From Candidatus Effluviviaceae Genus V sp. (GTDB lineage Bacteria; Joyebacterota; Joyebacteria; Joyebacterales; Joyebacteraceae), in contig WJMD01000052.1 in assembly GCA_014728125.1 (NCBI GenBank), positions 1-47,728 of the forward strand: a stretch of DNA of 47,728 nucleotides, written 5' to 3'. The notes under the pieces are model-generated. The model did not search any database, was not told the DNA's origin, and saw nothing but the letters and a program-made list of their open reading frames with translations. The position numbers and the translations under genes are program-made. This document shows positions 1 through 47,728 of the stretch, in pieces. The first letter of the stretch is position 1; each line of letters opens with the position of its first letter.

Positions 1-926
1 AGCATGTCCCACTCGACGACCGGCAGCGCGCACGACGCGGTCAGCGCATCGTAGAACGCGTCGCGTTCCGCGTCCCCGGCCCACATCGGGTTCGCGCTCG
101 CCTCGTTCAGGTCCCAGTCGTCGACGACGACCACGTACTCGTCGTGCGTCGCCTCGTACCCCCTCAACACGTACCTGCCGCGCGTCGTATATCCGAGCGA
201 GTCGGCCATCTGGATGTAGACCGTCTGGTGCCCGGGGGCGACGTCGAGCTCGAAGTGCGTGAGGAACGGATCGTAGGAATCGCCCAGGGTGGTCGTATCG
301 TCGACCGCCACGTCGTATCCGGCCAGAACGTCGCAGGTGGTCGTGGACGACCAGTCGAACTCGATGGTGACGTTCGTGAAGACATCGATCGGGTCGTTGT
401 GCGAGCTCTGCGCCACCATGCCGCGGAACCTTCTGATCTCCAGCAGGTTCGGCCGGACGACGAGGCGCGGCGCGTTGAGTTCGACGACGGAGTCGAACGT
501 GCGTGTCGCGGGCGTCGGGTCGCTGAACCCATCGTCGTCGATGGCCCACACGCGGAACGTGTGAGTTCCCGAAAGCTCGTGCAGGGTCACGGTGGTCGTG
601 GTGCAGGGCAGATCGTCCTCGAAGGCGACCGGCTCCTCTTCCCCGGAGGCGTGGAGCGAGTAGCCGTAGCCCGTGACCTCGCCGTCGCGGTCCCAGCCGG
701 TCCAGCGGAACCGCACGGACGGGCAGGCGACTCCCTGGGGCCCGAGCGTGATCTCGGTCTCGGGGTGTCTCCGGTCGGAGGCCGTTTCGACCTCATGGCC
801 GCCGGCGGCGCGGCCACGCTCGTTCGCCTGAGGCGCGACCGGCGCGGGTCCCAGCTTCCGGCAGCCTCCGAGCACGACACACAGAACCGCGGCGAGGGCC
901 GCCGCGGCGAACAGAAAGCGTCTCAT
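1..926 (-). CDS. Putative lipoprotein with FnIII-like module, 3' end outside window
   Basis: The frame is open from an ATG at 926 to the left edge (308 codons seen, C-terminus missing). The N-terminus reads MRRFLFAAAALAAVL and then a lipobox Leu-Gly-Gly-Cys near residue 22, so it is probably an envelope lipoprotein. Residues about 65-140 contain a W-T-G-W-D-R-D-G-E-V-T-G-Y segment and an A-I-D-D-D-G-F-S-D-P-T-P-A segment, a beta-sandwich (fibronectin III-like) pattern. Later comes a V-V-V-D-D-W segment that resembles the start of a GATase-like domain. The same module order occurs in the M28 peptidase at 37330-40359. The start has AAGGAGG eight bases upstream, and a good promoter lies at 968-997. 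Function unknown; surface or periplasmic binding is only a guess. Confidence 0.8.
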   Translation of the reverse strand, partial: MRRFLFAAAALAAVLCVVLGGCRKLGPAPVAPQANERGRAAGGHEVETASDRRHPETEITLGPQGVACPSVRFRWTGWDRDGEVTGYGYSLHASGEEEPVAFEDDLPCTTTTVTLHELSGTHTFRVWAIDDDGFSDPTPATRTFDSVVELNAPRLVVRPNLLEIRRFRGMVAQSSHNDPIDVFTNVTIEFDWSSTTTCDVLAGYDVAVDDTTTLGDSYDPFLTHFELDVAPGHQTVYIQMADSLGYTTRGRYVLRGYEATHDEYVVVVDDWDLNEASANPMWAGDAERDAFYDALTASCALPVVEWDM

Positions 927-967
927 GGCGTCACCCTCCTTTCCGGAAGGCTGAGTCCGACGCCACC

Positions 968-997
968 ACTATACCACAGGGAACAGCAGAAACTCAA
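968..997 (-). promoter_or_regulatory. Sigma70-type promoter for the left-edge lipoprotein
   Basis: Read on the minus strand: -35 TTGAGT (992-997), 18-base spacer, -10 TATAGT (968-973) with an extended -10 TGG just before it. It lies about 40 bases upstream of the ATG at 926. The same TGGTATAGT string occurs in the promoter at 40402-40431. Confidence 0.72.
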
Positions 998-1104
998 GAA
1001 AAGTGTCCGCTCGACCGCAACGCCCGAGGGAGGCGCCGACGCGGGGCGACACCGGACTCCCGGCGTCGGTCGCGGTATCACGCGAAGCGCGTCCGCGTCC
1101 CGCG

Positions 1105-2361
1105 CTACGTCTTCCGCTCCTTCTTCTCGGCCGCCGGGAAGAGAATGTTGTTGAGGATCAGGCGATAGCCCGGTGAGTTCCTGTGCATCGAGAGGATGGT
1201 GGGAGGGTCGCCGATCATGTGCCGGTAGTCCTCGGGGTCGTGTCCCCCGAGGAACGTGAAGGTGCCGCGGCCGACATTCCCGTGGATGTACTTCACCTCC
1301 TCGGTCTCCGGGTAGTCCGCCAGCACGGTGACGTGGCGCTTGATGAGCGGGCGCCGGTAGCTCGTGGTCTGCCCCATGAACCCCTTCACGACGTTCGTGT
1401 GGCACTGCGTCAGCATCGTGGGGACGGGGTCGATCTTCGCGGAGAACTCGAAGAGCGTGAAGTAGTCGACCTCCTCCGGCCGCGCGTTCGCTGTCTGAGT
1501 CATGTCGATGTCGGAGAACTCGTAGACCAGCGGACTGGTGATGAGCTGGAACTCCTCGAACGCCACGCAGCGTCCGAAGTCGAGCCTCTCCTGGCAGCTG
1601 GGCTCTGGGGGATTCCCATCGTACGGCGTGTCGACGATGTCGACCCCCTCCGCCGCGAGAGCGATGTCGTAGCTGTCGGTCGCGGAGCACATGGCGAAGA
1701 GGAAGCCGCCGCGCGCGACGTAGTCGCGGATGCCACGGGCCACAGCCTTCTTGTGCTTAGAGACTGACGGATACCCCTGCTCCCGGGCCGATGCCTCGTA
1801 GTCGGCCACCTGCCGCCGGTACCACTCGGCGTTCCGGAAGGACGCGTAGAACTTGCCGTACTGCCCGGTGAAATCCTCGTGATGCAGGTGCAGCCAGTCG
1901 TACCGGTCGAGCTCTCCCGAGAGGACCTCCTCATCCCAGAGGACCGTGTAGGGGATCTCGGCGTACTCGAGGGCGAGCATCACCGCGTCGTCCCAGAGTT
2001 CCTCGAGCTCGGGAGCGTAGAGCGCGACCTCGGGGGCCTTCTCGAGCAGGACGACCTCCATGTTGCCCTCCTCGATCGCGGCGTACATGTCGGTCATCTG
2101 CGCACCGTCGATCTCCTCCCAGGCCACCCCCCGGAAGTTGCACTCGCTGGCGACGTCCGGCCCGCCGTCGAGGATGTGAAACGAACCGTTGCGGTAGTTC
2201 AGGAGCCACTCGACCCGGTAGCCCTTCTCGAGCGCCCAGTAGGCGACACCGTAGGCCTTGAGGTGGTCGTCCTGCGTCAGGTCCATCGGCACGAGGATCG
2301 TCCCCGCGGCGACCTGGGCGACGAGCAGCAGAACGATGAGAGCCGGGAGTGTTCGCGTCAT
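1105..2361 (-). CDS. Periplasmic protein of the so-called 'asparagine synthetase B' type (FCB group)
   Basis: A 418-residue protein with an N-terminal signal peptide (MTRTLPALIVLLLVAQVAAG) and no membrane segment afterwards. The segment I-L-V-P-M-D-L-T-Q-D-D-H-L-K-A-Y-G and the W-L-L-N-Y-R-N-G-S-F motif match, from memory, a family in Bacteroidota and relatives that databases label 'asparagine synthetase B'. I see neither an N-terminal Cys nucleophile nor an AsnB ATP-binding domain, and the protein is exported, so that name looks wrong. The segment Y-V-A-R-G-G-F-L-F-A-M-C-S-A-T-D (about residues 216-231) resembles a class I glutamine amidotransferase-like elbow with Cys, as in DUF4159 proteins. 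It is last in the DUF4159-DUF4175-TPR operon, three bases after the TPR gene. Function unknown. Confidence 0.8.
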   Translation of the reverse strand: MTRTLPALIVLLLVAQVAAGTILVPMDLTQDDHLKAYGVAYWALEKGYRVEWLLNYRNGSFHILDGGPDVASECNFRGVAWEEIDGAQMTDMYAAIEEGNMEVVLLEKAPEVALYAPELEELWDDAVMLALEYAEIPYTVLWDEEVLSGELDRYDWLHLHHEDFTGQYGKFYASFRNAEWYRRQVADYEASAREQGYPSVSKHKKAVARGIRDYVARGGFLFAMCSATDSYDIALAAEGVDIVDTPYDGNPPEPSCQERLDFGRCVAFEEFQLITSPLVYEFSDIDMTQTANARPEEVDYFTLFEFSAKIDPVPTMLTQCHTNVVKGFMGQTTSYRRPLIKRHVTVLADYPETEEVKYIHGNVGRGTFTFLGGHDPEDYRHMIGDPPTILSMHRNSPGYRLILNNILFPAAEKKERKT

Positions 2362-2364
2362 CCT

Positions 2365-4191
2365 CTACAGTCCCTCCTCACGCCGTATGGCCTCGGCGCG
2401 GCGCCGGGCCTCGCCGGTCAGGAAGTTCGACGGGAGCTGTTCGATCAACATCGCGTACTCGGCGAGTGCCTCACCCGGCCTCCCGAGCTCGCCGGTGAGT
2501 ATCGCGCCCCTGCGCATGTGTGCCTCGGCCCGCGTCGCGAGGGTCCTGCCCTCTCCGGTCGCCTCCGCGTAAGTCTCGAGCGCGGCGTCGTAGTCGCCCG
2601 ACATCTCGTGGACGCGCCCGAGAAGCATCAGGGCCTCCGAGGCCACCGGCTCGAGCCCGGCGCTCTCGACCAGCGTCTCCAGCCGGGACTCGGCCTCCGC
2701 CAGGTCGCCCGACAGAAGCGCCGCGTGCGCCTCGGCCAGCCGCCGGACCGGGACGACGTCGCCCGTCTCCTGCGCGTCGGAGAGCACGAGCATCAGTCGG
2801 AGCGCGTCGTTGACGAGCACACCCGCCGGGTCCTCCTCGACGAGCTCACGAAGCCGCTCGAGGGACCCCTCGATGTCGAGGTCGAGAAACGCCACATAAC
2901 CCAGGTAGTATCTCGCGCGATGCCGCGTCTCGTCCCGGGGCTTCCCCCCCAGGATTGCCGCGGCGGTCCCGGCGGCGTCCTCCAGTCGCCCGAGCGCGAG
3001 CAGCGCGTCGATCCTCAGGAGGTCGACACGGTCCCGAACGGACCGCTGGCGGAACCGCGCCCCGTCGGGAATGCGATCGAGCGTCGCGAGTGCCCCGGTC
3101 GGGTCGTCGAGCGACTCAAGCTGGATCTCCGCCTTCTCCAGAAGCGCCTCGCCGCGTATGGGATGCTCAGGGGTGGTCGTTGTCAGCTCCTCGAGCTCCG
3201 CGGCCGCCTCATCGGGCCGGCCGACATCGACGAGGAGCCGCGCCGCGTAGATCCCCGACACGGCGGCGTTGACCGTGCCCTCGTAGCGCTCGACGACGAG
3301 CCGGTAGGCGTCCCGCGCGCGGCCCGGAAGTCCCTCGTCGTTGAGGATCTCCGCGAACTCCATGAGCATGCGGCCCTCTGCGCCGGCCCGCGCGTCGGCC
3401 AGCTCGAATGCCCTGAGGGCGTCGTCGTATGAGCCAAGCGCCAGCGATACGCTACCCGCGAGGCTGAGCTCGCCCGGCGTGGCCGTCTCGGAGGACATGA
3501 CGGCGTCAACCCGGCGGCGGACCAGTCGTTCATCCGCCCCGTCGTCGAGCATCTGCTCGACGCGGTTGGCGGCCCACTGGTCCATCCCCGGGTGTTCGCG
3601 CGCCGTGGTGAAGCACTCGTCGAGTGCCTTCTCATGCTCACCGAGAAGAGTGTAGAGCTGCGCCAGCTCCTCGCTGAAGAAGGTCTGCGTGCCGGACACA
3701 CGCCGTCCCTCGAGGTAGATCTCGACGGCGCGCTCGTACATCCGGTAGCGTACCTCGAGCGCCCCGACCTCCGAGTACCTGACCACGTCCGCACGTCCCT
3801 TGCGGGCACGCTCCAGCCAGATCTCGTGAGCGCGGTCGAACTCCGCGAGCCGTGCGTAGGTCTCCCCGAGTTCCATCATGACGCGGTCGTCGTCGGGCCT
3901 CTGCTCCAGCCGCGCCTTGAGGAGCGGCACCAGCCGCTCCCTCTGGAGGTCGGCGGCCTGGTAGGTCTTCGCCAGCGCCCAGAACACGCGGTCCTCGTCG
4001 GGATACCTCCGATAGAGCTCCTCGGAGAGGCGGACGGCCTCGTCGACGTCCCCCATGACGAGCGCGTGTCGCGCCACCGCGAGCTCCGACGCGACCCGGT
4101 CCGGGCGGCGCGGCTCCCGCGCGACGATGTCGCCGGACAGAAGCGTCGCCAGCAGTACGACGGCGGCGAGTGCGGGAAGGGCGTGTCTCAC
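2365..4191 (-). CDS. Exported tetratricopeptide-repeat protein
   Basis: A 608-residue protein starting at a GTG that overlaps the stop of the upstream DUF4175-like gene (GTGA, 4 bases), so translation is probably coupled. The first 25 residues form a signal peptide (MRHALPALAAVVLLATLLSG). The rest is almost wholly helical TPR repeats: A-L-V-M-G-D-V-D-E-A-V-R-L-S-E-E-L-Y-R-R-Y-P-D near residue 45, more near 110-150 and 190-205, and C-terminal repeats with G-D-L-A-E-A-E-S-R-L and G-D-Y-D-A-A-L-E-T-Y near residues 495 and 540. TPR proteins give scaffolds for complexes; here the partners are probably the products of the same operon, in the periplasm. No catalytic motif is visible. Confidence 0.88.
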   Translation of the reverse strand: MRHALPALAAVVLLATLLSGDIVAREPRRPDRVASELAVARHALVMGDVDEAVRLSEELYRRYPDEDRVFWALAKTYQAADLQRERLVPLLKARLEQRPDDDRVMMELGETYARLAEFDRAHEIWLERARKGRADVVRYSEVGALEVRYRMYERAVEIYLEGRRVSGTQTFFSEELAQLYTLLGEHEKALDECFTTAREHPGMDQWAANRVEQMLDDGADERLVRRRVDAVMSSETATPGELSLAGSVSLALGSYDDALRAFELADARAGAEGRMLMEFAEILNDEGLPGRARDAYRLVVERYEGTVNAAVSGIYAARLLVDVGRPDEAAAELEELTTTTPEHPIRGEALLEKAEIQLESLDDPTGALATLDRIPDGARFRQRSVRDRVDLLRIDALLALGRLEDAAGTAAAILGGKPRDETRHRARYYLGYVAFLDLDIEGSLERLRELVEEDPAGVLVNDALRLMLVLSDAQETGDVVPVRRLAEAHAALLSGDLAEAESRLETLVESAGLEPVASEALMLLGRVHEMSGDYDAALETYAEATGEGRTLATRAEAHMRRGAILTGELGRPGEALAEYAMLIEQLPSNFLTGEARRRAEAIRREEGL

Positions 4192-7100
4192 GGCGCCGCG
4201 TCCCCCTCTCCATCGCTCCCTGTCTCGCCGGAGAGCGACTCGAAGTATGCGCGAATGAGCTCACGGTACTCCGACGGGTACTCCTGCTGCATGGCCCGGA
4301 GCAGGTCCTCTCTGAGTTTCTCCGAGGCGCGCTCGAGTTCCTCGGGCAGCGCCCCCGGCGACTCCCGGACGTAGTCCTCGCCCGACTCCGAGCGCCGGCG
4401 ACGGGTGTAGTCGCGTCGCCTCAACGAACGCTGAGCGTCGAGGAGCCTCGAGAGGATGCGCTTCTGCCGGTCGATCGTCTCCTGCGACGCGCCGCTCCGC
4501 TCCATCTCTTCAAGCGTCTTCTCCATCTCATTCGCCGTCTCATCCAGGCTGCCGAGGATCTCCTCGCGGTCGCCGAACTCCTCGGCCAGTCGTCTGGCCT
4601 CGTCCATCAGCCGCTCCTGTCGAGCTCTCATGTCGGCGAGCTGACGGCGAACCTCCGAGCCCATGCCCGACTCCTCGCTCTGCCGCCGGAGCTGCTCGGT
4701 CATCTGGTTCAGCTGCGACTGACTCTGCGCCATCTGTCGGAGCTGCTGCATCAGCTGCTGCATGGCGCCGCCGCTCGACGACGACTGCGACTGCTTCGTC
4801 GTCAGGAGCTCAACAACGAGCCCGTTGACGCGGCCAAGCGCCGCCTCCGCCTCCCGCCTGCCGGCCTGCGTGCCGCCGTCGGCGATGCTCCCCGCCGCGC
4901 GCATCATGTGCATCTCGACGATGCCGAACCCCCGGTAGAGGCCCGGGTCGACCGCGAACGAGTCCTTGGTCTTTCTGAACATCCGCTCGGCGATCTTCGA
5001 CATCGACGCGGCGAGGTCGGTCTGCTTCGCCACGAGCTCGACGAGTTCGTCCCGCGGAATGCGGCGTCGATCCTTGACCGAACCGAGGATCTCCTCCTGT
5101 TCGTTCGACACGCCGAGCAGCTCGTCGATCGCCCGGAGCGTCGCCTCGCGGTCGCGCTGCTGGAGACTGCAGGAGGCGCCCCCCTGGCATGACGAGAGGC
5201 GGGTGAAGAGGCTCTTAAGATCGTTGGCGGACGACTCGCACTGTGCGGCGGCCTCCGAGGGCATCGACTCCGCCAGCTTCTGCTGCGCCTGGCTCATCTT
5301 CTCGATGGTCCCGGACTCGTCGAGCGAGTCCGCCGCCTCGCGCATGTCGCTCGAGGTCTCGCTGTCGACCTGCTCCATGTCGGAGATGGCCTGTTCGAGG
5401 TCGCGGCGGAGCTTCTCCGTCTGCTCCCTGATGTCGCGCTGCTCCGATGCCATCGCGTCGCACTGCTCGCCGGGGGAGGCCTCTCGCGCCTCCCGGGCCA
5501 GCCGCTCCTCGCGCGCTGCCAGCTCCTCGGCCCGGGATGCCGCGTCGGCCAGCTGCTGCTCGGCCCTGACGCGTTTGAGAAGGTTGAGCGTCTGCTCGAG
5601 CCGGCGGCGGTAGTCCTCCTGCGTCACAGACATGTCGTTCATCGACCGGCTGACCTCCTCCGGGTCGAGGTCGGCCATGGCCTCCCTGATCTGCTCCATC
5701 AGCTCCCGCATCTCGTCGTTGGCCACCTCATCGAGGATCTCGGAGATCTCCTGCACCTTCTCGAGCGTCTCGAGGGTCACGCGGTCGGTCTCGCTCATTC
5801 TCTCACCGAGTTCCTCCATACGCTCGGCCATCTCCTCGGCCCGCTCGGCGACCTCCTCCTGTCTGTCGAGGGCGGCCTCGACCTCCTCCTGCCGCTGCCA
5901 ATCGAGCTCCGGCTCGCTGCGGATCTCGTTCCGGATCTCTTCGAGTTCGTCGCTGACCTCCTGCTGGTCCTCGACGAGCTCGTCGAGCTCCTCGACGATG
6001 GCGTCCTCCTCACCCGTCACCTCCGCGTACATCTCCGCCATCGACGGGAAGCGGACGATGTAGCGTTCGCTGCGGGCCGTCTTGGGCCCCGTCACGGTGT
6101 CGTTGTCCACAACCTCGGCGAAGTAGATGAGGACCGAGCCGGGCAGGATGCCCGTCTCCGAGAGGTCCCAGGTGATCTCCGAGACGACCTCCCGTCCGCC
6201 GGCGTGCGGAAGCGGGACCACCCCCTCCTCGGCCAGGCCGTCCACGGCATACCGGATCCGGAGCCCCGACACTCCGTAGTCGTCGATGGCAGAGACGGCG
6301 ATGTCGAGAAGCATGTCGTTCGGAATCTCGATGTCCCGGCCCGGTTCGACGATGGTGACCAGCGGGCTCTCGTCGGGGATCGCGCTGATGGAGTAGGTCG
6401 GCGGCCCGGCGTTCGCCAGACCGAGCGTGTCCTCGATCTCGATGGAATAGGCCTGGCTCTCGGAGACCGTCAGCGTGCCGCTGAACGACGCGGGACCCAT
6501 CCTCTCGAGGTCGAGAGCGCCGCCGTCCTCGAAACGGAGGACCGCGCTCTCCAGGGGCTTGCTGCCGGAGATGCCGACCTGCACGCGTGTCCCCGCGAGC
6601 GCCGTGATGTCCCCGTTGTTCTCGTCGACCGTTCTCGGGACAAGCCCGCTGTACTCCGGAAACTCGTAGGCGAGCCTCACGCCGGAGACGAACGGCCGCT
6701 CGAGCACCGCCACATCGAACTCGTCGCTCGTCGTCTCCCCCGCCGCGACCGAGTACGAGAGGGGTTCGCGGACGTCCGACACTGTCGCCCGGTACCCGTC
6801 ATCGGTACGCGTCATGGTCCGCTCCGTCGCGGCGCCGTTCCTGTCGCGCGTGACGAAAAGCGGCGCATCGTCCTCCGGTCCGCGCACCACGGCCCGCACC
6901 CGCAGGCTCGACCCCGAGACCAGCGTTGTGTCGCCCGGGGTGACGGACAGCGTGACCCGCGGCATCACATCGCTCCGCCAGGGTTCCCGCAGACGCCCGA
7001 CGGCCGCGACGCCGTCGGTCCCCGTCGCCCCGACCGCCGCCACCGAGACCGCGAGCACGACCAGCAGCACGAGAGCCCGTCGGCCGAGACCTCGCACGGC

Positions 7101-7541
7101 CGCGGCGTCCCGGATGTCGCGACCGAGCACCAGCCCGGCCGCCTCGTCGATCAGCGCGTCGATGAGTTCGACCGAATAGCCGTGGCGCCCGCGCCCGCGC
7201 TTCGCCCAGAGACCGGCCGCCGCGCGGAGCCTCTCGCCCATCTCCGGATGGCGTTCCTCTATACGCGCCGCGATCTCCTGCGGACCTAAGCGCCGCGCCA
7301 GCGGACGGCCGACCCGCACTGCGAGGCCGCCGACCAGCCCGGCAAGAACTGCGAGCGCGAGCGACGTCCTGACGACAGCTGCGAGGCCCACGAGGACGTC
7401 GAGCAGGACGACAGTGGCCGACGCCGCCAGGAGGAAGGCCAGCACCTCCAGGAGTCCGGCAAGAGCCTGCCGGCCGCGCCGGCGGGCGCCCACGTCCGCA
7501 ATGCGTCTCAGAATCTCGTTGTAGCTCGCGTCGATGGCCAC
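4188..7541 (-). CDS. DUF4175-like membrane protein with very long periplasmic coiled coil
   Basis: About 1117 residues. The N-terminus has two hydrophobic segments (about residues 29-75) and a third (about 155-171), as in DUF4175-family proteins of alphaproteobacteria and FCB bacteria. Beta-rich Ig-like domains follow (about 190-490; Y-E-F-P-E-Y-S-G and the D-D-Y-G-V-S-G-L motif). From about residue 500 to 1000 it is almost unbroken charged heptads (E-E-L-D-E-L-V-E-D-Q-Q-E-V), with a low-complexity Gln/Ser stretch near 900. Start: the GTG at 7541 has AAGAGG four bases upstream; a GTG at 7556 is possible but has no ribosome site. It lies between DUF4159 and TPR genes in one operon. A mechanical or scaffold role in the envelope is inferred; no enzyme motif is seen. 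Confidence 0.85.
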   Translation of the reverse strand: MAIDASYNEILRRIADVGARRRGRQALAGLLEVLAFLLAASATVVLLDVLVGLAAVVRTSLALAVLAGLVGGLAVRVGRPLARRLGPQEIAARIEERHPEMGERLRAAAGLWAKRGRGRHGYSVELIDALIDEAAGLVLGRDIRDAAAVRGLGRRALVLLVVLAVSVAAVGATGTDGVAAVGRLREPWRSDVMPRVTLSVTPGDTTLVSGSSLRVRAVVRGPEDDAPLFVTRDRNGAATERTMTRTDDGYRATVSDVREPLSYSVAAGETTSDEFDVAVLERPFVSGVRLAYEFPEYSGLVPRTVDENNGDITALAGTRVQVGISGSKPLESAVLRFEDGGALDLERMGPASFSGTLTVSESQAYSIEIEDTLGLANAGPPTYSISAIPDESPLVTIVEPGRDIEIPNDMLLDIAVSAIDDYGVSGLRIRYAVDGLAEEGVVPLPHAGGREVVSEITWDLSETGILPGSVLIYFAEVVDNDTVTGPKTARSERYIVRFPSMAEMYAEVTGEEDAIVEELDELVEDQQEVSDELEEIRNEIRSEPELDWQRQEEVEAALDRQEEVAERAEEMAERMEELGERMSETDRVTLETLEKVQEISEILDEVANDEMRELMEQIREAMADLDPEEVSRSMNDMSVTQEDYRRRLEQTLNLLKRVRAEQQLADAASRAEELAAREERLAREAREASPGEQCDAMASEQRDIREQTEKLRRDLEQAISDMEQVDSETSSDMREAADSLDESGTIEKMSQAQQKLAESMPSEAAAQCESSANDLKSLFTRLSSCQGGASCSLQQRDREATLRAIDELLGVSNEQEEILGSVKDRRRIPRDELVELVAKQTDLAASMSKIAERMFRKTKDSFAVDPGLYRGFGIVEMHMMRAAGSIADGGTQAGRREAEAALGRVNGLVVELLTTKQSQSSSSGGAMQQLMQQLRQMAQSQSQLNQMTEQLRRQSEESGMGSEVRRQLADMRARQERLMDEARRLAEEFGDREEILGSLDETANEMEKTLEEMERSGASQETIDRQKRILSRLLDAQRSLRRRDYTRRRRSESGEDYVRESPGALPEELERASEKLREDLLRAMQQEYPSEYRELIRAYFESLSGETGSDGEGDAAP

Positions 7542-7593
7542 GGTGCCTCTTCTCACGATGCTCGCGCCCGGCCGTGGTGGCGTCCGGGCCGAG

Positions 7594-8271
7594 CTAGTGG
7601 GTCAGCGCGTAGACGACGACGTTGACGCCCATTTTGAGCGCCGCCTCCCGCTTCCCGGGAGGGTCGTTGTGCACCTCGGGATCCTCCATGCCGTCGCCGA
7701 TGTCGGTGTTGAAGCTGTAGAAGACAACGAGCCTGCCGTCGAGATGGATGCCGTATCCGTGCGGCGGGCCGCCGTCGTGCTCGTGGATCTTCGGCAGTCC
7801 GCTCGGGAAAACGAAGTGCGACGAGTAGATGTCGTGGTCGTACGGAAGCTCCACGAGTTCGAGGTCCGGGAAGACCTCCCGCATGGCCTCTCTGAAAGAC
7901 CGGTCCATGCCGTAGTTGTCGTCGGCCCAGAGGAAGCCCCCGCGCTCGAAGTAGCGCCGCAGACTCGCCGCCTCCTCGTCGTCGAGGGCGACCCTCCCGT
8001 GTCCGGTCATGTAGATGAAGGGGTGGAGAAAGATGTCGTCGCTCGAAGGAGAGACTGTCGCGGCCCGCGGAGCGACCTCGATGTCGGTCCTCGCACGTAC
8101 GGCGGACAGGAGGTTCGGGAGGGCCGTCGGGTTCGCGTACCAGTCGCCGCCCCCGCGGTACTTGAGCTGCGCCACCGTGAAGACGTCGCCCGCGGCCACG
8201 ACAGCCGCCGGAACAAGCAGCAGCGCGGCCGCCGCGGCGATGATGACGCGTGTGAGGCGGCGTCTGGGCAT
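7594..8271 (-). CDS. DUF4159 domain protein, exported
   Basis: A 225-residue protein. The ATG at 8271 is preceded by GGAGG seven bases upstream, better than the in-frame upstream codon at 8322. The signal peptide is residues 1-28 (MPRRRLTRVIIAAAAALLLV...). The mature part reads F-T-V-A-Q-L-K-Y-R-G-G-G-D-W-Y-A-N-P, the usual opening of DUF4159, then Y-M-T-G-H-G, R-R-Y-F-E-R-G-G-F-L-W-A-D-D and a closing V-V-Y-A-L-T-H. DUF4159 has a class I GATase-like fold without a known reaction; here Asp-Asp stands where a nucleophile would be. DUF4159 genes commonly sit near moxR, DUF58 and BatA-type genes, which occur at 32969-37026. It is first in its operon, behind the promoter at 8373-8400. Confidence 0.9.
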   Translation of the reverse strand: MPRRRLTRVIIAAAAALLLVPAAVVAAGDVFTVAQLKYRGGGDWYANPTALPNLLSAVRARTDIEVAPRAATVSPSSDDIFLHPFIYMTGHGRVALDDEEAASLRRYFERGGFLWADDNYGMDRSFREAMREVFPDLELVELPYDHDIYSSHFVFPSGLPKIHEHDGGPPHGYGIHLDGRLVVFYSFNTDIGDGMEDPEVHNDPPGKREAALKMGVNVVVYALTH

Positions 8272-8372
8272 CCTCTTCCCTCCGGGATCGGTACACGCCT
8301 CGTGCCGTTCGCGGGTCTGCACGTTGTCTGACGCGCGGCGGGGCCGTCGCGTTCAACGCCCCCGCTCTCTTC

Positions 8373-8400
8373 ATTGTAGCGCGCGCCGGCGGCTCTTCAA
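8373..8400 (-). promoter_or_regulatory. Sigma70-type promoter for the DUF4159 operon
   Basis: Minus strand: -35 TTGAAG (8395-8400), 16-base spacer, -10 TACAAT (8373-8378). It gives a leader of roughly 95 bases before the ATG at 8271 and lies just downstream of the secF terminator, which makes an independent operon likely. Confidence 0.62.
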
Positions 8401-8412
8401 GCCCACGGCCTC

Positions 8413-8450
8413 AAAACAGACGCGGCGCCCCGGAGACAGGACGCCGCGTC
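8413..8450 (-). terminator. Intrinsic terminator of secD-secF
   Basis: On the minus strand a perfect 9-bp stem GACGCGGCG / CGCCGCGTC (8442-8450 with 8419-8427), 14-base loop, followed by TGTTTTG (U tract at 8413-8416). It starts 24 bases after the secF stop codon. Confidence 0.87.
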
Positions 8451-8473
8451 GGTTCTCATCGATGGTCCGACGA

Positions 8474-9379
8474 CTACCGCTTCCTCCGGCGCCTCGCGTC
8501 CTGAGCGATCTGCCACTCGACGACCAGCGGGCTCGCCACGTAGATCGACGAGTACGTACCGATGATGACGCCGACCATCAGCGCGAACGCGAAGTCGCGG
8601 ATGACCTCGCCGCCGAAGATGAAGAGACAGAGGACCACGAGGAGCGTCGTCAGGGACGTCACGAGCGTTCTCGAGAGCGACTCGTTCAGGCTCGTGTTGA
8701 CGATCTCGACGAAGCTCCGACCGTACAGCTTCCTCTTGTCCTCGCGGATGCGGTCGTAGATGACGATCGTGTCGTTCAGTGAGTAGCCGACGATCGTGAG
8801 AAGCGCCGCAACGACCGGCAGTGTGATCTCGAATCCCGTCATCGAGAAGATGCCGAGCGTGATGAGCACGTCGTGGACGAGCGCCGCCACGGCACCCACC
8901 GCGAATCTGAACTCGAAGCGGATCGAGATGTAGATGAGGATGCCGATGAGCGCGTAGATGATCGCCTGCGTCGCCTTCGACTGGAGTTCCTTTCCCACCT
9001 TCGGACCGACGAGTTCCTCGCGCCGCACTTCTGCGTTGTTGTCGGGGTTCTCGGCGTTGAGAGCTTCGACGATCTGCGACGTCAGGTCGACGTCGTCCTC
9101 CTCGCTGACGCGGATGATCGCCTCCCGGTCGTTGCCGAAATGCTGGATCTCGGCCCCGCCCAGCCCGATGCCGGCGAGCGTGTCACGGATCCGCTCGGCC
9201 TCGATCGGCTTCTCGAAGCGGACCTGCAGGAGGATGCCGCCCTGGAAGTCGATGCCGAGCTTCGGGCCGCCCTGAACGAGCAGCGAGACGACGCCCACGC
9301 CGATCAGGATCAGCGAGAAGATGAAGGCGGCCCGCCTGTGCCCGAGGAAGTTGATGTGGGTGTCCTTGACAAACTCCAT
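8474..9379 (-). CDS. secF: Protein translocase subunit SecF
   Basis: A 301-residue inner-membrane protein of the SecDF complex, which uses the proton gradient to pull exported proteins through SecYEG. Visible: TM1 (about 18-36), the family motif G-I-D-F-Q-G-G (42-48), a small periplasmic domain, then five more membrane segments with G-Y-S-L-N-D-T-I-V-I-Y-D-R-I-R-E-D in TM4 and the closing V-E-W-Q. Length is normal. The ATG at 9379 has AAGGAGG five bases upstream; the GTG six codons earlier overlaps this ribosome site and is less likely. It lies 51 bases after secD with a small G+C hairpin between (9401-9421), and is followed by an intrinsic terminator. Confidence 0.97.
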   Translation of the reverse strand: MEFVKDTHINFLGHRRAAFIFSLILIGVGVVSLLVQGGPKLGIDFQGGILLQVRFEKPIEAERIRDTLAGIGLGGAEIQHFGNDREAIIRVSEEDDVDLTSQIVEALNAENPDNNAEVRREELVGPKVGKELQSKATQAIIYALIGILIYISIRFEFRFAVGAVAALVHDVLITLGIFSMTGFEITLPVVAALLTIVGYSLNDTIVIYDRIREDKRKLYGRSFVEIVNTSLNESLSRTLVTSLTTLLVVLCLFIFGGEVIRDFAFALMVGVIIGTYSSIYVASPLVVEWQIAQDARRRRKR

Positions 9380-9430
9380 CGTGCCTCCTTGCGCCACGAC
9401 CCGGGGCTCACGCGTCCCCGGCGGCCGGGA

Positions 9431-11071
9431 CTAGATACTCAGGCGCTTCACGTTCCGGCTGAGCGTCACGAGGTCGAACACGACGCGGGTCGCCACGATC
9501 GCTGTGAACATGCTGGCGAGAATGCCCAGCGAGAGCGTTACCGCGAAACCCTTGACGGGGCCCGTGCCGAACTGAAGGAGCACGGCCGCCGCGATGAGCG
9601 TCGTGACATTGGCGTCGAGAATCGTCGTGAAGGCCCGCTCGTAACCGTCCCTGATGGCGGCGCGGACCGTCTTCTGGTTTCGGATCTCCTCGCGGATGCG
9701 CTCGAAGATGAGGACATTGGCGTCGACCGCCATTCCGATCGTCAGGATGATGCCCGCGAGGCCCGGCAGCGTCAGCGCCGGCTTCGGGCTCACGGGGAGC
9801 GACGACATCAGGGCGACGACCACGAGGATGTTGATCGCGAGCGCCCCGATGGCCACCAGACCGGACGCACGGTAGTAGAGCAGCATGAACAGGACCACGA
9901 GGATGCCGCCGATCAACATCGCGCGAACGCCGAGGGTGATCGAGTCACGTCCCAGCGACGGACCGACCGTCCTCTCCTCGACGACCGTCATCGGCGCCGG
10001 CAGCCGGCCGGCGCGGAGCACGATGGACAGGTCCTTCGCCTGTGCGTCGGTGAACGTCCCGGTGATCGAGGCGGGGGTGCCGGCGGGGATCCTGTCGCGG
10101 ATCACGGGCGCCGACTGCACGACGCCGTCGAGCACCATCGCGAGGTACTCGCCGACGTGCTCTCCGGTGTAGTCGGCGAAGATGCGGCCGCCGCTCCGCG
10201 AAAGGCGGAGCTGGACACCGGGCGAGTTCGGGTAGTCGGGATCGAGCCCTGGCCTGACCTCGGCGGAGACGACGACAGAGCCTGTCATGATCGCCTCGTC
10301 CTCGAGGAGGTAGAACGCGCGGTACTCCTTCCCGTCCTGCATCGTCCGGGTCTCGTTGTCCCAGGCGATCCTGACGCGCGGGACGCCGGGCTGCCCCTCC
10401 TTGTGCGGCAGAATCTCGTCGAGGTCGAGGCGTTCGAGCTGCTCCCTGACCCAGGGGACATCCTCCTCGGCGAAGTAGGGGATGTCGCCCGGCAGGATTG
10501 CCTTCGCCGTCACGGGACGCTCGCGCGCCGCCTGCTCCGCCTCGGAGAGAACCAGCTCGTCCTCCTCGGGCAGCTCGCCGTGCGCCCTCATGGTGTCCAC
10601 GAGCGCACGGTCGATGGCGCGGAAGGCCAGGTCGTACACGTCGGGCGTCGCCACGGGCACGAACTCGAGGAGCGCGGTCTTGCCGATGAGCCGCTTGGCC
10701 CGCTGTTCGTCCCGGAGCCCGGGCAGCTGGACGATGATCCTGTTCTCGCCCTCCCGCTGGATGGACGGCTCGGCCACACCGAACTCGTCGATGCGGTTGT
10801 TGATCACCTCGAGGGCGCGGTCCATCACGTCCCTGGCCTCGTCGGCCGGGAGCCCCTCCTTGTCCACCTCCAGAACGAGGTGCATTCCACCCTTGAGGTC
10901 CAGGCCGAGACGCAGCGACCGCGCCTCGAGTTCCTCGACCGTCTCGGCCGGCATCGCGGCCTTCTGCTCCTCATCGAGCGATAGATAACGGAAGGTGTAC
11001 GAGGCCCGCCACGCCGACAGGACGACGACGATGAGAACGAGCAGTACCTTCCACCGCAGGTTTGACGTCAT
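9431..11071 (-). CDS. secD: Protein translocase subunit SecD
   Basis: A 546-residue partner of SecF. Visible: TM1 at residues 8-28, the motif L-G-L-D-L-K-G-G-M-H-L-V-L-E-V (about 54-68), the N-N-R-I-D-E-F-G-V-A-E-P motif of the P1 base, a long periplasmic P1 region, then five TM segments with G-M-A-V-D-A-N-V-L-I-F-E-R-I-R-E-E (TM4, near residues 440-456), which holds the conserved Asp needed for proton coupling. The ATG at 11071 has GGAGG at a good distance. No yajC homologue is next to it, unlike the common yajC-secD-secF order; the gene is first in its transcript. Confidence 0.97.
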   Translation of the reverse strand: MTSNLRWKVLLVLIVVVLSAWRASYTFRYLSLDEEQKAAMPAETVEELEARSLRLGLDLKGGMHLVLEVDKEGLPADEARDVMDRALEVINNRIDEFGVAEPSIQREGENRIIVQLPGLRDEQRAKRLIGKTALLEFVPVATPDVYDLAFRAIDRALVDTMRAHGELPEEDELVLSEAEQAARERPVTAKAILPGDIPYFAEEDVPWVREQLERLDLDEILPHKEGQPGVPRVRIAWDNETRTMQDGKEYRAFYLLEDEAIMTGSVVVSAEVRPGLDPDYPNSPGVQLRLSRSGGRIFADYTGEHVGEYLAMVLDGVVQSAPVIRDRIPAGTPASITGTFTDAQAKDLSIVLRAGRLPAPMTVVEERTVGPSLGRDSITLGVRAMLIGGILVVLFMLLYYRASGLVAIGALAINILVVVALMSSLPVSPKPALTLPGLAGIILTIGMAVDANVLIFERIREEIRNQKTVRAAIRDGYERAFTTILDANVTTLIAAAVLLQFGTGPVKGFAVTLSLGILASMFTAIVATRVVFDLVTLSRNVKRLSI

Positions 11072-11388
11072 GAACTACCTCCGCGGGACAGCCACGGGTC
11101 CGGGCTCACGTAGGCCGGGAGCGGCTCGAAGTGCGTATCAAACATAACACCCGATGATACTTGTTTCTACCGCCGGCGGTCAACGGGAAAGCCCCTTTTC
11201 GCCGAGCCGGCGGGCGCCTCACTCACGATCGCCCACAGCTTCTCAGGGGCCGCGTCATCGACCGACAGGCCCGCGTCGCGGGCCGTGCGCGGATTTCCGG
11301 CCGCCCCTTTCCCCTTGCCCGGCTCCCCGCCGAGGGCCTACCCTCGGAGGGACATCGTTTTCCAACAGTGGAAAGGAGCCGGAGCGGC
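11072..11388. other. Gene-free divergent region between secD and the methyltransferase
   Basis: 317 bases without a convincing gene. They hold the candidate secD promoter, a perfect inverted repeat GGCCCGCG-T-CGCGGGCC (11268-11284) and a perfect 7-bp hairpin CCGAGGG-CCTA-CCCTCGG (11330-11347) just before the ribosome site AAAGGAG of the methyltransferase. A frame continues upstream of 11389 as far as 11161, but its composition is proline/arginine-rich shadow-like and I do not accept it as coding. Confidence 0.6.
11141..11169 (-). promoter_or_regulatory. Candidate secD promoter
   Basis: Minus strand: -35 TAGAAA (11164-11169), 17-base spacer, -10 TATGTT (11141-11146) preceded by TGT (extended -10). 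It is in the only A+T-rich patch near this gene, about 70 bases upstream of the secD ATG. The -35 is weak (4 of 6 consensus bases). Confidence 0.42.
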
Positions 11389-12054
11389 GTGTCACACGAG
11401 TGGTCGAACTACTGGCAGGACGCACGAAACCTCAGGTGGTCGATCGTCGACCAGATCGTCTTGGACCGCGTGGCCACCGTCCTCGGATGGGGACCTGACC
11501 GGACGCTGCTCGAGCTCGGCGCGGGGCGCGGCCTCCACAGCCACCGTCTGTTCGAGCTGATGCGGTGCGAGAGACCCGACCTCTACGAAGTGAACCCGGA
11601 GATGCTCCGCTACATGGAGCGAATGGGGTTCAACGCCATCGGTGACGACGCCGACCTCAAGCACGAGTACGACATCGTCTGGTCGTACGGCGTCCCCGAG
11701 CACTTCGAGGAACCGATGCGGCAGGAGATCATCGACCGCCACTTCGAGCTCTCGCGGGACTGGGTCCTTCTGGTCATCCCGAGGAAGACGTGGCTGAGAC
11801 GGAGCGTGGCGCGGACCGACCGCATTCCTGCGCGCGACTTCACCGACGAGGAGCTGCGCGACAGGCTTAAGCGGGGCGCGGAGCGCCACTGGAAGAAAGG
11901 GGCCTCAGTCGTCGTGGTCGAGCACTTCTGCCCGCTCTTCGGCATCCGCCACATCGACGACAGCCTGTTCCCGGTGGTGGAGGCCCTGACGGGATGGGCC
12001 CTCCCGGGCGGCCTTCTCATCGGCTGGGGCAGACGAGAGGCCGGCGGCGACTAG
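11389..12054 (+). CDS. Class I SAM-dependent methyltransferase-like protein
   Basis: A 221-residue protein. Motif I reads L-L-E-L-G-A-G-R-G-L-H-S (about residues 37-48), the glycine-rich SAM-binding loop of class I methyltransferases. D-I-V-W-S-Y-G-V-P-E-H-F fits motif IV/post-IV, and L-V-I-P-R-K-T-W-L-R matches the later strand. The opening S-H-E-W-S-N-Y-W-Q-D-A-R-N-L-R-W is not one I can link to a named subfamily. Start: the GTG at 11389 has AAAGGAG about 11 bases upstream; no earlier start gives plausible protein. It stands alone on the plus strand between minus-strand operons, converging with pdxJ. The substrate is unknown; a small molecule or lipid is as likely as protein. Confidence 0.72.
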   Translation: MSHEWSNYWQDARNLRWSIVDQIVLDRVATVLGWGPDRTLLELGAGRGLHSHRLFELMRCERPDLYEVNPEMLRYMERMGFNAIGDDADLKHEYDIVWSYGVPEHFEEPMRQEIIDRHFELSRDWVLLVIPRKTWLRRSVARTDRIPARDFTDEELRDRLKRGAERHWKKGASVVVVEHFCPLFGIRHIDDSLFPVVEALTGWALPGGLLIGWGRREAGGD

Positions 12055-12108
12055 ACCCGCGCTCCGGTCCGCCACAGCGGGGCACTCGCCGCCGCTCCAC
12101 GGCCGGCC

Positions 12109-12825
12109 CTACGCGACATCGAGCAGCGCCAGCATCTCCCGGACCGCGAGGTCGATGCCGACCATGACGGCCCGTGCGATGATGCTGTGCCCGATGCTGA
12201 CCTCACTGATCTCCGGGATCGCCGCCACGGGGGCCGCGTTGAGATACGTCAGCCCGTGCCCGCCGTGCACATCGAGTCCCATCTCCCGGGCGGCACCGAC
12301 CGCGACACGGATCCTCTCGAGTTCCCTCTCGGCCGCGCCGGGATCCCCGGCGTCGGCGTAGAGACCCGTGTGGATCTCAACGATGTCGGCGCCGACCGCC
12401 TTCGCGCGTTCGACCTGCACGACGTCCGGATCGACGAACAGGCTGACGGCGACACCGGCCTCCCTGAGTGACGACGCGGCCCGCCGCACGTCCTTCTCTT
12501 CGGCCATGACGTCGAGACCGCCCTGCGTCGTCAGCTCCCCCTCGCCCTCGGGAACGAGGGTCACCATGTCCGGCAGCACGCCGAGTGCGACACCGAGCAG
12601 CTCCTCGGTCGCCTTCATCTCCAGGTTGAAAACGCCCGCGACCGTCTGCTTCAGGACCTCGACGTCCCTGTCCTGGATATGGCGGCGGTCTCCCCGCAGA
12701 TGGACCGTGATCCCGGAAGCTCCGGCCAGCTCCGCCTGCGATGCCGCCCACACGGGGTCCGGCTCGTCGGCGCCCCGGGCCTGCCGGATGGTCGCCACGT
12801 GATCGACATTGACGGACAGCCGCAT
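12109..12825 (-). CDS. pdxJ: Pyridoxine 5'-phosphate synthase PdxJ
   Basis: A 238-residue TIM-barrel enzyme that condenses 3-amino-2-oxopropyl phosphate with 1-deoxyxylulose 5-phosphate to give pyridoxine 5'-phosphate, the last ring-closing step of DXP-dependent vitamin B6 synthesis. Seen: the N-terminal L-S-V-N-V-D-H-V-A-T-I-R-Q-A-R-G signature, I-T-V-H-L-R-G-D-R-R-H-I-Q-D-R-D, F-N-L-E-M-K-A-T, the catalytic-region E-I-H-T-G-L-Y-A-D, and H-G-G-H-G-L-T-Y-L-N. Length is normal. The ATG at 12825 has GGAGG six bases upstream. It follows the polysaccharide deacetylase gene by ten bases. The preceding pathway enzyme PdxA is encoded at 24050-25099. Confidence 0.97.
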   Translation of the reverse strand: MRLSVNVDHVATIRQARGADEPDPVWAASQAELAGASGITVHLRGDRRHIQDRDVEVLKQTVAGVFNLEMKATEELLGVALGVLPDMVTLVPEGEGELTTQGGLDVMAEEKDVRRAASSLREAGVAVSLFVDPDVVQVERAKAVGADIVEIHTGLYADAGDPGAAERELERIRVAVGAAREMGLDVHGGHGLTYLNAAPVAAIPEISEVSIGHSIIARAVMVGIDLAVREMLALLDVA

Positions 12826-12835
12826 ATCGTCCCTC

Positions 12836-14020
12836 CTATTCAACCAGTTCGGACACGAAGACCAGCTCGACGCCGCGCTCCTCCAGATCCGGAAGAAGAG
12901 CCGCCAGTTCGAGGAGCGTCTCGGGCGTCGGGTGTCCGATACCGATCGCCGCGCCGCGCTCGCGCGCGATCGTCTCCAGATCGGAGATCCTCGTCGCCAC
13001 GTCGACCTGGCCGTACTCGTCCAGCAGAGTGTCGATGAACATCAGGTTCCGGGCCGTCGGGATCGCGGCCCGCTCGGCCTCGAGGAAGCCGACGGATTCC
13101 GGCGTGGTCATGCTGTCAACGTAGAAGAGGTTCTCGCGCTCGAGCGCCCACATGACGGCGCGCATCCGCAGCCGGTCCTTTGTCAGCGCGGAGCCCATGT
13201 GGTTGTTCGCGCCGATCGCGTGAGGGACCTCATCGGCCGCCTCGGCGACGAGCCGACGGATCTCGTGGACCGTGTGCGACATCAGAAGCGCACCCTCTCC
13301 GGGGTCGGAATCGGGGTAGCTCTCTGGTTCCATTGGGATGTGGACCAGAACCTCCTTGCCGGCCTCGTAAGCTGCCGTCGCGATCTCGCCAGCGTAGGGC
13401 GTGTGAGGCAGCACGGAGATCGTGATCGGAGCGTCGAGCCGAAGGAAGCTCTCGACGGTTTCGTCGTGATTGTGACCGAAGTCGTCGATGATGAGCGCTA
13501 CCACCGGACCCTCGTGACGCGCCTCGGGCCACTCGCCCTCGGTCTCGCGCAGCGTGATCCGGTGCGTCTCCCGGTTCCCGAACCCCAGGCGCAGCTCGAG
13601 CCGGGACTGTCCCAGATAGTCGGGCTCGCCTTCGCTTCCCCTGACGACCTCCCCGCCGGCGTCTCGCACCGTCTCGGTGAGAACGATGTTCGCACGGTAC
13701 AGGGGGTATCCTGCCGGCAGAGCGCCCTCGAGCGTGTGATGGACCCACTCATCGCCCTCCTCGATGCGCCTCTCCTCGTCGCGCGAAACCCCGCGCGCGC
13801 CCATTCGGACGAGCGCCTCCGCCAGCGCGCCATCCAGCTCTTCGGCCCGTTCACTGAGCGGTCGGCCGCCCAGGGAGACGTCGAGCCCGCCGTCCAGCCG
13901 GCCGCTCGACACCAGCTCGATGACGACGAGAGCGACGACGAGAACGACCGCCGCGGCGACGATCCAAAGGCGCAGCGAACGCTGGGCGCTGCTGCCGCGT
14001 CGTGGTCTTCCTTTCGGCAT
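12836..14020 (-). CDS. Divergent polysaccharide deacetylase family protein (YibQ/DUF610 type)
   Basis: A 394-residue protein with one N-terminal membrane anchor (about 18-37), a variable spacer and a C-terminal catalytic-like domain. Motifs of the divergent polysaccharide deacetylase family are readable: V-A-L-I-I-D-D-F-G-H-N (near 175), V-L-V-H-I-P-M-E-P (near 225), G-A-N-N-H-M-G-S, D-S-M-T-T-P, L-M-F-I-D-T, and A-A-I-G-I-G-H-P-T-P. These place metal-binding Asp and His residues as in NodB-like enzymes, so removal of acetyl or similar groups from an envelope glycan on the periplasmic side is plausible; the true substrate is unknown. ATG at 14020 with GGGGAGG seven bases before. It has a strong promoter at 14068-14096 and is followed by pdxJ. 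Confidence 0.88.
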   Translation of the reverse strand: MPKGRPRRGSSAQRSLRLWIVAAAVVLVVALVVIELVSSGRLDGGLDVSLGGRPLSERAEELDGALAEALVRMGARGVSRDEERRIEEGDEWVHHTLEGALPAGYPLYRANIVLTETVRDAGGEVVRGSEGEPDYLGQSRLELRLGFGNRETHRITLRETEGEWPEARHEGPVVALIIDDFGHNHDETVESFLRLDAPITISVLPHTPYAGEIATAAYEAGKEVLVHIPMEPESYPDSDPGEGALLMSHTVHEIRRLVAEAADEVPHAIGANNHMGSALTKDRLRMRAVMWALERENLFYVDSMTTPESVGFLEAERAAIPTARNLMFIDTLLDEYGQVDVATRISDLETIARERGAAIGIGHPTPETLLELAALLPDLEERGVELVFVSELVE

Positions 14021-14067
14021 GCTGCGGCCTCCCCGAACCTGGCGCGCGTAGCTGGTCGACAGGGTGG

Positions 14068-14096
14068 ATTCTAGAGGCGCTGCGCGGGCGGGTCAA
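14068..14096 (-). promoter_or_regulatory. Sigma70-type promoter for deacetylase-pdxJ
   Basis: Minus strand: -35 TTGACC (14091-14096), 17-base spacer, -10 TAGAAT (14068-14073), about 48 bases upstream of the deacetylase ATG. One of the best consensus matches in the window. Confidence 0.8.
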
Positions 14097-14202
14097 CCAC
14101 GTGCGTGCGGAAGCCGTTGACGCTCCGCCGCATCAGCGGACGGGCAAGGACTCCGGGCGGCGTGACACGAAGCGCTCGCGCGGCGGCCCAGCGGTCGGAC
14201 GA

Positions 14203-14238
14203 CAAGAAAATCGGGCGGCGCTCAGGAAGCGCCGCCCG
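14203..14238 (-). terminator. Intrinsic terminator after the 14267-14962 lipoprotein gene
   Basis: On the minus strand an 11-bp perfect stem CGGGCGGCGCT / AGCGCCGCCCG (14228-14238 with 14212-14222), 5-base loop, followed directly by ATTTTCTTG. It begins 28 bases after the stop codon at 14267. Confidence 0.92.
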
Positions 14239-14266
14239 GGATAGGCTCTCTGAAACGTGCTCGTTC

Positions 14267-14962
14267 CTACGGCAGGTAGTTCGCCTTGACCCGTCCGAAG
14301 GTCGTCTCCTCGACATCGGGGGTCACCGGCTGCGTGGAGTGTCGCCCGCCCGGCGCCGTCGCCAGGTCCTCCCAGCGGATGATCTCGTAGAGCGTCTCGC
14401 CGTCGGGGCCCGTCTCCAGAGGGTCGATCCTGAAGACGAACTCGACGTCCGCGTCGGCTCTCCGCTGGAGGTTGTTCGGGAACCACACCATGAGGTCGGT
14501 GTCCATGAGGTACGTCCAGCGATCGTCCATCGGATCGTCGGGATCCGCGCCCTGGTTGTACTCGTAGGTAATGGTCGTCAGGGTCAGCGTGATCTGCTCG
14601 ACCTCATCGTTCGGGTCCGGGACCGGGTCGATGCCGAACATCTTCCGGTGAACCGACTGCTCGGTCGCCTTGCCCCAGTACTCCGGGAGCGTGGCGTCGT
14701 CATCGAGATCGACCTCTGCGAGATGGAACTCGAACTCCTCGGCCAGACAGTCGAGGTACTCCTCGATGTTCATGTACTCGTACGCGGTGTTGAGATTGTA
14801 GATGACGTTCTCGGGAGACGTTCTCGTCTTGTACTGGACCTCGACGTCATCGTCGTCGCCGCCGCCCGGCGGGGCGAACGGGTTCTGACAGCCGGCGAAG
14901 GCCAGCACGAACACCGACATTGCGACCGCAAGCGCGGCCCGAGAGATGCGGGTCGTCCTCAT
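14267..14962 (-). CDS. Lipoprotein, NTF2/SnoaL-sized domain (paralogue of 15169-15774)
   Basis: A 231-residue protein starting at the ATG at 14962 (AGGGGGTG about eight bases upstream). The N-terminus is basic, then A-L-A-V-A-M-S-V-F-V-L and a lipobox Phe-Ala-Gly-Cys near residue 25. After an Asp-rich linker comes S-P-E-N-V-I-Y-N-L-N-T-A-Y-E-Y-M-N-I-E-E-Y, then D-C-L-A-E-E-F-E-F-H. This pattern repeats in the gene at 15169-15774, as does the later L-T-L-T and W-x-D ending. Helix-strand order and size suggest an NTF2/SnoaL-like cone fold, by inference. It has its own promoter (15007-15035) and terminator, so it is a single-gene unit beside its paralogue and the outer-membrane barrel gene. Function unknown. 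Confidence 0.8.
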   Translation of the reverse strand: MRTTRISRAALAVAMSVFVLAFAGCQNPFAPPGGGDDDDVEVQYKTRTSPENVIYNLNTAYEYMNIEEYLDCLAEEFEFHLAEVDLDDDATLPEYWGKATEQSVHRKMFGIDPVPDPNDEVEQITLTLTTITYEYNQGADPDDPMDDRWTYLMDTDLMVWFPNNLQRRADADVEFVFRIDPLETGPDGETLYEIIRWEDLATAPGGRHSTQPVTPDVEETTFGRVKANYLP

Positions 14963-15006
14963 TTTCGCGTCACCCCCTGGTGTTCCCCTCACTCACACCG
15001 CTTCAC

Positions 15007-15035
15007 AGTATAGCAAGAGTTGTGCGCTCAGTCAA
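15007..15035 (-). promoter_or_regulatory. Sigma70-type promoter for the 14267-14962 lipoprotein
   Basis: Minus strand: -35 TTGACT (15030-15035), 17-base spacer, -10 TATACT (15007-15012), about 45 bases before the ATG. Confidence 0.82.
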
Positions 15036-15168
15036 CTGACGCCGCCGAGGCGGGGTTCATTCAACATCCCGTCCGGAGACCGCGTCGCCTCCATGAAACG
15101 GGGCGCCGCGTCGGGTGAATCCGTACGCCATGGTGCAATGACTGTGCCGATGTGGTCGAGCGGGTGAG

Positions 15169-15774
15169 TCAGCCGCGGTTGTCGCCCCTGAGGACGCCCC
15201 ACGTGTCGTACTCGGGGTACTCGGTGCGCCGGTCGACCCACTTGTAGATGGCCCACGTCCCCGTGTCGCGGTATCTCATGTGGAGGGTCACCTGCCCCTT
15301 GTAGACGACCTCCTCGGTCAGATCGCCCGTCTTCCACACGATGACCAGCTCGTAGTCGTCCTTGCGGTAGATGTCATCGCCCTCCGGCGGGAAATCGTCC
15401 TCGACCTCGGTCAGGGTCAGCGAGATCGACTCCGCCCGGGGGAAGATGTTCTGGACGTACGTCTCCTCGTCGGACAGCGTCCAGTTCGCGTAGCGCTCCT
15501 CGGCCTCCTGCCCCGCATCGAGCGAGTCGGAGGGGTCGACGTGGAACCGGAAGTCCTCCGTGAAGCAGTCCTTGTAGTTCCCGATGCTCTCGCCCTCAAG
15601 CGCGTTCTTGAGGTTCCGGAGCACGGCCGAGGTGTAGGCCGGCGTCTCCCACTCCGTCTCATCCTCGCTCGGGGGGCCATCGGGATCTCTCGGCGAGAGC
15701 AGACACCCGCCTTCGAGCATCGCTCCCACGGCAAAGGCCAGCAGTATCAGGAGCACGCGGCGTCCCGTCGTCAC
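15169..15774 (-). CDS. Lipoprotein, NTF2/SnoaL-sized domain (paralogue of 14267-14962)
   Basis: A 201-residue protein from a GTG at 15774, with GGAGGGG five bases upstream and only 12 bases after the stop of the outer-membrane barrel gene, so the two are cotranscribed. A hydrophobic leader ends in Glu-Gly-Gly-Cys (about residue 24), a fair lipobox. The segment V-L-R-N-L-K-N-A-L-E-G-E-S-I-G-N-Y, then K-D-C-F-T-E-D-F-R-F-H, lines up with the neighbouring lipoprotein, and both contain I-x-L-T-L-T and a C-terminal W-A-I-Y-K-W-V-D (here) or Y-E-I-I-R-W-E-D (there). Likely the same fold, with about one third identity judged by eye. It may act with the barrel protein; no known family recognised. Confidence 0.8.
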   Translation of the reverse strand: MTTGRRVLLILLAFAVGAMLEGGCLLSPRDPDGPPSEDETEWETPAYTSAVLRNLKNALEGESIGNYKDCFTEDFRFHVDPSDSLDAGQEAEERYANWTLSDEETYVQNIFPRAESISLTLTEVEDDFPPEGDDIYRKDDYELVIVWKTGDLTEEVVYKGQVTLHMRYRDTGTWAIYKWVDRRTEYPEYDTWGVLRGDNRG

Positions 15775-15786
15775 AGTATCCCCTCC

Positions 15787-17673
15787 CTAGAACGTCCTCA
15801 CGATGTTGAGCGAGATGTCCCAGACCTCCTTCTGCCGCTCGACGATGTTGGTCGCGTCTCGGTGCTTCCGCCCGACCGAGAGCCGGACCTTGGTGCCGTC
15901 CTCGAACTCGTGCGTGGCGTTGGCCTTGACGCTGGCGCTGGTGTCGAAACGCTCCCAGGCGAACTCGCGCTCGCCGTCGCTGAAGGTCCATCTGGTTTGG
16001 ACGCTGTAATCGTGGCTGGCTTCAAAGTCGATGACGTCGAAGATGCGGTACTTCAGCGTCAGTGACATCCTGTGATTGTCGCGCTCGCTGTTTTTGCCGT
16101 AACGCTCGACGCCCTGGTCGTCCTCTCTGTAGGAACCCTCGTCCTGACCACGGTACTCGTGGCTGATCGAGAGACTGACCGGGTCGAGCACCTTCCAGTT
16201 CGCTGTCGTCTGCACGCCGAAGTTGCGGATCAGGAAATTCGAGTCCTCTTCGTACCTGTAGAACGTGTAGTCGGCCGAGAGCGTGTACGTCTGCTTGACG
16301 CTGAAGCGCGGCGAGAAGATCTTCCGGATCCACGGCGAGACGGCATAGGTCTCGGAGGTCTTCGTATCGCCGCTGCGTGACGTCCTGATGTAGATCAGCT
16401 GGTCCTCGCGGATCCGGACACTCAGGCCGGCCGACAGGTCCCTCCGCGGCTTGTACTCGAGATTGAGAGAGCTTTCCTGATCGTAGATGTCGCGGTCCTG
16501 GTCATTGTTGCGCGTGTCGTCGAACATGTGAGCGGTGAGGCCGACGCGCCACTGCACCGACGCCTCGAGCTTCTCTCCGAAGCTGTGCGAGATCGTCGCA
16601 CCGAACGAACCGGACTGCTGATCGCCGGTTCTGAAATCGTAGTACTCGTTGCGCTTCTTCTCGGAACGCAGGGTCGCCGACATGTTCGTCTCGCCGAGCG
16701 TGTACGACAGACTGGCGTCGACGCCTCTTGAGGTGATCTCGCTGTCCTTCGTGGTCTCGATGTCATAGGTCGCCTTGGAGCGGCTGTAGTTGAAACCGAT
16801 CTGCGTCGTGAGCCCTTCGACGAGCCCGAGGGTCGTCTGGACGTTCGCCGACTCACTGTCCTGCTCTCTCCGCTCGGTCTGCTCGTCCTTGGGATACTCC
16901 TTGACGCCCGCCGTACGAGCCATGTTCACGCGGACGCTGTGGTTCTCCATCGTGTAATCGAACGAGGCGCGAATCGCGTTGTTGAACGACTCGTCCTGGC
17001 TCTCGAGCGCGCCCTGCTCCGAGTCGAGCAGCGAGTGTGACCCGCTGTAACCGATCTCGGTCGTCAGATGGTCGCCCCTCCGGTACGTGAGGGCCGCGTT
17101 GACCGACTGGTTCGAGCCGCGGCTTTCGATGTTCGAGTACTCGTTCCGTTCGATGCCGGCCGACGTGCCGAGCGAGGCGCTGAGACCCGAGAGGAACGCC
17201 TTCTTGTAGCTCGTGGAGAGACTGACGTTTTCCCTGTTCCGGAACGTCTTCGACTCCTCGTCCGTTCCCTCGTTTCTGATGTCGACCTGCTTCACGCGGT
17301 GGTACTTCAACCCGGTCGAGATGGCGCTCGAGACGTTGACCCCGAGCGTGGCGTTCCAGTTCTCCTGGCGGTTGTTCCTGTCGAGGACCTCGTTCTCCCG
17401 GGTGGTGATGTTCGTCGTGGCCCGGAATGACATCTTCGGGGAAAGCTGGTACGACAGACTGAAGTCGTGCCTCCAGCTCGAGATGTCCTGGTCCTTGTTG
17501 TACGAGAGATCGTATTTCGGACTGAATCCGGCCTGGGAGGCCGTGTCGTTCGTGCCCTGGAACCCGGTCGGGCCTTCGCCGTTCTCCCCTTCCCCGTCCT
17601 GCGCCTGTGCGGGCGCTGCGGCGAGCGCGAACGTCGCCAGAAGAACGACCGGTATGATGAGACGGCGGACCAT
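15787..17673 (-). CDS. Outer-membrane beta-barrel protein
   Basis: A 628-residue protein. The signal peptide is residues 1-24 (MVRRLIIPVVLLATFALA...AQA). After an acidic linker, nearly all of it is amphipathic strands of 8-12 residues with alternating aromatic and polar residues (L-T-Y-R-R-G-D-H-L-T-T-E-I-G-Y, V-S-L-S-I-S-H-E-Y). The chain ends in N-I-V-R-T-F: a C-terminal Phe is the usual BamA-recognised beta-signal. Strand count by eye suggests a large barrel of 20 or more strands. No TonB box or plug is obvious. The start could be the ATG at 17673 or the GTG three bases earlier. It is 31 bases after rsmA and before a lipoprotein. In enterobacteria an outer-membrane protein gene (lptD) lies beside surA-pdxA-rsmA, but I do not see LptD domain features here. 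Confidence 0.82.
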   Translation of the reverse strand: MVRRLIIPVVLLATFALAAAPAQAQDGEGENGEGPTGFQGTNDTASQAGFSPKYDLSYNKDQDISSWRHDFSLSYQLSPKMSFRATTNITTRENEVLDRNNRQENWNATLGVNVSSAISTGLKYHRVKQVDIRNEGTDEESKTFRNRENVSLSTSYKKAFLSGLSASLGTSAGIERNEYSNIESRGSNQSVNAALTYRRGDHLTTEIGYSGSHSLLDSEQGALESQDESFNNAIRASFDYTMENHSVRVNMARTAGVKEYPKDEQTERREQDSESANVQTTLGLVEGLTTQIGFNYSRSKATYDIETTKDSEITSRGVDASLSYTLGETNMSATLRSEKKRNEYYDFRTGDQQSGSFGATISHSFGEKLEASVQWRVGLTAHMFDDTRNNDQDRDIYDQESSLNLEYKPRRDLSAGLSVRIREDQLIYIRTSRSGDTKTSETYAVSPWIRKIFSPRFSVKQTYTLSADYTFYRYEEDSNFLIRNFGVQTTANWKVLDPVSLSISHEYRGQDEGSYREDDQGVERYGKNSERDNHRMSLTLKYRIFDVIDFEASHDYSVQTRWTFSDGEREFAWERFDTSASVKANATHEFEDGTKVRLSVGRKHRDATNIVERQKEVWDISLNIVRTF

Positions 17674-17704
17674 CACGTGATCTCCACAGCGGGAGTGTTC
17701 AGCA

Positions 17705-18556
17705 TCATCCTGCCCGTTCGAGCCGGTCGAGCGAGACGGCGAGACGGTCGAACTCGTTGACGGACAGCGTCTCGCCCCTGCGTCTGAGGTCGATGCCGGA
17801 CGCTGCGCAGAGTTCATCCGTCGTGACCCCGACCGGCTCCAGAAGCGGCCTCAGCGCCGATCGGAGCATCTTGCGCCGACGGCCGAACGCGGCGCGCACG
17901 ACGCCCTCGAACGTTGAGGCCCTCGACGCCAGCTCCGGCGGATGGGCGAGGTCGATCTCGATGACGGCCGAGTCGACCGCCGGACGCGGGACGAAACACG
18001 TCCGCCTGACCTGGAAGAGCCTTCTGACGCCCGCGACCGAGCCGAGCATGACCGTCAGCGCCGAGTAGTCCGGGTCGCCCGGTTCGGCCGCCAGGCGCGC
18101 CCCGACCTCGGCCTGGACCATGACCACAGACCGACGCACGACGTCCCGTGCCTCGACGATTCGCTCGAGCACCGGGCTCGTGATCGCGTACGGCAGGTTC
18201 CCGGCCACGATGAGCTCCGACGCGTCGCGTTCGCGGGCCACACGGTCGAGATCGAGATCGAGAAAATCGCCCTCGACGAGTTCGAGCCCCGGCACATCGC
18301 CGTACTCGCTCCGGAAGGCCGCCGCGATGCCCGAGTCCAGTTCCACCGCGACGACGTGCCGCGAACGTTCCACCAATCCGAAGGTGATGGCCCCGAACCC
18401 GGGACCGACCTCGACGACGATGTCTCCCGGGTCCGGGCCTACGGCCTCGACCACCTTCGCCGCCGCGTTCCGGTCGGCGAGGAAGTTCTGGCCCCGCCCC
18501 TTCGCGGGCGCCAGCCCGTACTTCCGGAGCATCGTTCCCGGCGGGGCCGGTCTCAT
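17705..18556 (-). CDS. rsmA: 16S rRNA (adenine1518-N6/adenine1519-N6)-dimethyltransferase RsmA/KsgA
   Basis: A 283-residue enzyme that dimethylates two adjacent adenines in the 3' hairpin of 16S rRNA during late 30S maturation. Seen: G-Q-N-F-L-A-D (22-28), SAM motif I V-E-V-G-P-G-F-G-A-I-T (48-58), acidic V-E-L-D (71-74), E-G-D-F-L-D (95-100), the catalytic N-L-P-Y motif (120-123), and a C-terminal helical domain with R-R-R-K-M-L-R-S-A-L and R-R-G-E-T-L-S-V-N-E-F. The ATG at 18556 overlaps the stop of the TatD/radical SAM gene by four bases (ATGA), so translation is coupled; a longer frame upstream from 18712 is a shadow. The neighbour order metG-tatD-rsmA is shared with Bacillus. Confidence 0.96.
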   Translation of the reverse strand: MRPAPPGTMLRKYGLAPAKGRGQNFLADRNAAAKVVEAVGPDPGDIVVEVGPGFGAITFGLVERSRHVVAVELDSGIAAAFRSEYGDVPGLELVEGDFLDLDLDRVARERDASELIVAGNLPYAITSPVLERIVEARDVVRRSVVMVQAEVGARLAAEPGDPDYSALTVMLGSVAGVRRLFQVRRTCFVPRPAVDSAVIEIDLAHPPELASRASTFEGVVRAAFGRRRKMLRSALRPLLEPVGVTTDELCAASGIDLRRRGETLSVNEFDRLAVSLDRLERAG

Positions 18557-19989
18557 GCCGTGTTCCGTCCTCGCGGGCTCATGAGCCCGACGCCGCCGCC
18601 CCGCACGCGCAGCGGCACCCCCAGCTCGTTCGCGATGGACCGCACCTCGTCCACATCGACGCCGGGGACATCGACGAGACTCGCGGTCACATCGAGCCCG
18701 GCGCGCACGCACTCTCTGATGAACGACACGACGTGTCCGAAGGTCTCCTTGCCCCGTCTCGGTCTGCAGATCTCGTTGTAGGTCTCGGCGTCCGACGCGT
18801 TCAGACTGACCGACACGGCGTCGACGACCTCAGCGAGCTCGGGAGCGATGTTCCGGTTCCAGATCATGCTCCCGTGCCCGTTCGTATTGATGCGGACTCT
18901 GGCACCCTTCTTCTTGAGCGCCGCCGCGATCTCGAGGAGCGCGTCGAGCCGCATCGTCGGCTCGCCGTAGCCGCAGAAGACGATCTCGTTGTACTTCGTC
19001 GGATCGCCCACCTCGCCGAGCACCTCGTCGACCGTCGGCTCCCGTTCGAGACGCAGATTGTACCCCCAGAGGATATCGCTCTGGTACCGGACACAGAACC
19101 TGCACGCGTTCGAACAGCGGTTGGTGATGTTGAGGTAGAGGTTCCCCCACATCTCGTAGGTGATCGACGGCGGGGGACGCTCGGGGATGCGGAAGAGGCG
19201 CATAGCGTTCCCCGTCGCCGCTCGAGCCAGGTCGGCGACGCTCATGTCCCTGAGCTCCGCGACGCGCTCCGCCACGAAGGCCACGTAGGCCGGCTCGTTC
19301 CGCTTTCCCCGGTGCGGCTTCGGCGTGAGCCACGGCGCATCGGTCTCGAGAAGGAGTGTCCTCCGGGGGACCGTCTCCGCGACCTTCGCCAGCCGGCCTC
19401 CGGACGAGAAGGTAACGGGCCCGCCGATGCCGACATGGAACCCGCGGCGCACCACCTGCTCGGCGTACGCCGCGTCGCCGGGGAAGCAGTGCATCACGCC
19501 CCCGACCTCGCCCGCGCACTCGTCGTCGACGATCTCGAGCACGTCATCGAGCGCGTCCCGGTTGTGGATGATGAGCGGTAGTTCGAGGCGCCTTGCCAGC
19601 CGGATGTGCTCCCGGAACGCCGCCCTCTGTGCGTCCCTGGGTGAGTGGTCCCGGTAGTAGTCGAGCCCCGTCTCCCCGATGGCTACGACGCGCTCGTGTC
19701 CCGCCATCGACTCGATCCTGGAGAGGGTGCGTTCGTCGACCGACGCGGCTTCGTGCGGGTGTATGCCGACCGACGCGTAGATGAAATCGTACCGCTCGGC
19801 GAGGTCGATGGCCGCGCGGCTGGTCTCCAGGTTGAAGCCGACGTTGATGATGAAGCTGACACCCGCGGCCCGCGCACGAACGATGACGTCGGAGCGGTCC
19901 GCGTCGTAGTCCTCGAGATCGAGGTGCGCGTGCGTGTCCGCCAGAAGCGGCAGGTCCCCGGATACGGTGGTGTCGCGCTCGTCGCCCAC
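18553..19989 (-). CDS. TatD-family metal-dependent hydrolase fused to TatD-linked radical SAM domain
   Basis: 478 residues in two domains. Residues 1-268 are a complete TatD-type amidohydrolase barrel: D-T-H-A-H-L-D (metal His20, His22), G-E-T-G-L-D-Y-Y (Glu106), I-I-H-N-R (His142), G-G-V-M-H-C-F (His167), E-T-D-A-P-W-L-T-P (Asp217); such enzymes act as 3'-5' DNases or on D-aminoacyl groups. Residues about 278-478 are a short radical SAM domain with C-S-N-A-C-R-F-C (Cys292, 296, 299), G-Y-G-E-P-T and R-I-N-T-N-G-H-G. From memory this matches the 'TatD family-associated radical SAM' group, of unknown reaction. The GTG start at 19989 overlaps the metG stop by one base (TAGTG); the stop overlaps rsmA. 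No C-terminal accessory cluster domain is seen. Confidence 0.9.
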   Translation of the reverse strand: MGDERDTTVSGDLPLLADTHAHLDLEDYDADRSDVIVRARAAGVSFIINVGFNLETSRAAIDLAERYDFIYASVGIHPHEAASVDERTLSRIESMAGHERVVAIGETGLDYYRDHSPRDAQRAAFREHIRLARRLELPLIIHNRDALDDVLEIVDDECAGEVGGVMHCFPGDAAYAEQVVRRGFHVGIGGPVTFSSGGRLAKVAETVPRRTLLLETDAPWLTPKPHRGKRNEPAYVAFVAERVAELRDMSVADLARAATGNAMRLFRIPERPPPSITYEMWGNLYLNITNRCSNACRFCVRYQSDILWGYNLRLEREPTVDEVLGEVGDPTKYNEIVFCGYGEPTMRLDALLEIAAALKKKGARVRINTNGHGSMIWNRNIAPELAEVVDAVSVSLNASDAETYNEICRPRRGKETFGHVVSFIRECVRAGLDVTASLVDVPGVDVDEVRSIANELGVPLRVRGGGVGLMSPRGRNTA

Positions 19990-21929
19990 TAGCTCACCTT
20001 CGTTCCAGGCGCGAGGTCGCGGTCCGGAACGAGCAGCGCGAGACCGTCGTCGCTCGATGCCGCGAGGAGCATCCCCTGCGACTCGACGCCTCGGATCGTC
20101 GCGGGCTCGAGGTTCGCGAGGACGACGATCGACTTGCCGACGAGCTCGTCCGGTGTGTACTGCTGGGCTATTCCGGCCACGATCTGGCGTTCCTCGCTCC
20201 CCAGGCTGATCTTCAGCCTGAGAAGCTTGTCGGTCTTCTCGACCCGCTCAGCCTCGAGGACGCGGGCGATCCGGATGTCCAGTCGCTTGAAGTCGTCGAA
20301 GTTCACCATCTCAGGCTCCTCTCCCGTCTCGTCGTCGGCGACGGCGGACGCGTCCTCCGTCGCCTCTTCCTCCGACGCGGTCATCACATCGAACCGGGCG
20401 GCGAGTTCCTCGTCCGTGTGCTTGGGGAAGACGGGCTCGCCCCGCTCGATGAAGATCTCCCGTGACCACCCGGAGCCCCACGACATCATGCCCTCCAGGG
20501 GCACTTCTCCGACACGGAACTCCGCTCCGATCGTCTCGAGGATCTTCTCACACTTCCCGGGCATGACGGGCCACGCGAGTACCGCGACCTGTCGGACCGC
20601 CTCGAAAACGTCGAAGAGAACCTGCGCCAGGCGTTCGTCGTCGCCGCTCTTCGCGAGCTCCCAGGGCTTCTCCTTCTCGATGTGACGATTGGCACGGCGG
20701 ACGAGTTCCCACATCGCTGCGAGCGCGGCCTGCGGAGCGTAGCGGGAATAGTCGGTGACGGCCTGTCTCCACACCCTACCCGCCAGCTCCTCGAGCCCCT
20801 TGTCGGATGTATCGGAGAGATTCGTGAGCTTCCCGTCCAGGTACTTCGCGACCATCGCGGTCGCGCGGGAGACGAGATTACCGAGGTCGTTCGCCAGCTC
20901 AGAGTCGTACCGCGCCCGGAACTGCTCCCAGGTGAAATCAACGTCTCGCCCGTAGGTGCCCTCGCGCATCAGGAAGTAGCGGAGAGCCGAGGGGCCGAAC
21001 ATGTCGGCCGCCTCCAGGGGATCGACCGTCACGCCCCGACTCTTCGAGAGCTTCTGTCCCTTGAAGTAGACGAACCCGTGTCCGTAGATCCTCCGCGGAA
21101 GCTCGACGCCGGCGCTCATGAGCATCGCGGGCCATATGACGCAATGGAATCTCGTGATGTCCTTCCCGATGATGTGGACGTCGGCGGGCCACCATCTGGA
21201 GAACATCTCCTGGTCCTCGCCGAACCCGACGCCGGTCACATAGTTCGTGAGTGCATCGAGCCACACGTAGATGACCTGCGACTCGTCCATCGGGAGCGGC
21301 ACGCCCCACTCGCTTCCGGCGCGCGTCACGCTGATATCCTCGAGGCCGCCCCGGATGAGCTGGACGATCTCGTTCCGCCTCGACTCCGGCTCGATGAACT
21401 CGGGGTGCTCCTCGATGTGCCTGAGTAGCGGCTCGGCGTACTTCGACAGCCGGAAGAAGTAGTTCTCCTCCTTGATCCACGACGGGCAGGTTCCGTGGGT
21501 CGGGCAGTTGCCGTCCTCGAGGTCCTTCTCCTGCAGGAAAGCCTCGCACGACTCGCAGTAATAGCCCTCGTAGTGCCCCTGGTAGATGTCGTGTTCGAGC
21601 GCGCGGAAGAGGTGCCCGAGCCTGCGAATGTGGTCCTCGTCGGTGGTGCGGATGAAGCGGTCGAAGCGGATCTCGAGGTTCTCCCAGATGTCGCGGAAGA
21701 CGCCCTCCATCTGATCGCAGTATGTCTTCGGGTCAAGGCCTCTCTCTCGCGCCGCACGAAGAACGTTCAGCGAGTGCTCATCGTTCCCGATCTGGAAGTA
21801 GACGTCTTCACCAAGAAGGCGATGGAACCTCGCGAAGACGTCCGCGGAGATCTTCTCGTAGGCCGTCCCGATGTGCGGCGTGCTGTTGACGTAGTCGATC
21901 GCCGTCGTGATGTAGTACGTGTCCGCCAT
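19989..21929 (-). CDS. metG: Methionine--tRNA ligase
   Basis: A 646-residue class I aminoacyl-tRNA synthetase charging tRNA-Met. Seen: P-H-I-G-T (HIGH-type, residues 18-22), one zinc knuckle with C-E-S-C (125-128) and C-P-T-H (142-145), the single-knuckle type of Thermus, V-W-L-D-A-L-T-N-Y, H-I-I-G-K-D-I-T-R-F-H, and K-L-S-K-S (293-297). An acidic linker rich in Glu/Asp (about 515-540) leads to a C-terminal tRNA-binding (EMAP/Trbp111) domain, F-K-R-L-D-I-R-I-A-R-V to the end, which also dimerises the enzyme. ATG at 21929 with GGGGGA before it; 27 bases after ricT. Length and domains are normal. Confidence 0.97.
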   Translation of the reverse strand: MADTYYITTAIDYVNSTPHIGTAYEKISADVFARFHRLLGEDVYFQIGNDEHSLNVLRAARERGLDPKTYCDQMEGVFRDIWENLEIRFDRFIRTTDEDHIRRLGHLFRALEHDIYQGHYEGYYCESCEAFLQEKDLEDGNCPTHGTCPSWIKEENYFFRLSKYAEPLLRHIEEHPEFIEPESRRNEIVQLIRGGLEDISVTRAGSEWGVPLPMDESQVIYVWLDALTNYVTGVGFGEDQEMFSRWWPADVHIIGKDITRFHCVIWPAMLMSAGVELPRRIYGHGFVYFKGQKLSKSRGVTVDPLEAADMFGPSALRYFLMREGTYGRDVDFTWEQFRARYDSELANDLGNLVSRATAMVAKYLDGKLTNLSDTSDKGLEELAGRVWRQAVTDYSRYAPQAALAAMWELVRRANRHIEKEKPWELAKSGDDERLAQVLFDVFEAVRQVAVLAWPVMPGKCEKILETIGAEFRVGEVPLEGMMSWGSGWSREIFIERGEPVFPKHTDEELAARFDVMTASEEEATEDASAVADDETGEEPEMVNFDDFKRLDIRIARVLEAERVEKTDKLLRLKISLGSEERQIVAGIAQQYTPDELVGKSIVVLANLEPATIRGVESQGMLLAASSDDGLALLVPDRDLAPGTKVS

Positions 21930-21956
21930 TCCCCCGCCTCTCGTATCGCGGCAGCT

Positions 21957-22832
21957 CTACATCTCGTACTGCCGCTCGTCGTCCTTCGTGGACTCGTCCG
22001 TGAAGTCGCCCTTGAGGAAGTTCTCTAGGGTCACCGTGATGGTCTGTCCCTCGGGGTCCGAGACGGAGACCCGGCCCCGGAAAATGTCGACGGCGACGAC
22101 CTTCCCCTTGCGGCCGCCCATGTCGACCTTGGTCCCGAGCTTTGGAAACTCCTTGCCCGCCTTCTGATAGAACTCCCGCTCGTACCTGAGACAGCACATC
22201 AACCGCCCGCATCCGCCCGAGATCTTCGGGGAGCCCGGTGCCAGGTGCTGCTCCTTGACCATCTTGAGCGTGACGGGGTCGAAGTCCTGTATGATCCCGC
22301 GGCAGCAGTAGTACCTGCCGCATCGGCCGAATCCGCCGAGCCTCCTGGCCTCGTCGCGAACACCGATCTGCCTCATCTCGATGCGCGTCTTGAAGCGGCT
22401 CGCGAGATCGCGCACCAGTTTCCGGAAGTCGACACGTCGGTCGGAGGTGAAGTAGAACCGAATGCGGTTGCCGTCGAACTGCCACTCGACGTCGACGAGC
22501 TTCATCGGGAGCTTCTGCCTGGCGATGAGCTCCTGGCAGATCCTGTAGGCCTCCATCTCCTTCTCTTCGATGCGCTCCCATGTGTCGATGTCGGACCGGG
22601 TCGCCCTGCGCAGGATCTCACCGGCGGTCCCCTTGTCGCGGATCTTCTTGCTGGCGTTCTCGCCCTCGCGGAGCACGCGCCCGACATCCTGCCCGCGCTC
22701 GACCCGCACGACCGCGAAGTCTCCCAGCTGGAAGGGGATGTTCCTCGGGTTCGAGAAGAGCGCCTTACGGCCGCCCTTGAACTCGATCTCGAAGGACTCC
22801 GGCGTCCTGCCCTCTATCCCCTCAGGCTGCAT
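21957..22832 (-). CDS. ricT: PSP1-domain protein RicT (YaaT)
   Basis: A 291-residue cytoplasmic protein. The PSP1 domain is recognisable by V-E-W-Q-F-D-G-N-R-I-R-F-Y-F-T-S, V-D-F-R-K-L-V-R-D-L-A, T-R-I-E-M-R-Q-I-G-V-R-D-E-A-R and the two cysteine clusters C-G-R-Y-Y-C-C (171-177) and C-G-R-L-M-C-C (208-214). In Bacillus the RicT-RicA-RicF complex carries Fe-S clusters on these cysteines and controls RNase Y-dependent RNA maturation; no ricA or ricF is seen in this window. The ATG at 22832 lies inside the end of holB (11-base overlap) with GGGGAAG six bases upstream. holB-ricT adjacency is the same as in Firmicutes. Confidence 0.93.
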   Translation of the reverse strand: MQPEGIEGRTPESFEIEFKGGRKALFSNPRNIPFQLGDFAVVRVERGQDVGRVLREGENASKKIRDKGTAGEILRRATRSDIDTWERIEEKEMEAYRICQELIARQKLPMKLVDVEWQFDGNRIRFYFTSDRRVDFRKLVRDLASRFKTRIEMRQIGVRDEARRLGGFGRCGRYYCCRGIIQDFDPVTLKMVKEQHLAPGSPKISGGCGRLMCCLRYEREFYQKAGKEFPKLGTKVDMGGRKGKVVAVDIFRGRVSVSDPEGQTITVTLENFLKGDFTDESTKDDERQYEM

Positions 22833-23943
22833 GGCGTCTTCCCCGCGTCAGGCCGGCGCGCTTCCGCGCGACGGCGACATCAAGAAGGACCGACGTGAAC
22901 ACGATCGACGGGTTCGAGTAGCGCTCGATGGCCCGTCGTGCCTCGTCGAGACCCGTGATCAACCGGTCGAGCTGTTCGTAATCGTACGCCGCGGCCTCGC
23001 TGCGCACGGCGTCGGCGTGCGATGCGTAGAGAAGGTCGACCTCCCCGCCGGCGGCCTTCTCTACCAGAACATCGCGATACCAGAGCGCCATGAGCTCGAG
23101 CAGGCGCTCCTGGTCCTGACGTCCCAAACGGAAGGCCAGACGCTGCGCCTCGGACAGGAGCGGACGGACCCCGGTGAGGCCCTTCCCCATGACGAGCCCT
23201 GCGACGTGATCGAGCTCGCCCTCGAGACCGCTCTTCTCGGCCCGGACCGCTGCGCCTGCGCTGCCGAGCGCGATCGCGGCCGCCGCCCTCGCCTCCTTCT
23301 CGGTGAACCCGAGGCGATCGTCCGAGACGAGGATCCCCTCGATCGTCCCGCGCGACAGCCGCGTGAAGGGGACCCGCTGACACCGCGAGACTACCGTATC
23401 GGGCAGCGCCGTCGGCCGGGAGGACGTCAGGATGATGACCGTGCCCTCCGGCGGCTCCTCCAGAGTCTTGAGCAGCGTGTTGGCGCCCTCGGTCGTCATC
23501 CTGTCGGCATCGGCGATGACGAAGACCTTCCACGGCCCGACGTACGGTCGGCGGCTGGCCGCCCCGACGACGTCCGAGAGCACGCTGTCGACCGAGATGA
23601 CGGCGGTCTTGCGTCCGTAGTCGTCGCTGCGGTATCCGTTCTCTACGTAGTCCGCGAGTATCTCCGCGCGCGCCGCAGGCTTGAAGCTCGTCGGTGTCGG
23701 GAAGATCAGATGAACGTCAGGATGCCCGAGCCCGGCGATCTGTGCGCACGACGCGCACTCCCCGCACGGCTCGAGGTCGGCTCCATCGCAGTAGAGGGCG
23801 CGCGCGAACTCGAGCGCGGTCGTCTCCTTGCCGACGCCGTCGGGACCGTGAAAGAGGTACGCGTGCGGCATCCGGTCGGACGCGGTAGCCGCCGACAGCA
23901 ACCGCACCGCCTGGTCCTGACCCCGGATGCGCGACAGGCTCAT
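22822..23943 (-). CDS. holB: DNA polymerase III subunit delta'
   Basis: A 373-residue clamp-loader subunit. Seen: I-R-G-Q-D-Q-A near the N-terminus, P-H-A-Y-L-F-H-G-P-D-G-V-G-K-E (26-40), a P-loop with Glu where Thr/Ser is expected, in keeping with the non-hydrolysing role of delta', a four-cysteine zinc site (Cys52, Cys60, Cys63, Cys66), V-F-V-I-A-D-A-D-R-M, N-T-L-L-K-T-L-E-E-P-P, and the S-R-C arginine-finger motif. The ATG at 23943 is chosen because a GAGGAG stretch precedes it and the fold begins there; an upstream frame from 24015 overlaps the promoter at 24014-24043. First gene of the operon that runs to 15169. Confidence 0.94.
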   Translation of the reverse strand: MSLSRIRGQDQAVRLLSAATASDRMPHAYLFHGPDGVGKETTALEFARALYCDGADLEPCGECASCAQIAGLGHPDVHLIFPTPTSFKPAARAEILADYVENGYRSDDYGRKTAVISVDSVLSDVVGAASRRPYVGPWKVFVIADADRMTTEGANTLLKTLEEPPEGTVIILTSSRPTALPDTVVSRCQRVPFTRLSRGTIEGILVSDDRLGFTEKEARAAAAIALGSAGAAVRAEKSGLEGELDHVAGLVMGKGLTGVRPLLSEAQRLAFRLGRQDQERLLELMALWYRDVLVEKAAGGEVDLLYASHADAVRSEAAAYDYEQLDRLITGLDEARRAIERYSNPSIVFTSVLLDVAVARKRAGLTRGRRHAA

Positions 23944-24013
23944 CCTCTCCAGCTCCTCGTCCTGCACCGCGCGGGGTGAGCACCGCGAAGTGCGCGTCCT
24001 GCGATAACTTACC

Positions 24014-24043
24014 ATTCTAGGGAGCGCTTTGTGCGACCGTCAA
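24014..24043 (-). promoter_or_regulatory. Sigma70-type promoter for the holB-ricT-metG-tatD-rsmA operon
   Basis: Minus strand: -35 TTGACG (24038-24043), 18-base spacer, -10 TAGAAT (24014-24019). The -35 is seven bases past the pdxA stop. The predicted start gives a leader of about 65 bases before the holB ATG. Confidence 0.75.
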
Positions 24044-24049
24044 GGCGAT

Positions 24050-25099
24050 TCAGGCCGGAGGCCGGGCCGCGCCCTCGTCCGGGTCCGCCGCGCGCCGTCC
24101 GGCCATCGAGCCCGCCAGTCTGACGGCGGCCTTCATGCTGCCGGCCTCGGCCTTGCCACGTCCGGCGATGTCGAACGCGGTGCCGTGGTCGACCGACGTC
24201 CGGATGATGGGCAGTCCCAGCGTCACGTTGACGGCCCGCCCGAACCCCGCGAGCTTCACCGGGACGACGCCCTGGTCGTGGTACATCGCGAGCGCCGCGT
24301 CGTACGCCGCCCCCGGGAGAGAGCACGACGCGTCGCCGAGCCCGCAGAAGATCGTGTCTGCCGGATGGGGACCCGACGCTGCGATGCCCTCACTTCGGGC
24401 GGCCTCGATGGCCGGCAGGATGACCCTCTCCTCCTCGTCGCCGAAGCGTCCCCCTTCGCCGGCGTGGGGGTTCAGGGCCACGACGGCGAGGCGGGGTCCC
24501 TCGATGCCAAGGAGCCCACTGAGACCGCGGCTCAGGACCCGGAGTCGAGCGACGAGGCCCTCCCGGGTAACGGCGCCCGGCACATCGGCGAGCGCGATGT
24601 GGGTCGTGGCCAGCGCGACCCGCATCGGACCCGCGACGAAGAGCATGAGCGGGACGTCCGCCCCGGTGAGTTCGGCCAGAAACTCGGTGTGTCCGCTGAA
24701 CGCGACGCCGGCCTCCGTGATCGCTGCCTTCGAGACGGGACCCGTGACCATCGCGTCCGCGTCACCGGCGAGACAGAGTCGCGCCGCCGTCTCGACGGCG
24801 TCGAGCGCGGCACGCGCGCCGCGGAGGGTTGCGCGCCCGGGCTCGTAGTGAAGCCCGAACGGTCCCGGCTCGATGACCGTGCCCGGCCGGGGAAGCGACA
24901 GCGACGACGCACACTCATCGAAGACGGCGCGCTCGCCGACCAGCGTCACGTCGAGCGGGTCACCGACCTCCGGGTCGGCGAGACACGCGAGGGCGACCTC
25001 CGGCCCGACGCCGGCAGGGTCGCCCATCGTGACCAGGATGCGCCGACGGTCGGTCTCAGGTTCACCGCCCGGCGGCTCTGGTGTCGTCGAGGACCTCAT
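24050..25099 (-). CDS. pdxA: 4-hydroxythreonine-4-phosphate dehydrogenase PdxA
   Basis: A 349-residue NAD-dependent enzyme oxidising 4-phosphohydroxy-L-threonine, whose product decarboxylates to the PdxJ substrate. Seen: I-L-V-T-M-G-D-P-A-G-V-G-P-E, V-T-G-P-V-S-K, F-S-G-H-T-E-F-L-A (metal His), A-L-N-P-H-A-G-E-G-G (metal His), M-Y-H-D-Q-G (metal His), V-N-V-T-L-G-L-P-I-I-R-T-S-V-D-H-G-T-A-F. Length is normal. The ATG at 25099 lies 38 bases inside rqcP; no later start leaves the first strand intact. Last gene of the moxR-to-pdxA operon. surA-pdxA proximity is as in enterobacteria, here with rqcP between. Confidence 0.96.
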   Translation of the reverse strand: MRSSTTPEPPGGEPETDRRRILVTMGDPAGVGPEVALACLADPEVGDPLDVTLVGERAVFDECASSLSLPRPGTVIEPGPFGLHYEPGRATLRGARAALDAVETAARLCLAGDADAMVTGPVSKAAITEAGVAFSGHTEFLAELTGADVPLMLFVAGPMRVALATTHIALADVPGAVTREGLVARLRVLSRGLSGLLGIEGPRLAVVALNPHAGEGGRFGDEEERVILPAIEAARSEGIAASGPHPADTIFCGLGDASCSLPGAAYDAALAMYHDQGVVPVKLAGFGRAVNVTLGLPIIRTSVDHGTAFDIAGRGKAEAGSMKAAVRLAGSMAGRRAADPDEGAARPPA

Positions 25100-25328
25100 A
25101 GAGCGTTCTCGCCCGATCCTTGCTGACGTTTCCTCTGGGGATCTCGAGCACGCGGACCACGAGCGTACGGTCGCGGAGGTTCAGCACGATCTCGTCGCCG
25201 ACGTCGACCTCGGACCCGGCCTTGGCCTTGCGGCCGACCAGCTCGACGCGGCCGGCGTCGCATGCGGCCTTCGCGACGCTCCGCTGCTTGATGAGCCTTG
25301 AGAGCTTGAGAAACCGATCGAGTCTCAT
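25062..25328 (-). CDS. rqcP: S4-domain RNA-binding protein RqcP (YabO/Hsp15-like)
   Basis: An 88-residue protein. M-R-L-D-R-F-L-K-L-S-R-L-I-K-Q-R-S-V-A-K is close to the S4-domain opening of Bacillus YabO/RqcP, and G-R-V-E-L-V-G-R-K-A-K and V-D-V-G-D-E-I follow in the right places. RqcP/Hsp15 binds stalled 50S-peptidyl-tRNA complexes; in Bacillus it helps RqcH add C-terminal alanine tails. Start ATG at 25328 overlaps the stop of the surA-like gene by four bases (ATGA); its end overlaps pdxA. In Bacillus yabO follows mfd by a few genes, as here. An rqcH homologue would be elsewhere in the genome. Confidence 0.92.
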   Translation of the reverse strand: MRLDRFLKLSRLIKQRSVAKAACDAGRVELVGRKAKAGSEVDVGDEIVLNLRDRTLVVRVLEIPRGNVSKDRARTLYEVLDDTRAAGR

Positions 25329-26647
25329 CCCTCCGTGGCCGTCTCGGTCGGAAGGTCGATGTAGATCTCGGACCTGAGCTCCTGCATCAGTTCGTCGTAG
25401 GCGGCCTCGGCCCGCAGGGAGAAGATGAGATCCCTCAGGTCCTCGCGGACCTCGTCGAGGTCCGCGACCCGCTCGGGGTCGTGGCTCAGGAGCTTGAGCA
25501 GATAGTAGCCTCCGTCCCCGCGGATCACATCGGTCATGTCGCCGGGCTCGATCGAGTTCAGAGCCGTCACGAACTCGGGAGACAGCTGCTCCGCAGTGAA
25601 CCAGCCGAGGTAACCGCCCTCGCCGGCCGTCGCCTCGTCGTCCGAGTGTTCGGCCGCCAGGGCCGAAAAGTCGGCTCCGGCCGCGGCCTCCGCCCGCAGG
25701 CTCTCGGCCTCGGCCATGGCGCGTTCGCCGTCCTCCGGTCCAGGCGTGACACGGGCCAGGATGTGCCGCGCTCTCACGCGGTCCCCATCCCGCTCGACGG
25801 CCTGGATGATGTGGAACCCGAAACGCGTCGGCACGATGCCGCTCGTCTCCCCGGGCTCGAGCGAGAAGAGGGCGGACTCGAACTCCGGAACGGTCTGGCC
25901 GCGCTCAACGAATCCCAGCTCGCCTCCCCGCGAGGCGCTCGTGTCGTCCGAGTACTCCCGCGCGACGTCCGCGAACGACTCTCCGCTCGTCAGGCGCTCG
26001 CGCGCCTCGCTGAGCCGCTCGTATGCCGCGCGCTTGACGGCCTCGCTGACCTCGGGCGCGACGAGGATGCCGGCGATCTCGTACGACTCGGGCAGGTGCG
26101 CGACCTCCTCGGCGTTCTCTTCGTAGTACTGCTCCACGTCGCCCCACGTCACGTCGATCTTCCCGTGCACCTCCCGCCGGACGACCTTCTCCGCGAGCAG
26201 CCGGCGTTCGATGTCGTCGCGGTAGATCTGCTTGAGCTCAGCGAGCGTCAGTCCTTCCTGCTCGAGCGCCGAGAGCAGCTCCTCCTCGCTTCCGTAGCGT
26301 TCTCTGAGTTCGCGGACCCGGACCTCGATCTCCTGTTCGAGCTCGCCCTCGGACAGCACGATCGAGTCCCGTCTGGCCTTCGCCACGAGCAGCATCTCGT
26401 CGATCATCTCGGCCAGAATCTGCTCGCGCAGTTCCGCGGAACGCTCCTCGTTGAGCTCCCGTCCTCCCGTCCGCATATGGTAGATGTAGAGCTCCTCGTC
26501 GATCTCGCTCTCGAGTACGATCTCGTTTCCCACGACGGCGGCGATGCCGTCCACGAACTGCCTCTGCTCCTCCTGACCCGCTGCGGGAACGGCCGCGATG
26601 AGCATCAGCGCGACGGCCAGCGCCGCGTGAATCCTGCCGTGTTTCAT
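25325..26647 (-). CDS. surA: SurA-like periplasmic peptidylprolyl isomerase with two parvulin domains
   Basis: A 440-residue chaperone-foldase for outer-membrane proteins. A signal peptide (residues 1-24, cleavage near A-A-G-Q) leads to a SurA N-terminal helical domain: V-D-G-I-A-A-V-V-G-N-E-I-V-L-E-S-E-I-D-E is the typical opening. Two parvulin domains follow: about 187-285 (ending G-F-H-I-I-Q-A-V-E) and about 293-395 (R-A-R-H-I-L-A-R-V to G-Y-Y-L-L-K-L-L-S), and a short C-terminal helix. The domain order is that of Escherichia coli SurA. ATG at 26647 with GGAGGTAG before it. It lies 16 bases after another parvulin gene; its stop overlaps rqcP. Confidence 0.93.
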   Translation of the reverse strand: MKHGRIHAALAVALMLIAAVPAAGQEEQRQFVDGIAAVVGNEIVLESEIDEELYIYHMRTGGRELNEERSAELREQILAEMIDEMLLVAKARRDSIVLSEGELEQEIEVRVRELRERYGSEEELLSALEQEGLTLAELKQIYRDDIERRLLAEKVVRREVHGKIDVTWGDVEQYYEENAEEVAHLPESYEIAGILVAPEVSEAVKRAAYERLSEARERLTSGESFADVAREYSDDTSASRGGELGFVERGQTVPEFESALFSLEPGETSGIVPTRFGFHIIQAVERDGDRVRARHILARVTPGPEDGERAMAEAESLRAEAAAGADFSALAAEHSDDEATAGEGGYLGWFTAEQLSPEFVTALNSIEPGDMTDVIRGDGGYYLLKLLSHDPERVADLDEVREDLRDLIFSLRAEAAYDELMQELRSEIYIDLPTETATEG

Positions 26648-26663
26648 TCACTACCTCCAACTA

Positions 26664-27572
26664 TCATGGAGCGACGACCTCGCCTGTGTCAGCCGGCGAA
26701 AGCGCGTCCTCCGGGAGTGGTCCCTCGACCTCGTGTTCGACCCTGCTCCGCGCAGCGTCCCTGAGCGCAACCGTGTCGATCGCGACGGTCGCGCGACTCT
26801 CGAGGCGCGCCAGCAGATCATCGAAGGCTGCCCTGCGACGCTTTGAGGTCAGGAAGTTCATGACGGCGGTCCGCTTCGAGTCGAAGGACGGACGGCCTGC
26901 GCCGGGATGGCGGTCGAGGACCTTGATGATGTGATACCCGTAGCTCGAGGGTATGACGTCGCTGACCTCGCCGACCTTCAGGTCGAAGGCCGGCTCCTCC
27001 AGCTCGTGGATCATCTCGCCTCGCCTCATGTAGCCGAGGTCTCCCCCCATCGCGGCGGTCTGATCGATCGACGTCGAGGCCGCGACCGTCTCGAACGGCG
27101 AGCCTCCGCGTATCTCTTCAAGAGCCCGCTCTGCCTCCGGCCTGCTGCGGACGAGAATGTGAGCCAGGCGCACCTGGAGCGAGTAATCCTGACGATGCTC
27201 CTCGAAGTAGGCCCTCGCCTCATCCTCTGTCACATCCTCAACGGCCTGAAGTTCTTCCCTGATGAACGCCTCCGCCACGAGCTCCCGCTCGATCTCATGG
27301 AGGCGCCGGACGAGATCCTCTCGACAGTCGACGCCGTTCCTGACGCCGGCCTGGTAGAAGATCTCGGTCTTCACCCACTTCTCGAGAGCCTCCTTCTGGT
27401 CGTCGAGGTCCATGACCGCCAGGAGTTCGTCCGGGACCGACGCGTAGAACTCCTCGACGGTCAGGGCCGAGCTGTTGACGCGCGCCAACTCCACACGGTC
27501 CTCGCGGCCGCCGCAAGCGGCGGCCGCGAGAGCGACGCACAGAAGAACGGCAGCGACACGACATCGCGCCAC
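26664..27572 (-). CDS. Parvulin-type peptidylprolyl isomerase lipoprotein (PrsA-like)
   Basis: A 302-residue protein. GTG start at 27572 with AGGAGG five bases upstream. A short signal ends in a lipobox Ala-Ala-Ala-Cys (about residue 20), so it is probably membrane-anchored. A SurA/PrsA-like helical region contains L-T-V-E-E-F-Y-A-S-V-P-D-E-L and the parvulin domain spans about 130-230: V-R-L-A-H-I-L-V-R-S, G-G-D-L-G-Y-M-R-R-G-E-M and G-Y-H-I-I-K-V-L-D. It has one parvulin domain, in contrast to its neighbours. Second of three foldase genes in a row after mfd. Probably releases or folds exported proteins next to the membrane. Confidence 0.9.
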   Translation of the reverse strand: MARCRVAAVLLCVALAAAACGGREDRVELARVNSSALTVEEFYASVPDELLAVMDLDDQKEALEKWVKTEIFYQAGVRNGVDCREDLVRRLHEIERELVAEAFIREELQAVEDVTEDEARAYFEEHRQDYSLQVRLAHILVRSRPEAERALEEIRGGSPFETVAASTSIDQTAAMGGDLGYMRRGEMIHELEEPAFDLKVGEVSDVIPSSYGYHIIKVLDRHPGAGRPSFDSKRTAVMNFLTSKRRRAAFDDLLARLESRATVAIDTVALRDAARSRVEHEVEGPLPEDALSPADTGEVVAP

Positions 27573-27603
27573 GTCTTCCTCCTATCGGGTCGTCAGTCGG
27601 GCA

Positions 27604-27629
27604 ACGTCCCCCGGCCGTACGGGGGGCGT
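27604..27629. promoter_or_regulatory. Intercistronic hairpin between two foldase genes
   Basis: A 10-bp stem (27604-27613 with 27620-27629, one G-U pair) around a 6-base loop in the 67-base gap between the two parvulin lipoprotein genes. No U tract follows on the minus strand, so it is more likely an RNA-stability or partial-attenuation element than a full terminator. Confidence 0.4.
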
Positions 27630-27639
27630 CCGCGCGCTC

Positions 27640-29460
27640 CTAGTTCAAAGGAGCGGTGACCGTGACCTTGTTGGCCTCCTTCTCGGCACGCAGCTCGGCG
27701 GGATCGGTGATGTGCTGCAGGTTCTCCTCCACGATCTCGACGTCCACGGTCCCGCGGACCTCGTCAAGGAGCTCCATCAGCCGCTCCTCGCGACGGATCG
27801 CGGTGACGGACTGCTTGACGACGTCGCCGACCTCCGAGAACTCCATCTGCCGCTCGGGATAGGTCTCGACGACCTTGACGAGAGCGTATCCGCCGGGCGC
27901 CCGGAACGGCTGACTCAGATCTCCCGCCTCCAGATCGAAGACCACGTCCTGAAGATACGCCAGCCTGTTCTCGCCCTGATGGTACTTGGCGATGAGGCCG
28001 CCCTTCGCCTGCGACCACTTATCGATCGAATGCTGCTGCACGGCCTCATCGAACGTCAGCTCACCCTCGACGATCCGCTGGCGGACGAGGTTGGCCTGCT
28101 GCTCGGTTCCGACGATCAGCTGGCGGATGTCGACCGCCTGCGGCTCGACGAAGTCCTCCCGGTGTGAACGGAAGTAGTCCCGAATCTCCTGCCCGGTCGG
28201 CTCCTCGACCTTCTCGATGACCTCCTGGCTGTAGGTGATGTCGACGATGAACTCCTCCCTGCGCTCGGCAAGGTGGTCGGCCATCTCCTGTGACTCACGG
28301 TATCCCTCTTCTTCGATCGCGTGCTGCACGCTCTCTTCCTGGATCTTCCGCGTGAGGAAGCTCCTTACCGCGCGCTCGGTGCCGGTCTTGATGCCCTCCA
28401 TGCCGGGGGTCTCCTCCAGCAACTCAACCAGGTCACCGACCGTCATGGTGATCTCCTCGTCCCCGACGGTATAGGTCACCAGACGCATCTCCTTCTGCTC
28501 GTCCGTGAGATCGGGGACGATCTTGATCTTCGCCAGCTCCAGGCGTTCCTCGAACGGGAGGTCCTCGCCGGACTCGGGCATGACCTCCGCCCGCTTCCGC
28601 TCGATGCCTTCCCCGACGACGGCGACGGCCTCATCGTTATAGTCGGCCGCGGCCTTCTCGTTCCACATCTCGTAGACCTCGAACTCCTTGATGCTCCGCC
28701 GGAAGCCGAAGGCCTCGCTCTCGAGGGCCCTGCGGTGCTGCCCCTCGAGCGGCTTCTTGTCGGCTGCAGGCTTGCGGGAGAGGATCTTGTAGATGTACCA
28801 CGTATCGCCGATCGTGTACGGTTCGGTGATGTCGCCCTCCGTCGCGTCCATCAGCTGAACGCGCGTCAGGGGATGGAAGTCCTGCCAGGCCGTCACGGGC
28901 CGACGACCCTCGTCCTTCGCGTTCGCAGCCTGCGACATGTCGATGGCCACCCGGCCGAAATCCTCGCCGCCCTCGGTCACGCGGCGGTACGCTTCATCCG
29001 CCAGCTCCTTCGTGGGGACCACGATCTCCTGCACCTGCAGCATCGCGTCCCTCGCCTCGTAGTACCTATCCATGTACGCGTCCGTGGGTCTGGCGGGCTC
29101 GAGCACCATCTTCTCTCGGAGCATCTCCTCGGCCTTGGCGTCCTCGAAGTACTTCATGGCATCCGGCAGGCGCTCGTCCTCGAGCACGCCGGTGCGAAGC
29201 CCGTGGATCACCAGAAGCTCCTTGCGAATGATCTCCTCGAGGAAGTCGCGCTTGGCCTGTTCGCCGCCCTCGGTCGGAAGGAGGTGGGGCGGCATCCGGT
29301 CCAGCCTGTCGTTGGCGTAGCCGACCGTCACCTCTCTCGGCTCGAGCTCACCCTGAGTGTCCGTCAGTCTGACGACCACCTGGTCTTCGACGTTCGAACA
29401 CCCGGCGACCACGGCGGCCGCCACCGCGAGCGCCAGAGCGAACATGGTGATACGCTTCAT
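27640..29460 (-). CDS. Large PpiC/parvulin-domain lipoprotein (PpiD/SurA-like foldase)
   Basis: A 606-residue protein. The signal ends in the lipobox Val-Ala-Gly-Cys (residues 18-21). A SurA-N-like helical region is seen (F-L-E-E-I-I-R-K-E-L-L-V-I-H-G). A first, diverged parvulin-like domain lies at about 140-240 (L-Q-V-Q-E-I-V-V-P-T-K-E-L-A and W-Y-I-Y-K-I-L-S-R) and a clearer one at about 445-545 (A-V-D-I-R-Q-L-I-V-G-T, K-G-G-L-I-A-K and G-G-Y-A-L-V-K-V-V-E). The last 25 residues are polar. Start ATG at 29460 overlaps the mfd stop (ATGA). It is the largest of three adjacent foldases; the size and two helical segments suggest a chaperone more than a simple isomerase. Confidence 0.88.
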   Translation of the reverse strand: MKRITMFALALAVAAAVVAGCSNVEDQVVVRLTDTQGELEPREVTVGYANDRLDRMPPHLLPTEGGEQAKRDFLEEIIRKELLVIHGLRTGVLEDERLPDAMKYFEDAKAEEMLREKMVLEPARPTDAYMDRYYEARDAMLQVQEIVVPTKELADEAYRRVTEGGEDFGRVAIDMSQAANAKDEGRRPVTAWQDFHPLTRVQLMDATEGDITEPYTIGDTWYIYKILSRKPAADKKPLEGQHRRALESEAFGFRRSIKEFEVYEMWNEKAAADYNDEAVAVVGEGIERKRAEVMPESGEDLPFEERLELAKIKIVPDLTDEQKEMRLVTYTVGDEEITMTVGDLVELLEETPGMEGIKTGTERAVRSFLTRKIQEESVQHAIEEEGYRESQEMADHLAERREEFIVDITYSQEVIEKVEEPTGQEIRDYFRSHREDFVEPQAVDIRQLIVGTEQQANLVRQRIVEGELTFDEAVQQHSIDKWSQAKGGLIAKYHQGENRLAYLQDVVFDLEAGDLSQPFRAPGGYALVKVVETYPERQMEFSEVGDVVKQSVTAIRREERLMELLDEVRGTVDVEIVEENLQHITDPAELRAEKEANKVTVTAPLN

Positions 29461-32400
29461 GCCTGTGCTCCTTTCGCCTCGTTGGAGTCGGGGTCTCGCT
29501 GTTTCCTTCGTTCGCGTTGTCTCGTCCTCTTTCGAGCCTTCGAGTGTAGCGAAGACCGGTGCAGTGCGTCAATGAAGTCGGACAAGACCCGACGGGCTGT
29601 CTCGAGCGCGCCGCGGCGTGTCGAGGGGGCCGGGAAACGGAAGACGAGCGCGCCCCGCGCGTCGAACTCGAGAGGCTCGGTGCATGCCGACAGCACGGCG
29701 CGGATGGCTCCCGGCGTCGGCTCCCGGCTCTCGGCGAACTCGCACTCGACGGAGCCGCCGGCCAGCTCGACCCGCCGTAACCCCGTCTCCCTCGCGAGGA
29801 TACGGATCGCCTGGACGTCGAGGAGGGCCAGCACCTCCTGCGGCGGGGGCCCGAAACGGTCCCTGAGCTCCTCCGCCAGGCCGTCCACGGGCTCGACCTC
29901 CCTCGTGTCGCGGATCCGCTTGTAGATGTCGATCTTCATGTCGTTGTCGGGAATGTAGTCGTTCGGGATGTATGCATCCACCTTGATATGGACCGTCGCC
30001 TCGGCCTCCTCCGGCACGGCGCCGTCCTTGATCCTCGCGACGGCGTCCCGGAGAAGCCTTGCATAGAGGTTGAAGCCGACCGCCATCATATGGCCGTGCT
30101 GCTCAGCACCCAGGACATTCCCGGCGCCGCGGATCTCGAGATCGCGCATTGCGAGCTTGTAGCCTGACGAGAGGTCGGTGAACTCCTGTATGGCCGCCAG
30201 CCTGCGACGGGCGATCGGCGTGATGTTCATGTCTCTGGGAATGAGCAGATAGCAGTAGGCCCTGTGGTTCGACCGGCCGACGCGGCCCCTGAGCTGGTAG
30301 AGCTGCGCCAGACCGAACCGGTCCGCGCGGTTGACGATGATCGTGTTGACGTTCGGGATATCGAGCCCAGACTCGATGATCATGCTGCAGACCAGGACGT
30401 CGATCTCCCCGTCCAGGAACCGGAACATCACGTCCTCGAGCTGCCGCTCCGGCATCTGCCCGTGTCCGATCTCGATCCTGAGCTCGGGAAGCAGGTTCCT
30501 GAGGTAGCTCGCCATGGCCTCGATCGTCTGGACGCGGTTGTGGACGAAGTAGACCTGACCGCCGCGGTCGATCTCCCGCATGACCGCCTCGGTGATCAGC
30601 TCGTCGTCGAACGGTGAGATCTCGGTCCGGACGGGGAGCCTGTCGCGCGGAGGCGTGGCGATGATCGACATGTCGCGCGCGCCCATCAGCGACATGTGCA
30701 GCGTCCGCGGTATCGGTGTCGCCGTCATCGTCAGGACGTCGACCGACTGCTTGAGCCGCTGGATGGCCTCCTTGTGAAGCACCCCGAACTGCTGCTCCTC
30801 GTCGATCACCAGAAGCCCGAGGTCGCTGAACTCGACGTCCTTCTGGATCAGGCGATGGGTGCCTATGATGATGTCGACCTTTCCGTCCTTCAGACGCTCG
30901 AGGATCTCCTTCTGCTCGCCCGCCGTGCGGAACCTCGAGATCACGTCGACGCGGACCGGGTACTCGGCCAGCCGGTCCCGGAAGGTCGTCAGATGCTGCT
31001 GCGCGAGGATCGTCGTAGGAACGAGCACGGCCACCTGCTTTCCGTCCATGACGACCTTGAAGGCGGCCCGGATCGCGACCTCGGTCTTTCCGAACCCGAC
31101 GTCGCCGCAGATCAGGCGGTCCATTGGGCGGCTCGACTCGAGGTCCTCCTTGATCTCCTCGGTGGCCCGCAGCTGGTCGTCGGTCTCCTCATAGATGAAG
31201 GACGCCTCCAGCTCCTGCTGCCAGACGTTGTCCGGACCGAACGCGTGGCCCGGTCTCGCCCTCCGCGAGGCGTAGAGTTCGAGAAGCTCGCGCGCGAGCT
31301 TCTCGGCGGCCTCCCTGGCCCGTTCCTTCGTCTTCTGCCACGCGGGCGTCCCGAGTTTGTTGAGGCGCGGGACGTGTCCCTCCTTGCCGACGTACTTCTG
31401 CAGCCGGTCGAGTTCGTCGGCCGGGACGTAGACGCGCCCCTCGTCGGCGTACTCCACGACGACGCAGTCGATCAGCCGACCGTCCGCCTCGACACGCTCG
31501 ATCCCGACGTAGCGGCCGATGCCGTGGGAGACGTGGACGACGTAGTCGCCCTGCGACAGGGCCTCGAAGCTCGCGAGCGGCGCGCCGCCCCGGATCCTCC
31601 GTCTCCGCCGGCGGCGGTAGCGCTGGAAGATGTCGTGATCGGTGTAGACGACGAGCCGGGACGCGGGCAGCGAGAATCCTCTCTCGAGACTGCCGACCTC
31701 CATCTCGACGACGCCGGCCGTCTCTTCCAGGAGTTCGCTCAGTCGGGCGGCCTGCCCGGCGTTGTCGCACATGATGATCACGCGGTTGTCGCGCGCGAGC
31801 TGCTGGAGACGCCCTCTCAGGAGCTCGAGGTTCGATGCGAACGACTCCTGCAGATGCGATTCGACATGGATGCGCTCGAGCCCCTCGATCCGGCCGCTCT
31901 GGACGAGACCCGTTGTGACGAGCGCCCTGCGGGCCATCTTCGAGCGAACGCCTTCGAAGGGCACCAGGAGCGAATCGGGGTCGCAGAGCGGCATCTCCTG
32001 CCTGCGCTCCGAGTAGATGGTCGCGGCCTCGAGCGACAGCTGCTCGGCGCGGTCGTGGATCTCCTCCTCGCGGATCAGAAAGGCCCCGGCGTCCTCGGGC
32101 AGATAGTCGGCCAGCGTCTCAGCATCCGGGTGAATGGTCGGGAGATACTGCTCGACGCCCTCGAAGTAGAAGCGCGTATCGAGCCCGGCCAGAAGGTGGT
32201 CGCGGTCGGTCGAGTCGGCGGGGTGGATCTTCCGGAGACGCTCGGCCAACTCGCCCGCGCCCTCCTCCTGCAGCACGACCTCGCGCCTCGGGAGGATGGT
32301 CGCCTCATCCAGATCGCTGATCGAGCGCTGTGTGTAGGTATCGAACTGTCTCACCGACTCGACCGTGTCGCCGAAGAGCTCGACACGGATCGGGTCGTCG

Positions 32401-32969
32401 TAGCCGAACGGCAGGACGTCCACGATGCCGCCGCGCACACTGAAGTCGCCCGAGTCCTCGACGATCCGGACGCGGCGGTATCCCAGGTCGACGAGAGAGC
32501 GGGTCACGTTCTCCAGATCGACCTCGTCGCCGCGACGGATGGTGCGGGTGACGTCGGCGAGCACGTGCCGGGGGAGCGTCGTCTGCATGGCCGCCTTCGG
32601 GGTGGTCACGACGACGATGGGCTCTCCGCGCGTGAGACGCGAGAGTGTAACGAGACGCGTCTCGGTGATCGAGGCGAGCGGCGAGCGGCGTTCGTACGGA
32701 AGGGTCTCCCACTCCCCGTAGAACTGGACGCGCCCGGGACCGAGAAACGTGACCAGGTCGTCGTGCGCGTGCTCGGCGTCCGACGCGTTCGGCGCCATGA
32801 CCACCCAGGCACGCCCGTCCTCCCGAGCCAGGGCGGCCGCCAGGAGCGTCTTCGAGGACCCGAGAAGTCCCGAGACCCAGAGGCGGGTACCGCCGTCCGC
32901 CACACGGCGTACGACGTCCGGAACGGGTCCGCTCTCGAGCGCTCTCTCGACGATACGTCGTCCGGGCAT
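29457..32969 (-). CDS. mfd: Transcription-repair coupling factor Mfd
   Basis: A 1170-residue DNA translocase that removes RNA polymerase stalled at lesions and recruits UvrA. The N-terminal UvrB-like region has a diverged P-loop (G-L-L-G-S-S-K-T) and P-Y-E-R-R-S-P, then the RNA polymerase-interacting domain (G-D-Y-V-V-H-V-S-H-G-I-G-R-Y). The RecG-like motor shows G-D-V-G-F-G-K-T (about 620-627), D-E-E-Q (about 721), T-A-T-P-I-P-R-T and Q-L-R-G-R-V-G-R-S; the C-terminal TRCF domain contains I-K-V-D-A-Y-I-P. Start: ATG at 32969, which overlaps the batA-like stop by one base (TGATG) with GGAGGG before it. The frame extends to 33134 but only as shadow. Confidence 0.97.
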   Translation of the reverse strand: MPGRRIVERALESGPVPDVVRRVADGGTRLWVSGLLGSSKTLLAAALAREDGRAWVVMAPNASDAEHAHDDLVTFLGPGRVQFYGEWETLPYERRSPLASITETRLVTLSRLTRGEPIVVVTTPKAAMQTTLPRHVLADVTRTIRRGDEVDLENVTRSLVDLGYRRVRIVEDSGDFSVRGGIVDVLPFGYDDPIRVELFGDTVESVRQFDTYTQRSISDLDEATILPRREVVLQEEGAGELAERLRKIHPADSTDRDHLLAGLDTRFYFEGVEQYLPTIHPDAETLADYLPEDAGAFLIREEEIHDRAEQLSLEAATIYSERRQEMPLCDPDSLLVPFEGVRSKMARRALVTTGLVQSGRIEGLERIHVESHLQESFASNLELLRGRLQQLARDNRVIIMCDNAGQAARLSELLEETAGVVEMEVGSLERGFSLPASRLVVYTDHDIFQRYRRRRRRRIRGGAPLASFEALSQGDYVVHVSHGIGRYVGIERVEADGRLIDCVVVEYADEGRVYVPADELDRLQKYVGKEGHVPRLNKLGTPAWQKTKERAREAAEKLARELLELYASRRARPGHAFGPDNVWQQELEASFIYEETDDQLRATEEIKEDLESSRPMDRLICGDVGFGKTEVAIRAAFKVVMDGKQVAVLVPTTILAQQHLTTFRDRLAEYPVRVDVISRFRTAGEQKEILERLKDGKVDIIIGTHRLIQKDVEFSDLGLLVIDEEQQFGVLHKEAIQRLKQSVDVLTMTATPIPRTLHMSLMGARDMSIIATPPRDRLPVRTEISPFDDELITEAVMREIDRGGQVYFVHNRVQTIEAMASYLRNLLPELRIEIGHGQMPERQLEDVMFRFLDGEIDVLVCSMIIESGLDIPNVNTIIVNRADRFGLAQLYQLRGRVGRSNHRAYCYLLIPRDMNITPIARRRLAAIQEFTDLSSGYKLAMRDLEIRGAGNVLGAEQHGHMMAVGFNLYARLLRDAVARIKDGAVPEEAEATVHIKVDAYIPNDYIPDNDMKIDIYKRIRDTREVEPVDGLAEELRDRFGPPPQEVLALLDVQAIRILARETGLRRVELAGGSVECEFAESREPTPGAIRAVLSACTEPLEFDARGALVFRFPAPSTRRGALETARRVLSDFIDALHRSSLHSKARKRTRQRERRKQRDPDSNEAKGAQA

Positions 32970-35053
32970 CAGCCCTCCACTCCGCCCCCACGCCTCCCGG
33001 CGCCGCGCGGTCTCGCAAGGAACATCTCGACGGTCAGAAGCGCCAGCGCCAGATAGAGGAAAACGCGCCAGAGCTCGCGGCCTCGACGGGAAACAAGGAC
33101 GGCGTCGGCGACGGTTTCGTCGCCGGCGATCCATACCACCGGCAGTCCACCGAGCCTGTCTTCGAGCTCTCCCCTCTCGAGCGGCTCCAGCATCGACTCC
33201 TCGGGCGCCAAATTGACCGCTCCCATGGCGAGCGTTCTCTCGGGTGTCTCGACGGTATAGATGCCTGCCTCCCGGGTATCGTCGATGACAACCGAGGGTC
33301 GGGCACCGTCGGGTGTCCCCGCCGCGAAGGTCGCTCCCGACGGGGGCACGACGTCGATGCCGCCCGCGGGCGCCGCTGCGAGGCGCAGCTCGAGCGGCTC
33401 TCCCGCGACGCCCTGGCCGGTCCCGGGCGCCCCGCCCGACAGCCGCTCCGTCACGCGGTGCAGGAGCGGCACGATCAGTCCGCTGCGCGCAAGATCGCCC
33501 GCCTCAAGCTCGAGGCCGAAGAGCAACGTGGCGACGGTCCCGTCTCCCGTACTCGTGAACGTGAGGGCGGGGCCGATGCCGGGAAGCTCCAGCACGCTCT
33601 CCCCCGACGCGTCGGCTCGGAGTGCTCGCCGGACGACCACGTCCTCGATCAGGCGCCCGCCGGTGCTCAGCCCCTCGAGGAGGGGGTGTCCCCTGCCGGT
33701 CGGCGCCAGGCGCACACCCTGACGGCGCTCGACCGGCTCGACGAGCCGCACCCCGGACAGCTCCTCGAGCGCGCTGCCGCGCCACGCCCTCACGTCGGTC
33801 CTGCTTCCGAGGACGACGAGCACCCCGCCACCCGACGCCACGTGTCGACGGAGCCATCGCTCAGCCTCGGCGCCGGGGCGTCCGACGTCGGCCAGTACGA
33901 CGACCGGGAACCTTCCCTGCTCCTGGACCGCGACCTCGCCGACCGGAACCTCCACGGGGCGGAACCTCTCCGCCGTTCCCAGGGGGTCGAGCGCGCGCTC
34001 GACGTATCCGGCATCCTCGCCGGCACCCTCCGGACGCGCTACGAGCACCTCGATGGTGCGCGACGGGGGAACAACGAAGAAGCGGGCGTCGTCGTTCGGG
34101 AACACGTCGCGCTCGATGGCGACCCGCCCCGCATGCCAGTCGGACTCGCCGAGCGCGACCGTGAACCGTGCGGTCGCCCTGTCGCCGGCCTGGAGGTCCG
34201 CCCCGGTCTGACCGACCTGGACGCCGTCCACGAAGAGGCGGACAGGCAGCTCGAGCGGGCCTCGTCTCGTGGTGGTGATCTCGGCGGTCACGGCGTAGCG
34301 GCCGCGTGAGCCGCCGTAGATCCGCTCTGTACCGACCGAGAGAACGGCGTTGTTCCCGAGGGGTCCCTCGAGCGGCAGCACGTACACTCTAGGAGGCCAC
34401 ATCGCACCGTCGGTGCCGACATCCGGCAGCGACGGCTCTCCGGACCAGCCGGCGGCCGCGAGGTCGCCGACAAGATAGACCTCTCTGTTGAGGTTCCGGG
34501 CGTCGGCCAGATGCGCGAGCGCCTTCTCCACGGCACCCGTGTAATCCGTTGCCGCGTCGGCCGGAGCCCGCTCCACGAGCTCCTGAATGACCACATCGGG
34601 GCTCACGGTGCCATCGGGAACGAGAGAGGCCGCGGGTCCCGCAGCGCTGACGAGAAAGGCCTCGTCGCCCTCGTCCAGAAGCGCCACGATCTCCCGAACG
34701 CGCGCCGCGGCGGCGTCGAAGAGCACCGTTCCCGACGCCTCGCGGTCCATGCTGGCGCTCTCGTCCAACACGATGGCCACGCTCGTCCTCGCTCGCGCGT
34801 TGCCGGCCAGAGGACCCTCGAGCGTCGGCCGCGCCAGCGCCAACGCCACGAGGAGGATGATGAGGCTTCTGAGCACGAGCAGGAGGATCTGTCTGATGCG
34901 AACGCGGCGGATCCTCCGGCGCTCGAGTTCCTTGAGGAACCGAAGGGAGCTCCAGTCGACCGTCTCGACACGACGGCGGCTGATGAGATGGATGACGAGC
35001 GGCAGCAGCGCAGCCAGCGCAGCAAAGAGGAACGCCGCATTCAGGAACGTCAC
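32969..35053 (-). CDS. BatA-type membrane protein with von Willebrand factor A domain
   Basis: 694 residues. The N-terminal BatA/aerotolerance region starts F-L-N-A-A-F-L-F-A-A-L-A-A-L-L-P-L-V-I-H (TM1) and continues with V-D-W-S-S-L-R-F-L and a second TM (about 56-74). The VWA domain follows with MIDAS D-E-S-A-S (97-101), a metal-dependent adhesion site. Then come Ig-like strands, a GATase-like segment (F-P-V-V-V-L-A-D-V-G and H-V-A-S-G-G-G-V-L-V-V-L, about residues 375-415), and a C-terminal membrane helix (W-R-V-F-L-Y-L-A-L-A-L-L). GTG start at 35053. Paired with DUF58 and MoxR genes upstream, the classic trio in which the MoxR ATPase remodels VWA-containing partners. Mfd follows with a one-base overlap. 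Confidence 0.9.
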   Translation of the reverse strand: MTFLNAAFLFAALAALLPLVIHLISRRRVETVDWSSLRFLKELERRRIRRVRIRQILLLVLRSLIILLVALALARPTLEGPLAGNARARTSVAIVLDESASMDREASGTVLFDAAAARVREIVALLDEGDEAFLVSAAGPAASLVPDGTVSPDVVIQELVERAPADAATDYTGAVEKALAHLADARNLNREVYLVGDLAAAGWSGEPSLPDVGTDGAMWPPRVYVLPLEGPLGNNAVLSVGTERIYGGSRGRYAVTAEITTTRRGPLELPVRLFVDGVQVGQTGADLQAGDRATARFTVALGESDWHAGRVAIERDVFPNDDARFFVVPPSRTIEVLVARPEGAGEDAGYVERALDPLGTAERFRPVEVPVGEVAVQEQGRFPVVVLADVGRPGAEAERWLRRHVASGGGVLVVLGSRTDVRAWRGSALEELSGVRLVEPVERRQGVRLAPTGRGHPLLEGLSTGGRLIEDVVVRRALRADASGESVLELPGIGPALTFTSTGDGTVATLLFGLELEAGDLARSGLIVPLLHRVTERLSGGAPGTGQGVAGEPLELRLAAAPAGGIDVVPPSGATFAAGTPDGARPSVVIDDTREAGIYTVETPERTLAMGAVNLAPEESMLEPLERGELEDRLGGLPVVWIAGDETVADAVLVSRRGRELWRVFLYLALALLTVEMFLARPRGAGRRGGGVEG

Positions 35054-35110
35054 GTCGAACGAGCCTCCAACTCCAGTGATGCGGCCTCGGATCCGAGCCG
35101 GGTGCGCCGG

Positions 35111-36010
35111 CTAGCCCAGCCGCCTCCGCTTCTCCAGATACGAGAAGAGGGCGCGGTCGTACGGCGTCGAGGTCTTGACCGGCACGTAGTCGATCCTGCT
35201 CTCGGCGCACTCGCGCCGGAGCATCGCGCGCCAGTTCTCGACCGCGTCCATGTAGTCGCGGCGTATGGTGAACGGCTCCGTGGTCATCGCCTCGCCCGTC
35301 TCCATGTCGCGGAAGGTCGCGTCCATGGTGAAGCCGAAGTCGACCTCCCGCGGGTCGAGCACGTGGAAGACGATCACCTCGTGCTTCCGGTGCCGGAAGT
35401 GCTTGAGTCCCGGCAGCACGTCTCTCGGGTCGTCGAGCAGGTCGGAGATCAGGATGACGAGGCCGCGGCGCTTGATGCGCCTGGCGAGGTCGTTCAGAAC
35501 GAGACCGATGTCGGTGGCCGAGGACGGGCCGGCGCCGTCGAGCTCCGACAGGAGCAGGTGGAGCTGGGTCGCGCTCGACCGTGGCGGGATGAACCGGCGG
35601 ACGGCCTCGTCGAAGACGAGCAGCCCGGCGGAATCCTGCTGCTTCAGCATCAGGTAGATGAGGGCCGCCGCGAGATACCGTCCGTACTCGAGCTTCGATA
35701 TGTCGCCCGAGCCGTAGGCCATCGACGCGCTGGCGTCGAGCAGCACGTGGCCCCTGAGGTTCGTCTCCTCCTCGTATTCCTTGATATAGAAGCGGTCGGT
35801 CTTCCCGTAGACCTTCCAGTCGATGTGCTTCAGCGGGTCGCCCGGCATGTACTGACGGTGCTCGGCGAACTCCACGCTGAACCCCTTGTACGGGCTCTTG
35901 TGAAGACCCGTCACGAAGCCCTCCACGACCAGCCGCGCACGAAGCTCCATCGTCGAGAGCTTCGAGACGACCACGGGGTCGAGGAAACGTCTGTAGGACT
36001 CCTCGGGCAT
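35111..36010 (-). CDS. DUF58 domain protein
   Basis: A 299-residue cytoplasmic protein. The DUF58 signature F-A-E-H-R-Q-Y-M-P-G-D and H-I-D-W-K-V-Y-G-K-T-D (48-72) precedes Y-E-E-E-T-N-L-R, and a VWA-like MIDAS D-A-S-A-S (92-96) with a T-D-I-G loop near 165 and S-D-L-L-D-D near 190. It is soluble, lacking the N-terminal TM pair of some DUF58 proteins. It lies 11 bases after moxR and 57 before the batA-like gene; a 12-base palindrome (35086-35097) lies in the second gap. It is expected to be a MoxR partner; no enzymatic role is known. Confidence 0.93.
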   Translation of the reverse strand: MPEESYRRFLDPVVVSKLSTMELRARLVVEGFVTGLHKSPYKGFSVEFAEHRQYMPGDPLKHIDWKVYGKTDRFYIKEYEEETNLRGHVLLDASASMAYGSGDISKLEYGRYLAAALIYLMLKQQDSAGLLVFDEAVRRFIPPRSSATQLHLLLSELDGAGPSSATDIGLVLNDLARRIKRRGLVILISDLLDDPRDVLPGLKHFRHRKHEVIVFHVLDPREVDFGFTMDATFRDMETGEAMTTEPFTIRRDYMDAVENWRAMLRRECAESRIDYVPVKTSTPYDRALFSYLEKRRRLG

Positions 36011-36021
36011 TCAGGCCCCCG

Positions 36022-37026
36022 CTAGCGCGCCTCGGCGATCAGGCGCTCGACGATGTCGCTCGACGAGACGCCCTCGGCCTCGGCGTTGAAGTTCGTGACG
36101 ATCCGGTGCCTCAGGACCGGCAGCGCGACGTTCCGCACGTCCTCGGTCTCAGGGGCGTACCGCCCCTCGAGGACTGCCCGCGTCTTGGCCCCGAGAACGA
36201 GATACTGGGACGCCCGCGGGCCCGCTCCCCAACTGACCCAGTTCCGGACGTACTCCGGAGCCGACTCCTCGGGCCTCGTCATCCTGGCCAGGCCGACCGC
36301 GTACTCCAGCACATGATCGGGGACCGGCACGCGACGAACGAGCCCCTGCAGACGAATGATCTCGTCGGCGCCCAGGACCTTCTCGAGGTCCGGGGCGTAG
36401 GCGCTCGTCGTCGTCTCGACGATCTCCCGCTCCTCGGCCTCGCTCGGATATCCGACCGTGACCATGAACATGAAGCGGTCGAGCTGCGCCTCCGGGAGCG
36501 GGTACGTCCCCTCGAGCTCGATGGGGTTCTGTGTGGCGAGCACGAAGAACGGGAGCTCCAGCCGGTGCGTCGTCCCGCCGGCCGTGACCTCCTTCTCCTG
36601 CATTGCCTGCAGGAGCGCCGCCTGCGTCTTCGGAGGCGTCCTGTTGATCTCATCGGCCAGCACGACGTTCGCGAAGACGGGCCCCTGGATGAACTTGAAG
36701 CTCCGCGCGTGGGAGACCGGATCCTCCTCGATGATGTCGGTCCCCGTGATGTCCGACGGCATGAGGTCCGGCGTGAACTGGATGCGCTTGAAAGAGAGGT
36801 CGAGCACGTTCGCCAGCGTCGAGACCATGAGGGTCTTCGCGAGGCCGGGCACGCCGACCAGAAGACAGTGACCGTTGGCGAGGATGGCGATCAGGAGTTC
36901 CTCGATCACGCGGTCCTGCCCCACGATGACCTTGCGGATCTCCTGCTGGATCGCTGCCCTCGCCCTGGCCAGCGACTCGATGGCGGCCACGTCGCCGCTT
37001 CCGCCCCGGGTACCGTCATTCGTCAT
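36022..37026 (-). CDS. moxR: MoxR-family AAA+ ATPase
   Basis: 334 residues. V-I-V-G-Q-D (34-38), Walker A G-V-P-G-L-A-K-T (58-65), D-L-M-P-S-D-I-T-G, Walker B V-V-L-A-D-E-I-N-R (121-129), sensor 1 L-A-T-Q-N-P (163-168), E-G-T-Y-P-L-P-E-A-Q-L-D-R-F arginine-finger region and a C-terminal lid with G-A-G-P-R-A-S-Q. MoxR ATPases act as chaperones that activate or insert cofactors in VWA-partner complexes. ATG at 37026 with GGAGG four bases upstream. First gene of the operon; a candidate promoter at 37208-37236 would give a leader of about 175 bases with a strong G+C fold. Confidence 0.95.
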   Translation of the reverse strand: MTNDGTRGGSGDVAAIESLARARAAIQQEIRKVIVGQDRVIEELLIAILANGHCLLVGVPGLAKTLMVSTLANVLDLSFKRIQFTPDLMPSDITGTDIIEEDPVSHARSFKFIQGPVFANVVLADEINRTPPKTQAALLQAMQEKEVTAGGTTHRLELPFFVLATQNPIELEGTYPLPEAQLDRFMFMVTVGYPSEAEEREIVETTTSAYAPDLEKVLGADEIIRLQGLVRRVPVPDHVLEYAVGLARMTRPEESAPEYVRNWVSWGAGPRASQYLVLGAKTRAVLEGRYAPETEDVRNVALPVLRHRIVTNFNAEAEGVSSSDIVERLIAEAR

Positions 37027-37114
37027 GGGACCTCCAGATGCATCGGTCCGGTGGTGTTCGGTCGGCGCGGGGGGCAGCCCTCGGGCACCGACCGGTCGGG
37101 AAATAGACCTATCC

Positions 37115-37152
37115 GCCGCGCCGGGACCCCGCGAGGTCCCCTGCGCCGCGGC
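37115..37152 (-). promoter_or_regulatory. Folded leader of the moxR operon
   Basis: Inner stem GGGACC / GGTCCC (37123-37128 with 37135-37140) and outer stem GCCGCG / CGCGGC (37115-37120 with 37147-37152) form a two-tier hairpin in the predicted untranslated leader, about 90 bases before the moxR ATG. No U tract, so not an intrinsic terminator by itself. Confidence 0.4.
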
Positions 37153-37207
37153 TTCATGCGGCTGTCGCAAACGCCCGCGCCTCTATCGACACGGGCGACA
37201 CCGAGAC

Positions 37208-37236
37208 AGTTTAGCAGGGTGGCGCGCGGACGGCAA
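37208..37236 (-). promoter_or_regulatory. Candidate promoter of the moxR-to-pdxA operon
   Basis: Minus strand: -35 TTGCCG (37231-37236), 17-base spacer, -10 TAAACT (37208-37213). Each box matches 4 of 6 consensus bases; no better pair is seen in the divergent region. Confidence 0.48.
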
Positions 37237-37304
37237 GGAACGCGGCGACTCCCCACGGCCCGGCCCACCAGAGGCGTCGCATGCAATCACCCCGCCACCA
37301 TGTG

Positions 37305-37310
37305 TATACT
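37305..37310 (+). promoter_or_regulatory. Candidate -10 box for the M28 peptidase gene
   Basis: TATACT, placed so that transcription would begin near 37317 and give a very short leader with GGAGG at 37320-37324 before the GTG at 37330. The -35 region (TGCAAT) is poor. Confidence 0.32.
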
Positions 37311-37329
37311 GGGTCCCGTGGAGGTACCC

Positions 37330-40300
37330 GTGCTGCCCATGCTTCTGGCGATCATGATCGCTCTGCCGGCGCCCGGCGGCGCCCAGGCGCAGGCTCTGCC
37401 CGACGAGGCCCCGCTCGCCCATGTCCTCGGCCGTCACTCATCGACGGACAACGGTCCGACGGGCTTCCATGGAGCCGGCGCGTTGTCGCGGACCTTCCAC
37501 CCGACAACACTCGAACCCTCCGATCTCCGCCTGCCCGACGCGTCCACGCTCCAGGCCCTCGTCGACTCGACGAGCGAGGCGCGCATCCGGGAGACGATGG
37601 CGCGGCTCGAGCGCTTCGGGACCCGCTACGTCGTCACCGACTCGTGCCTTGCGTCGGCGCGCTGGATCGTTGAGCGTTTCGAAGCGATGGATGTCTACGA
37701 CGTCCGCGTCGACACGTTCCGTACCTGGACCTGGCAGGACTCCGTCGATGCGTGGAACGTGATCGCGGTCCGGCGCGGATCCACGCGGCCCGACGAACAC
37801 GTGATCCTCGGGGGACACTACGACTCCGTTTCGTTCGAGAGCCTCTCCGATCCCTGGGCGCCGGCACCCGGGGCCGACGACAACGCCTCGGGCGTGGCCG
37901 CGGTCCTCGAGGCCGCCCGAACGCTCGCCCGCTACGAGACCGAGCGCACGCTCGTCTTCGCGTGCTGGTCCGCAGAGGAGGAGGGGCTGTGGGGCAGCCG
38001 GGACTACGTCGCCCGCGCCGTCGACGAGAGCCTCGACATCGTCCTCTACCTGAACCTCGACGCCATCGGCTACAACGCTGTCGGCGACCCTGACGGCATC
38101 GTCTACGCGGACTCCGTCTCATACGCCGTCGCGGCGCTCGCCGCCGACATCGCGGCCGACCAGCTCGACCTCGACTACACGGCGGTCGAGCAGCCCATCG
38201 GGGCGAGCGACCAGAACAGCTTCGCCGAGCGCGGCTACCGCGTCCTCGACACGAGCAGCAACCCGCTCTACTCGCCGTATCACCACTCGGCGAACGACCT
38301 CCTGGAACACGTCGACACGGGGATCGTTCGGGAGATCACGGCCATCAACACGGCCGTCCTCGCGTCGGTCGCGTTCCTTGCCGGCCACAATGAGAACCTG
38401 CCGCCGGAGACCCGGCTCCACGCGACGTGCGCCGCCGTCCGCGAGACGGTCTGCACGTCGCCCACGTTCTCCTGGACCGGCGTCGACTTCGACGGCACTG
38501 TCAGCGGTTATGCGCTCGACGTCCTCTCGATCGGTCATCCGAACGGACGCACATCCGCAAGGGAGGAGATCCTCGGACCCGACGTATCAGAGGTGACGCT
38601 CTCGCTCGAACCCGGCAGCTACGTGTTCACGCTGGCCGCGATCGACGACGACGGTGGCCGGGACCCGTCCGCAGCCCGCCATCTCTTCACGGCCACGGAC
38701 GCCGTCGCACCCGAGGTCGTGATATCGACCGACTTCCTGCGCGACACTCTCGCCTTCACCGGACTCCCGGGGCGGCTGACCGACCCCGTGCCGGTCTTCG
38801 TCGGCGAGCGGCTGTCGCTCTCGGTGGCGGTCGACGCGTCCGCGTACTGCGGCTCTGCCGATCGGGCGGCCGTCTCTCTCATGCCGGGGACGCCGAACTC
38901 GTTCACCGAGACGCCCTTCGAGACCACTCTCCGCCCGACGGCCGCCGACACCGCGATCTACGTCGTCGCGCACGAACCGGGCTGTGACAGGAGCGCGGCG
39001 TGGATACCGCTCGACCCGGCGCCTGCGACGTTCGACCGCGGGATACTGCATGTCGATGACTGGATCGGTGGCGGAGTCGACGAGAGCGCCCACGACGGCT
39101 TCTACGCGCGCATCGTCGACGACGCGGAGGAGTGGGACCCGTACGAGCACATCGTCGAGGGATCGCCCACACTCCCCTCCAGAGAGATCATCGGTCGCTA
39201 CGGTACCGTGATCTGGACGCTCGCACGCGGCGGCGGGCTCATGCGACAGGCGCACGCGGGAGACGGATGGCGCCTCGCCGAGGGCTACGTCCGGGCCGGC
39301 GGGAACCTCGTCGTCGAGGGGCAGTCGGCGGCCGCGACGCTCTCCGGTCTCGAGCCGCTCGACCTGCTCTCGACCACGCCCCAAGGCTCCTTCCTTCGGA
39401 CCCGGGCAGGCGTCGAGAGCGTCGCGACGACGGGGAGCGCGGTCGCCCCTCCGGCCTACGGCTACGCCTTCCTGGGCGGCCTCCCCGCTGCGACCGGCCT
39501 GCCGCCGCTCCCGGTCGACACGCTCGGCACGTGGGCCGACGGCTACCAGAGCTTCGGCGGTCTCCCCTGGTGCGAGATCTACCGTCCCGGGCCCGAGACT
39601 GATCGACTGTATCTCTTCGACGCCTACCGCAACGACGCCTTCGACGAACGTCCGTGCGCGCTCCTGACACGCTCGACCGACGGCGCGGGCTCCGTCGTCA
39701 TCATGGGATTCCCGCTCTACTACATCAGAGAGGCGAACGCCCGCGAGGCCCTCGGGATGGTCATCGACGCGCTCGAGTCGTGGCAAGAGCCGTCGGAGCT
39801 CTCGTACTTCTCGCACGAAGCCACGACGGATTCCGTCGTTCTCGCGTGGTACCTCGACCCCGTCGAGGGACCGGCCTTCTGTCGACTTGAGCGAACCCTG
39901 GCGGGTCACGACTATCACACTGTCGCCGACTCCGTGACCCCGGACGAGACAGGCCGCTATCGCGTCGTCGATGCGCCGCCGCCCGGCTCGAGCCCCCGCT
40001 ACCGTCTGATCGTGACGGAGCGGTCGGGCGTCGTCGTGACGCACGGTCCCTGGGAGGTCCCCGTGCCGCTCCCCGCCCCCGACGACGGGCTCTCCATGTC
40101 GAGCGCCCTGCCGTCCCGCGGCGCGGTCGACTTCGACTACAGTGTCGGCGACGATCATCGATGGATCCGCCTGACCATCCACGACGTGGCGGGGAGACTC
40201 GTGTCCGTGGTCGAGGAAGGGCACCGGGACGCCGGCCGCTACGAGGCACAGTGGGACGGAAGGTCCGACGGCGGAACCCGCGCCGCGTCCGGCGTCTACT

Positions 40301-40359
40301 TCGCGCGCCTGGCCGTCGGGCGATCCTCGGTCACGTGCAAGCTCGTGCTGCTGAGATGA
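37330..40359 (+). CDS. Secreted M28-family zinc metallopeptidase with Ig-like C-terminal modules
   Basis: 1009 residues. Signal peptide 1-22 (L-L-A-I-M-I-A-L-P-A). The M28 catalytic domain (about 85-350) has all metal residues: G-G-H-Y-D-S-V (His163), G-A-D-D-N-A-S-G (Asp183), E-E-E-G-L-W-G-S (Glu217 catalytic, Glu218 ligand), L-N-L-D-A-I-G (Asp244), Y-H-H-S-A-N-D (His319). It is probably an aminopeptidase. After it: an FnIII-like module (W-T-G-V-D-F-D-G, about 382), a GATase-like region (about 560-790), and an FlgD-type Ig-like C-terminus (W-D-G-R-S-D-G-G-T-R-A-A-S-G-V-Y, then V-T-C-K-L-V-L-L-R). The GTG at 37330 has GGAGG five bases upstream; the ATG at 37300 lies before the -10 box and is less likely. 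Monocistronic on the plus strand. Confidence 0.92.
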   Translation: MLPMLLAIMIALPAPGGAQAQALPDEAPLAHVLGRHSSTDNGPTGFHGAGALSRTFHPTTLEPSDLRLPDASTLQALVDSTSEARIRETMARLERFGTRYVVTDSCLASARWIVERFEAMDVYDVRVDTFRTWTWQDSVDAWNVIAVRRGSTRPDEHVILGGHYDSVSFESLSDPWAPAPGADDNASGVAAVLEAARTLARYETERTLVFACWSAEEEGLWGSRDYVARAVDESLDIVLYLNLDAIGYNAVGDPDGIVYADSVSYAVAALAADIAADQLDLDYTAVEQPIGASDQNSFAERGYRVLDTSSNPLYSPYHHSANDLLEHVDTGIVREITAINTAVLASVAFLAGHNENLPPETRLHATCAAVRETVCTSPTFSWTGVDFDGTVSGYALDVLSIGHPNGRTSAREEILGPDVSEVTLSLEPGSYVFTLAAIDDDGGRDPSAARHLFTATDAVAPEVVISTDFLRDTLAFTGLPGRLTDPVPVFVGERLSLSVAVDASAYCGSADRAAVSLMPGTPNSFTETPFETTLRPTAADTAIYVVAHEPGCDRSAAWIPLDPAPATFDRGILHVDDWIGGGVDESAHDGFYARIVDDAEEWDPYEHIVEGSPTLPSREIIGRYGTVIWTLARGGGLMRQAHAGDGWRLAEGYVRAGGNLVVEGQSAAATLSGLEPLDLLSTTPQGSFLRTRAGVESVATTGSAVAPPAYGYAFLGGLPAATGLPPLPVDTLGTWADGYQSFGGLPWCEIYRPGPETDRLYLFDAYRNDAFDERPCALLTRSTDGAGSVVIMGFPLYYIREANAREALGMVIDALESWQEPSELSYFSHEATTDSVVLAWYLDPVEGPAFCRLERTLAGHDYHTVADSVTPDETGRYRVVDAPPPGSSPRYRLIVTERSGVVVTHGPWEVPVPLPAPDDGLSMSSALPSRGAVDFDYSVGDDHRWIRLTIHDVAGRLVSVVEEGHRDAGRYEAQWDGRSDGGTRAASGVYFARLAVGRSSVTCKLVLLR

Positions 40360-40401
40360 CCGTGCGCCGCCGGAACCGACACCGGGGGTGAGCGGGCCCG
40401 A

Positions 40402-40431
40402 TTGACGGCCGCGCGCGGCGGCTGGTATAGT
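40402..40431 (+). promoter_or_regulatory. Strong sigma70-type promoter for the DUF364/decarboxylase operon
   Basis: -35 TTGACG (40402-40407), 18-base spacer, -10 TATAGT (40426-40431) with extended -10 TGG. Predicted start about 40438, leaving a leader of about 70 bases. Confidence 0.85.
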
Positions 40432-40440
40432 CGCACGAAG

Positions 40441-40487
40441 GCCCGCGCGGACGCTGTCCCGACCGACGACCGGGAACCTGCGCGGGC
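40441..40487 (+). promoter_or_regulatory. Structured 5' leader hairpin
   Basis: Outer stem GCCCGCGC / GCGCGGGC (40441-40448 with 40480-40487), asymmetric internal loop, inner stem TCCCG / CGGGA (40457-40461 with 40471-40475) with a 9-base loop. It fills almost the whole predicted leader, and the ribosome site AGAGGAGG (40497-40504) starts ten bases later. I recognise no known riboswitch class. Confidence 0.5.
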
Positions 40488-40508
40488 TGTGTGTTCAGAG
40501 GAGGACGC

Positions 40509-41309
40509 GTGGACTGCCTGAAGGAGCTCAGGGAGATCGGGATCAGGAAGAGCCGCGACTACCCCGACGAGGCCTTCCGGGTCAGGGGCCTGTGGCGGAC
40601 CGAGCTGCTCTTTCGCCCGAACCCGGGCGAGCGGACGTTCAACTACACGTATCTCCTCGTCCAGACGGTCGGCGAGGGTGCCTGCTACTGCTCGAGGATC
40701 CCTCCGCTCGAGGAGGGGCAGGAGCTTCTCGGCAAGGACGCCCGCGAGGTCTCGACCCGCTATCGCTGCTTCGACGTGGCGACGACCGACGCCATGTTCT
40801 CGGCCTTCGAGAAGCACCCCGATGAGACGAAGACGATGACCGGCTCGTCGGCCGAGAAGGCGATATGGCGAAGCCGGATCGTCGTCGAGGAGGTCCTCCG
40901 CCTGCTGGAGGCGGACGACGCGAGCCGAGTCGTGAACGTCGGCGTCATCGGCAACATCATCAGGAACCTGAAGGACCGCGGACTCGACGTGGTCGGGACG
41001 GACGGGGATCCGAAGCTGGTCGGCTGCGAGATCGACGGGGTCCCCATCCTCGGAATGGAGCGCACGCTCGAGTTTGTCGAGGAGTACGACGTCGCCGTCA
41101 TGACGGGAATGGTCATCTCCACGGAGACGATGCAGGACATATTCGATGCGGCGAGACGCGGCGGCACGAGACTGGTGATGTTCTGCGAGACGGGCGCCAA
41201 CCTGTGCGAGGAGTACGTCAAGCTCGGCGTCGACACGGCGATCGCGGAGCCCTTCCCCTTCTACATCTTCGGGGGCACGACGCGGATCGACATCTACAGA
41301 AAGGCCTGA
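40509..41309 (+). CDS. DUF364 (DUF4213-like N-terminus) Rossmann-like protein
   Basis: A 266-residue cytoplasmic protein. The GTG at 40509 has GAGGAGG four bases upstream. The N-terminal half (about 1-125) has V-G-E-G-A-C-Y-C-S-R-I and a helix with T-T-D-A-M-F-S-A that fits the DUF4213 enolase-N-like pattern. The C-terminal half has V-V-N-V-G-V-I-G-N-I-I-R-N-L (about 135-148), V-V-G-T-D-G-D-P, Y-D-V-A-V-M-T-G-M-V-I-S-T-E-T-M and L-V-M-F-C-E-T-G-A, matching the Rossmann-like DUF364 ('putative heavy-metal chelation') pattern. No reaction is known for the family. First gene of a three-gene operon with a PLP decarboxylase, which suggests small-molecule biosynthesis. Several Cys residues may matter for metal. 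Assignment is from motif memory only. Confidence 0.62.
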   Translation: MDCLKELREIGIRKSRDYPDEAFRVRGLWRTELLFRPNPGERTFNYTYLLVQTVGEGACYCSRIPPLEEGQELLGKDAREVSTRYRCFDVATTDAMFSAFEKHPDETKTMTGSSAEKAIWRSRIVVEEVLRLLEADDASRVVNVGVIGNIIRNLKDRGLDVVGTDGDPKLVGCEIDGVPILGMERTLEFVEEYDVAVMTGMVISTETMQDIFDAARRGGTRLVMFCETGANLCEEYVKLGVDTAIAEPFPFYIFGGTTRIDIYRKA

Positions 41310-41329
41310 CCGGACAGAGGGAGGACACA

Positions 41330-42628
41330 CTGCTTCGTACATTCGAACAGAGCGGCGGGGTGCTCGAGATCGGCGGGGTGCCGGTCACCGAGATCGCGGC
41401 GGAATACGGGACGCCGCTCTACATCTACGACGCCGGGCTCGTGCGGGACCGCTACATGGCCCTGCGCGAGGCGATGCCGGCCTTCGAGGTCTTCTTCTCG
41501 ATGAAGGCCAACCCCTCCCTCTCGCTCATCGGCTTCCTGCGCACACTCGGGGCGGGCGCGGAGATCGCCTCCGGCGGCGAGCTCTTTCTGGCCGGCGAGG
41601 CGGGGTACGACCCGCTCGACATCGTCTTCGCCGGTCCGGGCAAGACCGACCGCGAGCTGGAGGAGTCGGTGCTCGCAGGCGTCTACGCCATCAACGTCGA
41701 GACGCTGAGGGAGCTCTCGCGGCTCGGCCGCATCGCGAAGCTCCTGAGCCTCCCCGCGCGAGCGGCGCTTCGCGTCAACACGTCGAAGGGCCTCTCCAGG
41801 TCCGGCGACGGCTCGGCGGGGCCGCTCCACGAGCAGATGGCCGGCGGGCCGAGCAAGTTCGGGATCGACGAGGAGAAGCTCGAGGCCCTCGACGACGCCT
41901 GGGACCGTTCAGCCGTCGAGATCGTCGGGGTCCACGTCTACACGGCCAGCCAGATCCTCCACGAGGACGAGATCCTGGCGAACGCGAAGCGGACGCTCGA
42001 GGCGACGGTCCGCGTCGAGGAGGCCGTCGGTGCTCCCGTGACCTCGATCGACTTCGGCGGAGGATTCGGCGTGCCGCACTACGAGGACGAGGAGGAGCTC
42101 GACCTCGAGACGCTCGGTCGCGGCCTGGAGGAGGTCTTCGCCCCGTTCCTTGAAAGGGAGGACGCGCGCCTCATTCTCGAGCTCGGGCGGTACCTCACGT
42201 CGGACGCCGGAGTCTACCTCACGAGGGTCGTCGAGCTGAAGGAGTCCCGAGGCGAGCGGTACGTGATCACCGACGGCGGCATCAACCAGTTCGTACGGCC
42301 GGTACTGATGCGTGTCGACCACGAGGCGGCGGTCGTCAACAAGCTCGACCGCGCACCGTCGCTGACTGCGCACATCACGGGGCCGCTCTGCACCCCGATC
42401 GATGTGACCGCCAGAGAGGTGGACGTGCCGGAGAGCATCGCCATCGACGACCTCGTCGGCATCATGAACGCCGGATCGTACGGCTTCTCGATGAGTCCTC
42501 AGCTCTTCCTGTCACACCCCACCCCGGCGGAGGTGCTCGTACTGGACGGGGAGCTCATCGAGGCGCGTTCGCGCGGCACCTACGAAGACCTGCTCATCAA
42601 GCAGAAGCGATTTCCCGGAACGGTGTAG
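41330..42628 (+). CDS. Type III fold PLP-dependent decarboxylase (BtrK/exosortase-associated type, not canonical LysA)
   Basis: 432 residues if started at a CTG at 41330, which has GGGAGG five bases upstream; the next candidate is a GTG at 41360 without a good ribosome site. Alanine racemase-like barrel plus C-terminal beta domain: F-F-S-M-K-A-N (PLP Lys59), V-H-V-Y-T-A-S-Q (His202), D-F-G-G-G-F-G-V-P-H (241-250), L-E-L-G-R-Y-L (283-289), G-P-L-C-T-P-I-D (Cys354), A-G-S-Y-G-F-S-M-S-P. Diaminopimelate decarboxylase normally has E-P-G-R and C-E-S-G/S-D at the last motifs; E-L-G-R-Y-L and C-T-P-I-D match, from memory, the BtrK/TIGR03099 group acting on carrier-bound or unusual amino acids. The substrate is unknown; LysA remains an alternative. 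Confidence 0.82.
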   Translation: MLRTFEQSGGVLEIGGVPVTEIAAEYGTPLYIYDAGLVRDRYMALREAMPAFEVFFSMKANPSLSLIGFLRTLGAGAEIASGGELFLAGEAGYDPLDIVFAGPGKTDRELEESVLAGVYAINVETLRELSRLGRIAKLLSLPARAALRVNTSKGLSRSGDGSAGPLHEQMAGGPSKFGIDEEKLEALDDAWDRSAVEIVGVHVYTASQILHEDEILANAKRTLEATVRVEEAVGAPVTSIDFGGGFGVPHYEDEEELDLETLGRGLEEVFAPFLEREDARLILELGRYLTSDAGVYLTRVVELKESRGERYVITDGGINQFVRPVLMRVDHEAAVVNKLDRAPSLTAHITGPLCTPIDVTAREVDVPESIAIDDLVGIMNAGSYGFSMSPQLFLSHPTPAEVLVLDGELIEARSRGTYEDLLIKQKRFPGTV

Positions 42629-42648
42629 TTGAGCCGCGGAGGCAACCG

Positions 42649-43401
42649 ATGCTCTATCGCGTCACAGCGATCACCCTGCTGCTCGTCGCGTTCGGGGCGG
42701 GGGGCTGCTCGGACGACATCACATGCCCCGACGCGGACGATGCGGCGGCCCGTCCCTCGATCAGGGCGTTCGTCAGACAGACGACCCTTGGGTCGCCCGC
42801 GACGACTGCGACAATCACGGTCGGAGCCGATCCCGTACCGTCCCTCCTCATTGCATCGGTGAACTACCGCGACTTCGGCGAGCCGGAGCTCATCGACGGC
42901 CCGCTGCTCCGGGCCACGATGGAGGAAGAGCAGGTCGTCTGGCAGCCGGGGACGCCGTGCACGCTCCGGGTCTCGACCGACAGCGGCTTCGCCCGTGCGC
43001 CGGCGGTCGTGCCCGAGGCCGCCTCGGTCTCGGCGCCCGCGACGGTCAGCCTCGGCGACTCGCTCGCACTGCACTGGAGCCTGTCCGCCGACGCCGACTA
43101 CTACGCGGTCAGAGCGGTCGTGCGCTCCGGGCCGGACTCGCTCGTCATCGAGACGACGACGGTCGACACGTCGCTCGTCATCGCCGCTCAGGACCTGTCC
43201 ATGACGGGAGAGCTGGCCGGCGTGGTCTCCGCCGTCTCGGGTCCGCTTCCCGCGCAGGGAAGCTCCGGGAACGTGACCGGTGAGGGGTGGGGGTTCTTCT
43301 CGGTGAGCTACGAGACGGGCGATTCGTCCTTCGAGGTCGAGGTCGTCGGATCCTCCCGCATCGCCTGGTCCTACGGCGCCGGGGCCCTTCCGCTCAGATA
43401 G
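42649..43401 (+). CDS. Putative lipoprotein, unknown function
   Basis: A 250-residue protein. ATG at 42649 with GGAGG six bases upstream, 20 bases after the decarboxylase stop, so probably cotranscribed. The signal peptide ends in the lipobox Ala-Gly-Gly-Cys (about residue 20). The body is strand-rich (T-A-T-I-T-V, L-A-L-H-W-S-L-S, Y-Y-A-V-R-A-V-V), suggesting two Ig/FnIII-like beta-sandwiches, the second with the W-x-x-x-x-D-A-D-Y-Y-A-V pattern of FnIII domains. No family recognised. Its last 31 bases overlap the end of the convergent gene at 43371-44861. Confidence 0.72.
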   Translation: MLYRVTAITLLLVAFGAGGCSDDITCPDADDAAARPSIRAFVRQTTLGSPATTATITVGADPVPSLLIASVNYRDFGEPELIDGPLLRATMEEEQVVWQPGTPCTLRVSTDSGFARAPAVVPEAASVSAPATVSLGDSLALHWSLSADADYYAVRAVVRSGPDSLVIETTTVDTSLVIAAQDLSMTGELAGVVSAVSGPLPAQGSSGNVTGEGWGFFSVSYETGDSSFEVEVVGSSRIAWSYGAGALPLR

Positions 43402-44861
43402 ACGCCGAGGAGCCTGCCGGCCTCCTTGAGGACGAGCACCTCGGCCTCGCGGCGCCCGCGGTCGACCGTCTCCTCCACGAAGATCTCAGACGCACCCAGC
43501 ATCCCGGCCGTGTTCTGGTCGACCGCCTCGGCCTCGAGGAGCACCCTCGCCGTCCAGCCGACTTCCTTCTCGACCGTCGAGAGCGATAGCCGTGCCGTCA
43601 CGAGGATGTCGGTCGCCGGTCCGCACGGGACGAGCTCGTAGCCGTCCGGCGCGAGACGTTGCTCGAGCCCGGACCGGACCTGTGTCGCATCGGCCGGACC
43701 CGTGCCGGATACGTCGAGGCAGACGGAGAGCCCGTGTCCGGGCTCGATGATGTAGACCCGCGCGGTCGTCTCCTGTACCGCGCCCCGCCAGTGAGCCCCG
43801 GCGGCCGCGAGCGCCGCTGTGTCGATGCTCGTCGTCACGGTGTAGCCGCCCGGAGGGCTCCAGACACGACGGATCGTGAGGCCGGCCCGACCGTCCTTGT
43901 CGGTCGCGGCGTCCGCGACGACGATGCCCGTCATGCCGTGCGAGAAGCCGACGGGGACGCCGACGGCCGGGACGGTGCGCCCGTCCAGCTCGAACGACCA
44001 GCGGAACGACACGCGCTCGTCGGCGCGGGAGCCCCGCGGCACGGCCGCCATCGTCTGCTCGGACCGGACTTCAAGCGGCGGCACGACCGTGATCGTCTCG
44101 ACGCGCTCCCCGATCTCCCAGCCCGCGCCGCCTGCGGGGCGCGCTCCTGCGGCGAGCAGTGCGGCCCGAGCCCGACCGGCGTCGAGCGCGGCCTCGGTCC
44201 AGCGCCCCTCATCCAGATAACGGTCGGCCGACGACGACAGGACGCGCGCCTCGCGTGCGAGCCGTCTCCTCTCCCACACGGCGTTCGACACGTCGCCTCT
44301 GAGAAGCGCGATGGGGTACTCGACGAGAGCGGCTGCTCTGTACGTGGATGACTCTGGGTGTGCGTCGCGAAGACAGCGCTCGACGCGGAGGGCCTTGAAG
44401 CTGATCCTGGGGAACTGCGCGGAGCCCGTGGAGGCCAGCTCCTCGGTGGCGCGGTCCGCGGAGGCCCCTTCGGGAGCACGGGGAACACCCCGGGCCGCGA
44501 GCTGCTCGCCGGCGACGGCGACCGCGCGGGCGGCAGCGTCGCGAACGGCAGACTCCTGATCAGGCGCTCCCGACCGGGGGTCGTCGAACGACGACGAGGT
44601 CACGACGGCCGTCAACACACCCCCCGCGGACGACCATCCATTGCCGCGGTCGGGCCACGTTGCGTGCGGCTCGCCCTCGACGATCTCGCAGCGCCAGGCG
44701 GTCTCCGCGGGCACCTCCCGTTCATCCTGTCCGGACGTGTCCGGCTCCCCGGTCGCAGGGGGGCGCGCGCAGCCGCCGAGAATGGAGACCGCGACACACA
44801 CGGGAACTGCAGCCGCGAGGGTCTGCCGAAGTGCTCTGAGGCCGAACGTCGTGCGGTTCAT
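43371..44861 (-). CDS. LPP20-like lipoprotein, unknown function
   Basis: A 496-residue protein from the ATG at 44861 (an ATG three codons earlier is possible). The signal peptide ends in I-L-G-G-C (about residue 33), a good lipobox. Early in the mature part A-V-R-D-A-A-A-R-A-V-A-V-A-G-E-Q-L resembles the LPP20 helix of surface and flagellum-associated lipoproteins, followed by a long helix (W-E-R-R-R-L-A-R-E-A-R-V). The centre has Ig-like strands (V-S-F-R-W-S-F-E-L-D-G, G-Y-T-V-T-T-S-I-D), and the C-terminal part (about 380-496) has D-I-L-V-T-A-R-L-S-L and A-E-V-L-V-L-K-E-A-G-R. Assignment to LPP20 is tentative. It converges with the 42649-43401 gene, overlapping by 31 bases. Confidence 0.7.
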   Translation of the reverse strand: MNRTTFGLRALRQTLAAAVPVCVAVSILGGCARPPATGEPDTSGQDEREVPAETAWRCEIVEGEPHATWPDRGNGWSSAGGVLTAVVTSSSFDDPRSGAPDQESAVRDAAARAVAVAGEQLAARGVPRAPEGASADRATEELASTGSAQFPRISFKALRVERCLRDAHPESSTYRAAALVEYPIALLRGDVSNAVWERRRLAREARVLSSSADRYLDEGRWTEAALDAGRARAALLAAGARPAGGAGWEIGERVETITVVPPLEVRSEQTMAAVPRGSRADERVSFRWSFELDGRTVPAVGVPVGFSHGMTGIVVADAATDKDGRAGLTIRRVWSPPGGYTVTTSIDTAALAAAGAHWRGAVQETTARVYIIEPGHGLSVCLDVSGTGPADATQVRSGLEQRLAPDGYELVPCGPATDILVTARLSLSTVEKEVGWTARVLLEAEAVDQNTAGMLGASEIFVEETVDRGRREAEVLVLKEAGRLLGVYLSGRAPAP

Positions 44862-44868
44862 GCCGTCC

Positions 44869-44874
44869 ATCGTA
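44869..44874 (-). promoter_or_regulatory. Candidate extended -10 for the LPP20-like gene
   Basis: Minus strand TACGAT preceded by TGG. A start seven bases on would put the 5' end at or beside the ATG at 44861 (leaderless or nearly so). The -35 (CTGACG, 19-base spacer) is off-consensus. Confidence 0.25.
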
Positions 44875-44949
44875 CCACATGTCCGCAGGCCGGCGTCAGG
44901 GTCTCCGTCGCTGGACCGTCCTGTCGGTGAGGTCCGGGGGAACGTGAGC

Positions 44950-44975
44950 GAGCCGGCGGGGGCAGTCGCCGGCTC
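44950..44975 (-). terminator. Possible terminator hairpin after the REC-GGDEF-REC gene
   Basis: Stem GAGCCGGCG / CGCCGGCTC (44950-44958 with 44967-44975), about 70 bases past the stop. No U tract follows on the minus strand, so termination is uncertain. Confidence 0.35.
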
Positions 44976-45045
44976 GGGGATTCTCGGTCGTCCCGACGCG
45001 GTCACGGAGCGGGTGCGCGGCGGCACACCCGGTCCCGCGACTGCA

Positions 45046-46344
45046 TCAGGGACCGAGGTAGTTGGAAACGGCGGTGGCCAGATTGTTGGTGTCGATCGGC
45101 TTGGTGATATACCCGCGGCAGCCCGCCGCGACGAGCTGCTCGAGGTCCTCCGGGACATCTCTCGTGGTCAGTGCGACGATCGGGATGTTCTCCATCTCCT
45201 CGAGCTCGACCATCCGGCGGGTGGCCTCGAGTCCCCCCATGCCGTGGAGCTGCACGTCGATGATGACGAGATCCGGACGGGTCGCACGCGCCAGTGCCAC
45301 GGCCGTCACGCCGTCCCCCGCCTCGATGACCTCGTAGCCGCTCGAGCGCAGAACGAGCGAGGCAACGCTCCTGTTGTAGCTGTTGTCCTCCACGAGCAGG
45401 ATGCGCGCCATTGCACCGTGACGGTGCGCGTCCTCGCGGTCCTTCTCTTTGAACGCCACGACGCTCTTGTCCCCGCCGGCCTCCTTCGCCTGACAGAGCG
45501 CCGAGTCGGCCATCCGGACGAGTGTCTCCGCATCCCGCGCGTCGTCCGGATAGCACGCCGCACCGCAGCTCACGGTCGTAATGACGTCCTTTCCGTCAAT
45601 CCGGATGACGCACTCGGAGAAGGCGCCGCGCAGACGGTCCGAGAGGGCGGCCGCGTCACTCGAGCCGGTCTCGGGGAGAATCAGCGCGATCTCGTCGCCG
45701 CCGAAACGGCAGGCTATGTCCGAGAGACGCGTCCCGGAGAGCACGACGTCGGCCACCGCCTTGAGCACGGCATCGCCGCCGCGGTGGCCCGATCGCTTGT
45801 TCGTCTTCTTGAGTCCGTCGACATCGATCATGACGAGGGCCACCGACCTGGAGTACCGTCTGGCGCGCTCTACCTCTTTCTCCAGCCGCTTGTCGAAGTA
45901 ATGCCTGCTGTAGAGGCGCGTCAGATCGTCTCGCTGAGAGCTGTCGCCCTCGCTGGCGATCGAAGCAGAGACACGGAGGAGCGCCCGGACCTTGGTCAGG
46001 AACTCCCGGGGGCGCGTCGGATACGTGAAACACTCGATGGGACACGAGCCGGTGTGCTCCTGCTCGTCGCCGCCGAGCACCAGCACGGGAGGCTTCCATC
46101 GCCGTCCCATGTCGTCGACCCGCTCGAACGAGATGCCGCCCGTCGCGGGCCACGCATCGGCGTCGAGCACCACGAGATCCGCACCCTCCGAGACCGCGCG
46201 GGTGGTCAGGAGCTCGGGCTCATCGCACAGGATCGCGAGGTAGCCCGCATCCATCAGCCACCCGGCGAGCTTCCCCGCTCGCACGGGGTCGGTCGACGCG
46301 ACGAGGGTCGTGCTGCGGGTCTTGTGTGCCTCTCGTGGTGCCAT
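45046..46344 (-). CDS. REC-GGDEF-REC protein (diguanylate cyclase, hybrid)
   Basis: 432 residues. N-terminal receiver-like domain (about 12-125), degenerate: the phospho-Asp position reads L-V-V-L-D-A-D but the acidic pair and the Lys are missing. The GGDEF domain (about 137-300) has D-D-L-T-R-L-Y-S-R-H-Y-F-D, the active loop G-G-D-E-I (215-219; Ile for Phe) and an inhibitory-site motif R-L-S-D (206-209) five residues before it, so cyclic-di-GMP synthesis with product inhibition is plausible. The C-terminal receiver (about 313-432) is intact: V-E-D (318-320), phospho-Asp363 in V-I-I-D-V-Q-L, A-L-T-T, T-K-P (Lys415). ATG at 46344 with GGAGG five bases upstream. No histidine kinase gene is in the window. 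Confidence 0.92.
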   Translation of the reverse strand: MAPREAHKTRSTTLVASTDPVRAGKLAGWLMDAGYLAILCDEPELLTTRAVSEGADLVVLDADAWPATGGISFERVDDMGRRWKPPVLVLGGDEQEHTGSCPIECFTYPTRPREFLTKVRALLRVSASIASEGDSSQRDDLTRLYSRHYFDKRLEKEVERARRYSRSVALVMIDVDGLKKTNKRSGHRGGDAVLKAVADVVLSGTRLSDIACRFGGDEIALILPETGSSDAAALSDRLRGAFSECVIRIDGKDVITTVSCGAACYPDDARDAETLVRMADSALCQAKEAGGDKSVVAFKEKDREDAHRHGAMARILLVEDNSYNRSVASLVLRSSGYEVIEAGDGVTAVALARATRPDLVIIDVQLHGMGGLEATRRMVELEEMENIPIVALTTRDVPEDLEQLVAAGCRGYITKPIDTNNLATAVSNYLGP

Positions 46345-46369
46345 CGGGCCTCCGCGGGTCCGCCTGGAA

Positions 46370-46383
46370 AGACACCGGTGTCT
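46370..46383. promoter_or_regulatory. Perfect 14-base palindrome upstream of the REC-GGDEF-REC gene
   Basis: AGACACCGGTGTCT lies 26 bases upstream of the ATG at 46344, between it and any promoter. It could be an operator for a dimeric regulator or a small leader hairpin. No cognate regulator is evident nearby. Confidence 0.4.
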
Positions 46384-46485
46384 CCGGTGCTCAGAGGAAC
46401 GGAACACCTGCACTTGACAAGGTTTAGCAAAGCGCGTGCCATGTGGGCGTGCGGCTGAGCGGACGCTCAGGAGGCTGTATGGAAC

Positions 46486-46521
46486 GGGGGAGACACGGCC
46501 TGCTCGGCGCGCGTCTCCCCC
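46486..46521 (-). terminator. Terminator-like hairpin after the OmpA gene
   Basis: Stem GGGGGAGAC / GTCTCCCCC (46486-46494 with 46513-46521), 18-base loop, starting 28 bases past the OmpA stop. The downstream bases (GTTCC) are only weakly U-rich. Confidence 0.5.
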
Positions 46522-46548
46522 GCATTGCAGAAGGCATGTCCGCCGGGT

Positions 46549-47728
46549 CTACTCGTCGGTCATGATGATGACGACGCGGCGGTTCATCTCGCGGTTCTCC
46601 TCGCTGGTGTTCGGCAGCGCCGGCTCCGACTCGCCGAGGGCCACGACCGTTTCGATCCGCGACTCCTCGACCCCGTGCTCCATCATGTAGGAGACGACGG
46701 TCTCCGCGCGGCTCTCCGAGAGCTTCGTGTTGTACGCGGCGTCGCCGAGGTCGCAGGCATGACCCTGAACGACCAGCCCGACCTCCTCGTACCCCTCCGT
46801 CTCGGTCAGGAGCTCGACCACGGCGTCCAGCTTCTCCTTCTCCGTCTCCCACAGCTCGGGGCTGTCCAGCGGGAAGTAGATGGTGACGTCCCGGAGCTCG
46901 ATCGCAGGCTTCGGACACCCGTCCTCGTCGACCTCGACGCCGGGCTTCGTGTCGGGGCAGCGGTCTCTGCCGTCCAGCACGCCGTCCATGTCGTTGTCCG
47001 GGTCGGGGCAGCCGTCCTCGTCCTTGTGCCCGTCAATGTCCTCCGGATCGTCGGGGCACTTGTCGACGTCGTCCTCGATGCCGTCGCCGTCCCGGTCGAC
47101 GTCGGGGCAGCCGTCCTCGTCGGCGTCCTCATCGAAATCCTCGGCCTCGTCGGGGCACAGGTCATCGATGTCGAGGATGCCGTCCATATCGTTGTCCGGG
47201 TCGGGACACCCGTCGGTGTCCTCCCAGCCGTCGTGGTCCTCCGGGTCCCGCGGGCAGAGGTCGTCGCGACCGTAGATGCCGTCCTCGTCGCAGTCACCGG
47301 GGCCGAAGTGCACGGCCAGCCCGAGATAGCCCTCGAGCACCGAGGAGTTGGCGTCGACGAACTCCGTCCCGTAGACGGAGCTCCAGCCCACGTTGTCGGT
47401 GTCGTTCTGGAGGAGGTAGCGGTACCGTCCGCCGAGGGTCAGTGAGAGCATGTCGTTGAGCCAGAAGTCCACGCCGGCGCCGACGACCGCCGAGAAGTTG
47501 GTGCCGCGCAGGCGCTGGAGCTTCCCATCGGTGTCGTAGCCGTCGGGCGTCGAGCCTTCGTCCGGCTGCGCCTCGCGCCAGTCCTCGACCTCCCAGAAGG
47601 TGAAGCCGAAGCCGAGGCTCGCGAACGGGTTCACCCGCTCCTCGGGCATGAACGTCATGCCCATCGAGATGTCGACCGTGTTCCACAGCGTCCGGAAATC
47701 GTCGGGTTCGCCCCAGCCGGAGAAACGG
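46549..47728 (-). CDS. OmpA-family protein with thrombospondin type 3 repeats, 5' end outside window
   Basis: 392 residues are visible; the frame is open through the right edge, so the signal peptide and first strands are missing. The first roughly 140 residues are barrel strands (F-A-S-L-G-F-G-F-T-F-W, L-S-L-T-L-G-G-R-Y-R-Y). Next come five or six Asp-rich thrombospondin type 3 repeats (D-x-D-G-I/V-x-D-x-x-D-x-C-P), which bind calcium. The C-terminal OmpA domain has I-Y-F-P-L-D-S-P, V-V-Q-G-H-A-C, L-S-E-S-R-A-E-T-V and N-R-R-V, including the Asp and Arg positions that hold meso-diaminopimelate of peptidoglycan. It links the outer membrane to the cell wall. It is transcribed toward the REC-GGDEF-REC gene and ends before a hairpin. 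Confidence 0.95.
   Translation of the reverse strand, partial: RFSGWGEPDDFRTLWNTVDISMGMTFMPEERVNPFASLGFGFTFWEVEDWREAQPDEGSTPDGYDTDGKLQRLRGTNFSAVVGAGVDFWLNDMLSLTLGGRYRYLLQNDTDNVGWSSVYGTEFVDANSSVLEGYLGLAVHFGPGDCDEDGIYGRDDLCPRDPEDHDGWEDTDGCPDPDNDMDGILDIDDLCPDEAEDFDEDADEDGCPDVDRDGDGIEDDVDKCPDDPEDIDGHKDEDGCPDPDNDMDGVLDGRDRCPDTKPGVEVDEDGCPKPAIELRDVTIYFPLDSPELWETEKEKLDAVVELLTETEGYEEVGLVVQGHACDLGDAAYNTKLSESRAETVVSYMMEHGVEESRIETVVALGESEPALPNTSEENREMNRRVVIIMTDE
46912..47295 (-). repeat. Thrombospondin type 3 calcium-binding repeat region
   Basis: About 128 codons of D-x-D-x-D-G repeats inside the OmpA gene. At DNA level two blocks of about 40 bases (46981-47021 and 47179-47219) are nearly identical and 198 bases apart (66 codons), encoding the same D-G-C-P-D-P-D-N-D-M-D-G string, which suggests a recent internal duplication. 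Confidence 0.85.

Follow-up and report, generated by a model that had tools for sequence, protein, structure and literature searches.

The window analysed here, a 47,728-nucleotide stretch of DNA, comes from Candidatus Effluviviacota (Effluviviacota), a phylum of seep-dwelling bacteria. It carries a real three-gene operon, in which a DUF364-related gene, a gene for a fold-III PLP decarboxylase and a lipoprotein gene lie behind one conserved promoter (Table 1). Both intergenic gaps are exactly 20 bases long; the small operon with one promoter, ribosome sites and 20-base gaps that had been proposed from the letters alone (the sequence-only reading) is thus borne out by the coordinates and by conserved upstream sites. 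Within positions 40200-43600, a search for sigma-70-like sites found only the promoter at 40402-40431 (mean in shuffled sequences, 0.1). Of 14 relatives compared, 13 have a site of the form TTGAC[CGT]/TTGCCC-17/18-TATATT upstream of the DUF364 gene, and none was found in the remaining one, G017; counting the window, the site occurs in 14 of 15 genomes. In two genomes that lost DUF364, such a site lies upstream of the decarboxylase gene. Neither the window nor six related loci contain a riboswitch or other RNA upstream, one tRNA excepted.

Table 1. Features of the operon, numbered from the first letter of the window
Feature	Position	Strand	Remark
Promoter, sigma-70-type, TTGACG-18-TATAGT	40402..40431	+	equivalent sites upstream in 13/14 relatives compared
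Ribosome-binding site GGAGGA, DUF364-like gene	40500..40505	+	
DUF364-like protein P0001, 266 aa, GTG start	40509..41309	+	
Ribosome-binding site GGAGGA, decarboxylase	41320..41325	+	
Decarboxylase CTG start codon	41330..41332	+	invariant in 20/20 phylum genomes
Fold-III (alanine-racemase-fold) PLP decarboxylase P0003, 432 aa	41330..42628	+	
Lys59 codon, predicted PLP Schiff-base lysine	41504..41506	+	alignment column invariant
Arg287 codon (Thermotoga LysA Arg249, distal carboxylate)	42188..42190	+	
Arg323 codon (Thermotoga LysA Arg285, distal carboxylate), within NQFVRPVLM	42296..42298	+	
Thr355 codon (Thermotoga LysA Glu315, distal amino group), within GPLCTPID	42392..42394	+	
Ribosome-binding site GGAGG, lipoprotein gene	42638..42642	+	
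Predicted lipoprotein P0002, 250 aa, ATG start	42649..43401	+	

An unexpected feature of the locus is that CTG, rather than ATG, GTG or TTG, opens the decarboxylase gene in all 20 Effluviviacota genomes. This conserved start probably holds translation of the decarboxylase low or couples it to initiation-factor discrimination.

Conservation of the DUF364-decarboxylase pair

Intact, co-oriented DUF364 and decarboxylase genes are adjacent in 16 of the 20 Effluviviacota genomes, and the same adjacency is found in a second phylum (7 of 8 genomes) and in a third (2 of 10). A gene-neighbourhood comparison of the kind suggested in the sequence-only reading therefore finds DUF364 next to the decarboxylase again and again among relatives. 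The DUF364 proteins that partner the decarboxylase form a clade separate from DUF364 proteins of other contexts, with support of 100/100. As this comparison shows, with adjacency across three phyla and pair-specific clades of both proteins, DUF364 and the decarboxylase are a conserved pair, and its presence in two further phyla makes a small-molecule pathway likely. We found no report of DUF364 together with a decarboxylase in the open-access literature, and no relatives among the viral contigs searched.

A DUF1749-type alpha/beta hydrolase accompanies the pair in the second phylum; of the two third-phylum genomes that have the pair, one has this hydrolase too. In one genome (G285), the pair, a hydrolase and one further gene begin about 280 bases past a tRNA gene; 8 of the 10 members of the respective phylum lack the pair, and the G285 block looks as if it had been gained as one unit. 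In four genomes of one Effluviviacota genus, DUF364 has decayed or been lost, and the decarboxylase is kept under purifying selection (dN/dS 0.04-0.10), which implies a DUF364-independent role for this enzyme. This loss weakens the notion of a strict two-step pathway.

The third gene behaves differently. The lipobox-like signal of the window lipoprotein is AFGAGGC, and homologues downstream have clearer lipoboxes (LLAGC, LVAGC). Within the phylum, the lipoprotein is the third gene wherever the contig reaches far enough; however, in the second and third phyla no such gene accompanies the pair, and for this reason we rejected it as a core component. By this distribution of homologous sequences, the lipoprotein is an Effluviviacota-specific addition outside the ancient pair.

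The relationship of the first gene to DUF364, also proposed from the letters alone, is supported. The window protein scores 19.1 bits against PF04016, below the Pfam gathering score of 23; nevertheless, all 12 phylum members compared match at E<1 (best 7e-8), and relatives from other phyla exceed the cut-off with 27.5 and 36.1 bits. The AlphaFold model is confident mainly at residues 110-250, where the Rossmann-like C-terminal domain of the DUF364 kind is present, as indicated also by a profile match to 3npg (E 4.5e-4). At the place of the enolase-N-like N-terminal domain, residues 14-102 of the model have pLDDT below 50; this part contains a GxGxCYC-like region, and a Pfam search with it returned no match. 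In Foldseek, the model matched Rex and fold-I PLP enzymes only weakly (TM no higher than 0.38), and these matches were set aside.

Phylogeny and distal site of the decarboxylase

The ELGRYL and CTP[IL]D-type motifs that the sequence-only reading had pointed out are present in the decarboxylase (as ELGRYL and GPLCTPID). In the tree, the orthologues from the three phyla form a clade of 18 rows with SH-aLRT support of 93, in which both third-phylum members sit on long branches. This clade is sister to the BtrK and exosortase enzymes (joint branch, 99) and lies apart from 24 LysA rows, and the nearest solved structures by sequence are those of BtrK (7ru7, 2j66). The closeness to BtrK-type and exosortase-linked enzymes proposed earlier is supported, but membership of the exosortase-linked family or of the carrier-protein kind of BtrK is not. 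If the enzyme worked as BtrK does, it would decarboxylate a glutamyl group bound to an acyl carrier protein whose gene lies in another part of the genome, and the CTPxD motif common to both would fit. However, the TIGR03099 score of 348.3 bits falls far below the cut-off of 478.45, RPxxM is kept rather than replaced by the BtrK-type insert, and in none of the three phyla does a carrier protein or AMP ligase adjoin the pair, nor an acyl-CoA ligase partner or exosortase locus. Among the plasmid-borne BtrK-type relatives examined, by contrast, five (L095, L228-L231) have a carrier protein nearby, and four of these also an AMP ligase. On gene context and motif, we rejected BtrK-like carrier chemistry, which we consider very doubtful.

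The distal part of the active site sets the clade apart from LysA as well. In Thermotoga LysA, Arg249 and Arg285 grip the distal carboxylate, and the E315T substitution, a specificity result from one point mutant, abolishes most diaminopimelate activity and confers decarboxylation of D-2-aminopimelate (PMC8277567). The corresponding residues are Arg287, Arg323 and Thr355 in all 20 clade members checked in the alignment, whereas LysA has Arg, Arg and Glu at these positions in 33 of 33 sequences; in other words, the Glu after the catalytic Cys in the CE[ST] motif of LysA is replaced by Thr throughout the clade (20/20). Arg323 is missing in 13 of 14 BtrK-type enzymes. In the window decarboxylase, Thr355 is followed by Pro, and several neighbouring residues differ from those of Thermotoga LysA (Met327, Phe393, His396), so that the real pocket may be larger.

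Lysine context and proposed function

Among the 20 Effluviviacota genomes, 13 of which have a completeness of 90% or more and a contamination of 5% or less, none contains another full-length fold-III decarboxylase; the second PF02784 match in the window genome is weak and lies in a frame of about 230 residues, a YggS-type length. DapF and DapB were each detected in 19 of the 20 genomes, and DapA, DapB and DapF were confirmed by NCBIfam cut-offs. A sole LysA-family enzyme together with the diaminopimelate pathway in 20/20 genomes fits a lysine role equally well.

The sequence-only reading had dismissed such a role, and this cannot be upheld because the genome has no other LysA-family gene. Of the two findings that it had named together as contrary to its view, one is present, namely, the lack of another lysA-family gene, and the other is not, given that the decarboxylase lies outside the LysA clades. 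The main rival explanation is replacement of LysA, whereby a recruit from the BtrK side, with an altered distal site, would serve as the meso-diaminopimelate decarboxylase of the phylum, and DUF364 would be an accessory. Besides the uniqueness of the enzyme and the presence of DapA, DapB and DapF, its retained pair of distal-carboxylate arginines, its purifying selection where DUF364 was lost and its score against TIGR01048 (lysA) all favour this explanation: the window protein, at 296.0 bits, is 2 bits under the curated cut-off of 297.9, and the second- and third-phylum orthologues, at 310.9 and 307.3, are above it. Nevertheless, we consider replacement rather unlikely, given the Thr in place of the distal-amine Glu, the effect of the same change in Thermotoga (PMC8277567) and the position outside the LysA clade. 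The co-absence of LysA was rejected as proof of replacement. It is weak evidence, since by a rough count almost half of the bacterial genomes sampled have no LysA-like match, and one second-phylum member lacks both the pair and LysA, so that lysine need not come this way.

We favour, with a probability of roughly 0.45, an old DUF364-decarboxylase small-molecule pair in which the decarboxylase acts on an alpha-amino-dicarboxylate or an N-blocked diaminopimelate and is not a standard diaminopimelate decarboxylase. The enzyme would decarboxylate, at the alpha position, an alpha-amino acid with a distal carboxylate that lacks an adjacent free amine; candidate substrates are a 2-aminopimelate-like dicarboxylic amino acid and diaminopimelate with a blocked distal amine. 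DUF364 is a Rossmann-type enzyme from a family associated with metals; it would handle the same or a neighbouring compound and would not be required for decarboxylation, because in one genus the decarboxylase has persisted without it. The DUF1749-type hydrolase, where present, might free or deacylate an intermediate. No source of 2-aminopimelate for the proposed pathway was identified. A narrower version, which we regard as improbable, has the decarboxylase acting on distal-amine-blocked diaminopimelate, such as a murein-type peptide or some other N-acyl form. These phyla would then produce lysine, or an amine resembling it, by a route other than that of classical LysA, and the blocking group would be handled by DUF364 and, outside Effluviviacota, also by the DUF1749 hydrolase.

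The Rossmann part of DUF364 also brings to mind a microcin C-like route, in which DUF364 would move a 3-amino-3-carboxypropyl group from S-adenosylmethionine (SAM) onto an acceptor and the decarboxylase would trim it to aminopropyl, yielding a polyamine-like or metal-binding product. MccE, from the wider decarboxylase family, performs this aminocarboxypropyl-to-aminopropyl chemistry (PMC7857480), the Rossmann part weakly resembles SAM methyltransferases (4htf, 8joz, E 0.008), and one DUF364 member matches MetW. However, these SAM-type matches are weak, and there are matches to Rex/NAD and CoA-binding folds too; both distal arginines are kept, although the substrate would have no obvious distal carboxylate for them; and the decarboxylase outlasts the loss of DUF364. 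Such a route appears very improbable.

Relation to known systems

The decarboxylases of the pair make up a coherent subfamily within the alanine-racemase fold, in which a specificity switch known from engineering occurs naturally. They are nearly always accompanied by one particular clade of DUF364, which offers a handle on the function of DUF364 proteins. A further question raised is by what means an entire phylum that has the diaminopimelate pathway makes its lysine. Automatic annotation would label some members LysA, with two orthologues over the NCBI cut-off.

With LysA (TIGR01048), the window decarboxylase shares the fold and both distal-carboxylate arginines, but it has Thr where LysA has the distal-amine Glu, Met in place of the Tyr of RPxLY and Phe-x-x-His instead of Tyr-x-x-Arg, belongs to a separate clade and has a DUF364 partner. 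The closest parallel for its distal site, two arginines plus Thr at position 315, is the E315T variant of Thermotoga maritima LysA (PMC8277567); however, that variant is a laboratory mutant in a LysA background, whereas the state in the window occurs in nature and is fixed across the three phyla. BtrK (L-glutamyl-[BtrI acyl-carrier protein] decarboxylase) and the TIGR03099 enzymes resemble the window decarboxylase in fold and catalytic residues, and have in common with it the CTPxD loop and the F-x-S-H-P region. Where the window enzyme keeps the RPxxM arginine motif, BtrK-type enzymes have a four-to-five-residue insert, and the partners of BtrK are a carrier protein and an AMP ligase, not DUF364.

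The window DUF364-like protein and the DUF364 family (PF04016; Dhaf4260 3l5o, 3npg) have in common the Rossmann part and conserved Gly and acidic positions; in contrast to the family, its distinct clade goes with a decarboxylase and not with metal transporters. Actinobacterial clusters consisting of ATP-grasp, DUF364, cysteine-synthase-like, dipeptide epimerase and transporter genes encode members of the same DUF364 superfamily, including the N-terminal half, but these are only 19-24% identical to the window protein and occur without a fold-III decarboxylase.

Organization and conservation of the gene pair

The DUF364-like gene and its fold-III PLP decarboxylase neighbor form a real conserved pair with a distinct decarboxylase subfamily, apparently undescribed so far. 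They belong to a genome of 2.5 Mb (97.6% complete), the phylum of which we take to be Ca. Effluviviacota as described in PMC11323493. The three-gene operon proposed in the sequence-only reading was borne out, with a single promoter, 20-base gaps between the genes and GGAGG-type ribosome sites all present. No second sigma-70-like promoter was detected in 40200-43600, and counterparts of the sole site precede the same gene in 13 of 14 relatives examined, or in 14 of 15 genomes once the window is included. At the operon end, the 3' ends of the lipoprotein gene and a convergent gene overlap by about 31 bases (43371-43401); a long gene similar in kind to the upstream neighbor occupies the same place in relatives.

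Features of the operon and its flanks
Feature	Positions	Details
Upstream neighbor	36106-40359	M28 peptidase domain, C-terminal FlgD-like Ig domain
Sigma-70-like promoter	40402-40431	TTGACG-18-TATAGT
DUF364-like gene	40509-41309	GGAGG-type ribosome site
Decarboxylase gene	41330-42628	GGAGG-type ribosome site
Decarboxylase start codon	41330-41332	CTG
Lipoprotein gene	42649-43401	GGAGG-type ribosome site
Convergent gene	43371-45158	minus strand

An intact DUF364-like gene lies directly 5' of the decarboxylase in 16 of the 20 Effluviviacota genomes sampled (eight genera, one family), with identities of 70-75% for the DUF364-like protein and 65-69% for the decarboxylase. A profile search of 386 genomes yielded strong DUF364-like matches in two distant genomes, one each from a second and a third phylum; each encodes, next to the DUF364-like gene or two genes off, a decarboxylase with 38-40% identity. 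The adjacency claimed earlier recurs in three phyla, the pair being present in 7/8 genomes of the second phylum and 2/10 of the third. Homologous alpha/beta hydrolases (DUF1749 type by Pfam in genome G153) are encoded upstream in six of the seven second-phylum loci; in the seventh, the frame at this position is cut by the contig start. In G285, from the third phylum, the genes for an unknown 500-aa protein and the DUF1749 hydrolase separate the two members of the pair, and the whole cassette starts about 280 bases past a tRNA gene (locus L099: tRNA, 7507-7579; cassette, 7862-12403). This cassette looks like a lateral gain as one unit and is possibly a mobile metabolic cassette; the pair is missing from most of its phylum. 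The lipoprotein gene follows the decarboxylase in Effluviviacota loci with enough flank, including genomes lacking DUF364 (37-46% identity), and was not found beside the pair at five loci tested in other phyla. The earlier suggestions on metal binding and the lipoprotein are premature.

DUF364 decay and the CTG start

Within one Effluviviacota genus, one of five genomes has an intact DUF364 gene. In the second, an internal deletion that shifts the frame disrupts the gene; in the third, its first and last residues are all that is left; in the fourth, a weakly recognizable fragment persists; and in the fifth, the gene is undetectable (decayed loci L019, L020, L102 and L103, with recognizable remnants in three). 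Each lesion could be an assembly error, yet the lesions differ from one another. Because all five genomes keep the decarboxylase gene, with dN/dS of 0.04-0.10, its CTG start and its ribosome site (two of the five genes hit a contig end), the enzyme works without DUF364 in this genus.

The decarboxylase start in the window must be this CTG, found a few bases 3' of a GGAGG-type site in 20/20 Effluviviacota genomes (the window and 19 relatives). In most of the 20, the stretch from the preceding stop codon to the CTG lacks an in-frame ATG, GTG or TTG; start candidates farther downstream vary in position. Across 18 genomes, each of the other 20 invariant leucines varies in its codon, and the DUF364 start varies among GTG, TTG and ATG; hence selection probably maintains the CTG as a start codon, which may serve weak or regulated initiation.

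Family placement and the lysine question

A tree of 67 rows unites the DUF364-linked decarboxylases in a single group (SH-aLRT 93) and places BtrK/exosortase-type enzymes as its sister (joint branch support, 99), with canonical LysA on a separate branch, as the sequence-only reading had anticipated. Its assignment of the enzyme to the exosortase or BtrK families did not hold: the relationship is that of sister clades, and the window protein scores 348 bits against TIGR03099 (cut-off 478). Against the LysA profile TIGR01048, it scores 296.0, below the cut-off of 297.9; two orthologues from other phyla score 310.9 and 307.3. The DUF364 partners are likewise a clade (support 100/100), apart from actinobacterial DUF364 proteins of other clusters, and their profile matches the DUF364 structure 3npg (E 4.5e-4). 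Another DUF364 cluster (L094, L097, L100), found in Streptomyces, Rhodococcus and, partially, one further genome, encodes an ATP-grasp protein, DUF364, a cysteine-synthase-like protein, a dipeptide epimerase, an MFS protein and a methyltransferase, and looks like a pathway for a small amino-acid-derived metabolite.

A role of the decarboxylase in lysine synthesis is a serious rival, because no other full-length fold-III decarboxylase was found in any of the 20 Effluviviacota genomes despite the presence of DapA, DapB and DapF; PMC11323493 does not mention lysine. However, by a rough count, close to half of the 386 genomes sampled lack a LysA-like match, and a second-phylum member without the pair likewise lacks LysA; LysA absence by itself is weak evidence for this role. 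Of the two observations that together were to count against the original proposal, one was made (no other lysA in the genome), whereas the other was not, the decarboxylase lying outside the LysA clade. A KamA-family radical SAM aminomutase gene lies near dapA/dapB (L151, 8161-9360, identified by NCBIfam; L153, 13648-14811), and the genome that contains the window has, judged by eye, a similar gene close to dapB.

Active site and likely substrate

In LysA, the distal carboxylate of the substrate is held by Arg249 and Arg285, and the distal amine by Glu315 (Thermotoga numbering; PMC8277567; compare PMC7857480). In our alignment, these positions are Arg, Arg, Glu in 33/33 canonical LysA and Arg, Arg, Thr in all 20 DUF364-linked enzymes checked; the second Arg is missing in 13 of 14 BtrK/exosortase-type enzymes, with an insert there in those shown. 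Most third-phylum genomes encode a fold-III decarboxylase whose specificity loop reads GPTCMPWD (L204-L209, L187) and resembles FigC in the Met after the catalytic Cys. From a single mutant in a different protein background, Thermotoga LysA E315T, which loses most diaminopimelate activity and decarboxylates D-2-aminopimelate (PMC8277567), we infer by analogy that the substrate of the DUF364-linked enzymes would carry a distal carboxylate and no free distal amine. Given their Arg, Arg, Thr pattern, these enzymes are a natural analogue of E315T.
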